Source: a virus
Strand: one strand, 5' to 3'
Length of the DNA: 47,006 nt
IMG/VR virus record: IMGVR_UViG_3300042876_000370
Coordinates: 1 to 47,006 of that record
Shown here: positions 1 to 47,006 of the stretch, piece after piece
Numbering within the stretch: position 1 is the stretch's first letter
Layout of the letters: the number at the start of each line of letters is the position of its first letter
The notes under the pieces: generated by a model
Databases searched by the model: none
Seen by the model: the letters and a program-made list of their open reading frames with translations, nothing else
Told to the model about the DNA's origin: nothing
Made by a program: the position numbers and the translations under genes

Positions 1-310
1 GCCTGGTCGATACCAAGACCGGTGAGGTCGTGGTGGCGAACGGCCAACCGGAGCGGGCCTTTGACCCGAAGACCCCGGTTGGCTCGTATGTTTCCCGCAG
101 CAACAACAAAGAAATTTCGATCTATGCCAAGCCAGTCGGCCGCTTGAAGTTCGTGCTGCCCGAGCTGGGACGCTTCGCGTATTTTACGCTGCACACCACC
201 TCATTTTATGACTGCCTCAATATCACCGAGCAGCTCAACGCGCTGGCGATGATGACCATGGGCCTGCCGCAAAAACTGGCGGGGGTGCCCCTGACCCTGA
301 CCCGGCGCAT
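1..310. repeat. Terminal overlap, left copy (mate 46697-47006)
   Basis: These 310 bases align without gaps to the last 310 bases of the window. I count 11 mismatches (positions 113, 114, 125, 134, 140, 143, 144, 152, 218, 271 and 272). The reading frame is kept across the join, so the two ends are the same locus and the molecule closes to about 46,696 bp. Only two of the changes in the coding frame alter the protein at places I checked (Ile/Val near base 114 and Gln/Leu near 271). Mismatches in an assembly overlap suggest strain variation in the sampled population rather than an exact terminal redundancy. Confidence 0.9.
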
Positions 311-806
311 GAAAGAAATTACCTGGGTAAAACCAGACGGCCAGGCCCAGCGCATCAGTAAGGGCTTGATCTCGGTCGAGGCTGACCCGAACTGGGTGAA
401 GAAGATGCTGGCGCACATGGCCAGCCGGGCGCTGCCCAAGGGCACCGAGCAGATGCTGCTTGGGGATGGCGGGCTGAATGTGCCGAAGGGCGCGCCCGTA
501 CCGGTCGAGGAAGAGGAGGCGGACGACTTAGGGTACAACCCGGAAACGTTTGGAGACGATTGCACAGACGGAGACTGGCAGCCGGCAGAGGAAGAGGTTG
601 AGTCGGAGCACGAGACCGAAGCGCAACCAACACAAGCGCCCAAGCCGCAGCCGGCCGAGATCCCGGAAATGAAAATCCAATTTGGTACGACTACCCTGGG
701 CATGCTAGGGGTAGATCAACTCACCGTCATCACGGAAAATCCGAAGGTGGCGGAAAGCCTGCGCAAGGCTGCGGCCAAAGTGCGCGACCTGAAGGTAGGC
801 AAGTAA
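1..806 (+). CDS. Recombination directionality factor-like protein (C-terminal part; 5' end is at 46402)
   Basis: The frame is open to the left edge. Joined to 46402-46696 it makes a 366-aa protein. The conserved part runs from LPFQTVPESWDCWFEAY through a cluster near ADGEKFIRL to KFVLPELGRFAYFTLHTTS and ITEQLNAL. That order (acidic W-rich segment, a D-G-E turn, then an LPEL..F/W.L.. block) resembles the phiC31 gp3-like family of actinophage proteins annotated as recombination directionality factors. The C-terminal third is acidic and Gln/Pro-rich and probably disordered. In known phages such proteins control excision by serine integrases, yet this phage carries a tyrosine integrase, so the role here is uncertain. 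The stop overlaps the next start (TAATG). Family assignment is by pattern memory only. Confidence 0.5.
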   Translation, partial: LVDTKTGEVVVANGQPERAFDPKTPVGSYVSRSNNKEISIYAKPVGRLKFVLPELGRFAYFTLHTTSFYDCLNITEQLNALAMMTMGLPQKLAGVPLTLTRRMKEITWVKPDGQAQRISKGLISVEADPNWVKKMLAHMASRALPKGTEQMLLGDGGLNVPKGAPVPVEEEEADDLGYNPETFGDDCTDGDWQPAEEEVESEHETEAQPTQAPKPQPAEIPEMKIQFGTTTLGMLGVDQLTVITENPKVAESLRKAAAKVRDLKVGK

Positions 807-1015
807 TGGACGAGCTGCTTGAGTTCATGGCGTTGCAGGGCTATGAGTATCAGGAGCCTGGCGAGGATGCTGCCGCGATTGATAGGGCGGTGTGTTCCGA
901 GAGCAAGTGCTCAGAGTGTGGTGACAAGGGCATGGAGTACATGCCCTTTCATAAGGGGGCGAGTTACCGCGCCTTCGCGGTCTGCCCCAAGTGTGGATCT
1001 TGGGAGGAATTTTGA
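806..1015 (+). CDS. Small zinc-ribbon protein
   Basis: This 69-aa acidic protein has two Cys pairs, CSECGDKG and CPKCGSWEEF, about 25 residues apart, forming a typical four-cysteine zinc ribbon. Nothing identifies a specific role. Its ATG overlaps the stop of the upstream gene by one base, so it is translationally coupled in the early operon. Small zinc ribbons of this kind are common in phage early regions as DNA- or host-protein-binding accessories; that is inference only. Confidence 0.7.
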   Translation: MDELLEFMALQGYEYQEPGEDAAAIDRAVCSESKCSECGDKGMEYMPFHKGASYRAFAVCPKCGSWEEF

Positions 1016-1016
1016 A

Positions 1017-1514
1017 ATGGTCAAAAAAGGGTTTGCGTTGATCGTTTCGATCCTGATCGTGATTGTGCTGCTGCATAGCTGCGCGGCTGTGCAGGTGGCG
1101 CCGCTCGATGTGTATAGAACCATGTCGGGCATGGCCCAGGCTGTGCGTGGGCAACCGGGCACGTTCGTTTTCACCAATCCGAACGTAGAGCTGGTGGTAT
1201 TGGGCTGGCCGGTCGGGGAGAAGTACGCCTTTGCAGTGTTGAACCGGGCGGGCGAGGCGTTTGATCTCGCCAAGTTCTGCAACGCCAATAAAGTTTGCTG
1301 GCAGACCGCGGGCGAGTTCACGACCTGGTTGGAAGCCAACGGGTGGCAGAGCGTGCCGGCGGGAACGCTGGCGCCCAGCTTGGTCAGTGTCATCAGTCAG
1401 ACCGCGTACATGATCTCTATGGGCCTGCGCAGCCTGCCTTCGTTCCTGCTGGTGCCGATGGGTGTCATCCCAACCAATCCAATGCAAGTGATTAACCCGG
1501 AGGTGGGTGGCTAA
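1017..1514 (+). CDS. Membrane-anchored or lipoprotein-like protein of unknown function
   Basis: The protein is 165 aa. Residues 1-20 (MVKK then a run of Ile, Val and Leu) form a signal or transmembrane segment ending in LHSCAAV, which could be a lipobox with Cys at about 22. The remainder looks soluble up to a hydrophobic stretch near residues 130-155. The ATG at 1017 is chosen because it lies just after the upstream stop (1013-1015) with GGAGG at 1003-1007; the same frame is open further upstream but only as a shadow of the zinc-ribbon gene. Early-expressed envelope proteins in temperate phages are often superinfection-exclusion factors; there is no direct evidence for that here. Confidence 0.6.
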   Translation: MVKKGFALIVSILIVIVLLHSCAAVQVAPLDVYRTMSGMAQAVRGQPGTFVFTNPNVELVVLGWPVGEKYAFAVLNRAGEAFDLAKFCNANKVCWQTAGEFTTWLEANGWQSVPAGTLAPSLVSVISQTAYMISMGLRSLPSFLLVPMGVIPTNPMQVINPEVGG

Positions 1515-1654
1515 TGAAGACGTGGAAGTTGTTGCTCACCCTTGGAACACTGACGACAATCCTACTGCCCTGGGCGATTTGGCGGCTGTACTTTTCAAAG
1601 CACGTCGTGCTGTACATGGAACTTGAGAACGACCTGGGAGGGAAAACCAAATGA
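1514..1654 (+). CDS. Small single-span membrane protein (46 aa)
   Basis: A short ORF starts on the A of the upstream TAA and ends with ATGA overlap on the exonuclease start. The protein begins MKTWKLLLTLGTLTTILL, a basic-hydrophobic transmembrane helix, and has a short polar C-terminus (ENDLGGKTK). The tight overlap on both sides is the main support that it is translated. Function unknown. Confidence 0.6.
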   Translation: MKTWKLLLTLGTLTTILLPWAIWRLYFSKHVVLYMELENDLGGKTK

Positions 1655-2358
1655 AACCGATTCTGTTCTTTGATCTGGAAACCGAGAAGAACCTGGAAAA
1701 TATCCCGCTGATGCCTGACCCCAAGGTATCGGGGGCGCTGAAAGACCCGGCCAAGATTGCGGCCGCATTGGAAGAGGCGCGCGCCGAGCAGATTGAGAAG
1801 GCTGCGCTGGACCCGGACTACGGCAAGATCGCCAGCATCAGCTATGCCACCGATGTCAACGGACCCATCACCGTGTGCATGGTGGGGGACGTGTACTGGG
1901 CCAGGCTCACCACGGATGAAGAGCTGGTCGAGACCGACGCCGAGGTTATTGAGTGCGCTTACTCCGAGCGCGACCTGCTGGCCGGTTTCTGGCGCAAGTT
2001 CTCGGAATGTGGCGGGCGCTGCTGCGGGTACAACGTGCTGGGGTTTGACCTGATCTATCTGCTGCGGCGGTCGATGGCGCTGCAGGTCTCGGTGCCCTTC
2101 GCGCCCAACCTGGCGAAATTCCGAACCGAGCCGGTGACGGACCTGATGATGATTCTCTACAACTGGGAGTTCGGCAAGTGGAAGGGGCTGAAGCAGGTGG
2201 CGAAGCTCTACCGGCTGGACAATCCCTTACCGGATCTGGATGGCAGCATGTTCGAGCAGATGCCGCCAGAGCAGCGCCGGGAGTATGCCGCCAACGATGT
2301 GCACCTGGTGCGGCAGCTCTACTGTCTGATGGATGGAATTTATTTTAATCACAATTGA
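1651..2358 (+). CDS. DEDD-family 3'-5' exonuclease (DnaQ/PolB-exo-like)
   Basis: The 235-aa protein has the three exonuclease motifs in order: Exo I with FFDLETE at residues 6-12 (catalytic Asp and Glu), Exo II in CGYNVLGFDL near residue 128-137, and Exo III in YAANDVHLVRQLY near the C-terminus (YxxxD, the DEDDy form). The spacing fits free-standing phage exonucleases related to the proofreading domain of family B polymerases. There is an insert rich in Ala and Glu between Exo I and the core. No polymerase domain is attached and none is present elsewhere in the window, so it probably works with the host replisome, in recombination, or in DNA turnover. It is last in its operon, followed by a hairpin. 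Confidence 0.8.
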   Translation: MKPILFFDLETEKNLENIPLMPDPKVSGALKDPAKIAAALEEARAEQIEKAALDPDYGKIASISYATDVNGPITVCMVGDVYWARLTTDEELVETDAEVIECAYSERDLLAGFWRKFSECGGRCCGYNVLGFDLIYLLRRSMALQVSVPFAPNLAKFRTEPVTDLMMILYNWEFGKWKGLKQVAKLYRLDNPLPDLDGSMFEQMPPEQRREYAANDVHLVRQLYCLMDGIYFNHN

Positions 2359-2372
2359 TTAGTGGTAGGCGG

Positions 2373-2401
2373 GGGGATGGGGTGGTAGCAGCCCCATCCC
2401 C
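2373..2401 (+). terminator. Hairpin terminator after the early operon
   Basis: A perfect 10-bp inverted repeat (GGGGATGGGG / CCCCATCCCC) with a 9-nt loop lies 15 bases after the exonuclease stop. It lacks a strong T-run (TAATTGG follows), so efficiency is uncertain. It is followed by a candidate promoter. Confidence 0.55.
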
Positions 2402-2424
2402 TAATTGGACAATCGCAGTTGGTT

Positions 2425-2453
2425 TTGATAATTACTATTATCAGCAACATAAA
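2425..2453 (+). promoter_or_regulatory. Candidate sigma70-type promoter for the replication operon
   Basis: TTGATA at 2425-2430 and CATAAA at 2448-2453 are separated by 17 bases in an AT-rich patch. The site lies between the early-operon hairpin and the first gene of the next block, whose GGGAGG ribosome site follows directly. Matches are 5/6 at -35 and 4/6 at -10. Confidence 0.4.
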
Positions 2454-2470
2454 AGGGAGGGGCTTTTGCC

Positions 2471-2902
2471 ATGAAAGAAGGGTCGGAATGGATTTTGATT
2501 GGCTGTGCAGTCGTGCTGATCCTGTGGGTTTTCTTTGCGTTTTTGCTGTGGGCGCGCCTCCATCCGGGCACCAGACTGCCCAGGCACAGCCGGCGAATCG
2601 CCCAGCAACCTCCGCGCACGGTCGCGCAGCTCATTGAGGATGCGCACAACTACACGCCCGAGATGCCCGCGGATTTCAAGCCGTTCGAGAATGTCAGACA
2701 ACTAGCAGATAAACTATACGAAAACACCGTTGAGGACCACATCTTAGAAAATCAGGTGCTTTTCTCGCTGTGCCATGGGGTGCGGCCCTGGGAAATTGTG
2801 GATCTCTACGGCAAGGAAGCGGCCAAATACATCATCCCGGCTTACCGGCTGATGCCTTATGAGGAATATCTGCGGGGGCGGAAAGATGGAGAAGGGCATT
2901 GA
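2471..2902 (+). CDS. Membrane-anchored protein of unknown function (143 aa)
   Basis: Residues 8-28 are a transmembrane helix (ILIGCAVVLILWVFFAFLLW) followed by a basic, Pro-rich juxtamembrane stretch and a soluble mostly helical domain (residues 50-140). The topology suggests an N-terminal anchor with a cytoplasmic domain. A strong ribosome site (GGGAGGGG) precedes the ATG. It is first in an operon of small membrane proteins. No family recognised. Confidence 0.65.
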   Translation: MKEGSEWILIGCAVVLILWVFFAFLLWARLHPGTRLPRHSRRIAQQPPRTVAQLIEDAHNYTPEMPADFKPFENVRQLADKLYENTVEDHILENQVLFSLCHGVRPWEIVDLYGKEAAKYIIPAYRLMPYEEYLRGRKDGEGH

Positions 2903-3020
2903 TCGGCGCAGTCTTTTCTTTGGGCTTCTCCTGGTTGTGGTCGTCATGGTCCTGCTGCTGGTGGTGGGCTGGACCTGGGGCCAGATGCTGGGCGCGGCCT
3001 GTCTGGAGTGGGCAAAGTGA
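2886..3020 (+). CDS. Small single-span membrane protein (44 aa)
   Basis: The ATG lies inside the 3' end of the upstream gene (17-nt overlap), and the stop overlaps the next gene as GTGA. The protein is MEKGIDRRS then a Leu/Val-rich helix of about 20 residues, then WTWGQMLG and a short tail. The charged N-terminus and the tight overlaps support translation. Function unknown. A longer ORF in another frame over the same bases (from 2899) is a shadow. Confidence 0.55.
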   Translation: MEKGIDRRSLFFGLLLVVVVMVLLLVVGWTWGQMLGAACLEWAK

Positions 3021-3445
3021 GCCTAGTCGAGCTGGCATCAGCGGGAATTGTTATTTTCCTGGCGGGGTATTGGGTGGGCTGCTGGCAGATGCGCCGGCTT
3101 TACAAGCGGTATGGCCCGCGCCAGGATCGGCATTACGTGGAGATCGAGCCGGGGCAGCTCGTCATCCTTTCAGAGTTTGGCAAACTACCTATGGCCCGAG
3201 CCAGGGCGCTGGCGGCGCTGATTGCTCATGGCTGTCGTATTCGCAGCCGTACGCTGGTGGGCAAGGGGAAGCTGCTGCGCCGGTCCGAATGGGATGCATT
3301 GATCGCAGGGGAGTGGAGGGATCGGGGTTGGACGGTGAAGGGGACGGACGGTATCTATACCCCCTCCCCCACTTGTATCGCATTTTGCGAGAAGATAGCA
3401 CCCCGGCGCACGCGCGCACCTGCACACCAGATTCTGCACAACTAA
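3017..3445 (+). CDS. Membrane-anchored protein of unknown function (142 aa)
   Basis: The GTG start at 3017 is chosen because it overlaps the preceding TGA (GTGA) and has GGAG eight bases upstream; an in-frame GTG at 3008 is the alternative. Residues 3-23 form a transmembrane segment (LVELASAGIVIFLAGYWVG). The soluble part includes SEWDALIAGEWRDRGWTVKG near residue 95-115, which resembles a small winged or mixed alpha/beta unit, but I do not recognise the family. Confidence 0.6.
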   Translation: MSLVELASAGIVIFLAGYWVGCWQMRRLYKRYGPRQDRHYVEIEPGQLVILSEFGKLPMARARALAALIAHGCRIRSRTLVGKGKLLRRSEWDALIAGEWRDRGWTVKGTDGIYTPSPTCIAFCEKIAPRRTRAPAHQILHN

Positions 3446-3456
3446 CGGAGGTATGA

Positions 3457-3654
3457 ATGAACCTGTTTAAATCAATCAAGGCGCTGTTCCAACGCCCAGT
3501 CGCTCAGCCAGTGACGTTTCACCCGAACTGCGATGAGTGCCAGCAATACCGGAGTTTGATCGCCTACTATGCGGATCTTGATTCGATCATCACCAATACC
3601 TACCGGAGGCACTTTAGCCAGCACATCAAAGAACAGCACGCGGCGGGTAAATAA
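3457..3654 (+). CDS. Small hypothetical protein (65 aa)
   Basis: ATG with ACGGAGGT about 6 bases upstream. The protein has a CDEC pair in NCDECQQYRSL and a His-rich C-terminus (RRHFSQHIKEQHAAGK), so metal binding is possible. It lies immediately upstream of the replication initiator, one base before its ATG. No family recognised. Confidence 0.6.
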   Translation: MNLFKSIKALFQRPVAQPVTFHPNCDECQQYRSLIAYYADLDSIITNTYRRHFSQHIKEQHAAGK

Positions 3655-3655
3655 A

Positions 3656-4486
3656 ATGTGGGCCAAGATAGACGACCAATTCTGTCTTAACCCGAAGAAC
3701 GTGCTGGACCGCGACGAGCAGGATCTTTTCTTTGCTGGCCTGATCTACTGCAGCGGGCAGCTCACTGATGGGTTTATTCCAGCCGATAAACTGGAACTAC
3801 TGCTGTTGTGGGCCAAGATCAAAACCGAAGCAAATGCTCAAGCACTTGCTCAAGCAATTGCTTCACGTTTGGTTGACCATAAGTATTGGGAATATGCAGA
3901 GGGCGGCTATCAAGTGCATGATTTCCTGGACTGGAACATGAGCCGGGAAGAAGTTTTATCCATGAGAAAGGCCCGTTCTGAGGCCGGAAAGCGCGGCGGA
4001 ACCAAATCAGCCGCCAAAAAGATGGAAATTCAAGCACTTGCTCAAGCAAATGCTAAGCAAGTGCTTGAGCAAAATTCAAGCAAAGTTCAACCCAGTCCCA
4101 GTCCCAGTCCCTTTAACCAGTCCCCGATTTTAAATGATTCGCGCGCAAGCGGCGCGCAAAGTGAGTGCGCGCCTGCGTACCAGCTCATCCAAAAAGTAAC
4201 CGGGTGGATGGGAATACCCATGAGCGAAGAGAACGTAGACCTGCTGCGAGACGTGCCCACGATCATGCAGCGGAAAGGCGCTGACACCGAAATCTATTTA
4301 AGAGGGTTTTGGACCACCTACAATCATCGCTACCCAGGGTCTACGCGGTTGGGTTGGATTGGCTGGGCGCTGACCGGGAAGATCCCGCCCGAAAAGCAGG
4401 GACTGCCCAGGAAAAAGGGGCAGATAGAAACTCCCATCGAAGAAGCCAAGCGACTACTTGCGGAGGGTAATTATGGCAGTGTCTGA
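3656..4486 (+). CDS. Phage replication initiator (O-like) with origin iterons inside the gene
   Basis: The protein is 276 aa. Residues 1-110 look like the winged-helix N-terminal domain of lambda O-like and DnaD-like phage initiators: MWAKIDDQFCLNPKNV, then Leu-rich helices and a conserved-looking YQVHDFLDWN block, then a basic linker (RSEAGKRGGTKSAAKK) as in many phage DnaD-type proteins. The middle is low complexity (PSPSPSPF), and the C-terminal 100 residues form a second helical domain. ATG 3656 follows directly after the upstream stop; the same frame is open upstream only as a shadow. The coding sequence contains two clusters of near-palindromic repeats (see iteron feature), the arrangement known for lambda ori in gene O. 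The next gene resembles a helicase loader. Role: origin binding and recruitment of the host helicase. Confidence 0.65.
   Translation: MWAKIDDQFCLNPKNVLDRDEQDLFFAGLIYCSGQLTDGFIPADKLELLLLWAKIKTEANAQALAQAIASRLVDHKYWEYAEGGYQVHDFLDWNMSREEVLSMRKARSEAGKRGGTKSAAKKMEIQALAQANAKQVLEQNSSKVQPSPSPSPFNQSPILNDSRASGAQSECAPAYQLIQKVTGWMGIPMSEENVDLLRDVPTIMQRKGADTEIYLRGFWTTYNHRYPGSTRLGWIGWALTGKIPPEKQGLPRKKGQIETPIEEAKRLLAEGNYGSV
3829..4065. repeat. Iteron clusters; candidate replication origin
   Basis: Six copies of a 10-bp near-palindrome AGCANNTGCT lie in two clusters: 3829-3838, 3841-3850, 3853-3862, and 4033-4042, 4045-4054, 4056-4065. Spacing is 12 bp except the last (11 bp). The first cluster encodes ANAQALAQAIA, the second QALAQANAKQVLEQ. 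A short AT-rich patch (about 4126-4139) and a CCCAGT repeat follow the second cluster. Iterons in the initiator gene beside AT-rich DNA match the organisation of lambdoid origins. Confidence 0.6.
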
Positions 4487-4874
4487 ATTTGAAGTGACCG
4501 AGATCGTAGTTGGGCTGCTGGCGACCTATCCGAGCTTTCAGCCCAAGGTACCCATCCCGGAAATGGTCAAGGCGTACCGGCGGGCACTCGGAAACCTGCC
4601 GCCGGCAGCGGTGCGCCGGGGTGCGGCGGAGATCACGCGCGAGAGCAAGTTTTTCCCAAGCGCCCAGGAGATCCATTCAGCCGCCAGGCAGGTCATGGTG
4701 ACGTGCCGCGGGCATCAACTGATGGAACTGGACGACGCCGGCCAGCGCTTTCAGGATGAACTGTACGGCTTTGCCGAGCCGCTGCTGACGCACAACGGCG
4801 GGGAATGGAGCAAGGGCCAGGTTGAGGAATATACCCGGCTGATGGGGAAGAAACCCAGGATGGTGAAGGCGTGA
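4473..4874 (+). CDS. Helicase loader/inhibitor-like protein (G39P-type N-terminal domain)
   Basis: This 133-aa protein starts at ATG 4473 behind GGAGGG and overlaps the initiator by 14 bases. The segment ATYPSFQPKVPIPEMVKAY, then LGNLPPAAVRRGAAEITR and KFFPSAQEI, matches the layout of phage helicase loader/inhibitor N-terminal domains (aromatic-Pro turn, helix with W/Y, then [KR]FxP[ST]xxEI). Such proteins bind the host or phage DnaB helicase and deliver it to the initiator complex. The C-terminal part (residues 75-133) is helical and less typical. Overlap with an O-like gene upstream supports a replication role. No phage helicase is visible, so the host helicase would be its partner. Confidence 0.5.
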   Translation: MAVSEFEVTEIVVGLLATYPSFQPKVPIPEMVKAYRRALGNLPPAAVRRGAAEITRESKFFPSAQEIHSAARQVMVTCRGHQLMELDDAGQRFQDELYGFAEPLLTHNGGEWSKGQVEEYTRLMGKKPRMVKA

Positions 4875-6331
4875 GCGCCTACTACAACGACATTGATCCT
4901 TACTGCTGCCAGGTGCTAAGGAAACAAATCAGGCTGGGTAACCTGCCGAAAGGTGACGTGGATGAGCGAGACATACGAACCGTTGGAGCCGATGAGCTGC
5001 GAGGATACGACCAGATCCATCTCTTTGCCGGAATCGGGGGCTTCCCGCTCGGGCTCAGGTGGGCCGGATTGCCCGACGACTTCAATATCATTACCGGAGG
5101 CTTCCCCTGCCAGCCCCATTCAACCGCCGGCAAGCGATTGGCAAGCGCCGATGAGCGGGATCTGTGGGGAGAGTATGCCCGCATTATTCACGAGCTTAGA
5201 CCCCGCTGGGTGCTGGCTGAAAATGTACGAGGGCTACTTTCTAGTGAGTCTGGACGGTTCTACGGTCGCGTTCTCCGGGACCTGGCCGGCTGCGGGTATC
5301 TGTGTGAATGGCAAATGCTACCGGCTTCGGCCTTTGGTGCGCCACACATCCGGGAAAGGGTATTCGTTGCTGGGTACACCCCAGTTCACGACCCCGACCG
5401 CCAGCGATGCCACCGGGACGACCGGCGGGGGGAACAGTCGCAGCCTGCGGGACGATGTGCGCATGTGGCCGACGATGACCGTATCCGATGCAACTGGCAA
5501 CCGGATGAGCAAGGGCAAGAAGAGGCCGAACGAGGGCGGACTACTGAAGGCGGTTACATTCCCAACCCCCAGGGCCAGCGATGGACAGAAGGGCAGCCCC
5601 AACCAGAAGGACAGCGACGGGAACCCCAGTCTGGCCAACATCGCAGCTCATTACCCGACGCCCTGCGCAACGGATTGGAAGAACCGGGAAACGTCCAATC
5701 AGGTGGGATTACAAAAAACGATTGGTGGGCAGTTGAACCCGGAATGGGTGGAGCTTCTAATGGGCTATCCGAAAGGTTGGACGGAGATAGATTGACAGAT
5801 GAAACGCGAAGCAGATCCAGAGAAATATTGCGAAACTTGCGAGAAAAGATTGACTCGGAAGACGTTCGAGAATGGGAGGCTGGAAGACCTGGGAGCATTC
5901 AAGCGCAGGAAATACTGCAGTCTTACTTGCGCAAACTCCAAGAAACACCCGAGCCATTGGACAACCTACCATTTGCGCGCGAAGAAGCACAAGAAAGATT
6001 TTTGCGAGGCTTGCGGGCAAAAGAAAAGCCTTCATGCCCACCACATAGATCAGAACCCGGAGAACAACGAATCGGAGAACATTCAAACTCTTTGCATCCA
6101 CTGCCATCACTTTTGGCACAAGACAGCGGAGAGATTGGGGAGGGCCATCGCGGGAAGAATGCCGAATTTATATCCCTGAATGCTTGGCGGCCTGGTTGGG
6201 AAGGCGATACTCCACGAGTTGCCAAAGGGGTACCCGCCCGGGTGGACCGACTTAGGGGACTCGGAAACGCCGTAGTTCCCCAGGTGGTGGAGTGGATTGG
6301 GAGAAGGATATTGGAGGCGGAGTATGTCTGA
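4871..6331 (+). CDS. C5-cytosine DNA methyltransferase, interrupted by an HNH gene within its frame
   Basis: GTG 4871 overlaps the upstream TGA. Motifs: I at residues 52-57 (FAGIGG), IV at 76-84 (GGFPCQPHS, catalytic Cys80), VI at 117-119 (ENV), VIII at 161-168 (RERVFVAG), and IX/X near 460-471 (RLRGLGNAVVPQ). The frame stays open for 486 codons although a complete HNH endonuclease gene occupies 5799-6179 in another frame; the HNH region adds about 128 residues with no methyltransferase character (residues 309-437). Just before it, EPGMGGASNGLSERLD looks like a second, diverged copy of the real C-terminal block TPRVAKGVPARVDRL. From about 5375 the codons in this frame become unlike the rest of the phage (many CGA, GGA, CAA, GAA), while the overlapping frame looks normal. 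The N-terminal catalytic part is convincing; whether the whole 486 aa is a working enzyme is open. Role: phage DNA methylation against host restriction. Confidence 0.75.
   Translation: MSAYYNDIDPYCCQVLRKQIRLGNLPKGDVDERDIRTVGADELRGYDQIHLFAGIGGFPLGLRWAGLPDDFNIITGGFPCQPHSTAGKRLASADERDLWGEYARIIHELRPRWVLAENVRGLLSSESGRFYGRVLRDLAGCGYLCEWQMLPASAFGAPHIRERVFVAGYTPVHDPDRQRCHRDDRRGEQSQPAGRCAHVADDDRIRCNWQPDEQGQEEAERGRTTEGGYIPNPQGQRWTEGQPQPEGQRREPQSGQHRSSLPDALRNGLEEPGNVQSGGITKNDWWAVEPGMGGASNGLSERLDGDRLTDETRSRSREILRNLREKIDSEDVREWEAGRPGSIQAQEILQSYLRKLQETPEPLDNLPFAREEAQERFLRGLRAKEKPSCPPHRSEPGEQRIGEHSNSLHPLPSLLAQDSGEIGEGHRGKNAEFISLNAWRPGWEGDTPRVAKGVPARVDRLRGLGNAVVPQVVEWIGRRILEAEYV
4962..5795 (+). CDS. Overlapping-frame protein nested in the C5 methyltransferase gene
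   Basis: A 277-aa ORF in the +1 frame of the methyltransferase begins at ATG 4962 (MSETYEPLEP), with only a weak AAAGGTG upstream. It contains repeated TPTASDATG, WPTMTVSDATG, FPTPRASDGQKG and YPTPCATDWKN blocks and ends LNPEWVELLMGYPKGWTEID. I recall this PTPTASD...LNPxWVEWLMGxPxGWT pattern as widespread, both as separate phage ORFs and as the C-terminal part of some actinophage C5 methyltransferases. Over roughly 5375-5795 its codons (AAG, GGC, AGC, GAC, CTG, AAC) match the rest of the genome better than the methyltransferase frame does. Its first half could be only a shadow of methyltransferase motifs, since SPASPIQPP is the +1 reading of the motif IV region. It may be a target-recognition or accessory subunit. 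Confidence 0.5.
   Translation: MSETYEPLEPMSCEDTTRSISLPESGASRSGSGGPDCPTTSISLPEASPASPIQPPASDWQAPMSGICGESMPALFTSLDPAGCWLKMYEGYFLVSLDGSTVAFSGTWPAAGICVNGKCYRLRPLVRHTSGKGYSLLGTPQFTTPTASDATGTTGGGNSRSLRDDVRMWPTMTVSDATGNRMSKGKKRPNEGGLLKAVTFPTPRASDGQKGSPNQKDSDGNPSLANIAAHYPTPCATDWKNRETSNQVGLQKTIGGQLNPEWVELLMGYPKGWTEID
5751..5790 (+). repeat. Left copy of a diverged 40-bp repeat flanking the HNH gene
   Basis: These 40 bases align without gaps to 6216-6255 with 13 mismatches by my count. In the overlapping frame the copies read ELLMGYPKGWTEI and ELPKGYPPGWTDL; in the methyltransferase frame both give the GxSNGLSERLD / RVAKGVPARVD block. The pair brackets the HNH gene. Confidence 0.6.
5799..6179 (+). CDS. 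HNH homing-type endonuclease
   Basis: A 126-aa protein with Cys pairs at 11/14 and 40/44, the block RRKYCSLTCANSKK, and an HNH core: CEACG at 69-73, HHID at 81-84, NN at 89-90, then LCIHCHHFWH at 98-107. This is the zinc-bound HNH type common in phage free-standing homing endonucleases. It starts three bases after the stop of the overlapping-frame ORF, in the same frame as it, and lies wholly inside the C5 methyltransferase reading frame. Codon use is more AT-rich than in the neighbours (AAA, GAA, AAT, TTT), consistent with a recent arrival. Its insertion close to the methyltransferase C-terminus, between two related 40-bp segments, suggests it is an intruder in a conserved site. Confidence 0.85.
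   Translation: MKREADPEKYCETCEKRLTRKTFENGRLEDLGAFKRRKYCSLTCANSKKHPSHWTTYHLRAKKHKKDFCEACGQKKSLHAHHIDQNPENNESENIQTLCIHCHHFWHKTAERLGRAIAGRMPNLYP
6216..6255 (+). repeat. Right copy of the diverged 40-bp repeat flanking the HNH gene
   Basis: Mate of 5751-5790, in the same reading frame relative to the overlapping ORF. This copy leads directly into methyltransferase motif IX/X (LRGLGNAVVPQ), so it is probably the original C-terminal segment, while the left copy belongs to the truncated overlapping ORF. Confidence 0.6.
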
Positions 6332-6647
6332 GCAAGACCTGGTGAAAGCAATCATCCATCTGCTGCAACTGTACGGCTGCTGGGCGATCCGGGTGAACAG
6401 TGGTAAGCGCCTGGCGGAGAACAAAGACGGTAGCAAGCGCCTGATCAACCTGGCGCCGGCGGGAACGCCTGATATTCTGGCCTGCTACCGGGGCCGGCTC
6501 ATCGCAATCGAGGTCAAACTTCCGGGGAATAAGCCCACGCAGATCCAGCTCGACGCGCATGCGCGCATCAAAGAGGCGGGCGGAATCGTGCTGATGGCTT
6601 ACGACGCGGATGAAGTTAACAAATTTTTGGGAGGGTTAGCAAAATGA
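6324..6647 (+). CDS. VRR-NUC domain nuclease
   Basis: The 107-aa protein starts at ATG 6324 behind GGAGGCGG and overlaps the methyltransferase end by 8 bases. It is a stand-alone VRR-NUC (PD-(D/E)XK) fold: N-terminal SEQDLVKAIIHLLQLYGC, then NLAPAGTPDILACYRG with the catalytic Asp, then IAIEVKLPGNKPTQIQLDAH with the E-x-K pair and the Gln-rich helix. Small VRR-NUC proteins occur widely in phage replication regions and are thought to be structure-specific or Holliday-junction-type nucleases. All key residues appear intact. Confidence 0.85.
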   Translation: MSEQDLVKAIIHLLQLYGCWAIRVNSGKRLAENKDGSKRLINLAPAGTPDILACYRGRLIAIEVKLPGNKPTQIQLDAHARIKEAGGIVLMAYDADEVNKFLGGLAK

Positions 6648-7378
6648 AGTCAGTGTATGTAGGCATCAAACGCTCGAATGAGCAAATTGCAGTCGCCGTT
6701 GATATTTCTGCCATTGCAGAAGATAAGACCGTCGGCGCGTTCTTGAAGCTGATGGCCGAAGCGGGACTCCTGGTAGACCGGGTGGACCGGGATGAGGTCA
6801 TCTTCGAAGAGCCCAAGATGGAGCCGAGCTACCTGAAGGACAACCAGCTCAAGATTGATTGGACCCAGGAGAGCGGCGGCGGGCCGAGCGATATGCCCGA
6901 GGGCTTTGTCTGCAATTTCTCGGGCGAGTGCCCGACTCCGGGGAAACCCTGCTCGAATTGCGAACACGCCGGCAGCATGATCCCGGCGGCGAAGGTTGTT
7001 GAACCGGACCCGGAGAAAGACGAATTTGAAACCTGCCCCGTTTGCAACGGCAGCGGCGTGAACGCACAGAACGCTGCGGAGTTTTGCGCCGAATGCAACG
7101 GCAGCGGCAGGGTGCGGAAGGCCGAAGCGCCGACCCTGGTCGATGAGCTCCTGGCCTCTCCGATGATGGAATGGACAGAGAACGAAGTCGGTGAGCCGAT
7201 TGAAGTGCCGGCTGAACTGTTGGCTGAAGGCGATCCCATGAATGACCCGGTGATAGATGGGAAGATCGAGGATGGCCCCACCGCCGAAGAGTTGGATAAG
7301 TGGGAGGATGCGACCTACGGGAGCGCGACCGAAAGCGAACCCGACGAGCACCAGGAAGCGGAAGAGCTACCGTTCTAA
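6644..7378 (+). CDS. Acidic zinc-finger protein with an SSB-like C-terminal tip
   Basis: The 244-aa protein starts with ATGA overlap. Residues 1-70 form a small mixed domain; residues 85-110 hold a Cys cluster (CNFSGECPTPGKPCSNC); residues 125-155 carry two DnaJ-type CxxCxGxG units (CPVCNGSG and CAECNGSG). The last 60 residues are strongly acidic and end EAEELPF, which resembles the DDDIPF tail of bacterial single-stranded DNA-binding proteins that recruits replication and repair enzymes. No OB-fold is evident. It sits between VRR-NUC and small zinc proteins in the replication operon, so a role at the replisome is possible. Confidence 0.6.
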   Translation: MKSVYVGIKRSNEQIAVAVDISAIAEDKTVGAFLKLMAEAGLLVDRVDRDEVIFEEPKMEPSYLKDNQLKIDWTQESGGGPSDMPEGFVCNFSGECPTPGKPCSNCEHAGSMIPAAKVVEPDPEKDEFETCPVCNGSGVNAQNAAEFCAECNGSGRVRKAEAPTLVDELLASPMMEWTENEVGEPIEVPAELLAEGDPMNDPVIDGKIEDGPTAEELDKWEDATYGSATESEPDEHQEAEELPF

Positions 7379-7379
7379 G

Positions 7380-7661
7380 ATGACGACGAAAGCGCCGGCT
7401 GATCTCAGCGCTTACATGCCCGCACCTGCGTGCTACTGGTGCTTTTACCTGGGCACGCAGGTGCGCAAGGGCAAGCCCATCGACCGCTGCGCGCGGGACT
7501 ACGCCGGCGAGATCGACGCGCTGCCGATCGTGAAGGATGCGGAAACTCACACCTGCGAGCGGTACATGGCCAGCCCGGTCGCCTATCAGGTGGCGCGCTG
7601 GGCCTGGGAAAAGGCGCGGGTGAAGCCGGTCCAGTTGGAATTGTTTGCAGGAGGGATATGA
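7380..7661 (+). CDS. Small Cys-containing protein ending in a clamp-binding-like motif
   Basis: ATG at 7380 lies one base after the upstream stop; the frame is open further upstream only as a shadow. The 93-aa protein has CYWC near residue 18, further Cys residues at DRCARDY and HTCERY, so four Cys could bind zinc. The C-terminus is PVQLELFAGGI, where QLELF fits the QLxLF consensus by which proteins bind the bacterial sliding clamp. It overlaps the next gene by ATGA. Confidence 0.6.
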   Translation: MTTKAPADLSAYMPAPACYWCFYLGTQVRKGKPIDRCARDYAGEIDALPIVKDAETHTCERYMASPVAYQVARWAWEKARVKPVQLELFAGGI

Positions 7662-7831
7662 AAACCGACACTATCACTATCAGAGTTACCGGAACAAAGA
7701 AGTTTCGCCAGAAAATCATCGACGTGATTTATGAGGCATTGATTGAAGACGAGGTGCAGTTCGAGGGAACAAAGCCGGGAAACGGTTTTGATTTGGACAG
7801 CACAATTGTGCCAAGCGAGGTGAAGGAATGA
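7658..7831 (+). CDS. Small hypothetical protein (57 aa)
   Basis: It begins with ATGA overlap behind GGAGGG and ends with a four-base overlap on the next gene. The start MKTDTITIRVTGTKKFRQK looks like a beta-strand plus basic helix; the C-terminus is acidic. Tight coupling supports translation. Function unknown. Confidence 0.55.
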   Translation: MKTDTITIRVTGTKKFRQKIIDVIYEALIEDEVQFEGTKPGNGFDLDSTIVPSEVKE

Positions 7832-8577
7832 GCGGCTTAAAACCCTGCCCTATGTGCGGAGGCGAAGCGCAGCTAGAGGATTATCGAGATGGCGGCGCGA
7901 TTGGCTTTGCTGTCCACTGTCAGAATTATGTTTGCCAAGTCGCAGGTCCAACCAGCCTGAAAGAGTTTGAGGCTGTCGAGCTGTGGAATAAGCGGCCGAT
8001 AGAAGGCGAGCTTCTTTCTAAATTTGAAAAGACCATGGCGAGACTAGACAAGGAGCTTCTACGCTCTTCGGCCTGCATGACTCTGGCGGAAGGATCGTAC
8101 AAGCCAGGAGAGATCACTCAGGATGATGACCGATGGTCTACAGCTTACAAGGCAGTGGAACGACTGGCAAAAGAGCGCGATGACCTACTCGACAAGCTGA
8201 TCCATCAGCAGGCATGGTCCGTTGATCAAAGCATTGAACTGTCCAATCTTCGGGGCGAGCTGCGCAAGTGGCAGACTGGCGAGATCGTGGGGATTGAATT
8301 TGTGCCGAAGATGGTTGACCAATTGGAAAAGGAACGTGATCAGGCTCGCGCCGAACTCGAAGCCGCCCGCCAGCGCATCGCGGAGTTGGAGGCGACTCTT
8401 CAAGCGGCAAACGAAGACGCCGAAGACCTTTACGCATTTGTCCAGCACGAGCCAGGATGCAGCACAAACGACAGATGTAAATGTGGGTTGGCCCATGCCG
8501 TTTATAAGCACGTCGAGAGAACCAACGTATCGCAGCAATCCCAGCCGGGCGAGAACAGCCTTCCTCAATCCGGTTGA
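7828..8577 (+). CDS. Lar-like zinc-finger protein with coiled coil
   Basis: Residues 1-55 match the restriction-alleviation (Lar) zinc-finger pattern: LKPCPMCGGEAQL, then HCQNYVCQVAGP, ending AVELWNKRP. The known Rac-prophage Lar protein reduces EcoKI restriction and enhances modification; many phage proteins share only the finger. Here it is joined to a coiled coil (about residues 105-200, rich in Glu, Arg, Leu and Gln: KERDQARAELEAARQRIAEL) and a second Cys cluster near the end (CSTNDRCKCG). The 249-aa length is well above that of Lar itself. Its neighbours are DNA-modification and nuclease genes, which fits an anti-restriction role. Confidence 0.6.
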   Translation: MSGLKPCPMCGGEAQLEDYRDGGAIGFAVHCQNYVCQVAGPTSLKEFEAVELWNKRPIEGELLSKFEKTMARLDKELLRSSACMTLAEGSYKPGEITQDDDRWSTAYKAVERLAKERDDLLDKLIHQQAWSVDQSIELSNLRGELRKWQTGEIVGIEFVPKMVDQLEKERDQARAELEAARQRIAELEATLQAANEDAEDLYAFVQHEPGCSTNDRCKCGLAHAVYKHVERTNVSQQSQPGENSLPQSG

Positions 8578-8634
8578 TTTGCATGCCATATCAAGGGGGT
8601 GAACGCGGCCCCCGCATCAGAAGGGCGAGACTCT

Positions 8635-8656
8635 GGCGGTCTCAGAGCAGACCGCC
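8635..8656 (+). other. Intergenic hairpin
   Basis: A perfect 8-bp inverted repeat (GGCGGTCT / AGACCGCC) with a 6-nt loop lies in the 101-bp gap before the PD-(D/E)XK gene. No T-run follows, and the AAGGAGG ribosome site comes 10 bases later, so it may affect translation or mRNA processing rather than end transcription. Confidence 0.4.
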
Positions 8657-8678
8657 GACCGTTTCAAGGAGGAACATC

Positions 8679-9143
8679 TTGCGACCCATGAGCATTGACG
8701 AGCTGGCGGAGATCGCCAGGCTTCGCACCAAGAGCCACCTGCAGCACGCCAGCCGGCGCCCGCTCTCTGCTGATTATGACCTGGTGGGGGTGGTGGGTGA
8801 GTACGAGTTTGCGCGTTTATTCGATCTGGACTGGGACTATAGCCAGAAGATCGGCGGGGATCAGGGGATTGATTTTGTGCTGCCCAGCGGGATTACCGTG
8901 GACGTGAAGACGTTTCGCAAGCCCTATAACTTGATCCAAGAGAAAGACAAGCTGCCGGCAGATGTGTATGTGCTGGCGGGGTACAACGATCAAACGCACA
9001 CGGCTGAGATATTGGGCTGGTCGTATAAAGAAGAGCTGATGTGGGCGCCGGTCAAAGATTTCGGCGCACATATCCCGCATCACACCATACCCAGGCACCT
9101 GCTGCGGAAGAATGACGAGTTGAATGTGAAGGGGAAATCATGA
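8679..9143 (+). CDS. PD-(D/E)XK nuclease-like protein
   Basis: TTG 8679 is chosen as start because AAGGAGG at 8666-8672 is 6 bases upstream; ATG 8688 is the alternative but sits 15 bases away. The 154-aa protein has a helix with Glu (VGEYEFARLF), then GGDQGIDFVLPSGITVDVKT, that is Asp, a short hairpin and D-x-K, the PD-(D/E)XK active-site arrangement, and ends with a strand-helix (EILGWSYKEELMWAP). Such phage proteins resemble small type II-like restriction enzymes or resolvase-like nucleases; the target is not predictable. Nearby methyltransferases would protect phage DNA if it is sequence-specific. Confidence 0.6.
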   Translation: MRPMSIDELAEIARLRTKSHLQHASRRPLSADYDLVGVVGEYEFARLFDLDWDYSQKIGGDQGIDFVLPSGITVDVKTFRKPYNLIQEKDKLPADVYVLAGYNDQTHTAEILGWSYKEELMWAPVKDFGAHIPHHTIPRHLLRKNDELNVKGKS

Positions 9144-9886
9144 AAGTGATCTCGTTAGGTTGGGGTGTGCAATCCTTCACGCTTGCCGCAATGGTGGCAC
9201 TGGGTGAATTGGAGCCGGTTGATTTTGCGATCCATGCCGACACTACACACGAAAGTTTATTGACTTACCAATTTGCGGAGCGATGGGCGGGCTGGCTTGA
9301 GGAGCGCGGGGTAAGGGTGATTACAGTCAAGAATACCGCCTCGGAATTAGGCGAGAAAGCCGTAGTCGATATTCCAGCGTTTACCCGATCCGAGAAAGGG
9401 GACGGTCAAATCCGCCGCCAATGTACAGGTGATTGGAAAATCGCGCAGATGCGTCGCTGGCTGCAAGCGAACCGAAACGGCGAACCCGTTGAAATGTGGC
9501 TAGGAATTTCCTGGGACGAGTCACAGCGCCAAAAAGCCAGCGACGTGAAATACGTTACCCACCGCTGGCCATTGCTTGACCTGAAAATGACCCGCGCCGG
9601 TTGTATCAAATGGCTGGAAACACACGGTCTGGAAGTACCACCCAAAAGCGCCTGCACCTTCTGCCCATTTCACAATACCGCCGAATGGCGGCGCATCCAG
9701 CGAACGCCCGAAGATTGGGCCGAGGCCGTGGCGGTTGATGAGGCGATCCGCAAAGCCCGCCCGCCTTACGACCTGTTTGTGCATCCATCCCGTAAGCCGC
9801 TGGTTGAAGTTGACTTGAGAACAGCCGAGGAAAAAGGGCAGTTGAGCTTGTGGGATGACGAGTGTTCTGGAATATGCGGAGTATAG
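9140..9886 (+). CDS. PAPS reductase-like ATP pyrophosphatase
   Basis: The 248-aa protein begins MKVISLGWGVQSFTLAAM, a PP-loop variant (SxGxxSxxL) of the N-type ATP pyrophosphatases. Further features: HADTTHES at about residue 32, RRQCTGDWKI near 94, CTFCPFHNTAEWRR near 172, and a C-terminal CSGIC. Phage members of this family are widespread and are not assimilatory sulfate enzymes; relatives adenylate substrates in sulfur transfer, including DndC in DNA phosphorothioation. No other Dnd gene is present. It ends QLSLWDDE, which resembles a sliding-clamp-binding motif. It lies between a nuclease and a DNA methyltransferase, which suggests a nucleic-acid modification role (inference). Confidence 0.7.
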   Translation: MKVISLGWGVQSFTLAAMVALGELEPVDFAIHADTTHESLLTYQFAERWAGWLEERGVRVITVKNTASELGEKAVVDIPAFTRSEKGDGQIRRQCTGDWKIAQMRRWLQANRNGEPVEMWLGISWDESQRQKASDVKYVTHRWPLLDLKMTRAGCIKWLETHGLEVPPKSACTFCPFHNTAEWRRIQRTPEDWAEAVAVDEAIRKARPPYDLFVHPSRKPLVEVDLRTAEEKGQLSLWDDECSGICGV

Positions 9887-9899
9887 AAAGGAGAATCGG

Positions 9900-10202
9900 A
9901 TGGGAAAGTTTAACGTGACTGCCAATCGGTCCAACCTCTTTCCCGAGTGGTGGGAAGAGAAGAAGAAAACAGTCGAAGCCCTGCCGCTGCGCATCCGGGC
10001 GATGCATGCGGCCCATGGGCTGCGGAGTGCGCAGAAGTGCAAGAACTGCGCGTTCTTCCAACGACACAGCCAGGCGGCGACCTGGTTTAAGTGTGCCAAG
10101 TCCAAGATAACCGGGGGATCGGCTACAGATTGGCGGGCAAACTGGCCGGCGTGCGGGAAGTTCAAGCCGCAAGAAACAGAGGAGACTCAGGGGAAACTAT
10201 GA
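9900..10202 (+). CDS. Small four-cysteine protein
   Basis: ATG 9900 follows AAAGGAGAA by a standard distance; the frame is open upstream only inside the preceding gene. The 100-aa protein has a basic N-terminus, LFPEWWEEKKK, and four Cys: CKNC then KCAKSK and PACGKF, a probable zinc site. Its stop overlaps the methyltransferase start (ATGA). Function unknown; coupling suggests a helper of the methyltransferase or an unrelated small phage protein. Confidence 0.6.
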   Translation: MGKFNVTANRSNLFPEWWEEKKKTVEALPLRIRAMHAAHGLRSAQKCKNCAFFQRHSQAATWFKCAKSKITGGSATDWRANWPACGKFKPQETEETQGKL

Positions 10203-11332
10203 TCCTCAACGCGAACGCTTTAGCTTTACCGCTGGCATCGAACAGCGTGCAGTGTGTGGTGACGAGCCCGCCCTACTGGGGGCTGCGTGATTATGGTGTG
10301 AAGGGCCAGCTCGGGACGGAACCCACACCGGATGAATATATCGTCAAGTTGGTAAGCGTGTTCAGAGAAGTGTGGCGGGTGCTGCGGGATGATGGTGTAT
10401 TGTGGCTCAACCTGGGCGACACGTATAGCGGTGGAGGCCGGGGCGGAAACGGGGACACAATCACCGGGAGAGGGAAAAACGCAAGCCAATGCTCTCATTA
10501 TGTGCCCGATAATCTCAAGGCCAAGAACTTGATAGGTATTCCCTGGCGGGTGGCGCTTGCGCTGCAGGCCGATGGCTGGTATTTGCGGTCTGATATTATT
10601 TGGCACAAACCCAACCCACTGCCCGAGAGTGTGGCAGATCGACCCACCAAGGCGCATGAGTATGTTTTTCTGCTGGCCAAACAAGAGCGCTACTTCTATG
10701 ATGCCGAGGCAATTAAAGAAATATCATCAGGCCAAACTGGGAGCGCCGTGAATTTCAAGCGCGCCTCCAAAGAGGATCTTTGCCCGGGCCAATCCCGCAC
10801 GCAGCACCGGGAAGAAAGAAGGGCAACGGAAGACTCCGGCTATCGCAACCGGCGCAGCGTGTGGACCATCCCCAGCCAGCCCACCAAAGAGGCGCACTTT
10901 GCGACCTACCCGGAGAAGCTGGTCGAACCCTGCATCCTGGCGGGCACGAGCGAAAAGGGTTGCTGCCCAAGATGTGGGCGGGCCTGGGTAAGGGTGGTAG
11001 AGAAGAACTTCATCCCCCAATCTGACATCAAGAACCCCGATAAGCTGCTGAGAAGCAGCGGCAAGGGAATGGACGAAACCAATGGATGGGCGGGGTTTCG
11101 GCGCGGGTCGGTAGATGCCAATACAACCGGCTGGCGCCCAGCCTGCACCTGCAACGCCGGCGATCCAATCCCTTGCCTGGTGCATGATCCCTTCTCAGGC
11201 TCAGGTACGACTGCGCGGGTAGCGATCCGCTTCAATCGGCGCTTTGTTGGGACGGAACTCAAATTCCAGTACATTAGCGAGATCAGCACGAAGCGGTTGA
11301 GCGAAGTACAGCGGGTCATCGAGGGTCTATGA
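10199..11332 (+). CDS. N4-cytosine/N6-adenine DNA methyltransferase
   Basis: The 377-aa protein starts at ATG 10199 (ATGA overlap). Catalytic motif IV is TSPPYWGLRDYG near residue 22, and the SAM-binding motif I, DPFSGSGTTARVAIRF, is near residue 333; this order (IV before I) is that of the beta class. SPPYW favours N4-cytosine or N6-adenine chemistry of the RsrI/PvuII type. Other typical blocks are WRVLRDDGVLWLNLGDTY, SDIIWHKPNPLPESV and KAHEYVFLLAK. A zinc-binding insert CCPRCGRAW with a second CTC near residue 318 is common in phage members. It gives the phage a second modification specificity beside the C5 enzyme, most likely to evade restriction. Confidence 0.9.
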   Translation: MILNANALALPLASNSVQCVVTSPPYWGLRDYGVKGQLGTEPTPDEYIVKLVSVFREVWRVLRDDGVLWLNLGDTYSGGGRGGNGDTITGRGKNASQCSHYVPDNLKAKNLIGIPWRVALALQADGWYLRSDIIWHKPNPLPESVADRPTKAHEYVFLLAKQERYFYDAEAIKEISSGQTGSAVNFKRASKEDLCPGQSRTQHREERRATEDSGYRNRRSVWTIPSQPTKEAHFATYPEKLVEPCILAGTSEKGCCPRCGRAWVRVVEKNFIPQSDIKNPDKLLRSSGKGMDETNGWAGFRRGSVDANTTGWRPACTCNAGDPIPCLVHDPFSGSGTTARVAIRFNRRFVGTELKFQYISEISTKRLSEVQRVIEGL

Positions 11333-11547
11333 GCGAGACCACCCCCGCACCAGCCTGGATTGATGACTGCCCTGGGTACTTGCAAGAGTTGCACAGTTAC
11401 CTCACCCAAGCGCAAATTATTCAGCTTAATGAACTGCTATCAGCAGCGAAGGCGAATGGGCGGGGCGTGGTGGCGCTGGCGATTTATGATGGGAAACCCC
11501 AGTATTGGACCCTGGAAGTAAAGTTCAGCGTGAGGAAGGATGGATAG
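11329..11547 (+). CDS. Small hypothetical protein (72 aa)
   Basis: ATGA overlap with the methyltransferase end. The protein starts MSETTPAPAWIDDCPGYLQ, has a helix (QIIQLNELLSAAKANGRG) and a beta-hairpin C-terminus (VALAIYDGKPQYWTLE). It is the last gene of the replication/modification operon, directly before the late promoter. Function unknown. Confidence 0.6.
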   Translation: MSETTPAPAWIDDCPGYLQELHSYLTQAQIIQLNELLSAAKANGRGVVALAIYDGKPQYWTLEVKFSVRKDG

Positions 11548-11548
11548 A

Positions 11549-11577
11549 TTGTAAAACCCCCGAGCCTGCGCTATACT
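11549..11577 (+). promoter_or_regulatory. Late promoter 1 (sigma70-like)
   Basis: TTGTAA at 11549-11554 and TATACT at 11572-11577 are separated by exactly 17 bases. The expected start of transcription, near 11584, is only about 14 bases before the terminator hairpin at 11598. The same promoter-terminator arrangement recurs at 32901-32986. Confidence 0.65.
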
Positions 11578-11597
11578 GGGGGTGTCTAAAAGGCCAA

Positions 11598-11633
11598 GGC
11601 CCGCGGCGATTCTGCCGTGGGCCATTTCGTTTT
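11598..11633 (+). terminator. Leader terminator 1, before the holin/terminase genes
   Basis: A 10-bp stem (GGCCCGCGGC / GCCGTGGGCC, one G-U pair) with a 6-nt loop is followed by ATTTCGTTTT. The flanks AAGGCCAAGGCCCG and GGGCCATTTCGTTT are shared with the terminator at 32953, while the stem interior differs with pairing preserved. That covariation supports a real RNA structure. Confidence 0.75.
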
Positions 11634-11653
11634 AACCCCATGGAGGTGGGAGC

Positions 11654-12043
11654 ATGAAACAAAGAAGTCTTTTTACGCTGTTGATTGTGCTGGTGCTGTT
11701 GTTCCTTCTGCCTGCTAGTGTGCAGGCGGCTGCCCGATTGCCTGCCCCCGAGGTGCAGGCCGCACCGATTGACCCGGGCGGCCTGGTCGCGTTCGGTGTG
11801 CCGGTGGTGGTCCTGGTCATTGGATTGGTGGAGTTCTGCAAGAAGCTGGGTGCATCGGGAAATGTGTGCCTGGTCTTATCCCTATTCTTCGGGATTTTGT
11901 TGATGCTGCTGGTACAGGTCTCGGAGGTCTACCCGATGATGGCGCCCTGGATCAAGGTGCTGATTTGGGGAGCGGTGGCGGGGCTGACAGCCCCGGGGCT
12001 GTTTGACCTGGCGAAGTCTTTCCGCCCAGCCAATCCTCAATAA
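11654..12043 (+). CDS. Holin-like membrane protein
   Basis: The 129-aa protein starts MKQRSLFTLLIVLVLLFLLP, a signal or first transmembrane helix ending at VQAAA, followed by three more hydrophobic segments (about 42-62, 72-92 and 97-120) and a short polar tail. RBS GGAGGTGGG precedes the ATG. First gene of the late operon, before another membrane protein and the terminase. Number of spans and size suit a phage holin, but no family motif is recognised, and the endolysin gene lies far away at 42071. Confidence 0.5.
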   Translation: MKQRSLFTLLIVLVLLFLLPASVQAAARLPAPEVQAAPIDPGGLVAFGVPVVVLVIGLVEFCKKLGASGNVCLVLSLFFGILLMLLVQVSEVYPMMAPWIKVLIWGAVAGLTAPGLFDLAKSFRPANPQ

Positions 12044-12046
12044 CCT

Positions 12047-12364
12047 ATGACTATCGCTATTGAACTCATCATAGCCTTGGTAACAGGCGGCATAGGGGTG
12101 ATCGTTTCAGCGATCGCCCTGATCCTGGGCAGGTATAACGTCAACGATCTGCGCGGGATTATTGCCGAATTGAAGGCGGATAATGTCGAGCGCAAGAAAC
12201 GAGAGGAAGCCTACGAGCGGCGCTGTGCTCGACAACTGGCCCGGATTGCCTACCTGACAGAGGGCATCCGCATCCTGATCCGCCAGCTTGATGCCGCCAA
12301 TATCAAACCCTGCTGGTCGCCTGAAGAATGGCACTCGGAAGACGCTGAGGAAGGCGAGACCTAG
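12047..12364 (+). CDS. Membrane protein with coiled coil (holin- or spanin-like)
   Basis: The 105-aa protein has one N-terminal transmembrane segment (residues 4-28, IELIIALVTGGIGVIVSAI) followed by a charged coiled coil (about 35-85, with many Arg, Glu and Lys) and an acidic tail. N-terminal anchor plus coiled coil is the architecture of inner-membrane spanins and of some class II/III holins or antiholins. Adjacent to the holin-like gene. Stop and next GTG overlap. Assignment is by topology only. Confidence 0.45.
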   Translation: MTIAIELIIALVTGGIGVIVSAIALILGRYNVNDLRGIIAELKADNVERKKREEAYERRCARQLARIAYLTEGIRILIRQLDAANIKPCWSPEEWHSEDAEEGET

Positions 12365-12915
12365 TGAACAACCGGCAGCGGGTTTTTATTGCTGAATATC
12401 TCAAGGACTTCAATGCCAGTCGTGCGGCTCGTGCGGCTGGCTATTCTGAAAGAACAGCCCGAAAGATAGGCTCTGAAAACCTCACAAAACCAGACATAAA
12501 AGCAGAGATTGACCGCCTGATTGCCGAGCGCACGATGGGGAAAGAGGAAATACTGCTGCGCTTGACTGACATTTCACGCGGCGATATGGCTGACCTGATG
12601 GACATTACCCCGACCGGGCACACGGTTGAGCTGATGAAGCGCGATGAGCAGGGCAACCTGGTCGTAAAACCTGAGACCAAGCTGATCCGCAAGATCAAGA
12701 CCAAAGTCACCACGATCATTTCAAAGCGAGCCGACGCCGATGATAAAGAAATTGTCGAGACAGAGCTGGAGTTGTACTCGGCACTGGATGGCCTGCAAAC
12801 CCTGGCGAAGATCAACGGGCTGGTGATTGATAAGGCCGAGATCAGCGGGCCCGAGGGTGGGGCCATTCCCTTAGAGATGTTTGAGAAGGCACTCAAGAAA
12901 GCTTATGGCGAATGA
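12364..12915 (+). CDS. terS: Terminase small subunit
   Basis: GTG start at 12364 (overlaps the upstream stop). The 183-aa protein matches the Terminase_2 family: NNRQRVFIAEYLKDFNASRAA, then AGYSERTARKIGSENLTKPDI, forming the helix-turn-helix DNA-binding domain, then IAERTMGKEEILLRLTDI and a C-terminal oligomerisation/beta region ending LEMFEKALKKAYGE. It recognises phage DNA and feeds the large subunit. It overlaps the large-subunit gene by 11 bases. Confidence 0.9.
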   Translation: MNNRQRVFIAEYLKDFNASRAARAAGYSERTARKIGSENLTKPDIKAEIDRLIAERTMGKEEILLRLTDISRGDMADLMDITPTGHTVELMKRDEQGNLVVKPETKLIRKIKTKVTTIISKRADADDKEIVETELELYSALDGLQTLAKINGLVIDKAEISGPEGGAIPLEMFEKALKKAYGE

Positions 12916-14293
12916 GTTAGATGCCTACATCAACGCAGCAAAAGAAGCCGGCTGTCCCATGGATCAGATCGGCAACTTTATATCGGCTGGGTATGTAGCT
13001 CTTCGCCCGATGCTGCACTTTCACGCAGCGGCCAGGCTGATCGGCCGGCGAACCCATGGCATCCGCGAGATCATGCTGGATGGCACCCGAGGCAGCGCGA
13101 AAAGTCATGCGGTCATCGCCCAGGTGGGGCTCGATGATTGTCAGGTGGTCGCAGGTCTCAAGTATTTGTTCCTGCGCCAAACCCAGCGGGCAGCCGGCGA
13201 ATCGTTTGAAGATCTGGTCGGCCGGGTGCTGCGCAACCAGAAGCACAAAGCCAACAGCCAGCGGGTGACGTTTGCGAATGGCAGCCGCATCTTGATTGGT
13301 GGGTACAAGAACGACAAAGACATTGATAAGTACCTGGGTATCGAGTACGACGGTCTGGTGATCGAGGAAGCCAGCCAGATCAGTGGGACCAAGCTCGAAA
13401 AACTCTTCGGCTCGGTGCGCACCAGCCGCGACAACTGGGTACCGCGCGTGTACTTGACCACCAACCCGGGCGGGATCGGCCATGGCTTTTGTAAGGCGCG
13501 CTACATCGAACCGCAGCGGCGAGGGCGCGAGACCTTTACCCGACGATTCTTCTCTTCCTACAAAGACAATCCGTTCATCAACCAGGAGTACCGGGCTTAC
13601 CTGGAAGGATTGAAAGGTGATCTCGCCAAGCAGTGGGCCGAGGGAGATTGGGATATTTTTGCGGGCATGGTATTCAGCGCCTGGCGGCACGAGACGCACG
13701 TCATCAAACCGTTTGAGATCCCGGCGCATTGGATCAGGCTGACCGGTACTGACTGGGGGAAAAGCAACCCGTTCTGCACGCTTTGGGCAGCCAAGAACCC
13801 GGACAATGGGCGCGTCGTGATCTACCGCGAAGTGTACGAGACCGAGCTGACCGACCCGAGACAGGCCGAGCTCATCAAGAGCATGGAAGACCCTGGCGAA
13901 AAGATCAGGAAACGCTACGCTGACCCGAGCATGTGGACCAAGCGCACTACTACCGACAATCCCACATCGACCGCCGACGTGTACCGCAGCCATGGGATCT
14001 ACCTGACGCCGGCTGTGAATGATCGCATCAACGGCAAGCGCAAAGTTGACACGCTGCTGCAACCTATGCCCGATGGCATGCCCGGGCTGCTGGTATTTGA
14101 AACCTGTGAAAACCTGATCCGCACCCTGCCAACGCTGGTCTATGACCCAACCAATACCGAAGACGTGAACACAGAAGGCGAAGACCATGCCTATGACAGT
14201 CTGCGCTATCTGCTCACGGATGACAAGCCGGCCAAACCACAGAACAAAGAACCCGAGCCGCCCAACCCCTGGCTCTCACTCAAGAGGATGTGA
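12905..14293 (+). CDS. terL: Terminase large subunit
   Basis: ATG 12905 lies within the end of terS; 462 aa. ATPase motifs: Walker A-like DGTRGSAKSH at residue 59-68 and Walker B in YDGLVIEEASQ near 152-162, with coupling motif YLTTNPGG near 186. Nuclease domain: TGTDWGKSNPF near 281, with catalytic Asp, and EDHAYDSLRYLL near the C-terminus. All expected acidic residues are present. It cuts and packages genome DNA into the prohead. Position before the portal gene fits. Confidence 0.93.
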   Translation: MANELDAYINAAKEAGCPMDQIGNFISAGYVALRPMLHFHAAARLIGRRTHGIREIMLDGTRGSAKSHAVIAQVGLDDCQVVAGLKYLFLRQTQRAAGESFEDLVGRVLRNQKHKANSQRVTFANGSRILIGGYKNDKDIDKYLGIEYDGLVIEEASQISGTKLEKLFGSVRTSRDNWVPRVYLTTNPGGIGHGFCKARYIEPQRRGRETFTRRFFSSYKDNPFINQEYRAYLEGLKGDLAKQWAEGDWDIFAGMVFSAWRHETHVIKPFEIPAHWIRLTGTDWGKSNPFCTLWAAKNPDNGRVVIYREVYETELTDPRQAELIKSMEDPGEKIRKRYADPSMWTKRTTTDNPTSTADVYRSHGIYLTPAVNDRINGKRKVDTLLQPMPDGMPGLLVFETCENLIRTLPTLVYDPTNTEDVNTEGEDHAYDSLRYLLTDDKPAKPQNKEPEPPNPWLSLKRM

Positions 14294-16047
14294 TGGAACA
14301 ATTTGAAGATTACCAACAATTAGCGAAGGATATGGAGGGCGCCAGCGACAAACGCCTGACTACCATGCAAGATATGGAAACGCTGTATGCCATGGATGGC
14401 GGAGACCTGCCGCAAAACAAAGACTGGATCAAACCAACCCGTTCGCCTGACCCCCATAACCAGATCACCAACGGCGCGCGCATGCTGAGTGTGGTTGATC
14501 CGCAGTTCTCGCTCCCGCACTCGGACCCGGATAACCAGGTCGATGCCGATGAAGTGCAGACCCTGGCGAACCGCGCGTTCCTGGGCTCATCCATGGCGAA
14601 GGGCAAGCCGCTGGCTTATTCCATGGCGCTGTCTGCCCTGCTGTATGGCGAGATCCACATGCGCTACCGGCTGGTGAGTGACCTGATTGCGATGGCGAAG
14701 ACGCCCGAACGGAAGCGCCGGCTGGAACGGATTGGCATGATGACCCCTGTTCTTTGGGACGTGCTGCCGCCCAAGACCTGCTATGCCATGACCGATGACA
14801 CCGGATTGGTGGCTCACTTGTGGAAGACAGAGCGGCGCGTGTCGCAGATCCGGGGGATCAATAAGACCTCAGAAACCCAGCTCGCAGCTCTCAAGCCAAC
14901 CGACCCGATTGTAGTCAATGATCTGGTGGACGAAACCAAGCGCTGCTTATGGGTGGAAGGGCAGGACACGCCCATTATCTTTGAAGACCTGGCGGATGGG
15001 CTGATGCCAGTCTCTTACATCGACGTGGATGGATCAGATTTGTTTGATGACCAGACCGTTGAGAAGATCCAACCGTTCTTGTATGCGGTGAATAAGAGCA
15101 AGCTGGCCGACCGGCAAAGCCTGGCCTGGACCATCTTCTTCAGCAACTTCTTTCAGATGGCGGCGACTACCCAGTTTGTGGCCTATCTGAATGACCCGGA
15201 CCGCAAGCTAGACATTGACCGGGCTTCACCGGGCGGCATCCTCAAGCTGATGATCGGAGAAAAGCTTGAGCAAACCATCACCAATATTTTCACGACCGAC
15301 CTGATGCAGGCGTTCAGCCTGACCGATACCAAGATTGAAGAGTCTACGATGTACCGTACCGCCAGCGGGCAGAACCCAGGCGCCGGCGCATCTTATTCAC
15401 TGGGCGCGCTGCTCAACCAGGCTGGGCGGCAGGCACTGGCAACCGCTGAGCGCATGTGCTCACACGTCGCGGGCAGCTCTATGACCAACGCCCTGCTTGC
15501 CTTGAAAGCGGCCGGCTCTGGAACGGTGAAACTGAGCAACCAGTCCAGCACCAAAGAGTTTGACCTGAACAAGATCCCGGATAACCTGATTGTGAACTGC
15601 ACCTTCAAGGCGAAGATGCCCTCTGATATGCGCGCCAATGCCGAGATTGCGGCCAAGCTGACCGAAGGGGAACACCCCATGGTCGATGTGGCCTGGGTAC
15701 GGGAAGCGCTGTTCGACCTGGGCGATTCTACTGCGGTAGATAAGCGCATCCTGGCCGAGCGATTTGGCTGGGCGCAGGCACAGGCGCAGCTACAACTTAA
15801 GGTCCAATCTTTGATGCAGCCCCAGGGCGCGCCGGGCATGCCACCCGGACAGCCCGGACAGCCCCCGCAACCCGGCGGGCAACCCACTCCCGAGCAGATG
15901 GCGCAGCTTCAGGCAGCCATGGCGCAAAGCCAAGGGCAAGGGCAGCCCATGCCCCAGGGCGCACAGCCTGGCTTACCCATGACTGAGCCCATGCCACCCG
16001 AGCAGATGCAAGGCGGAGGCCTGCCGCCTGAAATGATGGGAGGCTAA
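14293..16047 (+). CDS. Portal protein
   Basis: ATG 14293 overlaps the terL stop (TGATG); a GTG three bases upstream is the alternative. The 584-aa protein follows terL, as portals do, and has the look of one: mixed alpha/beta N-terminal half with DWIKPTRSPDPHNQI, a stem/wing region with TFFF-like aromatic helices, and a long C-terminal tail of about 65 residues rich in Gln, Pro, Met and Gly (GMPPGQPGQPPQPGGQP). The family cannot be named from motifs; the call rests on length, order and composition. The low-complexity tail is unusual and may contact the ejected giant protein. Confidence 0.7.
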   Translation: MEQFEDYQQLAKDMEGASDKRLTTMQDMETLYAMDGGDLPQNKDWIKPTRSPDPHNQITNGARMLSVVDPQFSLPHSDPDNQVDADEVQTLANRAFLGSSMAKGKPLAYSMALSALLYGEIHMRYRLVSDLIAMAKTPERKRRLERIGMMTPVLWDVLPPKTCYAMTDDTGLVAHLWKTERRVSQIRGINKTSETQLAALKPTDPIVVNDLVDETKRCLWVEGQDTPIIFEDLADGLMPVSYIDVDGSDLFDDQTVEKIQPFLYAVNKSKLADRQSLAWTIFFSNFFQMAATTQFVAYLNDPDRKLDIDRASPGGILKLMIGEKLEQTITNIFTTDLMQAFSLTDTKIEESTMYRTASGQNPGAGASYSLGALLNQAGRQALATAERMCSHVAGSSMTNALLALKAAGSGTVKLSNQSSTKEFDLNKIPDNLIVNCTFKAKMPSDMRANAEIAAKLTEGEHPMVDVAWVREALFDLGDSTAVDKRILAERFGWAQAQAQLQLKVQSLMQPQGAPGMPPGQPGQPPQPGGQPTPEQMAQLQAAMAQSQGQGQPMPQGAQPGLPMTEPMPPEQMQGGGLPPEMMGG

Positions 16048-16048
16048 C

Positions 16049-16327
16049 ATGCCACTGACCGCGCTGGACGTGGATGATGCCCTCAGCCTGGGCGATACTG
16101 CCGCCTCCGATATGCTCAAGGAAGCGGAGAAGGCCTATTACAAACCCTATGACGACGCGAAAAGGAAAGTCGCCTGGGCGGAGATCATGAAGAAGATCGG
16201 CTCAACCTACCCGCAGCTCGCCGGGCTGAGCGTGGCGCAAATCGAGAAAGCGCTGCGAGCGATGGATAACGCGAAGGTGGAGGAATTGAAAAAGCAGGTA
16301 GACCAGATGGAGGTAGCACATGGCTGA
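16049..16327 (+). CDS. Small helical virion-region protein (92 aa)
   Basis: The protein starts MPLTALDVDDALSLGDTAA and is predicted helical, with KAYYKPYDDAKRKVAWAEI and a C-terminal Glu/Lys-rich helix. It sits between the portal and the disordered Trp-rich protein, overlapping the latter by 8 bases. Possibly a chaperone or internal head protein; no family recognised. Confidence 0.6.
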   Translation: MPLTALDVDDALSLGDTAASDMLKEAEKAYYKPYDDAKRKVAWAEIMKKIGSTYPQLAGLSVAQIEKALRAMDNAKVEELKKQVDQMEVAHG

Positions 16328-17078
16328 TCGTAACGATGAGGGCGGGGTTGCAGCTCAGTCCAGTTCATGGAGCTGGCTCAACCAGCAGGCTGCGACCGTG
16401 ACGCCGCCGGCTTACAACCCCCCGCAGATCCCCAACAATTGGAGCTGGATGCAGCCAGGCGCCGAGCCGCCTGCGCCCCAGCAGCAGGAGACCCCTTACC
16501 AGGAAGTGACCACGCCCATAGCGCCGGCAGCCCAGCCAGCCCCCTCCTGGAACCTTACCCCGCGTATGTCCACCCTGGAAGAGATCCTCAAGCGCCAGGT
16601 CAACAGCGGCGGGATTGGTTATAACCCCATCCCCGTTACAAACGCCTGGGGGATGAGGAATAACGCGCCCAATGGACAAATCAATACCTGGGGACCGATT
16701 GACCCGAACGTCGCTCAACAGCAATCGAACGCCTGGGCAACGCCAAACCCAAACTTCTCTTACGGGAAGCCCGCAACCTTCCCGACGCCGGCCAACTACT
16801 GGCCAGCCTCAACCCAGGCGCCGACCAGTCCTTACGCTGGCCTGCGTGTTCCCCGCGGTATGAACCGCTGGCAGGAACCCGAGGCGGTCCAATACAACAG
16901 CTATATCCCCGGGCGCCTGCCCCCTCCGCCCAAGGCTGGCGGGGGTGCGGCCGGCGGCGGTTATGGTGTGAAGCCTCCCTCCGGTGGCGGCGGTGGGGGT
17001 GGCGGCGGTGGCGGTGGTTTTGGCGGCGGCGAGAGTGCTGCCCGGTGGTGGCTTCCCCCCAGTGTGTGGAGAATATAG
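16320..17078 (+). CDS. Disordered Trp/Pro/Gly-rich protein with poly-Gly tract
   Basis: The 252-aa protein is mostly low complexity. It has spaced short aromatic motifs (SSWSWLNQQ, NNWSWMQPG, APSWNLTP), Pro-rich linkers, and a C-terminal run of 12 Gly near residue 222-233 encoded by GGT/GGC/GGG repeats (about 16982-17031). It ends WWLPPSVWRI. Gene order places it directly before the giant polyvalent gene, whose ATG follows its stop immediately. It may be an internal virion or scaffold-like tether; no fold is recognisable. Confidence 0.6.
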   Translation: MADRNDEGGVAAQSSSWSWLNQQAATVTPPAYNPPQIPNNWSWMQPGAEPPAPQQQETPYQEVTTPIAPAAQPAPSWNLTPRMSTLEEILKRQVNSGGIGYNPIPVTNAWGMRNNAPNGQINTWGPIDPNVAQQQSNAWATPNPNFSYGKPATFPTPANYWPASTQAPTSPYAGLRVPRGMNRWQEPEAVQYNSYIPGRLPPPPKAGGGAAGGGYGVKPPSGGGGGGGGGGGGFGGGESAARWWLPPSVWRI

Positions 17079-20000
17079 ATGACTGACAATTCGCAGAGCA
17101 AGACGCCCATTCTTGACCAATATTACAAAGACCAGGCCGCGAAAGATGCGGCTGCTACTGGCGCGCCGGCAGTCTCGAACAACCCGAACCCGCTGGGGAT
17201 CTATGAACCCGGCCAGGATATGGGACCGCTGCGCTACAGTCCTGAAGAGCTGGACTACTGGCAGAAGGAATATGCCAAGACCGGGGAGAGCATTGACGCG
17301 AACTGGCTGGGCAACCAGCAGCAGCTCATCTATGACTACCACATGGCGCGGCCGGCGGACTCGTATTGGGAAGAGCCAAGCACCCTGGCGCGCTGGGCTT
17401 TGCTCGATCAGAACCTGCCCAAGGAAGCGGCCCGCCCGGTCTGGATGCAGTCTGATGTGTTGCAAGGGCTGTACAACTACCTGAGCGAACAGAACGGCAA
17501 CAAGCCGTGGTATGAGTGGGAGAAGCTCAAGACGACCGACCCGGTGCGGATCTTATTGCAGCGCATGCCGCTGCCTGATACCGGGGATATGCCCGACTGG
17601 GAGAAGAAGGCGCAATCCATTTACGGCAACCTGCCGCCTGACATTCTGAACGCCATCAGCAGCCTGCCCGACCCGCAGAAGTGGGGCGAGCAGCGCGCGC
17701 TGACCAGCGAGCAGACCGCCAAGATCCGCGAGATCAATAACTTTATCGAAAACCCCACGGTGGAGCAGGGCACAGACGCCAACGGCAACCCGATAGAGAT
17801 GGTCGCCGGCATCTCCAAGGCCGAGTGGGATGCGATGGACCTGGGCCAGAAGGCCGAATATATTGCCATGTCTCCCACGTCACCCTATGCGGCCCTTGTT
17901 CAGGCGCCGGCCATTGGGGTAGGGATGGGCGCGGTAGGCAGCGTGCTGGAAAGCGTAGGCCTCAAGGCGTTGTTCTCTCCGCAAGGTCTCAAGAATGTGA
18001 TTGCGGGTGGCGCTAAGGGCTTGATCCCCGGGGTTGCGTTTGGGATTGCGATGACCGCGGCCCAGCAGTACCGGCCTATGGAAGCGCTGGGAGCGGACCC
18101 GGCTGGCGTCCAGGCGAAGGGCTGGTTTAAAGACCTGTTGACCTCCATGGGTTTCCGGGTGGCGCCAGATGCATCCTGGGAAGATGCGGCCATGGAACTG
18201 CTCAACCTGCCCATGAATGAGATCCAGAAGCAAATCGGCTGGGGTGTGATGAACGCTGCGGACCTCGGGAAGATGCTGCGCGGTGAAGCCCCGGACACGG
18301 CGACCTTTGAAAAGATGGTCGCGCCCGAAGACCGGGACACGCCCGAGAAATTCAAGCAGCAGTACGAGCTGTGGAAGAACGCGCGGCTCGAAGCATCGCG
18401 CGCCTTCTACCAGACCGACCCGTTCAAAAACCTGACGGCGCGCGGTGTCGAAGTGCGCCAGCCCGGCAGCAAGGAAGTAACCCAATGGTCGCCGGCCGAT
18501 CCTAATTCATCCGTGTCTGAGTACGTGCTGGATCAGATTGCGATTGACATTTATCACAAGCTGAACGCCGGCGAACCCCTGGCGCCGACTGAGCTGGCCT
18601 ATCAGCCCATCCTGCAAACCCTGTTTGGGGTGGGCGGGCAGACCTCCAACCTGATCGCCCAGGTGGTATTAGACCCGTCCGACTTGATCCCCAAAGGCAT
18701 CAGTATTGTCTCTTCGGAGGCGAGCAATATTGCGACCAGCGTGATCGCCGGCAAGACCCCGAACGCCAAGCTGTCGGCTGCCATGCTGGAAGCCAAGGGA
18801 CCATACAGCGGACTGAAGCAATACCAGGCTGATCTCAAGCGCACGCCCGTGAATGAAATCCTGGATAACTACGGCTGGTTTGAGCGCACCTTAGCCGGGA
18901 TCGATGAGACCGGGCAGCGGAAAGACCTGAACACCGTTCAGAAGGGGAATGCAATCAGCCAATTCTTCGGCAAGCTGGCCGGGCTGACCCCGGAAAGCCG
19001 CGTCTTCGAGGTGGTGCATACCACCTATAACAGCGTGCTCAATATGCTGGACAATTTCCGGCGCGACACCGGCGCCGACCCTGAGCAGATGGTGCAATTT
19101 ATTGATCGTATTTCGGCCCCGACGCCCGAGGCCGCGATTCGGATGGCGGCGCAGGCGGAGACCATTACGGTGCCTATGAAGGTAGGGGGAGAAACGGTTT
19201 CAACTCCCCTGCCCCGCCAGTTCGCAAGCCCCGAGCTGCAGCCGGCCTTGATTGCGCTCAAGGACCAGGAAGTAAAAGTCCACGACCTGCTGAGTGAATG
19301 GCGCAGCGCGGAACCGGCCCGGGATCTGGTACGGCGCGCGGCGGCTGCTTTGGAAATGGACGAGCACCAGGTCATGGCAACGATGCTGAAGGGTGGCACC
19401 GAGGCGCGCAGCCTGATCGACCTGGCGACCAAGAAGGGCATGGCGGACGCGGCCGGATTGGAAGGGGCGGCGAAAATCTTCTATGATCCCACCAACAAGG
19501 CCAGGAAGACCGCCTTTTCTTCTGAAGACTTCCAGGCGGATCTCTCGATCTTACTGGCAGAAGGCGCCGAGAAGTGGGCCATTGGTCACTTTGGGGTGAA
19601 GGAAATGGGCTGGATGAACAAGCTCAACAACCTGATGAAGAACGCGCAGGGGTTGGTGCTGTTCGACTATAACCCGGCCTATGCCCTGAACAATGGCATC
19701 AATAACCTTGTCACTCTGGCATGGGATGGGCTCTTAGGCAGCTTCCGAGGCCCAACCTACAGCCGGCTGCTGGAGCGCTTTGGCCGACCCAGCTTTACCG
19801 AATCAGGCTTGACCCCGGCTGAATATGGCACCGGGCAGGCCGAGGCGGGCCTGGGTGGGCGCAAGGGCAGGGCGCAGAGCATCGGCGAAGAGGTGCGCAA
19901 AACCCGCTGGGGGACTGGCCGCATCGCCGATGCTAATGAGTTCGTGGGTGGCGTGCGCGGCAAGCTGGGTTTATTCAATCGGCTCTCGGGCTGGATGGAG

Positions 20001-23000
20001 CGCCGGACCAGTCAGATCGCAGTGGCGACCGCCCTGGATGAGATGATGGGCAGGAAGTGGCGCGCGAGTGCCGACCCCAAGAGCGGGGGCTATCGCAAGC
20101 TGCCGGCGGATTTGCGCGCGGACCTGAACCGGATTGCGCCCGGGCTGGCGGATAAGCTGGAAAAGGCGCCGGCTCGTGGGCTGAACGTGCAGGAAGTGGA
20201 GCGCGAAATCTTCAGCCGCTGGAACCAACGCAGCGTGAAGGACGTGCTGAGCGAAGGCGAGTATAACCTGCTCTCCAAGTTCCCGGCTGTGCTGGAAGGT
20301 CTGGAGACCAAGTTGCGGACTGCGACCGATATGCGCGGGGTAGACCAGGCGATTGACGAGACCAAGACCGAGTTTCAGGACCAGGTAAAAGAACGCCTGG
20401 CGCAATCGACCCGGGCCATGGTCGAACAGGGCAAGGCCGACATTACCGTCGAGGGCACGCAGAAAATCTTAGACAAGATTGATGATGTAGTGCCGAACCT
20501 GATGGAGTTTTGGGGCAAGTATCAGGACGCCATGGGCGAGACCGCCGAGCGCGCGCGCAACGCCCCGACCGACGAGGAAGCTGACCGGATCTGGTTTCAA
20601 AGCAAACGGGAATGGAATCAAAACTGGCGCAACTTCGAGGTATTGCAGGCCGGCACCTGGCGGGGTGTGTTCGAGGGATTGGGCATCAGAAGCATGGACG
20701 CGGCCAACCCAGCGAACAAACCCTACTTTGATTTCATGCAGAGCATGCAGGATCTGCACGACCGGCACCAGGCTTATTTCGTGGTGAGAGACCGGGAGCT
20801 AACCCGCTTCTTTACCGCCAAGAAGAACAAGAACATCACCAAGCGCGACCTGTCCAATATTTGGGCGGACGTGCAGCGGATCAACAACGAGGAATATATC
20901 CGCATGGTGGCGGATGAAGACGCGATCCAGGCGGCTGCGGATGAGGCATTCGTCACCCAGTTTGACCAGGAACGGCCCGAGAGTAAGGGCAGCGCGGCCC
21001 AGTGGCGCAGCGCCATCCGTGACGTGCGCCGGCAGATGATGCTCTCCGAGATCCTTTACCGCGGGGGCAGCCTGCCCGCTGGATTGGTCAAGGAATGGGG
21101 TGTCACGCTTCGCCCTGAGATCGTGCAGGAGATCAACAGCCTGACCCTCAACCGGGCAGAATGGCTGATCCCAGGCAACGAGCGGCCCGGCATACAGAAA
21201 GGTTATGCCGACATTCGCCGGCGCTTCCTGCGGGAAATGCTGGACGCATCGAACGGCAACCCGCCCGGCAAACCAGTCGCCCCACCCCCGGCACCGACCA
21301 TGCCGCCGGCGACTCCAATCGTGCAAACTGCACAAAAAACGCAGCCAGCGGCCCCAGGATCGGCGCCTAGCCCGATTGCTGAAGCAAGCCCTGTACCGAT
21401 GACCCCGGCAGCGCAAACAGGCCCTACAGCGCCCGTCCTAGCGGCTCCTGGGGGCATTGATGCGGTGACCGGACTGCCACATTATGATTACGCCCAACCC
21501 AAACCGGTGGCGGTGGTGGATCTATACGACCGCGAGGGTGCGGCTCTCAATCAGAGCGAACGCATGAACGTCCTGGCGCAGACCATTGAAGCCCAGGGAA
21601 TCGGGCAAGCAGCCTGGTATGGTGATGGCAAGCTGGCGGTTGTGGTCTCGGATCTGGACGCCGCCCGGACTGCCTTGCAGAACCTGGCCGATACCCAGGA
21701 GGGCGCCTTTGTCTTCGGGCTGGGCGCGCGCGCGGTGGACGCCGAGATTGCCGCCGGCCGCTATAAGAAGATCAACCAGCCCCCCGAACGGCGCGCCGCT
21801 ACCCGCGAGGAACGCCTGCAGTGGCTGGCCACCCATGACCAACTGACCCGGCTGTGGAATAAACTGGCGTTTGATGGGGATGGCGGCCAGATCAAGGGCG
21901 ATTGGCAGGAACGGATTGAACTCAACCAGGCAATGGGCTTACCTGCCCCGGTTGTCAGCGTGTTGGACGTGCGCGGCTTGCATGCCACCAATAACGAGAT
22001 CGGTTATGACGCCGGCGATGCCTACTTAAAAGCGATTGGGAAAGCCTTCACGGATGAGGGTTTAGATGGCTACCGGACCGGCGGGGATGAATTTGCCGCA
22101 ATCTTTGACGACCCCGCCCAGGCCAAAGAAGCCATGGACCGGGTGATTGAACGCATCAATGGTGCGATAATTCAAGTAGGAGAGAAATACTATGTCGGAT
22201 CAGCAGCCCATTACGGGACCGGCGGAGACTTCAAAACCGCCTACGAAGGACAGCTCGCAGCCAAGCGCGCCGACCCGCGCGCCGCAGAGTTCGAGCGTGC
22301 CACCTACAAACTCAAACCCGCCAGTGAAAGTGATCTTGCCGCCCAAGGGCAGCCACCTGATACCGCGCGCCCAGGCGGAACGGCTGGGACTGATACCACC
22401 CCGGGACGCACCTACGGCGGAACCATCGAAGACCTTGACGCCGCCGAGCGCGCCCGAGTCGACGCCGCCCGCGCCAGCTTCGCCGCCGGCCTCAACCGAG
22501 AGCAACACTTTGCCAAGCTCAGCCCCCAAGAGCGAGTAGTCCGCGAGAGTGAGGACTTCCGCCAGGCTGCCGCCCGGTTGCTGGATGAGCTATCGGGAGG
22601 CCACCCCGAAAAAATAAAAGGTGGTCCAATCCTGGGATCGACCAACCCGGAATGGTACAGCCTGCTGTATGACAGTTTCAAGAAGAACGGGCAGAGCCTC
22701 AATAAAGAGCTGCTGCGCGATGCCCTGCAATCCATCATCGACAAAACCGAAACCGAGTTCTACGCCGCCCGGCGCAATAAAGCGTTGGGCGATCAGTATA
22801 TCAACGAGGCTGAAAGGCTGGTACTGGGTTCGCTCTCGGAGAATGAACCGGTGCAGTTGTGGCTCTCTCATCGCTATCGGGACGCCATGCTGTCCTTCGA
22901 TGCGGTCAATGAGCAGCTTAAGGCCGCGGGGCTGGAGCCTTACGATGTGCTGCGCGAGATGCAAGCCGCGGGCTTCGGCGAAGAGCAGGCCAACAATTTC

Positions 23001-26000
23001 TATAACGCCTACGTCGCCTACCTGGATGGCCGCGACCCGCTGCCCGGGCTGACCACCGAAGAAGCCCATGGACTGGTAGCAGGCATGCGCGCCGCCGACC
23101 TGGTGGAAGTGACCGCCAGTGGCGAGATCCGCACCCCCGATGACATTGAAGCCCTGATCCCTGAAAAGCAGGCCCTGGAAGAAAAGCAGCCCAGCCGCGA
23201 AGCCCTACGCAGCGCAGTCCGCAAGGCCGCGCATGAAGCCGGCTTTGACTACGACGATAAGCACCTGATCGCCAGCGTGAACAAATACCTGGAGATCCCC
23301 GAGGGGCGGGTAACGAGCGTGGACGACCTGACCCCGGAGATGATTGACGCCTGGGTAAGCGCGCGCTCGAAAGCCAGCAAGGAAGCCGAAGAGATCAAGC
23401 GGATTGCGATTGAACAGGCGCGCATCCTGGATGAAAACCTTGAGGCGATCCGCGCGAAGTACCCGGATGAGGCCCGCGCCCACGAGATCAAGGATCTGCT
23501 GCTTGATTTCTACGGCGACGAAGACTTCGCCCAGGCGAGCTGGGAAGATTTTGACCTGGTGACGCGCAACCTGGCAGCCGTGACCGGCGAGAGCGTGGAC
23601 GCGCTGCGGGAGAGGATCTTAGCCAGCGTGGGTGATATAGACCTGCCCGCGCACCTGGAACAGCTTGCCGAGCTGCCAGTACAGGAAGGCTTGACGCGCC
23701 GGCTGGATGAGGCGCGCAAGGCTTTACTTGAAGAAACCTGGCATGACCCTGTTGCGAAACGGTTTATTGAACGGTATGAGCAGGAGGGTTATTATCGCCC
23801 AACCTATACTAACGATGGAAATTTCGAGCTGCACCGGTCAGAATTTCCTTCGTTTGTTGGGCATGAGGCAGCCTGGGAAGAGTTCAAGCTGGCCCTGTCA
23901 GACCTGAAATGGTATGAGGAGACCGGCGAGATTGCGGCCAGCACGATGAAGAGCTACCGAGATCTGCTTAATCGTCGGCACTCGGGTGAGTTCTTATGGC
24001 AGGACAGCGAAGGCAAGGCCATGGTAGAGAAGGCCGTTCAGAGGTATGGAACGACTGAAGACTTCGGCCAGGCTGGGTACATTCTCCCTGATGGACGGTT
24101 GCTGAACCTGAGGCGGGCAGAGCGGGATTACTTGGAACATTCCGGCGTAGCTGCGCATTTGTTGGGGCGCAATAAGACAAGCGGAAACGCAGACATTCGA
24201 GACTTCCAACGCCAGACTAATGCCATCCGAATGGACGCCTCTTCACCCAGCGCAGGGAATGCTTTGATCTTTTTGGATATGGCTACTCGTCCAACACGCG
24301 CACAGATGCGGGCTATCGAAAATGGAATCGCGTACAGCCCACATAACTACTTCACAATCCAGTACGACACGCCGGGAGGCGGGTACGGTACCTTCGGGAC
24401 CACCAAGGCGAACGCCCTGGACGACCTTAACAAGATGGTCCGCCAACGGTTTGACAATGCCCTCTTCCAAGATCGCAACGGCGCCACCTTCTGGGATGAA
24501 CAAGGGCGCGCGCACATTCGCCTGATGCGAGATGCCAAGAGGGATAGCAACTTCTCCACCTGGCACCATGAGTTTTTCCATGCCCTGCTGCCTTTGCTGC
24601 CGGCGGATATGCTCAAGGTGTTCGAGAAATACCTGGCCGACGAGCATGGAATCAGTAACCTGCCCGAAGGTTGGCAGAACGGCACCAAGAACGCCAAGGC
24701 CAAGGAGATCTTAGCCCGGGCAAATGAGCGCTACCTGGTGGAAGGCAAGCACGTTTTGAACCTGCCCGCCCAGGTGGTGGCTGTGCTGGATAAGATCAAG
24801 ATCTACATGCTCAAGGTCTACCAGCAGGTGACAGGTCACTCGATTGATGTGCCGCTGCCTGACTACCTGACAGAGGTATTTGATCGGCTGCGCAAGGAAG
24901 AGGAAGTCAAGCCGGTTATCCCCGAGAAGTCGTTTGGTCGCATCAAGCTTGGACCCAACGAGTTTGTAGATATTACCGCCTCAAATAGTGCAGATTGGTA
25001 CGGGCGATACACCGAAATGCTTAGAGGGTACTCGGCTAAAGCTGCCTTTGCGATGGACAGCAGCCTGTCCGAGGCAAGCAAAAAACTGCATGCGGCTGGC
25101 GTGTGGAACGCTTACGAGCAGCTCAACGACTTGAGAAATGCGCTTCTTGATAGCGGGATCAAGAGAATAGCGATCCCAACAGACCCCCGCAATATGGGGT
25201 TAGCAGACACCCGCCAGGTAGCCGAACCTCCATTATCCCCCGAGCCTGTTGCAACTACCGCAACACCAGAAGGACAATTCAACCTGATCCCTGAGACCGA
25301 GGGTTGGCAGTTGCAGGCGCAGACCGCGCAGGCGCAGAAGTTCAACCCGGCGCGCGAAGATTTGCAATCGTCCCTCTTCGAGCTACCCCAGCCCGAGGGG
25401 ATTAAACCAAAACCAGCGCCAACTACCACGGACTTAGGCCCGCTATTTGCCAACCAGCCCGAGCCCGAACCCAGCCCCTGGGTCAAGCAGGCGCCGGTTG
25501 CCGAACCCGCACCCGACCGCCAGGCGCGCCTGATGACCGCCCTCACAGAGCGGATTGTCAGCCAGCAAGATTTGTTCAAAACGTCGCGGGACTTTGAAGA
25601 CTTCGCGCGCAGTTTTGGATTTGACCTGGACCGGGAAGCGGATCTCAATTATGCGTATGACCTGCTAGAAGGCTCATTCAATCTGTTGACCCGCCGGCTG
25701 CGGGCGAACATGGCCGGGCTGCCCCTGGTGGATCGCCTGACGCAACTGGCCGCCCTGGAAAAGCAGCTCGTGAAGGCGCGCCGGACCCTGCTCAAGAGCG
25801 AACTGCAGCAGTTCTCTACCCCCCTGACCCTGAGTGAAGCCGCGGGAGAAGCCGCCGACGTGCGCCCGGGTGACGTGATTTGGGAACCCACCGCCGGCAC
25901 CGGGAACCTGGTCAACCGCTTCGCGGACGATAAGAGCGTGAGTGTGCGCGTCAACGAGATCGACCCGCAGCGCCGCGAAGTGCTCAAGCTGATCGGTTTC

Positions 26001-29000
26001 AATCCGACTGACCTGGATCTTCTAAGTCCGAAATGGCTGATTGGCAGCGATAAGAAGCTGCTCAAGCCGAACGCCAGCGTTCAAATCACGAACCCGCCCT
26101 GGGGGGCTTACTCCACCGGGAAATACGGGCAGGCCATGCCGCACCCGATCAAGGGTATGAACGACTGGTCGCAGCGGTTTACCTACCTGATGATGGAACG
26201 CCTGGCGCCGGGTGGCCGATTCGTGGGCGTGATGCCCCTGAATTGGATGTATACTGTGGATAGAAGCTCGCGCGCCCTCAACGTCAAGAAGTCAGCCTTC
26301 TTGACCTACCTGGAAGAGAATTACAATGTGCGCGCCCTGATCGAAAGCCCAGCAGGTGCCTACGATCAACGCGCGACCGGGGTAGGATCTCTTCTCATCG
26401 TGGTCGATAAGACCCAAAACAGCCTCAAGGATAGTAATACCAGGCTGTACCGTTGGGGTGAGAGCGCCCCGAAAGACTGGGCCGAGTATGCGGACCTGAT
26501 CAACCAGATCCAAAAGCGCGACCCGGAGGAAGTAAAGAGAGGTCAAAATGCTGCCCGAGCAACCGGACTCTTCAGCGATAGGAGCTTCGTCCTTCCCACC
26601 AAGCAACAACCCACCGGCCCCGATGCCGCCGGAATTGCCGACCCAGCCGCCCGCCGAGGTGAGCGAACCGGCGACCCCGCCAACATTGGAAAGCCCATCG
26701 AGCAACCCGCCCGAACCGAACCCCCAGCAGAGCGAGAACCCGCTGGAGGATTACCTGTTCAGCGGCCCGATAGAGAAGCAGGATCTATCAACCCAAGACC
26801 TGGTAACGAATTATCTGGGATTGGGGAGCGAATTGGCGGACAGCCCGGAGGACGTGCAGCGGATGCTGAACAACTGCCAACCCCGCCAGAAGGTAACAAC
26901 GCCCCCGTGGTGGAAGGGCAAACCCCAGGCGTTCCGGGACCGCTGGAACCAGGAATACCCGAACCGAGTGGACGACCTGGCGGAGAGCAGCCCGCAGCTC
27001 TTACAGAAGACCTGGGAGTACGGCCTGTTGAGCTCGCCCCAGTCCCAGCCGCAGAGCCCAGCCGAGAAGATATTGACTACCAGCGCAAGTGGCAGGCAAC
27101 GATTGATGCAGTTGAGAGCGCTGGAACTTTTGCTGGATATGTGGGGAGAAGCCAGGCAAGGTTAGAGGCTGAAGGCTACCCGACCCACCACCACCCCAGC
27201 GTGGTGGTCGAAACCAAGGCACTCATGGGAGTGCCGTACCCCGAGCTTGAAGACGCATACCGCCCGACCGATGGGGTGATGAAAGCTTATCAGAGTGGCG
27301 CCCTTTCCATGGAAGGGCAGCTTGACGTTGTGTGGGCGGCGATCCAACAGAACGATAAGCATGGCATGGGGATGCTGGTGGCGGATGACGTGGGCATGGG
27401 CAAGAGCCGCAGCGCCGCCGCCTTCGCCCTGGACCGGATTGAACGCGGGCAGAAGATCGTGCTCGTTGTTACCAAGAACCCGGGCAACGTGCGCAACCTG
27501 ATGAACAACGAGTTTCCGGCGATCTTTGGGGAGCAAAAGACCCGCTTCGTGGATCTCTCGGGTAAGAACATGCCCGATGTGAAGAACAAGAAAGAAATCC
27601 CCATCCCCACCTATGACGAGCCGGCGGTGTACTTTATGAGCGCCACCGAGTTCGCCTCCTTCGGCAACAAACTCAAGGATCTGCCCGTTCAAAGCGTGAT
27701 CGTGGATGAAGCCCACACGTTTAAAAGCGTGGACGATACCAAGCAGGGCATTTTCTGGACCGGTCTCCATGAGAAATGGAACGCTGATGGCGTGAATTTC
27801 CTGTACCTGACCGCCACCCCCGCGACCGACCTGATGGAAATGAAATACCTGTATGGTTTGAAACTGTGGACCGTGGACGGTTTTGGGGATTGGCTGGGGG
27901 TGCTGACCGGCAAGATGAGCCCGGAACAGGCCAAGACCAAGGCCAAGGTTTTCAACGAGGCAGCGGCTTATCAGAAGCAATTGACCGAAGCGGCCGCGCC
28001 GGTCCTGACGAATGTGGAACCTTTGTTCGGCGGCAAAGAGTTGGGCTACAACTTTGACGACAATCTGTACTACCAGGAAGGTCGCCAAAAAGGAACCGGG
28101 AAACTGATCGCCAGTGACCGTTATGGCAGCCCGGTTGAGATTTACAGCGGTGATGCGACCATGGCCGCGATCATCGGGCAAACCTTGAGCGACATTCTGC
28201 AGCCAGGCGAAAGCGGGCAAATCTCTAAATATATGGTGGACTATTACAAGTCCCAGGCGATGCAGGCGATTGACGAGAAATTCCCCGCGCCCAAGATCGA
28301 CAAAGAGACCCGCGACGCCCTGAACACGGATGCCTCCGATGCCCTGGAACTGCTGGATAAGAAGGGTAAGAAGCGCTTCGGCGCCGGCCGGACCGCCTTC
28401 GAGAGCACCCTGCCCCCGGAGCACACCGAGCAGATCATGCGCGAGATGAAGCTGGGCGGCAGCTACATGAGCCGGGATATTGCCCGGAACGGGGTGGAGT
28501 TTGAGGCCAAGGAAATCAAGCTGACCCCCGAACAGAAACGCCGGCAGGATGAACGGATTGACTTCTACCGCCAGGTCATCGCAGCCTATCAGAAATGGGG
28601 CAAGTTGAACAAGCAGAAGAAGATGGACTTTGGGGTAATGGGGAAGATCCAGGACGATGCCAAGCGCGCTCTGTTTGACTACCGCCTGACCCAATCGCTG
28701 CCCGAGATCGACGCGGCGATTGCGCGCGGGGAGCAGGTGGTGATTGCGCTGGTCTCGGTGGGCGAAGTGGACCCCCTGCAAGGCGGGCACCTGCGTTCAG
28801 CAATCGATATGATCAACCACGAGGAATCGCACGAGACCGGCGATGGCACGTACAGCGACCCCGCGGACATACCCGAGGCCCAAGAGGAAAAAGCCAGGCT
28901 GCTGGAGCAGGCCGAAAAACTGGGCCTGGGCAGCCCGATCAAGCTGCTCGAAAGCAAGTACGGCGACCGGATTGGGTTTGTGACCGGCGAGGTCACGGAT

Positions 29001-32000
29001 AAAGCCCGCGCCTCTGCGATGACTGCCTTCCAGCGGAACAAGCTGGATGCTATCGTGATCTCCGGCGCCGGCAAGACCGGGATCAACCTGCACGACATTA
29101 CCGGCAAGCGGCGCATGCACCTGATGGTGGTGGACTTCGACTGGTCGGCCACCGAGTTTAAACAAGAGCTGGGCCGGGTAGACCGCACCGGGCAGAAGAG
29201 CGCGCCGAAAGTGACGGTCTTCCATACCGGGAACGCAGCCGAGCTGAAGTTTATCTCGACCATCACCAACCGCATGAAAGGGCTGGGCGCAACCTCTAAG
29301 GGCGGATCGGAATCGACCGGCACCAGCGCACTCAACGAGCAGTTTGAGCTGGGCTCGACCTACGACAAAGAAGCCCTCAATGAGATGTGGCGCAAGCTGC
29401 CCCGCCCGGATAAGCTGCTGTTCATGGATAAGTATTTCTACGATAACGGACAGCCCAAGGCCGAACTGAGGCAGACCGCCGAGGCAATCAAGAAGTTCAC
29501 CATGGCGCTGCAAAGCATCAGCCTGGATAAGGCCAATCAACTCGTAAAACTCTGGATGGATGAGCGCGCCAAGTTTACCGAGTTGGAAGCCGGGGCTGCG
29601 GCAGTCAAGAAACAGATGAGCTCAGGCGACGTGCTGCGCACGACCGAACTGGGACCGAACCTGACCCTGACCGAGGCGCGCGACGCGACCGGGCACCGTT
29701 TTGGGGTGGTCTCGGGGGTACTTACCCCGCAGATGAACAAGCTGGCCAGCGCCTTCGGCAGCACAGACAGCGAATTTGTGAATGGCGAATGGCGCCCGAA
29801 ACAATGGCGGGAGTGGATCAACTTTACCAATACGACCAACAATGAGAAAGTCTCGGGCCTGGTCATCCCCCCAGGAAAGATTGAAACCATTGCGGCCATG
29901 TACGGCACCAGCATCAAGGCCAACCGCAGCATAGCGACCGCCCTGGAAGACATCAAGGCCGGCGATAAGCTGCCGATCGTGGGCGCGGATATGAATGAGT
30001 GGACCCTGCGCCTGGGCACGCTGGGCGCGCGCAAGGGCAAGATCGTGATTGAAGGCGCGCGCATGGCACAGAAGAACCCGCTGATGAACAACGGCGCGCG
30101 CTATGATGCGGTTGGATCGTTCTTCTATGTGCCCGAGGAAAAGCTACAAGACTTCCTGCACCGCTTCCCGCTGCGCGAAGAGACGCCGCCGGGAGCACTC
30201 TACCAGGAGGCAGAAGCCCCAAGCGTTCCGCCTGGCTCGCGCCGGATGGCAGCGAACCCAGCCGATGACATTCGCGCTGTGATGACTGGGCAGGCAAAGC
30301 TAGAAGACTATGGCCCGAATGTGCAAAAGTTTATTCAGGCGGGTATCGCTCAGTTTGTCTCTTCTTACGAGCGAAAAGCAGGCACCCCCGAATGGATGGA
30401 ATGGTTTAAGCCAACCTACGAGGCATACAAAGCGCGCCAGCAGCCAGCTACCCCGGCTGTCAATGCCCCGCTGGGCACCGCCGAAAGCATGAGCCAACCA
30501 CCGACCGATACCGCCCAAATGATGGGCTACCTCTCGGAGGTTGGGCCAGTCCTGGAGAAAGCGCGCGGAGAGTTCGGCAAACAGCGCGCCACCCCTAACA
30601 GCGTGATGAACCTGGAGCAAGCCTTACCGCCCGAGACCATGAAGAAAGTACGCGGCTGGGCGGGCGGGGTCTATGCGGACCTGGCCGACACCAAGTACCA
30701 GGCGATCCAACACGCCAAGATGCGGCGGGATGCCGCTTTGCTGGACTACACCAAGCGGACCGGCTTCGATAACCTGCTGGGCGCGATCTTCCCGTACTCC
30801 TTCTGGTACACCCATTCGATGGTCAACTGGGCGATCCGGGCGCTCGAACGCCCGAGCACCCTGATCAACTACATGCGCATCCGCAACCTGCAAAACCGCC
30901 AGCAGAAAGAAGCAAACAGCCCGGGCCGGCTGGAAGGCAAGATTGAGCTGCCGTTCCTCTCCCAGGCATTGGGCGGGCGCTTCTTTGTGGACCCCATGCG
31001 CCAGATTTACCCGTTCGAGCAGATGCTGCGACCGTTTGAGAACTTCGCGGCTGACAAGAATCAGGCCGAGAAGCGCGCGGCGCAGCTCATCACGTACCAG
31101 GCGGAGAACGAAACCATCACCAGCGCCGAGGCGCAGACCGCCATCACCAGCAAGGCCGGTCCGCTGTGGGAGCGGGCCTATAACCAGGCGGAGCTGGAGA
31201 TCAAGGACGTGCAGCCCGGCGAATTGTCTTCTCAGTGGCAGCCCGGGCAGTCGCGGGATTGGGTGGATCTGGCGTTCCAGGTCTTATCTCCCAGCCTGCC
31301 CCTTTCTTTGGGCTATAACCTGGCGACTGGCCGGCAGATGGGGAGTCTCCCCGTTCAACGCTTCGTGCAGAACGTGACCTCCCCCTTCGGGATCGGCGGA
31401 CCGCGCGGGTTTATGCTGACCCGAGATAAGTTTGACGATTATAGAGAGGACAGAGAGTTGGCAAACATGGCCGGCGAAGGGCTGATTTCAACGGATGAAG
31501 CCAAGCGCGCCATGATCGACCGGGTTGGACCGGCCTTCGCGCAGGCCCAGCAGCGGGTAGCCAAGACCACCAGCGTGCAATACTGGCTGTCTTCTCTCGC
31601 GGCGGACCTGTACCCGGAGGGCGAACAGCACAACCGCGAACTGCACGACGAATATCTGAAGGCCCTGCAGCAGAAGGTGATGGGCGATAAGCAGGCCTTG
31701 AATAAGTTCTATGACGAGTACCCCGAGTATGAGGCCCGCAACGCCTCTTTCGATGAACCCGAGCCGCGCCTACGCCAAATGCTGATCTCGCAGATTTGGG
31801 ACAAATACGGCGAACTGAACAAGCTCAACCAGGACGCAGCGCAGAAACAACTGGGCGAGAAATTCGGCAATGCGTTTGTCAACAAAGAGACCCGCTCTTA
31901 TGACAGCATCGACACGCAGACCCTGGGCTTTTGGGCCAAGACCCTGGGCGCCAAGACCCCGGCGAAAGTGGCCGCCCCTGAGACCCCCTTGCAAGGGGTG

Positions 32001-32894
32001 CCAGCGGCCACCAGCGCGAACTATGACGCCTTCACCGCGGCCAAAGCCCAGGCCTTCCCGGGGCTGGACGCCCTCTATAAAATCTACTGGACTGCCAAAC
32101 CCGGAGAGCGCACCCTGATCGAAAAGGGCCACCCGGAGATGCAGAAGTACATGAGTTGGAAGACCCAATACCTGGCGCAACACCCGGACCTGATTCCCTA
32201 CGAGATCAGTGAAACCAGCAGCCTGTACGGCGCGCCGGCGCAGGTCCAGCAGTATGTTTATCAATACTGGGCCGGACGCGACCAGCGCTATCCGGGCATC
32301 ATGGACACGCAGGAAAAGTATTTCTCCTTCAGCGACAAAGCCGCGAAGAAGGCCTACCTCACGGCCCACCCCGAGTTATCGGAATATTGGGACTGGCGCA
32401 AGCAGGTTGCCGCGCAGATGCCAACCGCAGCGCCATACATCTTCAGCGCCGAGACCCTGGCCGGGATGATCCTGGGCACCAGCGGCAGCAGCGGGGGCAG
32501 TAGTGGCGGCAAGAGCGCGCCGCAGGTGGACGTACCGGCTCAATTGCGCCGGGTGGTGGTGGAGCATGCCAACGCCGGGACCAAGCTCAGTCTCGGGATT
32601 GAGAGCGAGACTCGCGCGCTGATGGCGAAGGTTGGGGTAAGCGGCTCAATGGAAACCTTCTGGCGGGATATGCTGCCGCAGATCCAACCCCAGGAGCACC
32701 CCCCGGTACTGTCTCAAGACGAGTTAGCCCAAATCCCCCCCGAACTGACCCGGCAACTGACCGCCCTGAAATATGGCGGGAAACCGCTGGGAGCGGGCGG
32801 GCTGGCGCAGGTGGATGCGCTGCGTAAGAAGTTGAACATTCCGACCGACGCGGAAGGCTTCTTACAGGTCTACCTGCTGCCGGCGCTTCAATAA
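17079..32894 (+). CDS. Giant polyvalent protein (5271 aa): GGDEF, metallopeptidase, DarB-like methyltransferase and helicase
   Basis: One uninterrupted frame from ATG 17079 (GGAG 7 bases upstream) covers a third of the genome. Domains by residue: helical N-terminus with a Gly/Ala-rich hydrophobic stretch (268-331); Pro/Ala linker (1395-1460); degenerate GGDEF-like domain (1461-1560, DAVTGLPHYD and WYGDGKLAVVV); GGDEF domain (1585-1735, THDQLTRLWNKLAF, LDVRGLHATNN, RTGGDEF at 1666-1672); polyvalent-associated domain (about 2330-2420, AGYILPDGRLLNL and RPTRAQM); zincin motif HEFFH at 2497-2501; adenine methyltransferase (2908-3100, QQFSTP, EPTAGTGNL at 2936, NPPW at 3005); SF2 helicase of strawberry-notch type (3400-4060, DVGMGKS to 3443, DEAH at 3543, GRVDRTGQ at 4032); hydrophobic IFPYSFWY at 4570; two C-terminal repeats (about 4993-5052 and 5071-5130). 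Methyltransferase plus helicase is the make-up of P1 DarB, a virion anti-restriction protein. Position between portal and scaffold suggests packaging and ejection with DNA. Confidence 0.88.
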   Translation: MTDNSQSKTPILDQYYKDQAAKDAAATGAPAVSNNPNPLGIYEPGQDMGPLRYSPEELDYWQKEYAKTGESIDANWLGNQQQLIYDYHMARPADSYWEEPSTLARWALLDQNLPKEAARPVWMQSDVLQGLYNYLSEQNGNKPWYEWEKLKTTDPVRILLQRMPLPDTGDMPDWEKKAQSIYGNLPPDILNAISSLPDPQKWGEQRALTSEQTAKIREINNFIENPTVEQGTDANGNPIEMVAGISKAEWDAMDLGQKAEYIAMSPTSPYAALVQAPAIGVGMGAVGSVLESVGLKALFSPQGLKNVIAGGAKGLIPGVAFGIAMTAAQQYRPMEALGADPAGVQAKGWFKDLLTSMGFRVAPDASWEDAAMELLNLPMNEIQKQIGWGVMNAADLGKMLRGEAPDTATFEKMVAPEDRDTPEKFKQQYELWKNARLEASRAFYQTDPFKNLTARGVEVRQPGSKEVTQWSPADPNSSVSEYVLDQIAIDIYHKLNAGEPLAPTELAYQPILQTLFGVGGQTSNLIAQVVLDPSDLIPKGISIVSSEASNIATSVIAGKTPNAKLSAAMLEAKGPYSGLKQYQADLKRTPVNEILDNYGWFERTLAGIDETGQRKDLNTVQKGNAISQFFGKLAGLTPESRVFEVVHTTYNSVLNMLDNFRRDTGADPEQMVQFIDRISAPTPEAAIRMAAQAETITVPMKVGGETVSTPLPRQFASPELQPALIALKDQEVKVHDLLSEWRSAEPARDLVRRAAAALEMDEHQVMATMLKGGTEARSLIDLATKKGMADAAGLEGAAKIFYDPTNKARKTAFSSEDFQADLSILLAEGAEKWAIGHFGVKEMGWMNKLNNLMKNAQGLVLFDYNPAYALNNGINNLVTLAWDGLLGSFRGPTYSRLLERFGRPSFTESGLTPAEYGTGQAEAGLGGRKGRAQSIGEEVRKTRWGTGRIADANEFVGGVRGKLGLFNRLSGWMERRTSQIAVATALDEMMGRKWRASADPKSGGYRKLPADLRADLNRIAPGLADKLEKAPARGLNVQEVEREIFSRWNQRSVKDVLSEGEYNLLSKFPAVLEGLETKLRTATDMRGVDQAIDETKTEFQDQVKERLAQSTRAMVEQGKADITVEGTQKILDKIDDVVPNLMEFWGKYQDAMGETAERARNAPTDEEADRIWFQSKREWNQNWRNFEVLQAGTWRGVFEGLGIRSMDAANPANKPYFDFMQSMQDLHDRHQAYFVVRDRELTRFFTAKKNKNITKRDLSNIWADVQRINNEEYIRMVADEDAIQAAADEAFVTQFDQERPESKGSAAQWRSAIRDVRRQMMLSEILYRGGSLPAGLVKEWGVTLRPEIVQEINSLTLNRAEWLIPGNERPGIQKGYADIRRRFLREMLDASNGNPPGKPVAPPPAPTMPPATPIVQTAQKTQPAAPGSAPSPIAEASPVPMTPAAQTGPTAPVLAAPGGIDAVTGLPHYDYAQPKPVAVVDLYDREGAALNQSERMNVLAQTIEAQGIGQAAWYGDGKLAVVVSDLDAARTALQNLADTQEGAFVFGLGARAVDAEIAAGRYKKINQPPERRAATREERLQWLATHDQLTRLWNKLAFDGDGGQIKGDWQERIELNQAMGLPAPVVSVLDVRGLHATNNEIGYDAGDAYLKAIGKAFTDEGLDGYRTGGDEFAAIFDDPAQAKEAMDRVIERINGAIIQVGEKYYVGSAAHYGTGGDFKTAYEGQLAAKRADPRAAEFERATYKLKPASESDLAAQGQPPDTARPGGTAGTDTTPGRTYGGTIEDLDAAERARVDAARASFAAGLNREQHFAKLSPQERVVRESEDFRQAAARLLDELSGGHPEKIKGGPILGSTNPEWYSLLYDSFKKNGQSLNKELLRDALQSIIDKTETEFYAARRNKALGDQYINEAERLVLGSLSENEPVQLWLSHRYRDAMLSFDAVNEQLKAAGLEPYDVLREMQAAGFGEEQANNFYNAYVAYLDGRDPLPGLTTEEAHGLVAGMRAADLVEVTASGEIRTPDDIEALIPEKQALEEKQPSREALRSAVRKAAHEAGFDYDDKHLIASVNKYLEIPEGRVTSVDDLTPEMIDAWVSARSKASKEAEEIKRIAIEQARILDENLEAIRAKYPDEARAHEIKDLLLDFYGDEDFAQASWEDFDLVTRNLAAVTGESVDALRERILASVGDIDLPAHLEQLAELPVQEGLTRRLDEARKALLEETWHDPVAKRFIERYEQEGYYRPTYTNDGNFELHRSEFPSFVGHEAAWEEFKLALSDLKWYEETGEIAASTMKSYRDLLNRRHSGEFLWQDSEGKAMVEKAVQRYGTTEDFGQAGYILPDGRLLNLRRAERDYLEHSGVAAHLLGRNKTSGNADIRDFQRQTNAIRMDASSPSAGNALIFLDMATRPTRAQMRAIENGIAYSPHNYFTIQYDTPGGGYGTFGTTKANALDDLNKMVRQRFDNALFQDRNGATFWDEQGRAHIRLMRDAKRDSNFSTWHHEFFHALLPLLPADMLKVFEKYLADEHGISNLPEGWQNGTKNAKAKEILARANERYLVEGKHVLNLPAQVVAVLDKIKIYMLKVYQQVTGHSIDVPLPDYLTEVFDRLRKEEEVKPVIPEKSFGRIKLGPNEFVDITASNSADWYGRYTEMLRGYSAKAAFAMDSSLSEASKKLHAAGVWNAYEQLNDLRNALLDSGIKRIAIPTDPRNMGLADTRQVAEPPLSPEPVATTATPEGQFNLIPETEGWQLQAQTAQAQKFNPAREDLQSSLFELPQPEGIKPKPAPTTTDLGPLFANQPEPEPSPWVKQAPVAEPAPDRQARLMTALTERIVSQQDLFKTSRDFEDFARSFGFDLDREADLNYAYDLLEGSFNLLTRRLRANMAGLPLVDRLTQLAALEKQLVKARRTLLKSELQQFSTPLTLSEAAGEAADVRPGDVIWEPTAGTGNLVNRFADDKSVSVRVNEIDPQRREVLKLIGFNPTDLDLLSPKWLIGSDKKLLKPNASVQITNPPWGAYSTGKYGQAMPHPIKGMNDWSQRFTYLMMERLAPGGRFVGVMPLNWMYTVDRSSRALNVKKSAFLTYLEENYNVRALIESPAGAYDQRATGVGSLLIVVDKTQNSLKDSNTRLYRWGESAPKDWAEYADLINQIQKRDPEEVKRGQNAARATGLFSDRSFVLPTKQQPTGPDAAGIADPAARRGERTGDPANIGKPIEQPARTEPPAEREPAGGLPVQRPDREAGSINPRPGNELSGIGERIGGQPGGRAADAEQLPTPPEGNNAPVVEGQTPGVPGPLEPGIPEPSGRPGGEQPAALTEDLGVRPVELAPVPAAEPSREDIDYQRKWQATIDAVESAGTFAGYVGRSQARLEAEGYPTHHHPSVVVETKALMGVPYPELEDAYRPTDGVMKAYQSGALSMEGQLDVVWAAIQQNDKHGMGMLVADDVGMGKSRSAAAFALDRIERGQKIVLVVTKNPGNVRNLMNNEFPAIFGEQKTRFVDLSGKNMPDVKNKKEIPIPTYDEPAVYFMSATEFASFGNKLKDLPVQSVIVDEAHTFKSVDDTKQGIFWTGLHEKWNADGVNFLYLTATPATDLMEMKYLYGLKLWTVDGFGDWLGVLTGKMSPEQAKTKAKVFNEAAAYQKQLTEAAAPVLTNVEPLFGGKELGYNFDDNLYYQEGRQKGTGKLIASDRYGSPVEIYSGDATMAAIIGQTLSDILQPGESGQISKYMVDYYKSQAMQAIDEKFPAPKIDKETRDALNTDASDALELLDKKGKKRFGAGRTAFESTLPPEHTEQIMREMKLGGSYMSRDIARNGVEFEAKEIKLTPEQKRRQDERIDFYRQVIAAYQKWGKLNKQKKMDFGVMGKIQDDAKRALFDYRLTQSLPEIDAAIARGEQVVIALVSVGEVDPLQGGHLRSAIDMINHEESHETGDGTYSDPADIPEAQEEKARLLEQAEKLGLGSPIKLLESKYGDRIGFVTGEVTDKARASAMTAFQRNKLDAIVISGAGKTGINLHDITGKRRMHLMVVDFDWSATEFKQELGRVDRTGQKSAPKVTVFHTGNAAELKFISTITNRMKGLGATSKGGSESTGTSALNEQFELGSTYDKEALNEMWRKLPRPDKLLFMDKYFYDNGQPKAELRQTAEAIKKFTMALQSISLDKANQLVKLWMDERAKFTELEAGAAAVKKQMSSGDVLRTTELGPNLTLTEARDATGHRFGVVSGVLTPQMNKLASAFGSTDSEFVNGEWRPKQWREWINFTNTTNNEKVSGLVIPPGKIETIAAMYGTSIKANRSIATALEDIKAGDKLPIVGADMNEWTLRLGTLGARKGKIVIEGARMAQKNPLMNNGARYDAVGSFFYVPEEKLQDFLHRFPLREETPPGALYQEAEAPSVPPGSRRMAANPADDIRAVMTGQAKLEDYGPNVQKFIQAGIAQFVSSYERKAGTPEWMEWFKPTYEAYKARQQPATPAVNAPLGTAESMSQPPTDTAQMMGYLSEVGPVLEKARGEFGKQRATPNSVMNLEQALPPETMKKVRGWAGGVYADLADTKYQAIQHAKMRRDAALLDYTKRTGFDNLLGAIFPYSFWYTHSMVNWAIRALERPSTLINYMRIRNLQNRQQKEANSPGRLEGKIELPFLSQALGGRFFVDPMRQIYPFEQMLRPFENFAADKNQAEKRAAQLITYQAENETITSAEAQTAITSKAGPLWERAYNQAELEIKDVQPGELSSQWQPGQSRDWVDLAFQVLSPSLPLSLGYNLATGRQMGSLPVQRFVQNVTSPFGIGGPRGFMLTRDKFDDYREDRELANMAGEGLISTDEAKRAMIDRVGPAFAQAQQRVAKTTSVQYWLSSLAADLYPEGEQHNRELHDEYLKALQQKVMGDKQALNKFYDEYPEYEARNASFDEPEPRLRQMLISQIWDKYGELNKLNQDAAQKQLGEKFGNAFVNKETRSYDSIDTQTLGFWAKTLGAKTPAKVAAPETPLQGVPAATSANYDAFTAAKAQAFPGLDALYKIYWTAKPGERTLIEKGHPEMQKYMSWKTQYLAQHPDLIPYEISETSSLYGAPAQVQQYVYQYWAGRDQRYPGIMDTQEKYFSFSDKAAKKAYLTAHPELSEYWDWRKQVAAQMPTAAPYIFSAETLAGMILGTSGSSGGSSGGKSAPQVDVPAQLRRVVVEHANAGTKLSLGIESETRALMAKVGVSGSMETFWRDMLPQIQPQEHPPVLSQDELAQIPPELTRQLTALKYGGKPLGAGGLAQVDALRKKLNIPTDAEGFLQVYLLPALQ
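22192..22539 (+). CDS. Candidate nested gene 1 (+1 frame, inside the giant gene)
   Basis: A 115-aa Pro/Ser/Thr-rich ORF (MSDQQPITGPAETSKPP...) lies in the +1 frame where the giant protein leaves its GGDEF domain and enters a linker. AGGAGA sits 8-9 bases before the ATG. Codons in this frame favour G and C at the third position, but so do those of the giant frame here, so codon use does not decide. The product looks disordered except for PRAQAERLGLIPPRD. Evidence for translation is the ribosome site and the shared relative frame with nested gene 2. Confidence 0.35.
   Translation: MSDQQPITGPAETSKPPTKDSSQPSAPTRAPQSSSVPPTNSNPPVKVILPPKGSHLIPRAQAERLGLIPPRDAPTAEPSKTLTPPSAPESTPPAPASPPASTESNTLPSSAPKSE
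26548..27165 (+). CDS. Candidate nested gene 2 (+1 frame, inside the giant gene)
   Basis: A 205-aa ORF in the +1 frame begins at ATG 26548 with AGAGAGGT about 5 bases upstream. Residues 1-60 are Pro/Ser-rich; residues 65-165 look folded and helical (NPLEDYLFSGPIEKQDLST, SPEDVQRMLNNC, WWKGKPQAFRDRWNQEYP). From about 26735 to 27100 this frame uses the genome's usual codons (CTG, GAG, AAC, CAG, CCG), while the giant frame over the same bases uses many GGA, CCA, CGA, GCA and TTA codons and encodes a Gly/Pro-rich linker between the methyltransferase and helicase domains. That contrast suggests the nested frame is under selection. Function unknown. Confidence 0.55.
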   Translation: MLPEQPDSSAIGASSFPPSNNPPAPMPPELPTQPPAEVSEPATPPTLESPSSNPPEPNPQQSENPLEDYLFSGPIEKQDLSTQDLVTNYLGLGSELADSPEDVQRMLNNCQPRQKVTTPPWWKGKPQAFRDRWNQEYPNRVDDLAESSPQLLQKTWEYGLLSSPQSQPQSPAEKILTTSASGRQRLMQLRALELLLDMWGEARQG

Positions 32895-32900
32895 GAATGA

Positions 32901-32929
32901 TTGACTTTGTTCTAGAATCGTTATAAACT
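32901..32929 (+). promoter_or_regulatory. Late promoter 2 (sigma70-like)
   Basis: TTGACT at 32901-32906 is 17 bases from TAAACT at 32924-32929 (or 15 from TATAAA at 32922-32927). It lies directly after the stop of the giant gene and before the second leader terminator. It would give separate, stronger expression of scaffold and capsid. Confidence 0.55.
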
Positions 32930-32952
32930 GAGAGTGCTTGAAAGAAGGCCAA

Positions 32953-32986
32953 GGCCCGAAGCATATTGCTTCGGGCCATTTCGTTT
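32953..32986 (+). terminator. Leader terminator 2, before the scaffold/capsid genes
   Basis: A perfect 10-bp stem (GGCCCGAAGC / GCTTCGGGCC) with a 5-nt loop is followed by ATTTCGTTT. The flanks match terminator 1 at 11598 and the inner five pairs differ with compensating changes. The scaffold ribosome site AAGGAG follows at once. Confidence 0.78.
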
Positions 32987-32998
32987 AAGGAGTGTTGA

Positions 32999-33703
32999 AT
33001 GGAGAACCTGGCTAAAAGCTTATTTGGGCAGCAACCGGCCGGCCAGCCGGGCAACGCTTCGCAGCCTGTAACCCAGGGCTCGGAGCCAGCCGCCGCGAGT
33101 GAGACCCAAGCACCCCCGGACCTGACCACGCTGCTGCGTGAGATCCAAGAGATCAAGAGCAAGCTTCCTGAGACTGTTAAGTCAGCCATCCAGGAAAACA
33201 ACCGCAGCCAGCAAGCCGCCCGGGATCGTCAGACAGCGGAAATTGATAAACGGTTTAAAGCGCGCATGGCCGAGATCCAACAGATCACCGGCGCCCAGGC
33301 CACCCAAGAGCAGGCAACCCGCCTGCGCGAGAACGTGGCTCAAGAAGTCGTCGCTGAAAATCCGTCCCAGCCTTCAACGCCGGCACCCGGCCAGGTGCCC
33401 ACGAGTGGAGCGGGACAATCAACCGCTGACTGGAAGCTCCGCATGCTGGACCTGATCCAGAAGGAAACCGGCGTCACCCTGGCGCCCGCTGACCCCGAGT
33501 TGCAAGCGCAGCAGGACAGCGACGACCCGGTAGCGCTGATGACCACACTCCGAGCGGCGGCCACCGCGAAGAAAGAACGAACCCAACGGGAGGCCCAGGG
33601 GCGCAGCGGTCCATTGGACAGCAGCGCGCCGGCGGGCAACCCCATCGCAAACATAACCGACCGGGATCAACTTTGGAAGCTGGCCCGGCAGAAAAGGAGC
33701 TAA
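32999..33703 (+). CDS. Scaffolding protein
   Basis: The 234-aa protein directly precedes the capsid gene. It is low in hydrophobics and rich in Gln, Ala and Pro, with a central helical coiled coil (about 40-115, LLREIQEIKSKLPETVKSA) and a Pro linker, then a C-terminal helix-rich part ending DQLWKLARQKRS, a basic helix like those by which scaffolds bind capsid protein. Length and position suit a phage scaffold. RBS AAGGAG is 6 bases before the ATG. Confidence 0.65.
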   Translation: MENLAKSLFGQQPAGQPGNASQPVTQGSEPAAASETQAPPDLTTLLREIQEIKSKLPETVKSAIQENNRSQQAARDRQTAEIDKRFKARMAEIQQITGAQATQEQATRLRENVAQEVVAENPSQPSTPAPGQVPTSGAGQSTADWKLRMLDLIQKETGVTLAPADPELQAQQDSDDPVALMTTLRAAATAKKERTQREAQGRSGPLDSSAPAGNPIANITDRDQLWKLARQKRS

Positions 33704-33706
33704 CCT

Positions 33707-34714
33707 ATGGCGGGAATCACATTAACGCAGCTCGCCCAGGTGCAGAAAGACCCGGAAGTAAAGTTCATCGAACTGTCCCTCCTGCGGGAGAGCCGGGTGA
33801 TGAACTACATCTCTTTCGAGAATGTCAGCAACCTGAAGGTAGCCGCGCAGTATTGGCAAAAATTGCCGACTGGCGGAAGCTGGCGCCAGGTCAACGCAGG
33901 CTACACCTCTGCGGAAGACGGCCAGCTCGCCGAAGCCGAAGAGTATTTGTACGCCTTCGGTGGTGACATCACGTTTGACACGGTTCTTGAGAAGATCAAG
34001 GACGTGGCGCGTGATCCCATCCAATTGCAGGTGGAGGGCAAATTGCGCTCCATGGCCCTGCAGTGGAATGACAAACTGATCAACGGCGATGTTGGGACAG
34101 AACCCAACTCGTTCGACGGTTTGAAAAAGCGGGTAGCCGGTCTCCCCACTCGCCAGACCGTGTATTGGGCGGCCTCCAACGCCGCACCCCTGGACCCCAC
34201 CGCCAGCGCCGCGAACGCCCGCAGCTTCTTCAACCGGCTGCGCACCGCAAAACGCTACTGCAACGGCGGGCAGGTCGATGCGATCCTGTGCAATGAAGAT
34301 TTCGTCCTGGGGATCGCTGCCGCGCTGCTCTACCTGCAATCGGCCGGCAATTACCTCACGATCACCAAGGATCAATTCGATCTGGAAGTGGTCAGTTATC
34401 AGGGCATCCCCCTGGTAGACATGGGGTACAAAGAGGACCTCTCGACCGAGATCCTCACCACCACCGAAACCGCGGGCGACGCCGGCGCCGATTCGATGAG
34501 CCAATACTTTGTCGCCTTTAATAACAAAGAAGGCGTGCATGGCATTCAGCTCAACGATTTCACCGCCTACGATCCGCTGAAGGGCGCGGAAATGGAGAGC
34601 AAGCCCTCCAAACTGAAGCGGATTGACTGGTGGAACGGGATTGCCAACTTCGGCACGCGCTCCATGGTGCGCGCCCGCAACTTGAGCAACCTGGCCGGGT
34701 TCACGGAGAAATAA
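33707..34714 (+). CDS. Major capsid protein (HK97-fold type)
   Basis: The 335-aa protein has the course of an HK97-fold capsid protein: N-terminal helix (TLTQLAQVQKDPEVKFIEL), E-loop strand region with WRQVNAGYTSAEDG, spine helix region (VLEKIKDVARDPIQLQVEG), then LINGDVGTEPNSFDGLKKR, a segment common in podovirus-like capsids, and C-terminal A-domain strands (VVSYQGIPLVDMG). It follows the scaffold gene with a 3-base gap, and late promoter 2 upstream would give high expression. Confidence 0.8.
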   Translation: MAGITLTQLAQVQKDPEVKFIELSLLRESRVMNYISFENVSNLKVAAQYWQKLPTGGSWRQVNAGYTSAEDGQLAEAEEYLYAFGGDITFDTVLEKIKDVARDPIQLQVEGKLRSMALQWNDKLINGDVGTEPNSFDGLKKRVAGLPTRQTVYWAASNAAPLDPTASAANARSFFNRLRTAKRYCNGGQVDAILCNEDFVLGIAAALLYLQSAGNYLTITKDQFDLEVVSYQGIPLVDMGYKEDLSTEILTTTETAGDAGADSMSQYFVAFNNKEGVHGIQLNDFTAYDPLKGAEMESKPSKLKRIDWWNGIANFGTRSMVRARNLSNLAGFTEK

Positions 34715-34715
34715 G

Positions 34716-35123
34716 ATGAGCGTATTTGATGCCAACTTAATGCTTCGCACGACCGGCACCCTGACCGCTGACGAATCGGTAGGCCCGGTCACCATCTACG
34801 GCGGACGCCGCAAGGGCTACGCCGCACGCATCATTGTGCCCTCTGCTTATGGGGCCAATGACACCATTCAGGCCAAGGTGTATACGTCCACGGACGGTAG
34901 CACCTATAACCTGATCGCGCAATCGGTCGGCGCTGTCAAGCCTGGCTCGACTGGGGTTGAACTGATCGTCCCGTTCACCCCGCCCCCGGGCAAAACCTAC
35001 GTCAAGGTCGAACTTGATGTCACCGTCGCCAGCACCACCGCCACCTTCGGCACCACCATGGTCGGCATCATCGACAATCCTGGGTTTGCTCAGGACCGCG
35101 ACGCGGGCGCCGAGTTCCGCTAA
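34716..35123 (+). CDS. Head decoration-like beta-rich protein
   Basis: The 135-aa protein starts one base after the capsid stop. It is Thr/Val/Gly-rich with alternating strands (IYGGRRKGYAARIIVP, AKVYTSTDGSTYNLIAQS) and ends DRDAGAEFR. All-beta proteins at this place are often decoration or head-fibre proteins. No family recognised. A hairpin follows. Confidence 0.5.
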   Translation: MSVFDANLMLRTTGTLTADESVGPVTIYGGRRKGYAARIIVPSAYGANDTIQAKVYTSTDGSTYNLIAQSVGAVKPGSTGVELIVPFTPPPGKTYVKVELDVTVASTTATFGTTMVGIIDNPGFAQDRDAGAEFR

Positions 35124-35143
35124 ACCAGCAGCACAACGAAAGG

Positions 35144-35167
35144 AAGGCGGGTCGCAAGGCCCGCCTT
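35144..35167 (+). terminator. Hairpin after the capsid genes (partial terminator)
   Basis: An 8-bp perfect inverted repeat (AAGGCGGG / CCCGCCTT) with an 8-nt loop lies between the decoration-like gene and the glycosyltransferase-like gene. Only TTACGCTTATG follows, so read-through is likely. It may lower expression of downstream genes relative to the capsid. Confidence 0.5.
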
Positions 35168-35173
35168 ACGCTT

Positions 35174-35893
35174 ATGCCCAGTGTATTTTTAGGCACGCCT
35201 ACCACCCGCGACTTCAGCCCGCAGTATGTCACCAGCCTTTTCCGCACCCAGCTCAAGGGCGCGCTGGCCTTTCATACCCTGGTCGGCCAGGCCATTGAAA
35301 TTGGCAGAAACCGGATTGTAGAGACCTTTCTTGCCAATAAGATGGACTACCTCTTGATGCACGACAGTGATGCCACCTGGCACCCAGGCGCGGTGCAGCG
35401 ATTAGTAGAGCGCGGGCTGCCAGTGGTAACGGGCGTGATCTTCAAGCGCAGCCTCCCCACGGTGCCGACGATCGGCCGCGATGTGGGGCCAAGCCCAAGC
35501 GATGAGCGCAATCACCTCTACAGTTTTGCCGACACCATCAACCAGATCCAGCGGGTCGTAGTGCGCGAGAAGATTGGACCCGAGACTCCCAATGAGCTGC
35601 TGCTGCCGAAACACCCGGACGACCTGCAAGAGATCGACGGTTGCGGCGCGCACTTCTGCCTGATCCGGCGGGACGTGCTGGAGACAATCGGCAAACCCTG
35701 GTACCGCGCGACCGGGACCAACGCCGGCGAGGACTTTGATTTCTGCCGGCGGGTGAAGGCGGCTGGCTTTCCGCTGTACGTAGATTACAGCGTCTTCACC
35801 GGGCATGTGCTCGGGCCGAGCCTGGAGCTGGGCCTGCGCGAGTTTCTGCTGTTCTCGGACCATAAGGAGATCAACACGCTATGGATGGCTTAA
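35174..35893 (+). CDS. Glycosyltransferase family 2-like protein
   Basis: The 239-aa protein has a GT-A-like pattern: MDYLLMHDSDATWHPGAVQRL, with a DSD that can serve as the metal-binding DxD, then GLPVVTGVIFKR, GCGAHFCLIRRDVLE, and TNAGEDFDFCRRVKAAGFPLYV, where ED precedes a helix as in GT2 acceptor sites. It lacks transmembrane segments. It is followed by two membrane-protein genes. Phage-borne GT2 enzymes usually modify host surface glycans or phage proteins; here the gene lies inside the structural operon, which suggests late action or virion glycosylation. Confidence 0.65.
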   Translation: MPSVFLGTPTTRDFSPQYVTSLFRTQLKGALAFHTLVGQAIEIGRNRIVETFLANKMDYLLMHDSDATWHPGAVQRLVERGLPVVTGVIFKRSLPTVPTIGRDVGPSPSDERNHLYSFADTINQIQRVVVREKIGPETPNELLLPKHPDDLQEIDGCGAHFCLIRRDVLETIGKPWYRATGTNAGEDFDFCRRVKAAGFPLYVDYSVFTGHVLGPSLELGLREFLLFSDHKEINTLWMA

Positions 35894-35973
35894 CGATTGG
35901 GATTGGCGTGGTGATCGGGCTCATCATCATTGGGTTGATCCAGGACCATTGGGACCACCGGAGGCAGGTATGA
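35881..35973 (+). CDS. Small single-span membrane protein (30 aa)
   Basis: ATG 35881 lies 13 bases inside the end of the glycosyltransferase-like gene, with AAGGAG at 35862-35867, and the stop overlaps the next ATG (ATGA). The peptide is one hydrophobic helix (GIGVVIGLIIIGLI) followed by DHWDHRRQV. Overlaps on both sides support it, but it is very short. Confidence 0.45.
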   Translation: MDGLTIGIGVVIGLIIIGLIQDHWDHRRQV

Positions 35974-36812
35974 GCCTGCTGCTGGCGCTGGTATGCGCCT
36001 GGTGCTTCGAGCGGGCCGCCATGATTATCTCGGCCCCCAACTACGGCAGCCCCTACAACGGCTTTGGCGCGATTGACCTGACCTATCGCCAGGAGATCAA
36101 GGCGCCCATGAGTTACCGGGTATTGGTGCCTTTCCTGGTCAGATGGATCGAACGCCTCACCCACCTGCCCCGGGTAGGGATCTATCAGGGCTGCAAGCTG
36201 GTCCTCAATACCCTGATGTTTTGGTCGGTTGGCCAGGCGTTCGGGCTAAACGCGGCATTATTGACCGGATTACTATTATTACTCACCGTCAAATTTGATT
36301 ATTGGAGCTGGGCGCCAGAGGTCGCAGGGGTGGCCCTTGCAATGACAGGCGAATGGTCGTATGCCCTGACCGGGGGAGTGTTGGCCGCGTTCTCCAAAGA
36401 GACCGCTTTATTGGTACCGGTTGCTTTTTTCTTGCGGACCATGGACCCGGTTGGCAGCGTGATTGTGCTGATGGGAACGGGTTTGGTATTTATAGGGGTG
36501 CGCCTGGCGGTAGGGGAGCGCGAATTGTATTGTGAGCGTTTCCAGGTCCACTACAACCTAGGATTGTTTAAACACTTTTTGCAGCGCGACTTCTGGCGCC
36601 AGGGCCAGTGGTATCACCAGGATATTTTTATTGCGGTTGCGCTGACCGGGCTGGTGGTGGCGGGCGCAATCGCACAGCCTTCGCTTGTTCAGCTTGTACC
36701 ACTGGCGCTTCTGGCCGCAGGCTGGACCCTGGCGAAGGCCGATGAAACGCGGGTATTTGCGGCAGTTTTGCCGTTTATCGCATCCTTTCTGTTAGGAGGT
36801 TGGTATGGATAA
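35970..36812 (+). CDS. Polytopic membrane protein, possible GT-C-type glycosyltransferase
   Basis: The 280-aa protein has about seven or eight transmembrane segments. It starts MSLLLALVCAWCFERAA, has a loop with NGFGAIDLTYRQEIKAP, then YRVLVPFLVRWIERL, and near the C-terminus ETRVFAAVLPFIASF, a pattern typical of GT-C-like polytopic glycan enzymes. Together with the GT2-like gene just upstream it resembles the GtrB/GtrC pairs of seroconverting phages, which glucosylate the host O-antigen. There is no GtrA-like flippase. ATGA overlap upstream. Confidence 0.5.
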   Translation: MSLLLALVCAWCFERAAMIISAPNYGSPYNGFGAIDLTYRQEIKAPMSYRVLVPFLVRWIERLTHLPRVGIYQGCKLVLNTLMFWSVGQAFGLNAALLTGLLLLLTVKFDYWSWAPEVAGVALAMTGEWSYALTGGVLAAFSKETALLVPVAFFLRTMDPVGSVIVLMGTGLVFIGVRLAVGERELYCERFQVHYNLGLFKHFLQRDFWRQGQWYHQDIFIAVALTGLVVAGAIAQPSLVQLVPLALLAAGWTLAKADETRVFAAVLPFIASFLLGGWYG

Positions 36813-36957
36813 GACTGAAGAGAAATACACCTTTGCCGAACTGCAAGAGATGGCAGCCAAGGCAGTCCGCAAGGACATTAGCCTGTCGGATCTCGAAAGT
36901 TATCTGAACCGGCTGAAGGAAGCCAAGGCTCCCAAGAAACCAGCCAAGGCCAACTAA
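36805..36957 (+). CDS. Small basic helical protein (50 aa)
   Basis: ATG 36805 behind TTAGGAGGT overlaps the end of the membrane-protein gene. The protein is MDKTEEKYTFAELQEMAAK, a helical middle and a Lys/Ala/Pro-rich end (PKKPAKAN). Function unknown; strong ribosome site supports translation. Confidence 0.55.
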   Translation: MDKTEEKYTFAELQEMAAKAVRKDISLSDLESYLNRLKEAKAPKKPAKAN

Positions 36958-36968
36958 GAGAGAAGATT

Positions 36969-37250
36969 ATGCCGCTCTACGTGTACGGTTGCGACCAAGA
37001 CAAAACCCACCCTCGGGTGGAAATTGCACACGCCATGAAGGAGGTGATCTTCACTCTCTGCCAGCGGTGCGGCAGCCCGATGCACCGCGTTCCCCAGCTC
37101 TTCGGGTTTGGTGTTCCCCCGATGGATAAAGGTTTACGAAACACCTACGAGATCCATTCACACTTAAGGAGCAAATATCATGACAACAAAGCAAGACGTG
37201 AAGCCAATGCCGCAGCCCAAGCCCACGCCCGCGAACGAACCGGGCGCTGA
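36969..37250 (+). CDS. FmdB-like zinc-ribbon protein
   Basis: The 93-aa protein starts MPLYVYGCDQDKTHPRVEIA, recalling the FmdB family (MPxYxYxC), with a later CQRCGSPMHRV zinc pair. The first Cys pair of the family is degenerate (only one Cys, CDQD). Phage structural operons often carry an FmdB-like protein; the role is unknown. Its last 71 bases overlap the next gene. Confidence 0.65.
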   Translation: MPLYVYGCDQDKTHPRVEIAHAMKEVIFTLCQRCGSPMHRVPQLFGFGVPPMDKGLRNTYEIHSHLRSKYHDNKARREANAAAQAHARERTGR

Positions 37251-37575
37251 CCTTTCTGAGATTGAGCTGCTGCGCCAGCAGGTGGCCAGGCAGAATGAAT
37301 TGATCCAGCAACTGACCGCGCAGAACGAAGCCCAGGCGAAGGACGCCAGCGGCTTCGGCGCGTATGTGGTCTATACACCGGTGCCCACTTACTCGGGCAA
37401 GACCGCCGGCATCCAGTTCCGCAACGGCATGGCCCTGATCCCCTTCGGGGAAGGCTCGGCGGAAAAGGCGCGGGTGCTGGGCGAAGAGTTCCATTACCGG
37501 GTGCAGATGGTGGATGACTGGCGCCAGGCGCCGGGCGCCAACGATCTGTCCACCCGCTTAGCCGATATGATGTAG
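37180..37575 (+). CDS. Coiled-coil virion-region protein (131 aa)
   Basis: ATG 37180 follows AAGGAG and overlaps the FmdB-like gene by 71 bases. Residues 25-55 form a coiled coil (LSEIELLRQQVARQNELIQ), followed by a compact domain (TYSGKTAGIQFRNGMALIP, KARVLGEEFHYRVQ). Such proteins lie between capsid and connector genes in several phages; function not established. Confidence 0.55.
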   Translation: MTTKQDVKPMPQPKPTPANEPGADLSEIELLRQQVARQNELIQQLTAQNEAQAKDASGFGAYVVYTPVPTYSGKTAGIQFRNGMALIPFGEGSAEKARVLGEEFHYRVQMVDDWRQAPGANDLSTRLADMM

Positions 37576-37581
37576 GCCGCG

Positions 37582-38340
37582 ATGAGCACCCTCTTCGATG
37601 TTTTGCTGCGGATGGCGCGCGAGCTAGACGAAAGTTTTGAAAGCAATGCAACCGGCGGCAGCGCGACCACGCTGGTTGATGCGGCCAACAGCGAACCGGA
37701 TGGGTATTGGAACAACGGCACGCTCTTCCTGGTCGCCGGCCCGCGGGTGGGTACCACGCTGGTGATTACCGACTGGGACAATCCCACCAAGACCTTTACC
37801 ATTCCGACCGGGACCGCGATCACCACGGCAAACCGCTATCTGGCGCTGCATGGACGCTGGGCGCGGGGCATCCTGATCCGGGCGGTAAATGGAGCCTTAG
37901 CAGAGCAGGAGATCCTGGTCGATAACGAAACCCTGACCGCCGAAGCATCGAAGAAGGTCTACACCCTGCCGGCGGGAGTCTCCAACCTGATCCGGGTGAT
38001 GGCGGGGAATGATACCGATGGCTGGGAGGATAACTTTACCTGGCTCGAAGCCCAAGGGGAGGTCATCTTCTACGCCCATGCGCCCGCGGCTGGCAAAACC
38101 ATCCGCCTGCGCTATGCCTGCCCGCATGCAGACCTGGTGAACGACAGCGACGCGCTCAATATCTATATCAATCTGGACGTGCTGCACCTGGACGCCATGA
38201 CCAAGCTGCACCAACACCGGTTTGATGTGACCGATGACAAGGAAGAGAAACGCCTGGCCGATGAGTTTGGACAGAAGGCGCGGCTGGCGCATTTCCGGCA
38301 CCCGAAGTACACGCCGGTGCCGAAGTTGACAGGATTTTAA
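37582..38340 (+). CDS. Head-tail connector/adaptor-like protein
   Basis: The 252-aa protein has an N-terminal helix (LFDVLLRMARELDES), a beta-rich middle (TLVITDWDNPTKTFTIPTG), and a C-terminal helical part (DALNIYINLDVLHLDAMTK, ending HFRHPKYTPVPKLTGF). Its place between capsid-region genes and the large tail protein, and the helix-strand layout, suit a tail-tube/adaptor protein of a short-tailed phage. Not matched to a named family. Confidence 0.5.
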   Translation: MSTLFDVLLRMARELDESFESNATGGSATTLVDAANSEPDGYWNNGTLFLVAGPRVGTTLVITDWDNPTKTFTIPTGTAITTANRYLALHGRWARGILIRAVNGALAEQEILVDNETLTAEASKKVYTLPAGVSNLIRVMAGNDTDGWEDNFTWLEAQGEVIFYAHAPAAGKTIRLRYACPHADLVNDSDALNIYINLDVLHLDAMTKLHQHRFDVTDDKEEKRLADEFGQKARLAHFRHPKYTPVPKLTGF

Positions 38341-38343
38341 GCC

Positions 38344-40968
38344 GTGACCAATGCGACCGTAAACCCTACAACCCGAAAACCCGAAGCGGACTTAGCACTA
38401 TTTGACGGTGTTACCACCCTGAACCTGATGCTATGCCGGCGCAATGGTACGCCCGACCCGGCTGCGTTTAGCATTCAAAACGCTCCCAACGCTGCACTGC
38501 GGATCAGCCAAGGCAACGGAGGCTACAACGATATGGAGCTGCCGTTCAGCAGCCAGGTGATGAACGACTTCTCAGGCGGGAGAGGGAATCGGGATTTTGA
38601 ACGGGACACCACCCGATTCGCGGAAAGCTACCGGGCTGACACCCTGCGCGAAGTGTTGAGGTGCGGTCCGATGGAAACTTTCGGAACTACCGGCATGGCG
38701 AGACTGACGAAAACTGGAGTAACTGAGGCGCTCCAGTTTTTCAAGTATGGAGCCTTTTATCCGGGTGCCGGGCTAACGCGATCTCTAACTGTGAGGATCA
38801 AGGCGACCGGGCCAATGAAAGGCAGTGGATCTGAAGTTGAAGTTATCAACCTGGTGGTCTGCCCGGACACAGGAGCGAACGCACCCAATCGGGGCAGCGT
38901 CCTGGCACAGGCATCATTGAGCATCGCGGCGGCAGACGCGGATTATCGGGACTACACGTTTCCGATCAATTACACGTTTGCGGCGGCGACTCGATATTGG
39001 GTAGGTATTCAGGCTAATTATGGAATCGCCTGGAGTTATTTGGAATACGGGTATTATGCTGGGACAGATTTAAAGCACTACGACATGGACCGAGGGGAGT
39101 GGATCGTAGACGTAGTAAACGCCCAATACGTGCTGACTAGCAAGATGGAATCGGTTTTTGGGCGCAGCATCTTCTTCGACTATAAGGGGATGAAGATGAT
39201 GGTAACTGCCCCGGCCGACGGGACCACCCCGCGTCTGTTTGTGAACGGGTTCTTTGGGGGAGCCGCCGATAACTCTGGCGACAAAACCAAAACCAATGCA
39301 AACGCCAGCACGACTATCCCGAGCAACCTTTCCGGAAAGATCGTCAAGATTGTCAGTGGCCCGGGATCAGAAGAGATGCAGAACTGGCGGCTGATCGTCA
39401 GCAATACTACTGGAGTCTCTCCGGTTCTTACCGTGGCGCCTGCCTGGACCACAACACACACCACCAGCACTCACTTCTATGTGTCGGGGTGTGACAACTG
39501 GACAGAAATTGCCGGCCATAATATGCCGTTAAAACCGGTTACAAGCGTATTGGTAGTAAACGACATTATCTATTTTGCCTTTGGGGAAGGCACCAATATC
39601 CGTAGAGGACAATTCACCGCATCAGGCGGTTGGTCGTGGGCTGATGACGGGACCAACCAAATGACGTATCTGGTCCTGGTGCAGGACGATAAAGGCGTCC
39701 AGAAAATTTGGGGTGCGAAAGCGGCGGCCTGTACCGTTGCTGAGGCTGTGGTCGCAGCCTGGGGAACGAGCCTGACTTTTGATGGAACTCCCATAACATG
39801 CGGTAGCACTAATTACAAAATTACCAACCTGATCGGAGCCAAGCTGGGTGGTTATATGATGCCTACCGTTATGAAGGAGAACGGGTTTGGGGCTGTGGCC
39901 AGCAGCGGCAGCACCAAAATATTCGATTGGTTCCGGCGCTTTGATGAGGTGGCCGACGAGAATAACGGACGAGCGGCGATTGTTCACGATGTTTATTTGT
40001 GGTTTTCTTTGCTAGAAGGAATCGAGCGGTTTTACGACCAGAGACTTGATGACATTGGGCCCAATAAAGATCAAGGACTGTCATCTGTGGCGCGTGGACC
40101 GATCAGCGCGATGGTAGAGTATGCCAACCGAGTCTATGTGGCTGTGGATGCTGGCCCAAACGGGTACTCTAGCGTACTGTGCCATAATGGAATCGGATGG
40201 CATGATGTCTACCAGGGAGATCCCGGCTGGCGCATTCAGTCTCTAGCCATTCAGGTAATTCCTTCTACGTCTACTCCAGACCGACTCTGGATTGGCAGCG
40301 GGGAAAGTGTTCTGTGGCTGCCGCTGGCGCTCAACCCTGACCAGCAGGATGGTTATAAATATACCAATCCAACCACACTGACCACCAGCCGAATGTATAC
40401 CCAGTACATTGATCTAAATAAATGCTTTGCTCGCCTAACCATTTTTACCAGAAACCTTGCTATTGGTCACCAAGTGATTAACGTCTATGCGAGGGTGGAT
40501 AGCGGGAGCATGATCACAATAGCAACACTTACAACCAGTCCGGTTCAAGAAGTCTTGCTACAAAATACTGGCGTCTACCTGACTGGCAGGTACATCGAAT
40601 TTCATTTCGAACTATACACAGATGACCCCACCAAGACGCCAATTATTGAAAGCATTCGCCTGGACAGCGTGGTACGGGTGCCCGTAAAGGACACCATTGA
40701 AATCACAGCAAAGCTGGTCGATGGGTATACGGTGAACAAACAGGGGGCCAGAGTCAATCTGTCGGTGAAAAGCCAGTTTGACCAGTTGCGTACCTGGCAG
40801 AACAGCAATAGTTCGCCGGGCCCTTTAACCTTAAGCTTCGTGCATTCCTTGCTGGATGGCGTTCAAGGATTTGTCGATTCTGGAAGCCTGATGGCGACGA
40901 AGCTGATCGTCAGGCCAGAATCAAGAGAAATCGAAGCCATTGTGAGCTTCAAGTTTATCGAGGTCTGA
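38344..40968 (+). CDS. Large tail/receptor-binding protein (874 aa)
   Basis: GTG 38344 follows the upstream stop by three bases. The protein is beta-rich with repeating blade-like units (for example DIIYFAFGEGTNIRRGQF, ANRVYVAVDAGPNGYSSVL, DRLWIGSGESVLWLPL), suggesting a propeller, and a C-terminal jelly-roll-like part (YIEFHFELYTDDPTKTPII). Such proteins in short-tailed phages form the tail hub or nozzle. Codons are less GC-rich than in the neighbours, suggesting faster change or exchange. Confidence 0.6.
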   Translation: MTNATVNPTTRKPEADLALFDGVTTLNLMLCRRNGTPDPAAFSIQNAPNAALRISQGNGGYNDMELPFSSQVMNDFSGGRGNRDFERDTTRFAESYRADTLREVLRCGPMETFGTTGMARLTKTGVTEALQFFKYGAFYPGAGLTRSLTVRIKATGPMKGSGSEVEVINLVVCPDTGANAPNRGSVLAQASLSIAAADADYRDYTFPINYTFAAATRYWVGIQANYGIAWSYLEYGYYAGTDLKHYDMDRGEWIVDVVNAQYVLTSKMESVFGRSIFFDYKGMKMMVTAPADGTTPRLFVNGFFGGAADNSGDKTKTNANASTTIPSNLSGKIVKIVSGPGSEEMQNWRLIVSNTTGVSPVLTVAPAWTTTHTTSTHFYVSGCDNWTEIAGHNMPLKPVTSVLVVNDIIYFAFGEGTNIRRGQFTASGGWSWADDGTNQMTYLVLVQDDKGVQKIWGAKAAACTVAEAVVAAWGTSLTFDGTPITCGSTNYKITNLIGAKLGGYMMPTVMKENGFGAVASSGSTKIFDWFRRFDEVADENNGRAAIVHDVYLWFSLLEGIERFYDQRLDDIGPNKDQGLSSVARGPISAMVEYANRVYVAVDAGPNGYSSVLCHNGIGWHDVYQGDPGWRIQSLAIQVIPSTSTPDRLWIGSGESVLWLPLALNPDQQDGYKYTNPTTLTTSRMYTQYIDLNKCFARLTIFTRNLAIGHQVINVYARVDSGSMITIATLTTSPVQEVLLQNTGVYLTGRYIEFHFELYTDDPTKTPIIESIRLDSVVRVPVKDTIEITAKLVDGYTVNKQGARVNLSVKSQFDQLRTWQNSNSSPGPLTLSFVHSLLDGVQGFVDSGSLMATKLIVRPESREIEAIVSFKFIEV

Positions 40969-41309
40969 TGCCCGCCTACATCGCCTCCGGTTCGCAGAGC
41001 ATGAGCAAGAACGAAGAGAATTACGTTCTTGCGCTCAAGCAACTCAAGATCGAGTATCGGCAGCAGGTGCCGATTGGTCTGTATGGCGCGCGCGGCAGCC
41101 AAATGATTGATATTGTCGCCTACGTTCCCCCGCGCGCTTGCGCGATTTTTATCCAGGGTTCATATTGGCATACCGCCAAGACCCGAGTAGAGGATGAACT
41201 GAAGCAAAGCGCCGCAGAACAAGCCGGCTACCGGGTGGTGCTGGTGAGCGAGGAAGACAGCGCGACCGTCGAAGCAGCTGTAGCTCACGCGAAGCGAGAG
41301 GTGTTATGA
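40968..41309 (+). CDS. Vsr/DUF559-like PD-(D/E)XK endonuclease
   Basis: ATG overlaps the preceding TGA. The 113-aa protein has QMIDIVAYVPPRACAIFIQG, then SYWHTAKTRVEDELKQSAAE and GYRVVLVSEED. This matches the Vsr-like fold (Asp in the ID strand, F-x-x-G-x-Y/FWH, then the helix and [YF]xVxxxxE). The usual second acidic residue is replaced in IFIQG, as in Vsr-type enzymes that use His. Its place among tail genes is unusual; it could be a mobile or genome-end processing nuclease. Confidence 0.55.
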   Translation: MPAYIASGSQSMSKNEENYVLALKQLKIEYRQQVPIGLYGARGSQMIDIVAYVPPRACAIFIQGSYWHTAKTRVEDELKQSAAEQAGYRVVLVSEEDSATVEAAVAHAKREVL

Positions 41310-41809
41310 GCGAAGACAGCGAGATGATTCGCAAGCTGCGGGCGGACCTGGACCGGCTGAGCGCGCAGGTGCTGAAGCTGAGTATGGGGCAGGTGGTGGC
41401 AGATCATTCCATCATGCGCGCCGACGGCACGACCGGGCGGGTGGTGCAGGGGTCGGGAGCCACGCTTGATGATAACGGCAGGCTTGAATTGCTGGGGACT
41501 GGAACGGGGGCCTGGCCCGCGTCATCTGGCACCGCTGACGCCAATGTGGTGCTGCGCGTCCATACCAGTTCGGTCGGCCTCGACTTTGGAACCCACAACA
41601 GCGGCATGTCCTGGCTGCAAAACCGGCTGGTCGGCAACCTGGCGACGAATTTCGCAATCATTTTGAACCCCGTAGGCGGCGGCGCAGGCGTCGGTTTATA
41701 TGGCGTTCCGGTCCATGCCAACAACGACGCAGCGGTCGCCGCGGGGATGATGGCCGGAATGTTCTACCGCACCGGGGGAAACCCCGACTATCTTTGCATC
41801 GTCCACTAG
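41306..41809 (+). CDS. Tail fibre-like protein
   Basis: The 167-aa protein begins with a helical coiled coil (EMIRKLRADLDRLSAQVLKL) then a beta-rich part (GRVVQGSGATLDDNGRLEL). The end, NNDAAVAAGMMAGMFYRTG then LCIVH, is the short terminal motif seen at the tip of many phage fibre and spike proteins. Probably the trimeric fibre or its tip. ATGA overlap upstream. Confidence 0.6.
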   Translation: MSEDSEMIRKLRADLDRLSAQVLKLSMGQVVADHSIMRADGTTGRVVQGSGATLDDNGRLELLGTGTGAWPASSGTADANVVLRVHTSSVGLDFGTHNSGMSWLQNRLVGNLATNFAIILNPVGGGAGVGLYGVPVHANNDAAVAAGMMAGMFYRTGGNPDYLCIVH

Positions 41810-41816
41810 GAGGATT

Positions 41817-42074
41817 ATGGCGCACACCATCACGCTCAATCAGATCAAGCTCGTTTGTTATTCCGTGTTCCCGGTCGAGAGAAAGGTAATGGTCAGCTAT
41901 ACCCTGCACGACAGCACCGGCAAGCAGTGGGGGCCAACCCAAACCGAAACCTATTGGGAAACGCTGCCGGCCAACCCGGGCCCTACCGATGTGAAACTGC
42001 CGGCCGGGTATATTGCAACCCTGACGGATTTGGGGCAGGCGGCTTTGACCGCATTGACCAATAAGTACGCATGA
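41817..42074 (+). CDS. Small beta-rich protein (85 aa)
   Basis: The protein is MAHTITLNQIKLVCYSVFP with alternating strands and a C-terminal helix (LTDLGQAALTALTNKYA). RBS AGGAGG precedes the ATG. It overlaps the endolysin start. Small proteins at this place may be fibre-associated or lysis accessories; nothing specific is visible. Confidence 0.55.
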   Translation: MAHTITLNQIKLVCYSVFPVERKVMVSYTLHDSTGKQWGPTQTETYWETLPANPGPTDVKLPAGYIATLTDLGQAALTALTNKYA

Positions 42075-42853
42075 AAATTTATCTACCGCACGTCCAGAAC
42101 GGGGAGGCGAGATTGGAACGAGCCAAAGGGATTGACGTTTCAAGCTGGAATAAAATCTTGAGCTGGCTGCTGGTGAAAGCGGCCGGCATTCTGTTCGCCT
42201 TTATCAAGATCAGCGAAGGCGCCGGCTACAAAGATGTTTTTGAAGACGCCTGGGATGGTGCGGGCAAGGTGGGGATCTTACGCAGCGGGTACCATTATTT
42301 GCGCCTGGCTACCCCGGACGGGCGGCGCCTGAGCGGAGCTGCTCAAGCCGATTGGTTTATGAGCCATAATCGCAAGGGCGAGCTGCCACCCATGCTGGAC
42401 TTCGAGGATGGGACCAACCTGATGCGAACCGACATCAGCGGGGCCGATGCGTTTGAATGCGCCTGGGCTTTCATCCAGCGGGTCCATGAGATGTGGGGGG
42501 TGTGGTGCATTTTCTACAGCGGCATGTGGTACCTTCAAATGTGCATTAATGAGAGCCCGGAGTATGACTTTACAAAATTCAAGGTCTGCCCGCTGTTTAT
42601 CGCCAATTACACCGGAGATCCGAAGATTGAGCCGCTGCGCCCGGATTGGTGGCCCTGGCTGTTCTACCAATGGACGTCAAGTGGCGCAGTAGATGGCATC
42701 TCGGGCCGGGTGGACCTGGATGAGTTTACCGGGACGCCGGCGGAGTTTGCTGCCTGGGCGAAGGTGAAGCCGGTCGAGCCGCCGGCAGAATTGAGCGATC
42801 AGCAAAAGCTGACGCTGCTGTGGAGCATCCACCCGGAGTTATGGCCGTCATAG
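42071..42853 (+). CDS. GH25 muramidase (endolysin)
   Basis: The 260-aa protein is a glycoside hydrolase family 25 lysozyme: KGIDVSSWN near residue 19 (first catalytic-barrel Asp), FAFIKISEGAGYKD at 43-56, PPMLDFEDG near 106 (catalytic acid/nucleophile region), FYSGMWY, and LFYQWTSSGAVDGISGRVD near 195. It ends LSDQQKLTLLWSIHPELWPS, a short tail also found on other phage lysins. It has no signal peptide, so a holin is needed. It converges with the integrase gene, overlapping by 6 bases. Confidence 0.88.
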   Translation: MKIYLPHVQNGEARLERAKGIDVSSWNKILSWLLVKAAGILFAFIKISEGAGYKDVFEDAWDGAGKVGILRSGYHYLRLATPDGRRLSGAAQADWFMSHNRKGELPPMLDFEDGTNLMRTDISGADAFECAWAFIQRVHEMWGVWCIFYSGMWYLQMCINESPEYDFTKFKVCPLFIANYTGDPKIEPLRPDWWPWLFYQWTSSGAVDGISGRVDLDEFTGTPAEFAAWAKVKPVEPPAELSDQQKLTLLWSIHPELWPS

Positions 42854-43810
42854 GCCCATGCGGTCGGCTGGGCTGGCCTGGCGATGACGCTGGGCGAGGT
42901 CAGCATTGACCAATTGCAGGTAGTGGTTGACCATCTCTAAGGTGGAGTGACCGAGCAAGCGCTGAAGCGTGAACGGGTCGCCGCCATTCCGCAAATATTC
43001 AACCGCAAACGTATGCCGAAAGCGATGGGGGTGGGGATGATCCACCCCCGCGCGTTTTCCGATTCCATTCAACAGCAGGCGCAGCGAAGTGCGATTCATG
43101 CAGTGACCGTCATCGGTCAGGAATAAGTAATCCCCAGGCGCCGGGTCTTCGCGGCTGGCCAGGTAACGCCACACGGCTTTTTTTGCCAGTTTCCCTAGGT
43201 ACACATGCCGCCCTTTTGTTTTGCGACCGGTTCCAAACGCTATGACAGTGACTTCCCCAGTCGTCAAATCCACGTCCTTTACCCGCAGCCTGGCACACTC
43301 CGAGATGCGTACCCCCGTATCGAGCAGCACCAGGATCAGGGCGGCATCCCGCGCAGCCGTTGGGCGGACCTGCGACCAGGCGGCGCGCTTCTCGGTCTTG
43401 GCTTCTTTGGTCCGTTCGCAAGCCTGGAGCATGGCTTTGATCTCTTCCACGCTCAAGGGCTCGACCACCGAAGGCCCATACTTTGGCCGGCTTACAACCA
43501 GATCGGGCCGATCAATCTTTAGCTCTTTCGCCGCCCAACCGAAGAACGAGCGCAGGGAGATCCAGACGTTTTCAACCGACCGCGAAGAAAGAGGCTCAGT
43601 TGATTTACTGGCCCGGGTAGGCACATAATCAGACCGCAGCCAGGCATAAAAGGATTGAATATCAGCCGGCTGGATGATGCCGAGTTCAGGATTGCCCAGG
43701 CGCCGGACCAGCAGAGCCAGCGCCCAGCGATACATTTCCAGAGTGGCCGGGCTATAACCGTCTGCCGTTCGGGAAATCAAGAAACCTTCAATAGCTTTGT
43801 GCAGGTCCAT
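42848..43810 (-). CDS. int: Tyrosine recombinase (phage integrase)
   Basis: ATG at 43810 is chosen for its GGAGGGG just upstream; the frame is open 10 codons further. The 320-aa protein has the N-terminal SAM-like domain (FLISRTADGYSPATLEMYRW) and a catalytic domain with Arg in DTGVRISECARL, Lys in KTKGRHVYLG, HPHRFRH (HxxR), LGHST, and Tyr in MVNHYLQL. All catalytic residues are present. XerC/D-like in size. It lies next to a tRNA-Val attP with arm-type sites, so it integrates the phage there. One site (43834-43845) lies in its own promoter region. Confidence 0.92.
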   Translation of the reverse strand: MDLHKAIEGFLISRTADGYSPATLEMYRWALALLVRRLGNPELGIIQPADIQSFYAWLRSDYVPTRASKSTEPLSSRSVENVWISLRSFFGWAAKELKIDRPDLVVSRPKYGPSVVEPLSVEEIKAMLQACERTKEAKTEKRAAWSQVRPTAARDAALILVLLDTGVRISECARLRVKDVDLTTGEVTVIAFGTGRKTKGRHVYLGKLAKKAVWRYLASREDPAPGDYLFLTDDGHCMNRTSLRLLLNGIGKRAGVDHPHPHRFRHTFAVEYLRNGGDPFTLQRLLGHSTLEMVNHYLQLVNADLAQRHRQASPADRMGL

Positions 43811-43833
43811 ACCCCTCCATACAAGAGTTCTAT

Positions 43834-43985
43834 GGTACACAAGCTATAGTGAAACGGAAATCGCTTGTATACCTTAACCAGGGTACACAAGCGATTTATG
43901 GTGGACGCGCAGGGACTCGAACCCCGGACCTCATGTGTGTGATACATGCGTTCTAACCAACTGAACTACGGACCGCTTGTATACC
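43834..43985. repeat. Four arm-type sites GGTA(C/T)ACAAGC around attP
   Basis: Copies: GGTACACAAGCT at 43834-43845 (+), CGCTTGTATACC at 43862-43873 (-), GGTACACAAGCG at 43882-43893 (+), and CGCTTGTATACC at 43974-43985 (-). Two of them form a near-perfect inverted repeat between int and the tRNA, and the last overlaps the tRNA 5' end. Likely integrase arm sites or sites for a regulator of int. Confidence 0.65.
43899..43975 (-). tRNA. tRNA-Val(CAC) gene or its att remnant (attP core)
   Basis: The minus strand folds into a tRNA: D arm (GTTC/GAAC), anticodon stem CATGT/ACATG with loop ATCACAC (anticodon CAC, valine), T arm with GGTTCGAGTCC, and an encoded 3' CCA. The acceptor stem is flawed: the 5' strand CGGTCCG pairs poorly with CGCGTCC (two C-C clashes), while GGACGCG would pair fully. 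The 5' end coincides with an arm-type site. This fits an attP that carries most of the host tRNA gene and completes it on integration; a working phage tRNA is less likely. Confidence 0.7.
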
Positions 43986-44065
43986 TGTTTGGTGGTAGAT
44001 AAGAGAACTACGGTGGCATTTTTTGGGCTTTCCCCCCATGCAATACATGCGTGCTGCGATTACGC

Positions 44066-44233
44066 TTATCCCTGTTGGTTGCGTTTATTCGAACCCCGCA
44101 AGACAAAGTAGATGATGGCCGCCACCCCCAGGATGACCCAACCGAAGGTACCCGCCCGGGTTGCAAACCCCCAAATAATGGAGAGCGCGACCCATAACAC
44201 CAGGATCTTTCCGATGATGCCCAGCACTTTCAT
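44066..44233 (-). CDS. Small membrane protein (55 aa)
   Basis: On the minus strand, ATG at 44233 follows GGAGG by a short spacer. The protein has two hydrophobic segments: GIIGKILVLWVALSIIWGF and GWVILGVAAIIYFVL, joined by ATRAGTF, with a basic tail (RGSNKRNQQG). It sits between the attP and the repressor, a place where lysogeny-expressed exclusion or immunity genes are often found. Function unknown. Confidence 0.6.
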   Translation of the reverse strand: MKVLGIIGKILVLWVALSIIWGFATRAGTFGWVILGVAAIIYFVLRGSNKRNQQG

Positions 44234-44513
44234 TCATCCCTCCCCGGGTGGTTAAAATCACTACCCTCTTTTGGTAAAAAATCCTACCCCTCTCCCCCTT
44301 GGAAACCAGGGATTAAGGTGCTATGCTTATCTTGTTCTAATAATTAATTAGTAGAACAAAACATTAATTGTTTATCCAGAAAACCACAAACAAAAATGAA
44401 AGGCACGACGACGGTAGTTTAGACTGGTTTAATTAGAAAAAAAAAAAAAACGGACTACAATCTTGTTACCAAGTCACAACCGGAGAGATAATGAATAACG
44501 ATATGGGGCGATC
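44234..44513. promoter_or_regulatory. AT-rich noncoding regulatory region
   Basis: No gene is seen in these 280 bases. They contain the 26-bp palindrome at 44333-44358, an imperfect hairpin (CCCTTGG / CCAGGG near 44296-44311), and a run of 14 A (44437-44450), read as 14 T downstream of the repressor on the minus strand, where it may help termination. Confidence 0.5.
44333..44358. promoter_or_regulatory. 26-bp operator palindrome
   Basis: TGTTCTA and TAGAACA frame an AT-rich centre; the whole 26 bp is palindromic except two positions. It lies upstream of the 55-aa membrane-protein gene on the minus strand. Likely operator of a dimeric regulator. Confidence 0.6.
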
Positions 44514-44933
44514 TCACCGCCGTTCAACGTCGATCTTGACACCATGCCTGGCGAACGCCTTTTTAATAATTTCCTCTGCATCGGGGGAGTCGTATAAAAT
44601 CCCTTTACTGACCAGCTCGGACCTGGCTTCTTTGAGCGCAGCCAAGAATGGATCACGGAAAGACGCCGGCAATGGGGCCAATATGTCTGAGGCTTCCGGG
44701 CGCCTGTAGCCCAAAATATCCATAATCTCATAATCACCCAGGGCCTGGGCGATTTGCTGCGCCACCTGCATGCTGCACTTCTTGCGGTTGCCGTTCAGCA
44801 ATTGATTCAGGTAGTCTGAGTTCACCCCCAAATATTCCGCAAATTCCTTGACGGTGGTTCGCCGGCCAATTTCATTTTGCCAGGCGACAAACTTCTTTTC
44901 CAGCCAGTTTCCTAAGATCCCTTTTTCTTTCAT
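44514..44933 (-). CDS. HTH (XRE/Cro-CI type) repressor
   Basis: Start ATG 44933 is chosen at MKEKGILGNWLEKKF; the frame is open 36 codons upstream but runs over the promoter. The 139-aa protein has an XRE-type helix-turn-helix: TVKEFAEYLGVNSDYLNQLLNGNRKKCS, then a helix (VAQQIAQALGDYEIMDIL). The C-terminal half is helical and could be a dimerisation domain; no S24 peptidase motif is seen, so it is not a LexA-type self-cleaving repressor. It opposes the early promoter on the other strand, as CI/Cro switches do. Confidence 0.75.
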   Translation of the reverse strand: MKEKGILGNWLEKKFVAWQNEIGRRTTVKEFAEYLGVNSDYLNQLLNGNRKKCSMQVAQQIAQALGDYEIMDILGYRRPEASDILAPLPASFRDPFLAALKEARSELVSKGILYDSPDAEEIIKKAFARHGVKIDVERR

Positions 44934-44964
44934 TCTGTTCTTATTATCCCCAATGTAACAAAAG

Positions 44965-44994
44965 TGTATATACTGCTTGACATTTTCTGTACAA
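44965..44994 (-). promoter_or_regulatory. Candidate repressor promoter (minus strand)
   Basis: Minus-strand TTGTAC (44989-44994) lies 16 bases from TATATA (44967-44972) or 18 from TATACA (44965-44970), about 30 bases before the repressor ATG. It overlaps the divergent early promoter, so one would exclude the other. Confidence 0.4.
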
Positions 44995-45005
44995 TTTGCT
45001 ATAGT
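44977..45005 (+). promoter_or_regulatory. Early promoter (consensus sigma70-like)
   Basis: TTGACA at 44977-44982 is a perfect -35; TATAGT at 45000-45005 is a 5/6 match after exactly 17 bases. It drives the RHH regulator and early operon and runs back-to-back with the repressor promoter. Confidence 0.75.
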
Positions 45006-45008
45006 TAT

Positions 45009-45022
45009 CGTGCAGTTGCACG
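45009..45022. promoter_or_regulatory. Operator at the early transcription start
   Basis: CGTGCA-GT-TGCACG, a perfect 6-bp inverted repeat with 2-bp spacer, sits at the expected start site. The loop is too small for a terminator hairpin despite TTTTTT after it. Probable repressor or RHH-protein operator. Confidence 0.5.
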
Positions 45023-45053
45023 TTTTTTCTAGCCGCAGCACGATGGAGGGTAT

Positions 45054-45269
45054 ATGAGCGAAACCGAAGAAAGGGTAGTGATGGAACTGCCCAAGAACAT
45101 CAAAGCCGACTTAGAGCAGTTGGCGCGCGAGTCTCACCGCACGTTGAAGGGCATGGTCTGTGTGTTGGTCGAGGCCGAAGTACAGCGCAAGGCCGAATCA
45201 GCCCGGGTCATGCGGGCCATGCAGGGCGTAGAGATTGCGCCTGTCAGTGACAGTCCGTTTTCAGAGTAG
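45054..45269 (+). CDS. Ribbon-helix-helix regulator
   Basis: The 71-aa protein has the Arc/MetJ-type pattern: RVVMELPKNIKADLEQLARES then HRTLKGMVCVLVEAEVQR, a beta-strand and two helices. RBS GGAGGG precedes the ATG. First gene after the early promoter, opposite the repressor, so it may act like Cro or as an anti-repressor. Confidence 0.65.
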   Translation: MSETEERVVMELPKNIKADLEQLARESHRTLKGMVCVLVEAEVQRKAESARVMRAMQGVEIAPVSDSPFSE

Positions 45270-45280
45270 GGGAGGGCGGG

Positions 45281-45604
45281 ATGGAAGACAAGCGGATTTT
45301 GAAAGTTGCTCAGGCTGTGCACGATCATCTTCACAAGTGCGATGGCGACCCGGATTGTGGGCTGCTGGACGATGTGTACCGGTGGCTGGTCAACGCCGAC
45401 AATCCTGAGACCGTTTCACTCGCCCACGTCGCTGACTACGTGCGCGAGTGGAAAGAGTGGACCGGCGAGACCGATACCAGCATGCAGGAAGAGCGCGATC
45501 CCTACGCCGGCTACAGCCGCCAGACCGGTCTTCATCATCCCGACTGCCAGTGTACCTTGTGCGTCTATGATGGCGCCTGGGTTGCAAATCCGGTTGAGTA
45601 TTAG
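45281..45604 (+). CDS. Small Cys-containing hypothetical protein (107 aa)
   Basis: The protein has a helical first half (LKVAQAVHDHLHKC, DCGLLDDVYRWLVNADNPET) and a C-terminal CQCTLC with HHPD, a possible metal site. RBS GGAGGGCGGG is close. No family recognised. Confidence 0.55.
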   Translation: MEDKRILKVAQAVHDHLHKCDGDPDCGLLDDVYRWLVNADNPETVSLAHVADYVREWKEWTGETDTSMQEERDPYAGYSRQTGLHHPDCQCTLCVYDGAWVANPVEY

Positions 45605-45613
45605 GAGGGTTCA

Positions 45614-45715
45614 ATGGACGTGCTTGTTTGGGGCATAGTGGCGGTGTTGGGTGTTTGGGCGCTCTGCAAGACCGGGCGCGACATCGCCGGGATCAAGTGG
45701 GACGGTAAACGATGA
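45614..45715 (+). CDS. Tiny membrane protein (33 aa)
   Basis: ATG 45614 behind TTAGGAGGG; stop overlaps the next start (ATGA). The peptide is MDVLVWGIVAVLGVWALCK then a short polar tail. Coupling and ribosome site support it; function unknown. Confidence 0.5.
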   Translation: MDVLVWGIVAVLGVWALCKTGRDIAGIKWDGKR

Positions 45716-46005
45716 GCCGGGGCGTGCATGGGTGGTGGCTGCAGGAGCGCGGGGAAAACCGGCAGTGGATCAACAAGCGCGAGGTAGTAAAGCAGATGGT
45801 AGCCGAGGCCAGCCCGAACAGCGAAGCCTGGCAGGTGCGCAGCCGGCAGGCATCGAAGCGGCTGGGTGATGCGATGCAAGCCCGGCTTGCTACCCGGGCC
45901 GAATGGGACGCCGCCTGGGAAACCTTTTGGGCAACCATTTCCGAAGACGACACCAGTAAGGAAATTGCCGAGGCGTGTGATCGTGAGCGAATGAAATGGA
46001 TATAA
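45712..46005 (+). CDS. Small Trp-rich helical protein (97 aa)
   Basis: The protein is MSRGVHGWWLQERGENRQW, then REVVKQMVAEASPNSEAWQV and RQASKRLGDAMQARLATRAEW. It may be a small DNA-binding early protein; no family recognised. It ends at 46005, followed by two hairpins. Confidence 0.55.
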   Translation: MSRGVHGWWLQERGENRQWINKREVVKQMVAEASPNSEAWQVRSRQASKRLGDAMQARLATRAEWDAAWETFWATISEDDTSKEIAEACDRERMKWI

Positions 46006-46011
46006 GAGGGT

Positions 46012-46070
46012 AATTCCCCTGGGGGGGTCAGGGGAATTGGAGGTCGTGCCTGTTGGGTCAGGTGTGACCC
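46012..46070 (+). other. Two tandem hairpins
   Basis: First: a 10-bp perfect repeat (AATTCCCCTG / CAGGGGAATT, 46012-46038) with a G-rich 7-nt loop. Second: GGGTCA / TGACCC (46055-46070) with a 4-nt loop. Neither has a strong T-run. They lie in the 98-bp gap before the next gene and may attenuate or protect the early transcript. Confidence 0.5.
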
Positions 46071-46103
46071 CCATTATAGCAAGGTCGATAAAGGAGGTCA
46101 ATA

Positions 46104-46391
46104 GTGTCACAAGATCGGGTGTGGATCAGCGACTTAGCCAAGACGGTACGGGACTATCTGTGTGCTTCCTGCTGGGGGCACCTGGTAGTTGAGAACCGCC
46201 CGGGGGTGGGGCTGATCGTGGTTTGTCCGCAGTGTGGGGTGGTGGGGCTGCACAGTAAGAACTTTGTAGCCCGCATGCAAGCGGAGGACCGGGAGCGCGC
46301 AGCGGAAGCCTGGCATAACCTGACCGCCGCCGGCATCTTCCGGGTACAGCGCCGCGCGCCAGAGCGCATTTTAGCCGAGTTAGGTTTTTAG
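46104..46391 (+). CDS. Zinc-ribbon protein (95 aa)
   Basis: GTG 46104 follows a full AAAGGAGGTC site. The protein has LCASCWGHLVV and VCPQCGVVG, a four-Cys ribbon, then a helical part. It lies just upstream of the RDF-like gene. Function unknown. Confidence 0.6.
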   Translation: MSQDRVWISDLAKTVRDYLCASCWGHLVVENRPGVGLIVVCPQCGVVGLHSKNFVARMQAEDRERAAEAWHNLTAAGIFRVQRRAPERILAELGF

Positions 46392-46401
46392 GAGGTCTGT
46401 T

Positions 46402-47006
46402 GTGATCCAAAACTTTAAGAACAATCTGAATTTTCCACCCGTCGGGTACGTGCGCAAGGGCGACCCGAAGGGCAACGGCACCATTGGGAAAGACCTGAAC
46501 ACCCTCTTTCGGGTGGGCTTCTTCCCGGGGAATGACGAGAGCCAGGCCGAGTTTATAGGCAAGTTCGGCGGGCTCAAGGTCAAACAGTTGACGGTGGTGC
46601 TGCCGTTCCAGACCGTCCCGGAGTCCTGGGACTGCTGGTTTGAAGCCTACACCGCCGGCCGCATGGTGGCCCGGGCGGATGGCGAGAAGTTTATCCGCCT
46701 GGTCGATACCAAGACCGGTGAGGTCGTGGTGGCGAACGGCCAACCGGAGCGGGCCTTTGACCCGAAGACCCCGGTTGGCTCGTATGTTTCCCGCAGCAAC
46801 AACAAAGAGGTTTCGATCTACGCCAAGCCTGTCGGGCGGCTGAAGTTTGTGCTGCCCGAGCTGGGACGCTTCGCGTATTTTACGCTGCACACCACCTCAT
46901 TTTATGACTGCCTGAATATCACCGAGCAGCTCAACGCGCTGGCGATGATGACCATGGGCCTGCCGCTGAAACTGGCGGGGGTGCCCCTGACCCTGACCCG
47001 GCGCAT
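46402..47006 (+). CDS. Recombination directionality factor-like protein (N-terminal part; continues at 1-806)
   Basis: GTG 46402 follows GGAGGTCTGTT. The frame runs through the right edge and continues at base 1 to the stop at 806. This part holds the start of the conserved domain (VIQNFKNNLNFPPVGYVRKG, TLFRVGFFPGNDESQAEF, LKVKQLTVVLPFQ). See 1-806 for the family discussion. The last 310 bases repeat the window start with 11 mismatches. Confidence 0.5.
   Translation, partial: MIQNFKNNLNFPPVGYVRKGDPKGNGTIGKDLNTLFRVGFFPGNDESQAEFIGKFGGLKVKQLTVVLPFQTVPESWDCWFEAYTAGRMVARADGEKFIRLVDTKTGEVVVANGQPERAFDPKTPVGSYVSRSNNKEVSIYAKPVGRLKFVLPELGRFAYFTLHTTSFYDCLNITEQLNALAMMTMGLPLKLAGVPLTLTRR
46697..47006. repeat. 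Terminal overlap, right copy (mate 1-310)
   Basis: Aligns to 1-310 with 11 substitutions and no gaps. Together the copies show that the sequence is circular or circularly permuted and that at least two variants of this gene exist in the sample. Confidence 0.9.

Follow-up and report, generated by a model that had tools for sequence, protein, structure and literature searches.

A probable split C5-cytosine methyltransferase encoded by overlapping phage genes, with a nested HNH endonuclease gene

Genes, motifs and relatives of the locus

The window analysed here is a stretch of 47,006 nucleotides of viral DNA (IMG/VR record IMGVR_UViG_3300042876_000370), and all the features described below lie on its plus strand. 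The ORF list and profile searches identify a C5 methyltransferase ORF, here called alpha, at 4871-6331 (486 amino acids, GTG start, stop included). In the window it carries motifs I, IV-VIII and X, while motif IX is absent from it. Motif I (HLFAGIGGF, 5018-5044) and motif VIII (GAPHIRER, 5336-5359) were placed with alignment A2, in which the PCQ of motif IV (5105-5113) is invariant. Motif I is preceded by YYNDIDPYCCQVLR...GDVDERDI, a motif II/III-like stretch. At the other end of the gene lies motif X (RVDRLRGLGNAVVPQ, 6236-6289), whose residues G465, N466, V469 and P470 are invariant in alignment A6; the alpha frame reaches this motif (RLRGLGNAVVPQ) without a stop, as a first-pass annotation of the sequence had claimed. 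Alpha matches Pfam DNA_methylase (PF00145) with E 1.2e-37, covering profile positions 58-163 of 324 only, and, as expected of this family, its large catalytic domain contains motifs I, IV, VI and VIII. In its fold model residues 1-175 reach a pLDDT of about 90, and 160 of 327 residues of M.HhaI were aligned with the model (1.6 A, Z 18.2, chain range 34-324). The linker between motifs VIII and X (5360-6235) spans the coding DNA of beta and of the HNH gene with no stops; it is near-neutral and mostly predicted to be disordered, with residues 184-305 at a pLDDT of about 33.

The +1 ORF with TPTASD repeats that had been reported to overlap the methyltransferase gene was confirmed. This ORF, beta, occupies 4962-5795 (277 amino acids from ATG 4962, stop included), with AAAGGTGA immediately 5' of its ATG; GTG 4953 is a possible alternative start, giving an ORF of 280 amino acids at 4953-5795. 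Its repeat blocks TTPTASD, WPTMTVSD, FPTPRASD and YPTPCATD (approximately 5388-5690) are the proposed target-recognition part. Motif IX (LNPEWVELLMGYPKGW, 5733-5780) also belongs to beta, in the WVEL form that is seen next to HNH insertions, and the C-terminal end is LNPEWVELLMGYPKGWTEID. Beta of the window matches PHROG 1008 (DNA methyltransferase) with E 3.7e-30, and since all of the 85 beta proteins match it as well (best E 5.2e-74), we assign beta to the PHROG 1008 family, whose label is methyltransferase, with neither a subunit role nor an overlap.

A single-sequence search with beta of the window retrieved one locus, that of contig L008, and profiles were required for further relatives. 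In 364 of 374 sequences the beta ORF lies in the +1 frame relative to alpha and shares DNA with it; in the others both lie in the same ORF (3), beta is at +2 (1) or no alpha was detected (6). At one locus, L320, beta is present and alpha was not detected. Counted by query, the overlapping +1 arrangement holds in 80/80 loci found with alpha only, in 80/80 and 44/45 found with viral beta, in 77/80 from bacterial and archaeal genomes and in 74/80 HNH-query loci, certain contigs recurring in more than one survey. When motif IX was searched for by pattern in the alpha-query loci, it was found in alpha in 0/80 and in the +1 ORF in 66/80. The first-pass annotation had placed the repeat blocks in two settings: in frame in actinophage methyltransferases, where they are indeed seen (L004, L006, L374 and L378), and as free ORFs, whereas no free-standing beta was found among the 374 sequences. 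The overlapping arrangement is common to hundreds of related viral genes, and only two precedents, both isolated cases, are known. The gp61/gp62 pair of Paenibacillus phage Leyra is among the cultured relatives. In open-licence papers we found nothing that describes alpha/beta methyltransferases with overlapping genes as widespread in phages; for 48 Paenibacillus larvae phages, gp61 and gp62 are each listed as DNA-cytosine methyltransferase, and the overlap is unmentioned in the part of that source available to us (PMC6070908).

Selection and stop avoidance in the two frames

An alpha match was present in 368 of the 374 sequences, and 192 distinct ones that kept motifs IV and VIII formed the sample for the study of selection, the others being dropped as duplicates or pattern-less; motif IX was located by pattern in 172 of the 192. 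The frame-specific substitution analysis across homologues that had been suggested as a check revealed that alpha and beta are constrained in opposite regions (68 independent pairs throughout). Upstream, dN/dS is 0.22 in alpha and 0.88 in +1; between VIII and IX it is 0.91 (0.76-1.08) in alpha and 0.23 (0.20-0.26) in beta; and at motif X it is 0.24 in alpha and 0.77 in +1. Selection thus changes frame along the locus, acting on alpha up to VIII (0.22-0.32, motif X included), on beta from VIII to IX and again on alpha at X. Across IV-VIII the beta frame is weakly constrained, at 0.77 (0.69-0.86), which is not clearly lower than upstream (bootstrap P 0.094), and therefore this stretch is known as kept open, not as a folded domain.

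Stops are avoided in both directions. In a test that keeps the protein of one frame unchanged, the +1 frame is open across IV-VIII in 98 of 99 clusters against 19.6 expected (control frame 8 vs 8.8), and alpha is open across VIII-IX in 78 of 88 against 2.7 expected (control 0 vs 0.7); the alpha-frame stops counted over clusters are 40, where 371.9 were expected. The profile of stops by position shows that depletion in +1 sets in about 10 codons before PCQ, and in the third frame depletion is absent from both the profile and the openness test. Since +1 stops are gone from motif IV on and alpha is stop-free, beta starts inside alpha and alpha runs to X; the stop profile places the start of beta no more precisely than within some 20 codons of PCQ. 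Conservation of a beta ATG at the DxRxLW motif was also considered and rejected: 22 were observed and 16.1 expected (anchor present in 82 of 99 clusters), which is not clearly above the null, and the amino acids of alpha account for most of it.

Within the window alone, 20,000 synonymous recodings each gave a probability of 0.038 that +1 is open from 4962 by luck, and of 0.0045 and 0.0018 that alpha is open through beta and through the HNH gene, respectively. It is the comparison across relatives, and not these chance values, that decides dual coding. The 0.038 and the weak constraint across IV-VIII could be cited for the explanation that the +1 ORF is no gene and is conserved only incidentally, through a conserved methyltransferase in GC-rich DNA. 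However, the constraint between VIII and IX falls on +1 while the methyltransferase frame is unconstrained there, and incidental conservation of this kind does not agree with a third frame free of stop depletion; we give this explanation next to no weight.

Nearer to the window, comparison with the near-identical contig L008, its nearest relative, yields six SNPs (5621, 5630, 5633, 5645, 5663 and 5672), each of which leaves the beta protein unchanged and alters that of alpha. Codon use, expressed as log-odds per codon vs long ORFs of the same phage, is +0.03 for alpha and -0.19 for +1 in the alpha-only stretch, and -0.07 and +0.10, respectively, at 5373-5792, so that the switch noticed near 5375 was reproduced.

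The first-pass annotation had left the choice between two proteins and a methyltransferase C-terminus decoded by frame change. The production of both proteins is strongly supported by the opposite frame-specific selection, by stop avoidance both ways and by the six SNPs, and the frame change was not borne out. A programmed +1 frameshift after motif VIII, giving one methyltransferase whose C-terminus is +1-encoded, would account for the passage of constraint from alpha to +1 right after VIII. It would need neither the loss of +1 stops already from motif IV, well upstream of the point where beta takes over, nor, once shifted, an alpha frame open to X in so many clusters, and in the window its product would terminate at 5795, without motif X. 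We therefore regard a frameshift as unlikely.

Alpha might also have decayed past VIII, with only beta mattering there and with the open frame and motif X as leftovers. Decay would leave just such near-neutral and predicted disordered residues between VIII and IX, but not the deficit of alpha-frame stops or the constraint on motif X in alpha. Homologues with stops in one frame had been named as the observation that would speak against dual coding, and alpha-frame stops do occur in 10 of 88 clusters; in 8 of these 10, however, the beta ORF contains motif X, so that the exceptions fit the model of two proteins. Decay of alpha has in our opinion a very small probability. Computationally, then, both frames are used, the regions of constraint are placed and beta starts near motif IV.

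The nested HNH endonuclease gene

An ORF for an HNH endonuclease lies at 5799-6179 (126 amino acids, ATG start), in the same +1 frame as beta; it was absent from the first-pass annotation. It begins 3 nt after the beta stop, is entirely within alpha and has relatives at the same place. It matches PHROG 1271 with E 4.3e-11, while the Pfam HNH match stays below its cut-off, and the conserved core of HNH homing endonucleases is present together with the zinc-binding cysteines, the C, H and N columns being invariant in alignment A3. Over this gene dN/dS is 0.30 in the HNH frame and 1.05 in the host frame, and the motif-X frame is open through the HNH family in 47/47 clusters, against 0.77 expected. 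The HNH gene is under selection and nested in alpha.

HNH-filled and empty alleles occur at one site. We compared 31 HNH-bearing with 158 HNH-free loci and obtained a flanking alignment in 26; an empty-site pairing with L156 was thrown out by eye as false. From L008 against the empty relative L363, the insertion element spans 5750-6247, a net 465 nt (a multiple of 3), with approximate bounds, as a stretch of 33 nt from motif IX matches both ends. The left motif IX was found in 72 of 89 HNH loci (39 clusters), and it is intact in 14/39 clusters vs 62/75 when all types are taken (p 9e-7) and in 0/25 vs 59/63 for the WVE type only (p 4e-18), p values that overstate independence since clusters share ancestry. 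The 14 intact HNH clusters retain W-LM; 13 of them are non-WVE, mostly HSRW, and the other is WVGW (L242).

We consider it somewhat probable that these data are to be read jointly, as mobile HNH genes residing unspliced in motif IX codons, recoding motif IX, shifting motif X and serving three proteins. A mobile HNH family would then inhabit the motif IX codons of overlapping methyltransferase genes, and we propose that it is tolerated without splicing because it evolved stop-free in the host frame. The element would re-encode the motif IX that it interrupts with an altered codon (WVEW to WVEL, K, A, G, S or T, or LM to LQ), a change that would protect it against the nuclease it encodes; its means of spread would be homing by the HNH protein. 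Depending on its length, a multiple of 3 or one nucleotide above such a multiple, it would keep motif X in alpha or move it into beta, the latter turning an enzyme of the EcoHK31I type into one of the AquI type. Three proteins may thus share a single DNA stretch, each in a frame of its own in some viruses.

For comparison, the ShiLan domain is an HNH concealed in another frame of a mycobacteriophage methylase, for which the authors propose homing (PMC11855218). As in the available part of that text, the HNH gene of the window lies out of frame inside a phage methylase, with a stop-free host frame and no sign of splicing. The ShiLan HNH is described there as lying in the third frame, with 195 amino acids and a GTG start 18 bp in, whereas that of the window is at +1 of the motif-X frame, with 126 amino acids and an ATG, and for these reasons it works like ShiLan and yet is not classed as a ShiLan element. 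Unlike ShiLan, it occupies motif IX of a two-subunit gene with overlapping frames, and a beta frame does not appear in the available ShiLan text (PMC11855218). The idea is thus known from the ShiLan domain, while the motif IX insertion site, the recoding of the target and the frame switching appear to be new.

The proposed enzyme and known systems

We consider it very probable that the locus encodes a split C5-cytosine methyltransferase of the M.EcoHK31I type from overlapping genes, with the nested HNH gene. Alpha (4871-6331) would fold as the large catalytic domain with motifs I, IV-VIII and a C-terminal X. Beta (4962-5795), with its own start inside alpha and in the +1 frame, would supply the DNA-reading small domain, namely the TPTASD repeats and motif IX, and alpha would read the DNA of beta merely as an unconstrained, stop-free linker toward motif X. 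The two would assemble into one methyltransferase, which would methylate phage DNA and probably guard it against host restriction. The HNH endonuclease would be a third gene, inserted at the motif IX codons and written stop-free in the motif-X frame.

M.EcoHK31I is a two-polypeptide C5 methyltransferase (YGGCCR) whose beta overlaps alpha out of frame, and such an overlap of a second gene in another frame is found in the window and in the 364 sequences counted above. Its large subunit is reported to have motifs I-VIII and X and its small subunit motif IX, and its predicted target-recognition domain is placed in the large subunit (PMC3404938). The likeness, judged by motif layout, is that the large subunit of the window has I-VIII and X without IX, with motif IX in a second polypeptide. 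Unlike M.EcoHK31I, the recognition region here falls in beta by selection, the genes are those of a phage and, as far as seen, not a restriction-modification pair, an HNH gene is nested in alpha, and the N-terminal motif order is altered in the window. In M.AquI, also a two-polypeptide C5 methyltransferase, the split is after VIII; alike are L010, L015, Mycobacterium phage Firecracker gp6/gp5 (L375) and Arthrobacter phage ArV1 067a/067b (L379), with IX and X both in the +1 ORF. The window is not of the M.AquI type, since its motif X is in alpha.

Both proteins could be made and beta still not be a methyltransferase subunit, having another role, e.g. blocking a host nuclease. The catalytic motifs are all in alpha, no Pfam match was obtained for any of the 85 beta members, the beta profile gave no match up to E 1 against the sequences of solved structures, and beta modelled alone lacks a confident fold (mean pLDDT 61.9, pTM 0.27). 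Because beta alone folds poorly, its assignment to a small-domain fold rests on motif IX and on fused relatives. However, the motif IX missing from alpha is carried by beta, whose profile hits (E 4.4e-13 and 2.1e-6) actinophage methyltransferases at their in-frame C-terminus, and motif X is in the alpha ORF at some loci and in the beta ORF at others, which is sensible only if both parts join one enzyme. A role of beta outside the methyltransferase is thus improbable.

If the split enzyme is real, phage cytosine methyltransferases now listed as single proteins would, for a large class of them, be two-subunit enzymes, with the DNA-reading half annotated as a separate methyltransferase or a hypothetical protein, or missed entirely. 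Were the annotated gene synthesised anew with changed codons, the copy would no longer encode the second protein and would probably be inactive. The locus would also be a natural laboratory for overlapping genes, in which constraint on one frame coincides with freedom of the other, the freer frame being kept stop-free and no more. The nested HNH gene would represent a route for a mobile gene inside a protein gene without splicing, and it gives directly testable predictions of cutting sites.

Layout and distribution of the overlapping frames

On the plus strand of the 47-kb virus record, the methyltransferase ORF (alpha) extends from a GTG at 4871 to 6331 (486 aa); it carries PCQ (motif IV), ENV and the motif VIII arginines, with motif X at the extreme C-terminus, its Pfam C5 methylase match is confined to profile positions 58-163 of 324, and no motif IX-like sequence was found in it. 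Inside alpha, one base forward (+1) on the same strand, lies beta (GTG 4953 or ATG 4962 to 5795), which matches PHROG 1008 (E 3.7e-30) and ends in LNPEWVELLMGYPKGWT, fitting the motif IX pattern L-x-P...(L/M)MGFPxxW. The dual-frame coding that the first-pass annotation had proposed for this gene is confirmed, alpha and an overlapping +1 ORF with motif IX both being present. Directly after the beta stop, a third plus-strand ORF in the same +1 frame (5799-6179, 126 aa) matches families of HNH endonucleases, most strongly PHROG 1271 (E 4.3e-11).

At the alpha N-terminus (4874-5044) a motif II/III-like stretch (YYNDIDPYCCQVLR ... GDVDERDI) precedes motif I, an altered motif order found in 2 of 99 cluster representatives (L012 and L008, the latter a near-identical relative standing for the window). 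Elsewhere in the window, a single ORF of 5271 aa (17079-32894) has helicase domains of the Strawberry-notch type (Pfam Helicase_C_4, E 1e-20; AAA_34, E 1.2e-15) together with a GGDEF match above the GGDEF cut-off (E 6.5e-7), unusual for a phage protein.

Relatives were fetched by independent kinds of query: beta, alpha motifs I-VIII only, or the HNH protein only. Beta was +1 of alpha and overlapping it in 80/80, 44/45 and 77/80 (genome loci) of the beta-query sets and in 74/80 of the HNH-query set; the alpha-query set gave 80/80, a result covering the family of alphas having a beta, from which the profile was built, rather than all C5 methyltransferases. With 9 further sequences the arrangement holds in 364 of 374, the remaining ten comprising six without detected alpha, three with alpha and beta in one ORF and one at +2. 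Many phyla are represented among the genome loci, which come from bacterial and archaeal genomes and may be prophage or contamination. Motif IX, called by a pattern that has misses, occurred in the +1 frame of 66/80 alpha-query loci and in alpha of 0/80, three loci being cut by a contig end; the ORF spanning the end of motif VIII in this set was 105-515 codons long in the +1 frame and mostly far shorter (7-141) in +2. Three Paenibacillus-phage-like loci (L101, L107, L113) have short beta ORFs of 127-175 codons, which suggests loss of TPTASD units, perhaps altering target specificity.

The first-pass annotation had also mentioned beta blocks in-frame at the C-terminus of actinophage methyltransferases, and the beta profile indeed matches the C-termini of the actinophage proteins L004 (E 4.4e-13) and L006 (E 2.1e-6). 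Among actinophages, motifs IX and X both lie in the alpha frame in ShiLan gp70 and Gordonia phages, and both in the +1 ORF of the annotated overlapping pairs Firecracker gp6/gp5 and ArV1 067a/067b. The actinophage methyltransferases L004, L006, L374, L376 and L378 carry both IX and X in frame with alpha, and their front-half +1 frame still holds TPTASD blocks, as if part of beta had returned into frame.

Selection and stop avoidance in the two frames

Differences within 68 independent sequence pairs were scored by what they change in either frame and set against the possible mutations, giving dN/dS ratios that are simple counts, uncorrected for multiple hits. Upstream of beta the ratio was 0.22 (0.18-0.26) for alpha and 0.88 (0.75-1.03) for +1; over motifs IV-VIII, 0.32 (0.30-0.35) and 0.77 (0.69-0.86); between VIII and IX, 0.91 (0.76-1.08) for alpha and 0.23 (0.20-0.26) for beta; and after IX, at motif X, 0.24 (0.16-0.36) and 0.77 (0.64-1.05). 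The frame-specific analysis that the first-pass annotation had called for finds alpha constrained upstream, over IV-VIII and at X, and beta between VIII and IX, a pattern unchanged in the alpha-query set alone (15 pairs). It is repeated in miniature by L008, whose 6 differences from the window in 6,840 bases, all within 5621-5672, are all synonymous in beta and non-synonymous in alpha. These differences are confined to 52 bases of beta's repeat region, and their clustering suggests that a short tract was acquired by recombination with a diverged allele.

Openness was evaluated by holding one frame's protein fixed and redrawing synonymous codons, in clusters (80% nucleotide identity) whose independence is incomplete. 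With alpha fixed, +1 was open over motifs IV-VIII in 98/99 clusters vs 19.6 (sd 3.5) expected, and the control frame in 8 vs 8.8. With beta fixed, alpha was open between VIII and IX in 78/88 vs 2.7 (sd 1.5), and the third frame in 0 vs 0.7. Stops in one frame of homologues, the refuting case named by the first-pass annotation, occur in the alpha frame of ten of the 88 clusters; motif X lies in the beta ORF in eight of these, and was not recognised in L124 and L202.

Along the gene, +1 stops occur at about the expected number up to some ten codons before PCQ, then fall to 6 vs 49.1 in the ten codons preceding it, 4 vs 9.6 in the following ten and 1 in total vs about 196 from codon 10 onward; the +2 frame stays near 1 all along. 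By this profile beta begins at motif IV or slightly upstream of it. The profile also argues against frame shifting downstream of motif VIII, the decoding of the methyltransferase C-terminus by frame change that was offered earlier as the alternative to two proteins, since depletion begins already about ten codons before PCQ.

The nested HNH gene

The HNH protein alignment comprised the window's protein and four viral loci 50-60% identical to it; the HNH search, with a query free of any methyltransferase, gave 89 loci. In all 89, the frame lying one base behind HNH was stop-free, and it contained motif X wherever this was recognised (55/55). An alpha core lay upstream in 84/89; of these, 60 have HNH at +1 of alpha and 24 at +2. 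Across HNH the host frame was open in 47/47 clusters vs 0.77 expected (0 stops vs 205.7; other frame, 182 vs 154.7), and in 39 independent pairs dN/dS was 0.30 (0.27-0.34) for HNH and 1.05 (0.95-1.17) for the host frame.

Of 26 filled/empty pairings 25 were usable, and all 25 located the element at the motif IX codons. Thirteen inserts are a multiple of 3, with HNH at +1 and alpha open through it; twelve are a multiple of 3 plus one, with HNH at +2 and X in the beta frame. WVEWLM is lost from WVE-type motif IX beside the insert in 25/25 clusters vs 4/63 without insert, the window's WVELLMGYP being such a changed copy; the other HNH clusters, mostly HSRW-type, retain W-LM (14/14). From these sequence comparisons we read HNH as a putative homing element of motif IX whose target would be recoded and thereby protected. 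An HSRW-like motif IX keeps the W adjoining the insert in L251, L255, L257, L262, L263, L272, L276, L280, L284, L287, L289 and L291; this HNH branch may use a different site or a different protection.

The ShiLan domain (PMC11855218) is likewise a hidden HNH, lying in another frame of a phage methylase gene, and its authors noted that the host frame stays open and put forward homing. Our search of open-licence literature turned up nothing describing motif IX as an HNH site, recoding of that motif, overlapping alpha and beta genes in phages, or frame-by-frame selection in such genes.

How alpha and beta would share one enzyme

In M.EcoHK31I, beta lies out of frame inside alpha. As in the window's pair, C5 motifs are divided between two polypeptides in M.EcoHK31I and M.AquI, and in M.HhaI and M.HaeIII the variable region, located between motifs VIII and IX, belongs with motif IX to the small domain (PMC3404938). 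The alpha model has pLDDT of about 90 for residues 1-175, with a dip around 55-70, about 33 for 184-305 and 68-87 for the motif X helix. Alignment to M.HhaI covers 160 residues at 1.6 A with Z 18.2, over chain range 34-324 of 327. Because of this fold model and alignment, alpha looks like a large domain with an unconstrained linker in place of the small domain. Beta's own structure model is poor, and its link to the methyltransferase is based on motif IX and on the actinophage proteins with the same blocks in frame. Beta would supply the missing small domain, and we infer that the two subunits assemble and methylate DNA.

Follow-up and report, generated by a model that had tools for sequence, protein, structure and literature searches.

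Both late units of the phage studied here open with a promoter that is followed directly by a terminator hairpin, and we consider it reasonably probable that the two cassettes form a terminator-gated late switch acting on both units, with antitermination at the level of the leader RNA in relatives and read-through that would depend on a factor. The window, that is, the whole stretch of DNA analyzed, is the 47,006-base virus record IMGVR_UViG_3300042876_000370. It belongs to a temperate tailed phage, with genes for an integrase (42848-43840, minus strand), a repressor-like HTH protein (44514-45041, minus strand), terminase, major capsid protein and endolysin; annotation was performed by comparing 30 window proteins with PHROGs. 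Late unit 1, on the plus strand, starts with cassette 1, followed by the holin gene (11654-12043; PHROG 1299, E=3e-9), the small and large terminase subunits (12364-14293), the portal gene and, as its last gene, a giant ORF of 5271 aa (17079-32894). Late unit 2, also on the plus strand, starts with cassette 2, followed by a scaffold-like ORF and the major capsid gene (together 32999-34714; capsid match to PHROG 212, E=9e-38). We infer the scaffold identity of the ORF before the capsid gene from its position.

The ends of the window overlap, in that positions 1-300 and 46697-46996 are 96% identical and form an imperfect terminal repeat. Record G001, which is near-identical, runs across the joined ends with matching spacing, and the genome is therefore circular or permuted and ~46.7 kb in size. 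A tRNA gene (43902-43975) adjoins the integrase gene and is a likely attachment site. The HTH gene is adjoined by a strong early promoter, TTGACA-17-TATAGT (44977-45022), and the palindrome CGTGCAGTTGCACG at the start site of this promoter is probably a repressor operator. The early region holds a PAPS-reductase-like gene (9140-9886) and two DNA methyltransferase genes (4871-6331 and 10091-11332). Two domains were recognised in the 5271-aa ORF, a strawberry-notch type helicase (AAA_34 and Helicase_C_4) and a GGDEF domain whose RTGGDEF motif is intact; its product is probably a virion or injected protein with several domains.

Cassette 1 (11549-11633) is placed between the stop codon of a 72-aa ORF, which it follows directly, and the holin gene, and cassette 2 (32901-32987) starts 7 nt past the stop codon of the giant ORF, before the scaffold-like ORF. 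Their promoters on the plus strand, TTGTAA-17-TATACT (11549-11577) and TTGACT-17-TAAACT (32901-32929), each match the consensus at 9 of 12 positions; cassette 2 has an alternative -10 element, TATAAA, with a 15-bp spacer. In both cassettes a GC-rich hairpin follows ~15 nt past the start site, which we placed at ~11584 and ~32936 from the -10 elements. Stem-loop 1 (11598-11623, plus strand; arms GGCCCGCGGC/GCCGTGGGCC) has 11 pairs including one G-U, a 4-nt loop and a predicted fold of -22.6 kcal/mol, and is followed by the T-rich tail ATTTCGTTTT (11624-11633, plus strand). Stem-loop 2 (32953-32977, plus strand; arms GGCCCGAAGC/GCTTCGGGCC; -20.7 kcal/mol) is followed by ATTTCGTTTA (32978-32987, plus strand). 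The T-tails of both window hairpins are interrupted (ATTTCGTTT). Both leaders carry the motif AAGGCCAAGGCCCG on the plus strand (11590-11603 and 32945-32958), and AAGGCCAAGGCCCG and GGGCCATTTCGTTT have exact matches in the window at the two cassettes only. The 17-bp promoter spacing, the hairpin ~15 nt after the start and the exact shared flanks of the preliminary description were thus seen at both sites.

Promoter matches alone were no better than chance, with 7 found and 7.0 expected in positions 1-17000. Joint pairs, defined as a promoter with at least 9/12 matches and a strong hairpin with a T-rich tail within 45 nt, numbered two in the window (both strands) and zero in each of 20 dinucleotide shuffles, which bears out the claim that promoter-then-terminator cassettes open both late units. 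The inner stems of the two hairpins differ yet pair, as had been described; the further claim of covariation is weak for the window, because it comes from two sequences only.

Relatives were gathered with three queries, TerL, capsid and the C-terminal part of the giant ORF, and form a clade with a common gene order of lysis/terminase, portal, giant ORF, scaffold and capsid. A separate attempt to find close relatives of the capsid gene by itself confirmed none, and none of the 190 stretches from the TerL alignment against bacterial genomes was confirmed. In two relatives the terminase large subunit has a single in-frame stop (G037:C1:18696-20090, TAG; G041:C1:13886-15283, TGA), the frames being otherwise open. 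The preliminary description had named loss of the shared flanks from homologues as evidence against its reading, and on this point its expectation failed: in IMG/VR the exact flanks occur in one record, the near-identical G001, where cassette 1 is unchanged and cassette 2 is not in the record. What relatives keep instead of the flanks is the architecture and the likeness of the twins within a genome.

G006, whose TerL is 49% identical, has promoter-leader-terminator cassettes with other sequences at both late places. Cassettes at both late positions were also seen in G032, G043, G069, G058, G038, G037, G070, G074 and G076, and in G053, G066, G078, G083, G060 and G022, giving 17 records including the window in a manual tally. 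Four of these (G037, G070, G074 and G076) come from the automatic scan and have weaker promoters or leaders that are little alike; the capsid-side copy of G022 has no promoter at the threshold used. G053 has a third cassette of like kind before another late gene (L262:7640-7830). We scanned 69 distinct regions directly past a giant ORF match, with five near-duplicates dropped and regions below 700 bases omitted. A promoter with a leader terminator was found in 17 of the 69, versus 0-1 per shuffle set (1,0,0,0,0,0,0,0,0,0 in ten sets). In the other 52 regions the scan detected no leader hairpin before the capsid unit; by eye, G005, G007, L134, L137, L139, L149 and L158 have a promoter at the capsid place without one. 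The scan allows at most one stem mismatch and no internal loops and therefore misses some cassettes, such as the promoter and interrupted hairpin seen by eye before the scaffold gene of Podoviridae sp. ctptF532 (MW202608.1). The long stems of relatives run straight into tails such as TTTTTTGTT. Virus Rctr41k, in which one leader matched at the DNA level, was set aside; its annotated genes do not include a giant ORF, and the match is probably a shared repeat.

We compared the identity of the cassettes within and between genomes, using ten twin pairs placed by hand. The stem region was 0.600 identical within versus 0.308 between genomes (0/20000), and the 24 nt before the stem 0.467 versus 0.271 (p=5e-5). 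The -10 element differed less (0.917 versus 0.854, p=0.019), and the -35 element plus spacer was no more alike within than between genomes (0.370 versus 0.353, p=0.32); in the window, this region is 22% identical over 23 nt. This shows that the likeness between twins sits in the transcribed part, i.e. the leader and terminator, and not in the promoter interior.

In the leaders of relatives, an element of the form xxCCG-ACAG...C(G)GGxx lies upstream of the terminator, and its last part is the terminator's own 5' arm. It was found in 16 records (manual tally). A scan for a CGxCAG core together with a strong T-tailed hairpin, in which complementarity was not required, returned 25 distinct cases, 21 of which pair fully (4/4) with their own arm. 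When the arm assignments were permuted 20000 times, with the arm position re-optimised each time, 6.5 cases paired on average and never more than 14; the four non-pairing cases (L155, L201, L371, L378) look like chance. We then aligned the 21 cases with three others picked out by eye (24 in all, 23 of them distinct). All 23 distinct sequences retain the five inner pairs, 11/23 retain the outermost, and one pair occurs in four types (CG 9, AU 6, UA 6, GC 2). Covariation was 0.420 versus 0.154 in shuffled alignments (0/500), and the signal was destroyed by sliding the alignment. The element is present twice in one leader of G077 and three times in G053; the first of the G077 tandem (L343:13600-13686) is an extended hairpin with no T-tailed terminator of its own visible.

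In folded examples the terminators reach about -20 to -30 kcal/mol versus -3 to -5 for the antiterminator. Since the terminator is predicted to be far more stable, termination would win by default and a stabilising factor would be needed. Rfam gave no match in 16 cassette-bearing loci and, at gathering score, only the tRNA in the window; the element of the relatives looks like a RAT-type antiterminator/terminator switch that is absent from Rfam. The CGACAG pattern had 4 matches in bacterial genomes, none with a terminator hairpin, and 15 in IMG/VR, 8 of them in real cassettes (four judged by record names).

A covariance model of this element (R1) had no match at 11.6 or 32.9 kb; its best match in the window, at 13.7 bits and E 0.46, lies outside the cassettes. 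In both window leaders GGC(CAAG)GCC can fold and overlaps the 5' arm of the terminator, and this hairpin is a candidate antiterminator. Some folds also showed an outer antiterminator helix involving the 5' end of the RNA; it was discarded, as it was no better than in shuffled leaders (shuffle fractions 1.0 and 0.28 for the two window leaders). Given the R1 miss and an outer helix not above shuffles, an antiterminator in the window is only a suggestion.

The 72-aa ORF directly before cassette 1 (11329-11547, plus strand) belongs to a small DUF2292-like family of ~75 aa whose members are located near lysis-side cassettes. An HMM from which the window ORF had been left out, and some of whose seeds came from cassette-bearing genomes, matched that ORF at E=0.0023, with the next non-members at 0.7. 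The lower E-values of later HMM iterations are not independent because the window ORF was included; the best reversed ORF against such an HMM had E 0.12. Three of 21 aligned members weakly match DUF2292 (PF10055; best E=0.00025), and the window ORF itself had no match in Pfam. In the open-access library searched, DUF2292 came up in two papers, both on unrelated subjects. The predicted window protein has a helix-helix-strand-strand order (model pLDDT 79, pTM 0.57), and in a fold search with the model all matches had E-values of at least 0.27 (viral) or 1.6 (PDB).

Across 47 automatically scanned regions, cassette and protein occurred together in 15, the cassette alone in 7, the protein alone in 6 and neither in 19 (Fisher p=0.003, a test that ignores shared ancestry and counts both near-identical G000 and G001). 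Among the protein-only regions, pattern matching does place lysis-side elements in G053 and G078, and capsid-side cassettes are present in G018 and G023. The small protein is absent from G006 and G083, both of which carry cassettes. Two other searches for a factor were abandoned: families unique to cassette-bearing phages by BLAST consisted largely of virion proteins, lysozymes, XRE repressors and recombinases, with no clean antiterminator, and a second small protein family was present in only 4 records. We tentatively infer that the 72-aa protein is the best candidate for a late antiterminator.

A terminator directly after a promoter implies conditional read-through, as the preliminary description had argued, and the recurrence of the cassettes and the antiterminator-like leader element in 16 records agree with it. 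From the observed architecture, recurrence, twin likeness and covariation we reconstruct termination, read-through and a factor as follows. Transcription of each late unit would start at its host-type promoter and meet an intrinsic terminator ~40 nt after initiation, so that by default both units would give only short leaders. In the presence of a factor made or induced by the phage, polymerase would pass both terminators and the late genes would be expressed together. In relatives, the antiterminator hairpin may take the terminator 5' arm as its 3' strand, which would place the switch there most likely at the RNA level, and a protein may stabilise this hairpin by a RAT-like logic; in the window, the 72-aa DUF2292-like protein is the candidate factor. 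A wider proposal strikes us as rather doubtful, namely that twin RNA attenuators, pitting antiterminator against leader terminator, govern both late units throughout a large clade of uncultured giant-ORF phages, that a new family of ~75-aa DUF2292-like antiterminators, whose genes lie beside the first cassette, binds and reads these RNAs, and that element and arms co-evolve fast while the twins are kept alike in each genome.

Processive antitermination of the Q/AlpA type, in which a protein loads at a promoter DNA element and polymerase then ignores the leader and later terminators, appears unlikely to us. In its favor, cassette 1 lies before a lysis gene and the 72-aa ORF sits in what we take to be the place of Q in lambda. 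The AlpA anatomy is also close: according to PMC7969949, AlpA of Pseudomonas aeruginosa recognises DNA between -35 and -10, ignores terminator identity and controls lysis genes through two operons with intrinsic terminators that begin 54 and 26 nt downstream of the start sites, and here, too, two units each have a terminator near the start. However, unlike the AlpA case, the spacer is not common to the twins (22% over 23 nt in the window; p=0.32 over ten pairs), and the part that is alike is the leader and terminator. Moreover, the scan of 30 window proteins turned up no antitermination family and recognised none of them as Q- or N-like, as had been noted before, and covariation of the leader with the terminator arm is unexpected for a terminator-blind factor.

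Two further readings do without a switch. If the hairpins were ordinary terminators that end the upstream unit (the early genes or the giant ORF) and lie past the next promoter by chance, the position of cassette 2, 7 nt past the giant ORF stop, and of cassette 1, directly past an early-gene ORF, would be explained. This seems improbable, because a hairpin 3' of a promoter would stop that promoter's transcripts too, the promoter-hairpin order recurs far above shuffles, and the twin leaders are alike. We find it highly improbable that they are 5'-UTR hairpins stabilising or processing late mRNA (RNase III-like or protective) with no termination, since the long stems of relatives abut runs such as TTTTTTGTT and a covarying element competes with their 5' arm, although the place of the hairpins at the late mRNA 5' end, shortly before the ribosome site, and the interrupted T-tails of the window would fit.

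Among known systems, lambdoid Q acts at one late promoter followed by a terminator directly before the lysis genes, with a DNA-loaded factor, the Q family protein. Cassette 1 resembles it in its promoter-terminator order before a lysis gene; unlike lambdoid phages, this phage has two late promoters, and a DNA-loaded factor or Q family protein is not among the findings. Q21 and lambda Q are mentioned in PMC11150451 and PMC7969949. The put RNA of HK022 (PMC9378689) consists of twin RNA elements, carried by the transcripts of two phage operons, a likeness to the present twins. The put RNA works on polymerase by itself in early operons and has no complementarity to a terminator arm, whereas the element of our relatives is complementary to the terminator arm. 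In LicT/BglG-SacY RAT and ANTAR systems, according to PMC3369936, a hairpin upstream in the RNA takes up the 5' strand of the terminator, is mutually exclusive with the terminator and is stabilised by a protein. Such a pattern of competing hairpins appears in the 16 other records; in the window only an inner hairpin is seen, with the outer helix not above shuffles. The RAT/ANTAR systems of PMC3369936 control sugar, nitrogen and similar catabolic operons, and here the units are phage late units with a different sequence element. The PHROGs scan of 30 window proteins brought up neither a CAT nor an ANTAR protein. Because an AlpA-type spacer is not common to the twins and the LicT/ANTAR logic matches the element, we classify the cassettes as a terminator-gated late switch that is most likely RNA-based.

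We found no report of twin late attenuators of this kind in the open-access library searched. To our knowledge, detailed accounts of late-gene switches exist for few phages, most of them lambda-like, and the present family is known almost only from metagenomes. If the proposed switch is true, these phages would have an RNA-based solution to late-gene timing, through a terminator-gated twin-site switch with a covarying element, and the element together with the small protein would offer a handle for testing the function of DUF2292-like proteins.

Follow-up and report, generated by a model that had tools for sequence, protein, structure and literature searches.

Giant polyvalent proteins of uncultured podovirus-like phages share a conserved scaffold with one hypervariable cargo slot

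Our results suggested that the 5271-aa protein encoded by the phage DNA analysed here (the window, the whole 47,006-nt stretch of IMG/VR record IMGVR_UViG_3300042876_000370) is the helical scaffold of a group of uncultured podovirus-like phages, with one slot for cargo, and that it would act as an ejection protein delivering this cargo; we put the probability of this reading at roughly 0.7. The preliminary description of this DNA had proposed a polyvalent protein, and the protein is indeed one as Iyer et al. (2017) use the term, with several unrelated activities in a single chain encoded among the late virion genes. The occurrence of GGDEF, an SNF2-type ATPase, an adenine methylase and a zincin in one prophage giant was known already (PMC5512222). 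The conserved scaffold with its one hypervariable slot is new, and we found no description of it in the literature; the first reading missed this anatomy because relatives are needed to see it. Polyvalent proteins have been known as lists of domains, and a constant scaffold with a defined slot makes of them a comparative system for cargo.

The giant gene is a single open frame covering about 34% of a genome of about 46.7 kb, in agreement with the initial account of one frame of about 15.8 kb taking a third of the genome. It lies in the following block of late genes:

12881-14293, + strand: terminase large subunit, TerL (phrog_979, E 2.5e-15)
14290-16047, + strand: portal-position gene, named from its position (22% by tblastn to the MW202608 gene at this position)
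17079-32894, + strand: giant polyvalent/scaffold gene, single open frame with ATG start, 5271 aa
32953-32977, + strand: strong terminator-like hairpin, 11-bp stem just 3' of the giant gene, recognised by consensus match
32999-33703, + strand: scaffold-position gene preceding the MCP gene, Gln/Pro-rich, named from its position
33707-34714, + strand: major capsid protein, MCP (phrog_212, E 9e-38)

The window is from a temperate phage. Its first and last 300 nt are 96% identical without gaps (1-310 against 46697-47006), and because its ends overlap in this way the record is a near-complete, terminally redundant genome. Note that this complete or near-complete genome is closed by strain variants that differ slightly, in spite of its classification as linear. 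The gene had been placed between portal and scaffold; its location after TerL and before MCP holds by PHROG matches, and the portal and scaffold names come from position. The portal-position gene had no match in PHROGs, Pfam or, by profile search, the PDB. Two genes of the tail region (37582-38340 and 38344-40968) were likewise without PDB relatives in profile searches, and because of this the podovirus tail genes could not be named. In T7 the internal core genes follow the capsid gene, whereas here the giant gene precedes it.

When the giant was compared with GenBank phages by tblastn, one metagenomic podovirus genome (MW202608, plus four copies) was matched in two separate places, aa 826-1317 and aa 4523-5121 of the giant. 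Both matches fall in one 2156-aa protein, whose gene follows the portal-position gene and precedes the scaffold/MCP genes. The giant therefore corresponds to this protein plus an insertion of about 3,000 residues. A profile made from the two sequences retrieved three more viral contigs, and a four-sequence profile retrieved 38 loci with the C-terminal conserved part (C-core); the enlarged C-core alignment brought in no new contigs. The giant is divided as follows:

19491-21164, + strand: N-core, conserved scaffold part 1, aa 805-1362 (profile A3, relatives at E 1e-28 to 1e-264)
21165-30518, + strand: hypervariable cargo slot between N-core and C-core, aa 1363-4480 (3118 aa)
30519-32453, + strand: C-core, conserved scaffold part 2, aa 4481-5125 (profiles A1/A2/A12), containing the start of the C-terminal repeats

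The scaffold is common to about 35 uncultured phages. By the N-core and C-core profiles, 32 distinct members carry both cores in one ORF, and in the relatives such ORFs measure 1801-7021 aa. Without the slot, complete ORFs keep to about 1.64-2.26 thousand residues; the slot itself ranges from 105 to 4995 aa across the 32 members, and that of the window ranks third, the larger relatives being a 5469-aa protein (42.8 kb contig) and a 7021-aa protein (86.7 kb contig). Moreover, the order TerL, portal-position gene, core protein, scaffold gene and MCP recurs in most of the relatives in which it is visible. The MW202608 protein (Podoviridae sp. ctptF532, UOF79210.1) has the same scaffold (C-core 34%, N-core 24%) and the same gene order, with a slot of about 396 aa in which no enzyme was recognised; the C-core of the relative L015 is 46% identical to that of the window.

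The cores match no Pfam family, and in PHROGs nothing convincing was found (hits for 2 of 36 rows, E 0.005 at best). All isolated phages of the GenBank phage collection lack the core, plasmids gave no C-core match, and in the genome contigs collection single-sequence patterns detected no C-core relatives. The AlphaFold2 (AF2) model of the scaffold stretch of L026 (1183 aa, 36-row alignment, pLDDT 77.7) consists almost entirely of helices, the longest of 77 residues. The first long stretch of low confidence in this model (558-595) is located at the slot junction. This model gave no significant Foldseek match in the PDB or BFVD (none with E <0.1). Predicted membrane segments were weak or absent in many members. 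We also observed that the C-terminal tail of the giant (32340-32750) repeats a motif of about 40-60 aa, R..(F/Y)PG...Q..Y....HPEL..YW.WR, whose copy number is variable and reaches 3-4 in relatives (L021, L022, L033, L043, L049).

The slot of the window contains the following domains and linkers:

21240-21488, + strand: Pro/Ala-rich linker (25% Pro), left border of the cargo, aa 1388-1470
21744-22193, + strand: GGDEF domain (PF00990), aa 1556-1705, motif GGDEF at 1668
22548-22793, + strand: small slot domain 'STN..WY', aa 1824-1905, found in 13 members and always within the slot
23175-23387, + strand: small slot domain 'VNKY', aa 2033-2103, in about 12 members and within the slot wherever a slot is defined
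24471-24848, + strand: zincin-type metallopeptidase with HExxH (aa 2497-2501) and Glu 2543 as third ligand
25623-26573, + strand: N6-adenine DNA methylase, aa 2849-3165, motifs STP, EPTAGTGNL and NPPW (3005) intact
26559-27098, + strand: Pro/Gly/Ala-rich linker, aa 3161-3340
27186-29558, + strand: Strawberry-notch-type SF2 ATPase/helicase, aa 3370-4160, GMGKS, DEAH and GRVDRTGQ intact
29550-30248, + strand: domain C-terminal to the helicase, aa 4158-4390, with a homologue in L029 (phmmer E 1e-24)

At least five catalytic modules had been counted in the preliminary description; GGDEF, zincin, methylase and helicase stand, and these four are the ones supported. Pfam profiles bore out the families named there, with matches to GGDEF, N6_Mtase and helicase families. 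The GGDEF match (aa 1584-1694) reached E 6e-7 in the whole protein and 2e-8 on the fragment, with 29.8 bits against a cut-off of 23.8; the last third of the PF00990 profile was without a match. The signature residues (the Asp in the first strand, the Asn, a further Asp and the GGDEF motif) line up with those of 4urs, a solved diguanylate cyclase, and the RxxD inhibitory site is absent on inspection of the sequence. The related domain of L025 reads SGDEF, so the predicted GGDEF-type cyclase activity may not be general. Other GG[DE]EF strings, in L021 and L022, were rejected as GGDEF domains, having no Pfam hit.

The zincin HExxH was matched in 14 relatives, and in the resulting 15-member alignment (A5) both His, the Glu and the downstream Glu are invariant. 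In the AF2 model two strands are followed by the HExxH helix and then by the helix bearing the Glu, with a local pLDDT of 80-92 and an overall value of 64; this model had no Foldseek match below E 0.001. A second HExxH (aa 3914) was set down to chance: it falls within the helicase, and the homologous L029 helicase does not conserve it. The methylase matched PF02384 (N6_Mtase) with E 3e-4, at the cut-off on the fragment and weakly in the long chain, and phrog_9133 with E 8e-16, and it has a homologue in L029. The helicase matched AAA_34 (PF13872, E 1e-15) and Helicase_C_4 (PF13871, E 1e-20), both above cut-off, which are the two halves of Strawberry-notch-type ATPases.

The methylase and helicase had also been described as DarB-like. 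The architecture bears this out, an adenine methylase (gamma class) with an N-terminal TP motif and an NPP motif followed by an SF2 ATPase being common to P1 DarB and the window. The Pfam scans gave no LPD36 hit on the N-terminal side of the methylase. The similarity to P1 DarB itself is marginal, with blastp giving 23% and E 1.6e-4 for the methylase and E 0.007 for the helicase, and a profile search giving no hit. Moreover, P1 DarB is a stand-alone gene of 2255 aa, whereas here the pair sits inside a structural protein and the ATPase is of the Strawberry-notch type.

Cargo in the relatives was identified by Pfam searches of the slots, and the seeds so obtained were then searched over the whole proteins. 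Every catalytic domain that could be placed relative to both cores was inside the slot, and the cargo seeds matched only within it wherever both cores were present. Pfam identified ART-PolyVal in the slots of L019, L020, L044 and L045, PBECR5 together with ddrB-ParB in L033, RadC in L024, a methylase with a Strawberry-notch ATPase in L029, and ddrB-ParB, GGDEF and a weak SNF2 in the 7021-aa protein. In some slots of relatives nothing was recognised, and the protein persists almost without cargo, with slots of 105-134 aa. All these cargoes are polyvalent-protein domain types (Iyer et al. 2017, PMC5512222). Note that the 7021-aa member (L051/L052, G004, on the 86.7 kb contig), in which the GGDEF-like domain reads SGDEF and the helicase is SNF2-like, is one of the largest phage ORFs met in this analysis.

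The cargo is far more variable than the scaffold around it. Among large-slot members the median alignable fraction was 13% for the slots and 93% for the C-cores. The C-cores of L004 and L005 are 86% identical, but their slots are only 44-61% alignable: one has an ART-like stretch where the other has the STN..WY stretch, and the differing segment is bounded by the shared VNKY stretch and a shared 'YT.VADIPEDVA' stretch. The L004 segment contains 'LYRGEG...WWTTDIEKAKKYG', whose likeness to ART motifs was judged by eye. The core of the window is sister to that of L015 (support 98/96), and their slots have barely anything in common (5%). The best match to the window's cargo is instead L029, over 40% of the slot, with the methylase-helicase 33% identical. 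A core clade joining the window and L029 was rejected (p-AU 0.004), as was one joining it with L025, which also has GGDEF (p 3e-9). Since these clades were rejected despite the likeness of the cargo, the histories of cargo and scaffold thus differ. As read from the sequences, the comparison shows that cargo has been exchanged, or differentially lost, between lineages.

The zincin goes with large slots. HExxH is present in 13 of the 16 slots longer than 800 aa, the members without it being L024, L029 and L045, and in none of the 16 slots of 400 aa or less; 0.43 would be expected from shuffled slots. A Fisher test of HExxH against slot size (P 3e-6), which treats the members as many independent events, was set aside because the core tree needs only two changes. 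Slot size changes just twice on this tree, and the association therefore represents a few events and not 32 independent ones. It fits a releasing or processing role, which has already been proposed for the zincins of the polyvalent class (PMC5512222). We also observed a short-slot pair, L018/L050, inside the large-slot part of the tree; compared with L020, this pair likely represents a recent joint loss of cargo and zincin, a natural deletion.

Known systems resemble the giant in part. The Acetonema longum prophage protein WP_004096050.1 contains GGDEF, a SWI2/SNF2-type ATPase, an adenine methylase, a zincin and ART (PMC5512222). No ART domain was found in the window protein, whose Strawberry-notch ATPase is the rarer type according to the same paper; the likeness given here is that of the domain sets listed in the paper. 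The ejection protein gp16 of T7 is largely helical, and mosaic enzyme domains are known in the ejection-protein class (PMC8954989). Like the T7 gp16 and P22-type ejection proteins, the giant is large and helical, and its gene belongs to the virion block of a short-tailed phage; unlike them, its gene lies between the portal and capsid genes, few membrane segments are predicted, and the family carries up to 5 kaa of extra cargo. The virion RNA polymerase of N4 is also a giant podovirus virion protein with a zincin, of the polyvalent class (PMC5512222). In contrast to N4, the window protein showed no RNA polymerase family when scanned against Pfam, PHROGs and NCBIfam, and short-slot members lack the peptidase. 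Finally, T4 Ip1-Ip3 are variable anti-restriction proteins delivered with the DNA (PMC12373910); they are separate small genes with a packaging leader, whereas in the window the cargo is inside one scaffold.

Could the giant simply be an ordinary polyvalent protein, a loose string of domains whose flanks are further large-polyvalent-protein-associated domains? Its domain set matches the Acetonema protein, and zincin, ART, ParB, PBECR and methylase-SNF2 are hub domains in the same survey (PMC5512222). However, throughout the phage group there is a single slot in a constant position, with the N-core on one side and the C-core on the other; the cores are without a Pfam family or a convincing PHROG, and the existence of cargo-poor members already disfavours a loose string, so we consider this explanation unlikely. 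It is rather more doubtful that the protein is in the virion but stays there as an assembly or maturation factor, with the zincin as head protease and the methylase marking progeny DNA. The late-gene position and the presence of the zincin in most large-cargo members would suit such a factor, and P1 DdrB is cleaved before packaging (PMC5512222); however, many members have neither the zincin nor any of the other enzymes, which argues that the enzymes are not needed for assembly, and ART, ParB, PBECR and GGDEF cargo would better suit action on the host.

A tape-measure protein, or another tail-length protein with inserts, is very improbable. The protein is very long and helical, and no separate tape-measure gene was seen among the late ORFs scanned, but in every member checked its gene precedes that of the capsid protein, its length varies from 1801 to 7021 aa, and MW202608 is recorded as Podoviridae. 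We give next to no credence to an assembly artefact or an accidental fusion of separate genes. The GenBank phage collection is without a similar full-length ORF; however, the frame is uninterrupted, and the GC content at the third codon position is 0.65-0.78 in every segment of the ORF bar the Pro/Ala linkers, and therefore the entire ORF looks coding. Another IMG/VR contig, probably of the same virus and possibly from the same sample, is 100% identical across 19.6 kb, the relatives carry N- and C-core in one ORF, and an independent phage, L029, has the methylase-helicase in the same slot.

Taken as an ejected scaffold with a cargo slot, the protein would be located near the portal inside the capsid and would leave with the DNA as an internal (ejection) virion protein, and the slot, which looks like an interchangeable cargo site for proteins codelivered with the DNA, would supply enzymes that act in the first minutes after infection. 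As has been proposed for DarB, the methylase-ATPase would modify the incoming DNA and so protect it from restriction; the GGDEF domain would alter or mimic host nucleotide signals; and the zincin would release the cargo, either from the scaffold or from the zincin itself. Its target may be its own chain rather than host proteins. No link to a known ejection protein was found by fold or by sequence (Foldseek against the PDB and BFVD, PHROGs). The full version, in which the whole group of short-tailed phages uses a helical ejection chassis that threads up to about 5,000 residues of interchangeable enzymes in one slot through the portal, to be freed by the zincin, is a possibility to which we give slightly less than even odds. 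If it is true, the slot would be a list of the functions that a phage requires immediately after entering its host. The anatomy would make testable the delivery of giant multi-enzyme proteins through the portal, release by the zincin, and the order in which host pathways such as restriction and nucleotide signalling are attacked. Moreover, the scaffold family would be an unannotated virion component in a fairly widespread phage group.

Other features of the genome were also observed. Four genes of antirestriction or modification type (4871-6331, 7828-8577, 9140-9886 and 10091-11332) match DNA methyltransferases (phrog_363 and phrog_67, both additional to that of the giant), a restriction-alleviation protein resembling Lar (phrog_599) and the PAPS-reductase family (phrog_424). 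The phage thus devotes much of its coding capacity outside the giant to DNA modification and antirestriction. An integrase gene (42848-43974, - strand) adjoins a tRNA-Val(CAC) in which the two strands of the acceptor stem, 5' and 3', fail to pair, the rest looking intact; this site is probably an attP that contains ~69 nt from the 3' part of the host tRNA gene. The 30-mer of its anticodon arm had no exact match in the genome contigs collection. Two 45-nt direct repeats, 192 nt apart (3838-4074), lie inside the replication-initiation gene and are possibly origin repeats. Finally, a glycosyltransferase-like gene and a gene for a hydrophobic, probably membrane, protein (35174-36812) directly follow the MCP gene inside the structural block, and L005 also has extra genes after its MCP.

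Follow-up and report, generated by a model that had tools for sequence, protein, structure and literature searches.

Does the giant protein of this phage contain a relative of the anti-restriction protein DarB of phage P1, or a methylase-helicase fusion of another lineage, and what could such a fusion contribute to infection? The window, i.e. the whole 47,006-base virus record analysed here, belongs to a temperate phage and houses the fusion in an ORF of 5271 aa. A methylase-helicase dyad in polyvalent proteins of phages and plasmids has already been published, with DarB as its archetype; the dyad helicases were placed near SWI2/SNF2, and ATPases of the strawberry-notch (Sno) type were recorded only 'in a few instances' (PMC5512222). 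To judge from the comparisons below, the module in the window is a diverged Sno-type methylase-helicase dyad within a polyvalent protein, and no close copy of DarB.

Domains of the giant protein

The giant ORF has coding-like codon-position GC throughout, and over 7079-26670 the window agrees base for base with another IMG/VR contig, IMGVR_UViG_3300044712_000954 (Table 1). An antisense ORF of 542 aa (27162-28790) was judged to be a by-product of GC-rich coding sequence. The initial annotation had recognised six motifs in one protein and read them as an adenine methyltransferase, a Pro-rich linker and a strawberry-notch-type SF2 helicase, together spanning 25800-29340. All six motifs do occur where they had been placed, in unbroken order in the one ORF, a full ordered set that appeared in none of 2000 shuffles of the giant protein, and each of the three parts was upheld by the analyses that follow. 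The interval proposed for the module holds its core; the conserved module is longer, from about 25626 to 30176, as the alignment with the giant ORF of an uncultured phage, L017, continues beyond the helicase as far as about aa 4366 (36% identity across the whole alignment).

For the methyltransferase, the Pfam N6_Mtase match of the single window sequence was slightly under the cut-off (7.5e-4) and a PDB search with the same sequence gave no match; matches were then obtained with profiles. With the profile of 70 methylase domains (alignment A2), structures of type I HsdM subunits matched at about 1e-9 to 5e-12 and that of an adenine-specific methyltransferase at 3e-13, and the window domain is 32.8% identical to that of a Jannaschia plasmid dyad (E 2e-21). 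Once the family profile is used, the predicted methyltransferase identity is unambiguous, and the closest solved relatives are type I HsdM subunits. The N-terminal TP motif and the NPP(Y/F)-type motif of EcoKI/TaqI-like gamma-class enzymes are represented by QQFSTP and NPPW, the fourth residue of the latter being W in the window, not Y/F, and mostly F among the 70 sequences. Across A2, Q67, S69 and T70 of motif X are invariant, and Q66 and P71 nearly so.

The linker that follows contains 15% Pro, compared with 6% in the whole protein (Pro plus Gly 28% vs 14%). C-terminal of the methyltransferase on the same chain, as in the published dyads, lies the SWI2/SNF2-like SF2 ATPase, which matches both Pfam strawberry-notch models above their cut-offs (AAA_34, 2e-17, 63.6 bits; Helicase_C_4, 4e-18, 66.5 bits); its 64-sequence profile reaches the ISWI/SNF2 remodellers weakly. 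Motifs Q (GQLDVV) and Ia (VLVVTKN) are present in addition to those in Table 1. A loss of catalytic residues, proposed beforehand as the finding that would speak against the module, was not seen in the alignments, and the catalytic motifs of both enzymes are conserved over 70 methyltransferase and 64 helicase homologues. The window departs from the other homologues at 30 of the 69 helicase columns that are nearly invariant (gaps in the alignment account for some of the 30), and the specificity of its enzyme may therefore have shifted. On these comparisons, the identification of the domains and of their subfamily is close to certain. The same chain carries a GGDEF domain and a zincin-like HEFFHAL motif, at which no Pfam domain was found.

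Table 1 Features of the giant ORF and its surroundings, in window positions; the start residue in the giant protein is given for the six motifs noted initially.
Feature	Positions	Strand	Evidence
C5 methylase, same phage	4871-6331		
Lar-like restriction-alleviation gene, same phage	7828-8577		
N6/N4 methylase, same phage	10091-11332		
Terminase large subunit	12881..14293	+	phrog_979, 2.5e-15
Giant ORF, 5271 aa, houses module	17079..32894	+	single open frame; second contig matches first 9.6 kb
GGDEF domain	21825..22157	+	Pfam GGDEF 3.2e-7, above cut-off; relative L032 has one too
Zincin-like motif, HEFFHAL	24567..24587	+	motif alone
Gamma-class N6-adenine DNA methyltransferase, aa 2850-3165	25626..26573	+	HsdM/EcoKI-type PDB profile matches; N6_Mtase; Jannaschia plasmid dyad
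MTase motif X, QQFSTP (aa 2910)	25806..25823	+	alignment A1: QQ, STP invariant
MTase motif I (SAM binding), EPTAGTGNL (aa 2936)	25884..25910	+	A1: E, P, G, G invariant; A2: the same residues invariant or almost invariant
MTase motif IV (catalytic), NPPW (aa 3005)	26091..26102	+	first three residues (N, P, P) the same in all 70 sequences
Pro/Gly-rich linker, aa 3166-3384	26574..27230	+	composition
Strawberry-notch-type SF2/SNF2-like ATPase, two lobes, aa 3385-4160	27231..29558	+	AAA_34, Helicase_C_4
Walker A, DVGMGKS (aa 3437)	27387..27407	+	A1: G-x-G-K invariant
Walker B, DEAH (aa 3543)	27705..27716	+	D, E invariant across 64 helicases
Helicase motif III, LTATPAT	27807..27827	+	A1: A-T invariant
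Helicase motif V, GAGKTGINLH	29064..29093	+	A1: T-G, H invariant
Helicase motif VI, GRVDRTGQ (arginine finger; aa 4032)	29172..29195	+	A1: G-R..R..Q invariant
Conserved C-terminal extension of module, aa 4161-4366	29559..30176	+	aligned to its end with L017
Major capsid protein	33707..34714	+	phrog_212, 9e-38

Gene neighbourhood and proposed role

The giant gene stands in the order terminase, 585-aa gene, 252-aa gene, giant gene, 234-aa gene, major capsid protein. No family match was found for the 585-aa gene, which occupies the usual portal place and is a probable portal. Terminase probes matched in 18 of 37 related virus records, and in 17 of these 18 (the exception being G009) the terminase lies on the strand of the giant gene, the phages being related and not independent events. 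Since the giant gene has its place among the late genes, with terminase ahead of it and the major capsid protein behind, packaging of its product in the virion is plausible, by analogy with known virion proteins: P1 DarB is one (PMC9024508), and so is the DarB-like gp69 of phage JC1 (4515 aa), which was detected with 51 unique peptides and was among the best-scoring proteins (PMC9144972). A P1-type capsid-targeting signal was not recognisable from the giant protein sequence. Elsewhere in its genome, the phage carries a C5 methylase, an N6/N4 methylase and a Lar-like gene, and it therefore appears to invest in anti-restriction there too.

A role for the dyad has been proposed previously (PMC5512222). 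Starting from what was observed, namely two enzymes fused in this order with their motifs intact, their subfamily and the place of the gene among the late genes, we propose a model in which the giant polyvalent protein would be made together with the head genes, packaged in the capsid and injected with the genome. The ATPase would translocate along the incoming duplex while the fused methyltransferase would methylate adenines; alternatively, the methyltransferase-ATPase pair would displace bound restriction complexes. In either case, host restriction enzymes would be prevented from cutting until the stand-alone methylases of the phage have been made. A virion-delivered anti-restriction role, which the initial annotation took the presence of the fusion to support, is reasonable on the basis of analogy and gene position, the presence of the domains alone being no proof of it. 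The mechanism of DarB itself has been called undefined, and in a plasmid darB assay the protection was a DNA-induced restriction alleviation, versions with stop codons being equally effective (PMC11109961). Taken as a whole, the model of a Sno-type dyad in a packaged, co-injected giant protein that guards incoming DNA from restriction seems to us somewhat more probable than its opposite. We offer only tentatively, as unlikely to hold in full, the wider picture of a virion protein of about 580 kDa that would inject, on a single chain, a GGDEF domain resembling nucleotide cyclases, a zincin resembling proteases and a methylase-translocase of the Sno type. It would stand for a large family of giant proteins in uncultured phages, directed against several host defences at entry.

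The location of the giant gene among the head genes, a gene set resembling that of podoviruses (an SU10-adaptor-like gene in it is slightly under the cut-off), and the occurrence of DarB-like giants in the podoviruses JC1 and Parlo (PMC9144972, PMC6606913) would also suit a protein whose main task is ejection or internalisation of the genome, in which the ATPase pulls or clears DNA on entry and methylation is secondary. However, the methyltransferase is intact and is conserved together with the ATPase in phages and also in plasmids, which have no phage ejection, and we regard this reading as doubtful, at perhaps a minor share of the probability. It is improbable that the dyad serves, once inside the cell, in defence or modification directed at other mobile DNA, in the manner of MADS or DISARM components: the PADLOC matches that suggest it (mad2, 2e-12; DrmD, 1e-8) are resemblances at the family level, the neighbours scanned gave no partner defence genes, and the giant gene is in the head operon.

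Lineage and spread of the dyad

P1 DarB was translated from AF234172 (2255 aa) for comparison with the window. Its Pfam matches are SNF2-rel_dom, Helicase_C, N6_Mtase and Eco57I, the strawberry-notch family models gave no match to it, and its motif IV reads NVPF, compared with NPPW in the window. Profiles were built from five plasmid strawberry-notch dyads only, with the window left out; the methyltransferase profile gave 82.8 bits for the window and 13.8 for P1 DarB, and the helicase C-lobe profile 60.8 and 0.9 bits, respectively. The N-lobe profile gave 10.3 bits for the window, a lobe that is not decisive by itself. In the methylase tree, the window groups with L017 and a second uncultured phage, L018 (support 89, on a branch that is not starred), on the Sno-type side, and P1 DarB and BcepIL02, the latter used in place of Bcep22, lie behind a starred branch, a placement of moderate weight given the long end branches.

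The combination that marks the P1 DarB family, an SNF2-type helicase with a methylase of the DarB lineage, is not found in the window. The family is also defined by virion packaging and by protection of DNA in cis against type I restriction, for which the pointer in the window is the position of the giant gene. A true DarB orthologue, sharing lineage and partners with P1 DarB, would account for the identical domain order and for the weak methyltransferase similarity (direct BLASTP was marginal and confined to this domain, 1e-4, 23% identity), but it is very unlikely in view of the SNF2-type DarB helicase without a Sno match, the profile scores and the separation in the tree. The fusion had been called DarB-like: this stands for an adenine methyltransferase followed by an SF2/SNF2-like ATPase, in the order of DarB and in a phage late region, and fails for lineage. 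The accompanying description of P1 DarB as a strawberry-notch helicase fusion is wrong because of its SNF2-type matches, its NVPF motif and its low Sno-profile scores. What is corrected is a likely mis-annotation; the module is DarB-like loosely and Sno-type by lineage. The long terminal branch of the window could also mark a decaying relic without enzymatic role, which is scarcely credible as every motif is intact, the long ORF is still open and L017, 36% identical, conserves the catalytic residues.

In the published dyads, an LPD36 domain with the signature GXG(G/A/S) is nearly always present N-terminal to the methyltransferase (PMC5512222). No such signature occurs in the stretch directly before QQFSTP, and Pfam gave no LPD domain; the window may represent a variant dyad. 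A further trait of the Sno-type subfamily is a winged-helix domain C-terminal of the ATPase, at which place the window has its conserved extension (aa 4161-4366), which may or may not be of this fold.

An alignment-based, query-driven IMG/VR scan yielded at least 280 relatives, of which at least 79 loci were kept, numbers that are counts and not frequencies. The 79 kept loci gave at least 73 viral ORFs with both domains, methyltransferase first; among the IMG/VR matches listed, at least 50 dyad ORFs are complete (median 3841 aa, range 2335-5881) and 55 of 73 satisfy the six-motif patterns. The Sno C-lobe lies within a long ORF in 36 of 37 related records checked. The relatives also carry domains of the kinds published for polyvalent proteins, namely LPD38 in L017, InPase together with GGDEF in L032, and in L018 a 2H phosphoesterase that also matches Acb1 weakly. 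With a typical uncultured-phage dyad as the query, 27 of 50,697 phage records matched, with a query coverage of at most 23% in each, and four were reached with the module of the window itself. Scans of viral contigs with one sequence at a time (the N-terminal part, the C-terminal part or the capsid protein) returned only the same phage or nothing. In genome contigs, a single-protein helicase query gave no match and a two-sequence helicase profile gave 17 loci. The Sno-type dyad, recorded in 2017 only 'in a few instances', is therefore common in the giant proteins of uncultured phages and scarcely met in the roughly 50,000 sequenced phage records.

Comparison with known systems

The nearest kin are the giant ORFs of L017 (36% identity over the module) and L018 (39% over the methyltransferase) and locus L103 of an Ammonifex MAG (31%, E 3e-69), along with conjugative-plasmid proteins of about 1450 aa. 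Except for the GGDEF region of L018, L017 and L018 have no detectable similarity to the N- and C-terminal parts of the window chain, and hhalign of the other giant-protein segments against DarB, Parlo, BcepIL02, 45A6, BS-TP4, L017, L018 and L032 matched only GGDEF (L018, L032).

P1 DarB resembles the window in being a phage protein of the anti-restriction class with a methyltransferase followed by an SF2 ATPase, and differs in its length of 2255 aa, its SNF2-type helicase, its NVPF motif and its separate dar genes. The DarB-like giants of JC1/BcepIL02 and Parlo (3764-4667 aa) are likewise giant phage proteins bearing both enzymes, but in Parlo the helicase precedes the methyltransferase, the reverse of the window, and similarity to the Sno C-lobe profile is weak in Parlo and absent in BcepIL02. 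The plasmid 'Strawberry notch family' proteins, many of them on conjugative plasmids (Jannaschia, Sphingomonas, Ruegeria, Agrobacterium pTi), are collinear with the methyltransferase and helicase of the window and have every catalytic motif of its module; they are stand-alone proteins of about 1400-1490 aa, often adjoining ParB/toprim genes, whereas the window module is one part of a giant phage protein from the late region. The published Sno-type polyvalent proteins (PMC5512222; e.g. Methylomonas WP_020485828.1) share with the window an EcoKI-like N6-adenine methyltransferase followed by a strawberry-notch ATPase on one chain, in the context of an invading element. They differ in having GDGTGxGKG and NPPF where the window has DVGMGKS and NPPW, and the window also sits apart from them, on a diverged branch shared with L017 and L018, and has a GGDEF domain upstream. 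The dyad of the window is a further, diverged member of an already known class and, being catalytically intact by its motifs, makes the protection of incoming DNA testable outside the six-protein Dar system of P1.

Temperate lifestyle and genes of anti-restriction type

The Gp3-like recombination directionality factor and the tyrosine integrase with its neighbouring tRNA-Val gene, encoded at opposite ends of the window, indicate that the phage is temperate, as judged from gene content, and the tRNA gene is a possible att site. Besides the methyltransferase-ATPase dyad, three further genes of anti-restriction type are present, all in the early region.

Coordinates of the features discussed
Feature	Position	Location
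Gp3-like recombination directionality factor	window 30-806	one end of window
C5 DNA methylase	window 4871-6331	early region
Lar-like restriction-alleviation protein	window 7828-8577	early region
N6/N4 methylase	window 10091-11332	early region
GGDEF domain	window 21825-22157	giant protein carrying the dyad
HEFFHAL, zincin-like motif	window 24567-24587	
Tyrosine integrase, adjoining tRNA-Val gene	window 42848-43974	opposite end of window
3585-aa ORF with full dyad	L103 568-11322	Ammonifex MAG contig

Relatives of the dyad locus

In the uncultured phage relative L018 (6329-10987; and G002), the methylase is preceded by a 2H phosphoesterase with weak similarity to Acb1. The giant ORF of L018 is apparently divided between both ends of the 67.7-kb contig, which suggests a circular genome. 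L103 is a related element in a non-proteobacterial bin.

Additional regions of the giant protein

The GGDEF signature (HDQLTRLWNK ... GGDEF) is intact; relative L032 likewise carries GGDEF, and hhalign detected a similar region in L018. Window 17079-21800 and 30180-32894 are mostly without detectable homologue in Pfam, PHROGs and the relatives compared. Pfam assigns no domain at the HEFFHAL motif, and comparable HEAFH motifs are present in the giant proteins of phages Parlo and BcepIL02.

Follow-up and report, generated by a model that had tools for sequence, protein, structure and literature searches.

A probable conserved dual-coding locus in the methyltransferase-helicase linker of a giant phage protein

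In the 47,006-base IMG/VR virus record analyzed here (the whole stretch of DNA is referred to as the window), the linker between the methyltransferase and helicase domains of a giant protein very likely constitutes a genuine conserved dual-coding locus, with constraint partitioned between the giant frame and the +1 frame. The 205-aa ORF read in the latter from 26548 to 27165 is very likely a real, conserved nested gene, with the reservation that proteomic or ribosome-profiling data are not at hand. Its translation and the selection acting on its product are inferred with high confidence, translation itself being visible only in the form of a start codon and a Shine-Dalgarno-like site.

In the phage, for which Chloroflexi bacteria are the likely hosts, a terminase and a portal-like gene precede the giant ORF and a major capsid gene follows it, an arrangement shared with the Manatee Spring podovirus. 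As expected for DarB-like proteins, the giant unites a methyltransferase with an SF2 helicase, fused to the C-terminus of the former, within a single huge polypeptide, and is likely a DarB-like polyvalent protein with a methylase-helicase dyad. Packaging and injection have been predicted for this type of dyad (Iyer et al., 2017, PMC5512222). For the giant of the window, packaging in the virion and injection are likewise only predicted, solely on the basis of its position beside portal-like and capsid genes. A Gly/Pro/Arg-rich linker connects its methyltransferase to its helicase, and the locus is composed as follows.

17079..32894, plus strand: giant polyvalent ORF of 5271 aa, between portal-like and scaffold/major-capsid genes (ORF list)
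~25533..26466, plus strand: methyltransferase domain of the N6-adenine type within the giant (NPPW motif); its end lies shortly before the nested start
26533..26535, plus strand: TAA in the nested (+1) frame, 5' border of the open run, which extends from 26536 (sequence)
26537..26542, plus strand: GAGAGG, probable Shine-Dalgarno site, 5 nt upstream of the ATG (sequence)
26548..27165, plus strand: nested gene of 205 aa, +1 relative to the giant ORF, ATG start (ORF list, homologues in L017, L025 and L030, codon usage)
26548..26733, plus strand: N-terminal part, 186 bases, Pro/Ser-rich; the giant frame is the conserved one (shuffled alignments)
26734..26949, plus strand: nested core, 216 bases, ENPLEDYL ... 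PPWW ... FRDRWN; the nested frame is the conserved one (shuffled alignments, frame-blind third-position test)
26950..27162, plus strand: C-terminal part, 213 bases, QLRALELLLDMWGE helix; several pairs show conservation in both frames (shuffled alignments)
~27228..29187, plus strand: SF2/strawberry-notch-like helicase domain of the giant (Pfam AAA_34, Helicase_C_4; alignment)

The 205-aa +1 ORF with a Shine-Dalgarno site had already been described in the initial annotation, which holds exactly on this point. The Shine-Dalgarno site overlaps codons of the last conserved segment of the methyltransferase.

Three relatives of the window were found, namely the IMG/VR phage contigs L017 and L025, via a degenerate DNA pattern for DDVGMGK, and the Chloroflexi MAG L030, via an alignment scan, resulting in a family of four members that all derive from metagenomes or a MAG. 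Around the nested ORF, the giant protein is about 44 to 55% identical to its three counterparts. Each of these shows a +1 ORF in the same methyltransferase-helicase linker (133, 153, and 140 aa, respectively), representing the longest +1 run of the whole giant in question. Stop codons in the nested frame of homologues, which according to the initial annotation would refute the proposed gene, are absent from all three relatives; the frame is hence open at the homologous place in 4/4 members. Moreover, an ATG and a Shine-Dalgarno-like site are present in all four (AGGAGG in L017 and L030, GAGGTG in L025, GAGAGG in the window), and a +1 stop directly precedes the ATG in the window, L017, and L030. 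The nested proteins have in common a core, ENPLExL...P.WW...F...WN, and a C-terminal helix, QLRxLExLLxMW. No relatives were recovered by single-protein scans, P0001 was without match in the phage collection, a free-standing nested homologue was not found in phages, and 800 Chloroflexi-phylum/class genome draws did not yield an additional family member. A further contig, L002 (IMGVR_UViG_3300044712_000954), represents the same virus as the window (100% identity over 11,054 bases); being identical up to 26670, it is useless for comparison.

For assigning constraint to the frames, the nested gene was cut into three parts, each frame being aligned freely and scored against shuffles; the resulting pairs are not independent of each other. 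In the N-terminal part, the giant frame reaches Z values of 9.8 to 13.8 versus 0.3 to 3.5 for the nested frame, and the giant keeps a conserved motif of its own here, GPDAxGIxDPAAR. In the core, the relation is inverted, with Z values of 7.7 to 14.1 for the nested and 0.1 to 4.9 for the giant frame. In the C-terminal part, both frames are conserved between L017 and L030 (giant Z 17.0, nested Z 12.7), while pairs with the window are weaker and neither frame is conserved between window and L025. In a frame-blind DNA alignment, identities at codon positions 1/2/3 of the giant amounted to 0.66/0.71/0.41 for the helicase, 0.65/0.65/0.43 for the N-terminal part, and 0.51/0.54/0.56 for the core; hence, the normally free third positions of the giant are the most conserved ones in the core. 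The depressed change at synonymous sites of the giant frame, named as support in the initial annotation, is thus seen in the core (third-position identity of 0.558 versus 0.406 in the helicase control), albeit by a comparison of third-position identities that is not model-based (FRESCo, OLGenie). In stretches where the giant is conserved, some similarity spills into the other frame, but the conservation of the nested frame in the core goes beyond this effect. Accordingly, the claim that the nested frame is now the constrained one holds for the core, is reversed in the first 186 bases, and has to be modified for the last part, where both frames can be constrained.

Independently of homologues, codon preference passes to the nested frame near 26590 and returns to the giant frame near 27040, the +1 frame outscoring the giant frame in 60-codon windows starting from 26589 to 26979. 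The initial annotation had assigned the normal codons of the genome to the nested frame from about 26735 to 27100, which holds, with the observed stretch being slightly wider on the 5' side. The nested-minus-giant codon log-likelihood is +0.21 per codon versus a background of -1.03 (SD 0.20, maximum -0.42, 462 windows of the same giant). All four members are outliers in this respect, at Z values of 4.9 to 7.2 and each above its own background maximum, and in a scan of the four giants the nested locus stands alone in having an alternative frame that clearly makes better use of the genome's codons. GC3 of the giant frame in the window is 0.40 to 0.45 in the core and C-terminal parts versus 0.75 elsewhere; across the cores of all four members, GC3 amounts to 0.77 to 0.84 in the nested and 0.33 to 0.40 in the giant frame. 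The length of the open run, by comparison, is weak evidence, as 4% of synonymous codon permutations of the giant attain a +1 run of 209 codons (P = 0.04), and it is marginal in 3/4 members (P 0.04 to 0.06).

The nested protein has no significant profile or sequence match in Pfam, PHROGs, NCBIfam, PADLOC, or PDB. AlphaFold2 predicts all-helix models for the window family at low confidence (mean pLDDT 47.5 and 56.4), lending only weak support to the earlier notion of a folded-looking helical protein, and a fold search from these models was dropped due to the weak prediction.

When more distant methylase-helicase fusions were screened for +1 runs in the same linker, two further lineages turned out to be convincing.

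L005:6800-7156: nested +1 gene of Bacteroides phage BS-TP4, unannotated, in the methyltransferase-helicase linker
L061:2324-2701: nested +1 gene of an IMG/VR relative of BS-TP4, unannotated, in the methyltransferase-helicase linker
L048:5001-5345, L045:5001-5345, L046:5001-5345, L047:4983-5336: nested +1 genes of Methylomonas/Methylotuvimicrobium/Thioflavicoccus plasmids, unannotated

The two Bacteroides phage-type nested proteins are 78% identical (nested codon-position identity 0.79/0.94/0.63) versus 55% for the giant frame over the same bases, and third positions of the giant frame are identical at 0.92 versus 0.42 in both flanks. This nested gene is clearly under protein-level constraint. 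On the plasmids, which are of conjugative type, the nested product is an acidic, Leu/Ala/Glu-rich protein of about 114 aa, with 66 to 69% identity among Methylococcales and 48% to Thioflavicoccus. Nested codon-position identity is about 0.7/0.85/0.59 here, compared to 0.85/0.92/0.45 for the giant outside the overlap, and third positions of the giant in the Methylococcales plasmids reach 0.83 to 0.85 in the overlap versus 0.44 to 0.47 outside. In each of the four plasmids, the nested ATG coincides with one and the same codon of the giant, and a ribosome site is also kept there (the Thioflavicoccus ATG is at L047:4983, with 4992 used for alignment, and its giant run ends early). In two annotated Methylococcales plasmids and the Bacteroides phage, the matching regions are annotated only as giant. 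All nested proteins are small and acidic, with ratios of D+E over K+R of 27/15, 20/12, 16/10, 22/15, 27/13, 13/4, 16/6, and 16/6, and none could be assigned to a known family.

In all three lineages, the nested gene starts right after the last conserved segment of the methyltransferase. Homology among the three nested families was not detectable by hhalign and shuffled alignments, although very deep homology is not excluded; a resemblance in W spacing picked up by eye did not survive shuffling. A supported nested gene is absent from twelve other members (L003, L007, L009, L049-L056, and L058-L060, minus those without testable linker), as judged from translations and codon scores rather than by formal testing of each one. 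Long +1 runs do occur in Martelella, Azospirillum, Methylorubrum, Paracoccus, Methylocystis, and others, but were discarded because they are Arg-rich out-of-frame reads whose codon usage is poor. The methyltransferase-helicase linker is thus likely a recurring site for overlooked nested genes. As a separate observation, the methylase-helicase gene of Azospirillum (L049) is located between type I-E cas genes and a gene for a phosphorothioate-dependent restriction endonuclease.

The proposed explanation is that the giant, predicted to be packaged and injected, bears its methyltransferase and helicase on either side of a disordered linker, and that ribosomes probably also start inside the giant mRNA at the internal Shine-Dalgarno site. 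This would yield, from the +1 frame, a small acidic product distinct from the giant, of 205 aa in the window and 133 to 153 aa in relatives. Such dual coding with an internal start is very likely as the overall explanation, and so is the independent translation, both remaining inferences with regard to translation. The function is far less certain. Since the corresponding domain border is also where unrelated nested genes begin in two other dyad lineages, the product might assist or regulate the methyltransferase-helicase dyad as an accessory factor, for instance by chaperoning or inhibiting it while it is synthesized and packaged, or by joining it as a subunit on injected DNA. Inferred from position only, this assignment falls somewhat short of being probable, but it is the leading guess, followed by an anti-restriction DNA mimic. 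It is also possible that the linker is a plain gene nursery, merely offering the only free space, which would explain the position without any functional link. A bolder reading would regard the linker in Chloroflexi phages, Bacteroides phages, and conjugative plasmids as a recurrent cradle, in which at least three unrelated +1 genes encode an overlooked third component of the dyad in early DNA entry or protection; the odds are at present slightly against it.

Among the rival explanations, the best surviving one is that the nested gene is the older, formerly free-standing or inserted one and the giant linker the newer frame, established via read-through. In favor of this, the core shows the genome's codon usage and GC3 in the nested but not in the giant frame of all four members, and genome-like codon usage is a published mark of the ancestral rather than the overprinted frame (PMC3744397). 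In addition, the closest plasmid relative without nested gene (Azospirillum) has a visibly shorter linker. Against it, fused methyltransferase-linker-helicase proteins without any nested gene occur in many lineages, the giant frame keeps its own conserved motif over the nested N-terminus, the search for free-standing phage homologues was negative, and gp50 of BS-TP3, encoded by the sole separate small gene behind a lone methyltransferase, is not similar. Possibly, a free linker would let a new frame optimize its codons, and the nested-free fusions may fit a gain inside a pre-existing linker without proving it. This rival is somewhat disfavored as it stands. With four members, the direction of origin remains undecided, codon usage favoring the nested frame in the core and nested-free fusions favoring an older linker. 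The initial proposal that the gene arose inside a linker is not shown.

Alternatively, the nested protein could be an acidic DNA mimic or early anti-restriction factor acting on host enzymes independently of the giant. The acidic nature of all nested proteins and the anti-restriction setting of the DarB-like dyad (PMC5512222) would fit; against this, sequence matches to defense or anti-defense families in PADLOC are lacking. The charge of the nested proteins is modest compared to known DNA mimics, and this alternative is unlikely. Even less support is found for programmed ribosomal frameshifting from the giant, producing a methyltransferase-nested fusion without internal start. The nested frame is indeed +1 with the giant overlapping on both sides, and the codon pattern could likewise result from ribosomes changing frame on entering the core and again on leaving it. 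However, ATG and Shine-Dalgarno-like site are found at the equivalent place in 4/4 members, an upstream shift is unworkable because of the +1 stop directly preceding the ATG (window, L017, L030), the plasmid lineage keeps ATG and ribosome site at one codon, and a common slippery string was not found by eye (without formal scan), making frameshifting very unlikely.

Two further explanations are all but excluded. If compensating frameshifts or assembly errors had made the linker from a former giant domain, with the nested ORF as relic, the switch in codon preference would be accounted for, but the same +1 arrangement in four independent contigs rules out a sequencing error, L002, from the same virus, matches the window without differences as far as 26670, and the core frame is still conserved after divergence to about 30% identity, unlike a relic. 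Chance, in the sense that disordered linkers have few +1 stops and similarity spills over from the giant frame, is compatible with the marginal run length and with the spill-over seen where the giant is conserved, but is contradicted by the core with its conserved nested and non-conserved giant frame, by the third-position and codon-usage tests, and by the merely Arg-rich +1 runs of poor codon usage in other linkers of methylase-helicase fusions.

Returning to the preferred reading of an internally started nested gene, the window giant resembles the known DarB-like dyad (PMC5512222) in that its methyltransferase is fused to an SF2/strawberry-notch-like helicase, both being part of a huge multi-domain product whose ORF is situated amid virion genes, but differs in carrying a conserved second gene in the +1 frame over the linker; the terms overlap, frameshift, and linker are absent from the searched text of that study. 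Nested genes of the phiX174 type are same-strand overprinted genes with internal starts. With overprinted viral genes of this kind (PMC8227390), the present case shares the fully nested, same-strand, +1 arrangement with its own start and the combination of one disordered and one presumably structured frame. In contrast, it resides in the giant virion-type ORF of a dsDNA tailed phage, and three unrelated nested families occupy the equivalent linker in phages and plasmids. Ocr and ArdA are small and acidic free-standing anti-restriction proteins; the nested protein is likewise small, acidic, and in an anti-restriction setting, but lacks detectable homology, is less acidic, and is encoded inside another gene. 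A report on a nested gene in a methylase-helicase dyad was not found in the open-access literature searched, which does not prove absence, as subscription papers were mostly outside the search.

Gene finders normally drop genes nested in others, and such genes therefore stay unannotated. Provided that the products are synthesized, a partner of the anti-restriction dyads in phages and plasmids has so far gone unnoticed. Moreover, the repeated occupation of a single linker by genes without common ancestry in evidence, with constraint divided between the frames, represents a natural test case for the origin of dual-coding genes, and the Methylotuvimicrobium, Methylomonas, and Bacteroides cases are growable and hence experimentally testable.

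Elsewhere in the giant, a weak GGDEF (diguanylate-cyclase-like) match is located at 21831-22060 (residues ~1584-1657), below the Pfam cut-off. A second +1 ORF following this segment (22192-22539, 115 aa, Pro-rich, AGGAG before the ATG) was rejected as probably due to chance, since codon usage is not supportive and an open counterpart is missing at the GGDEF region of L025. Besides the methyltransferase of the giant, the phage encodes two more DNA methyltransferases (window 4871-6331 and 10091-11332, PHROGs).
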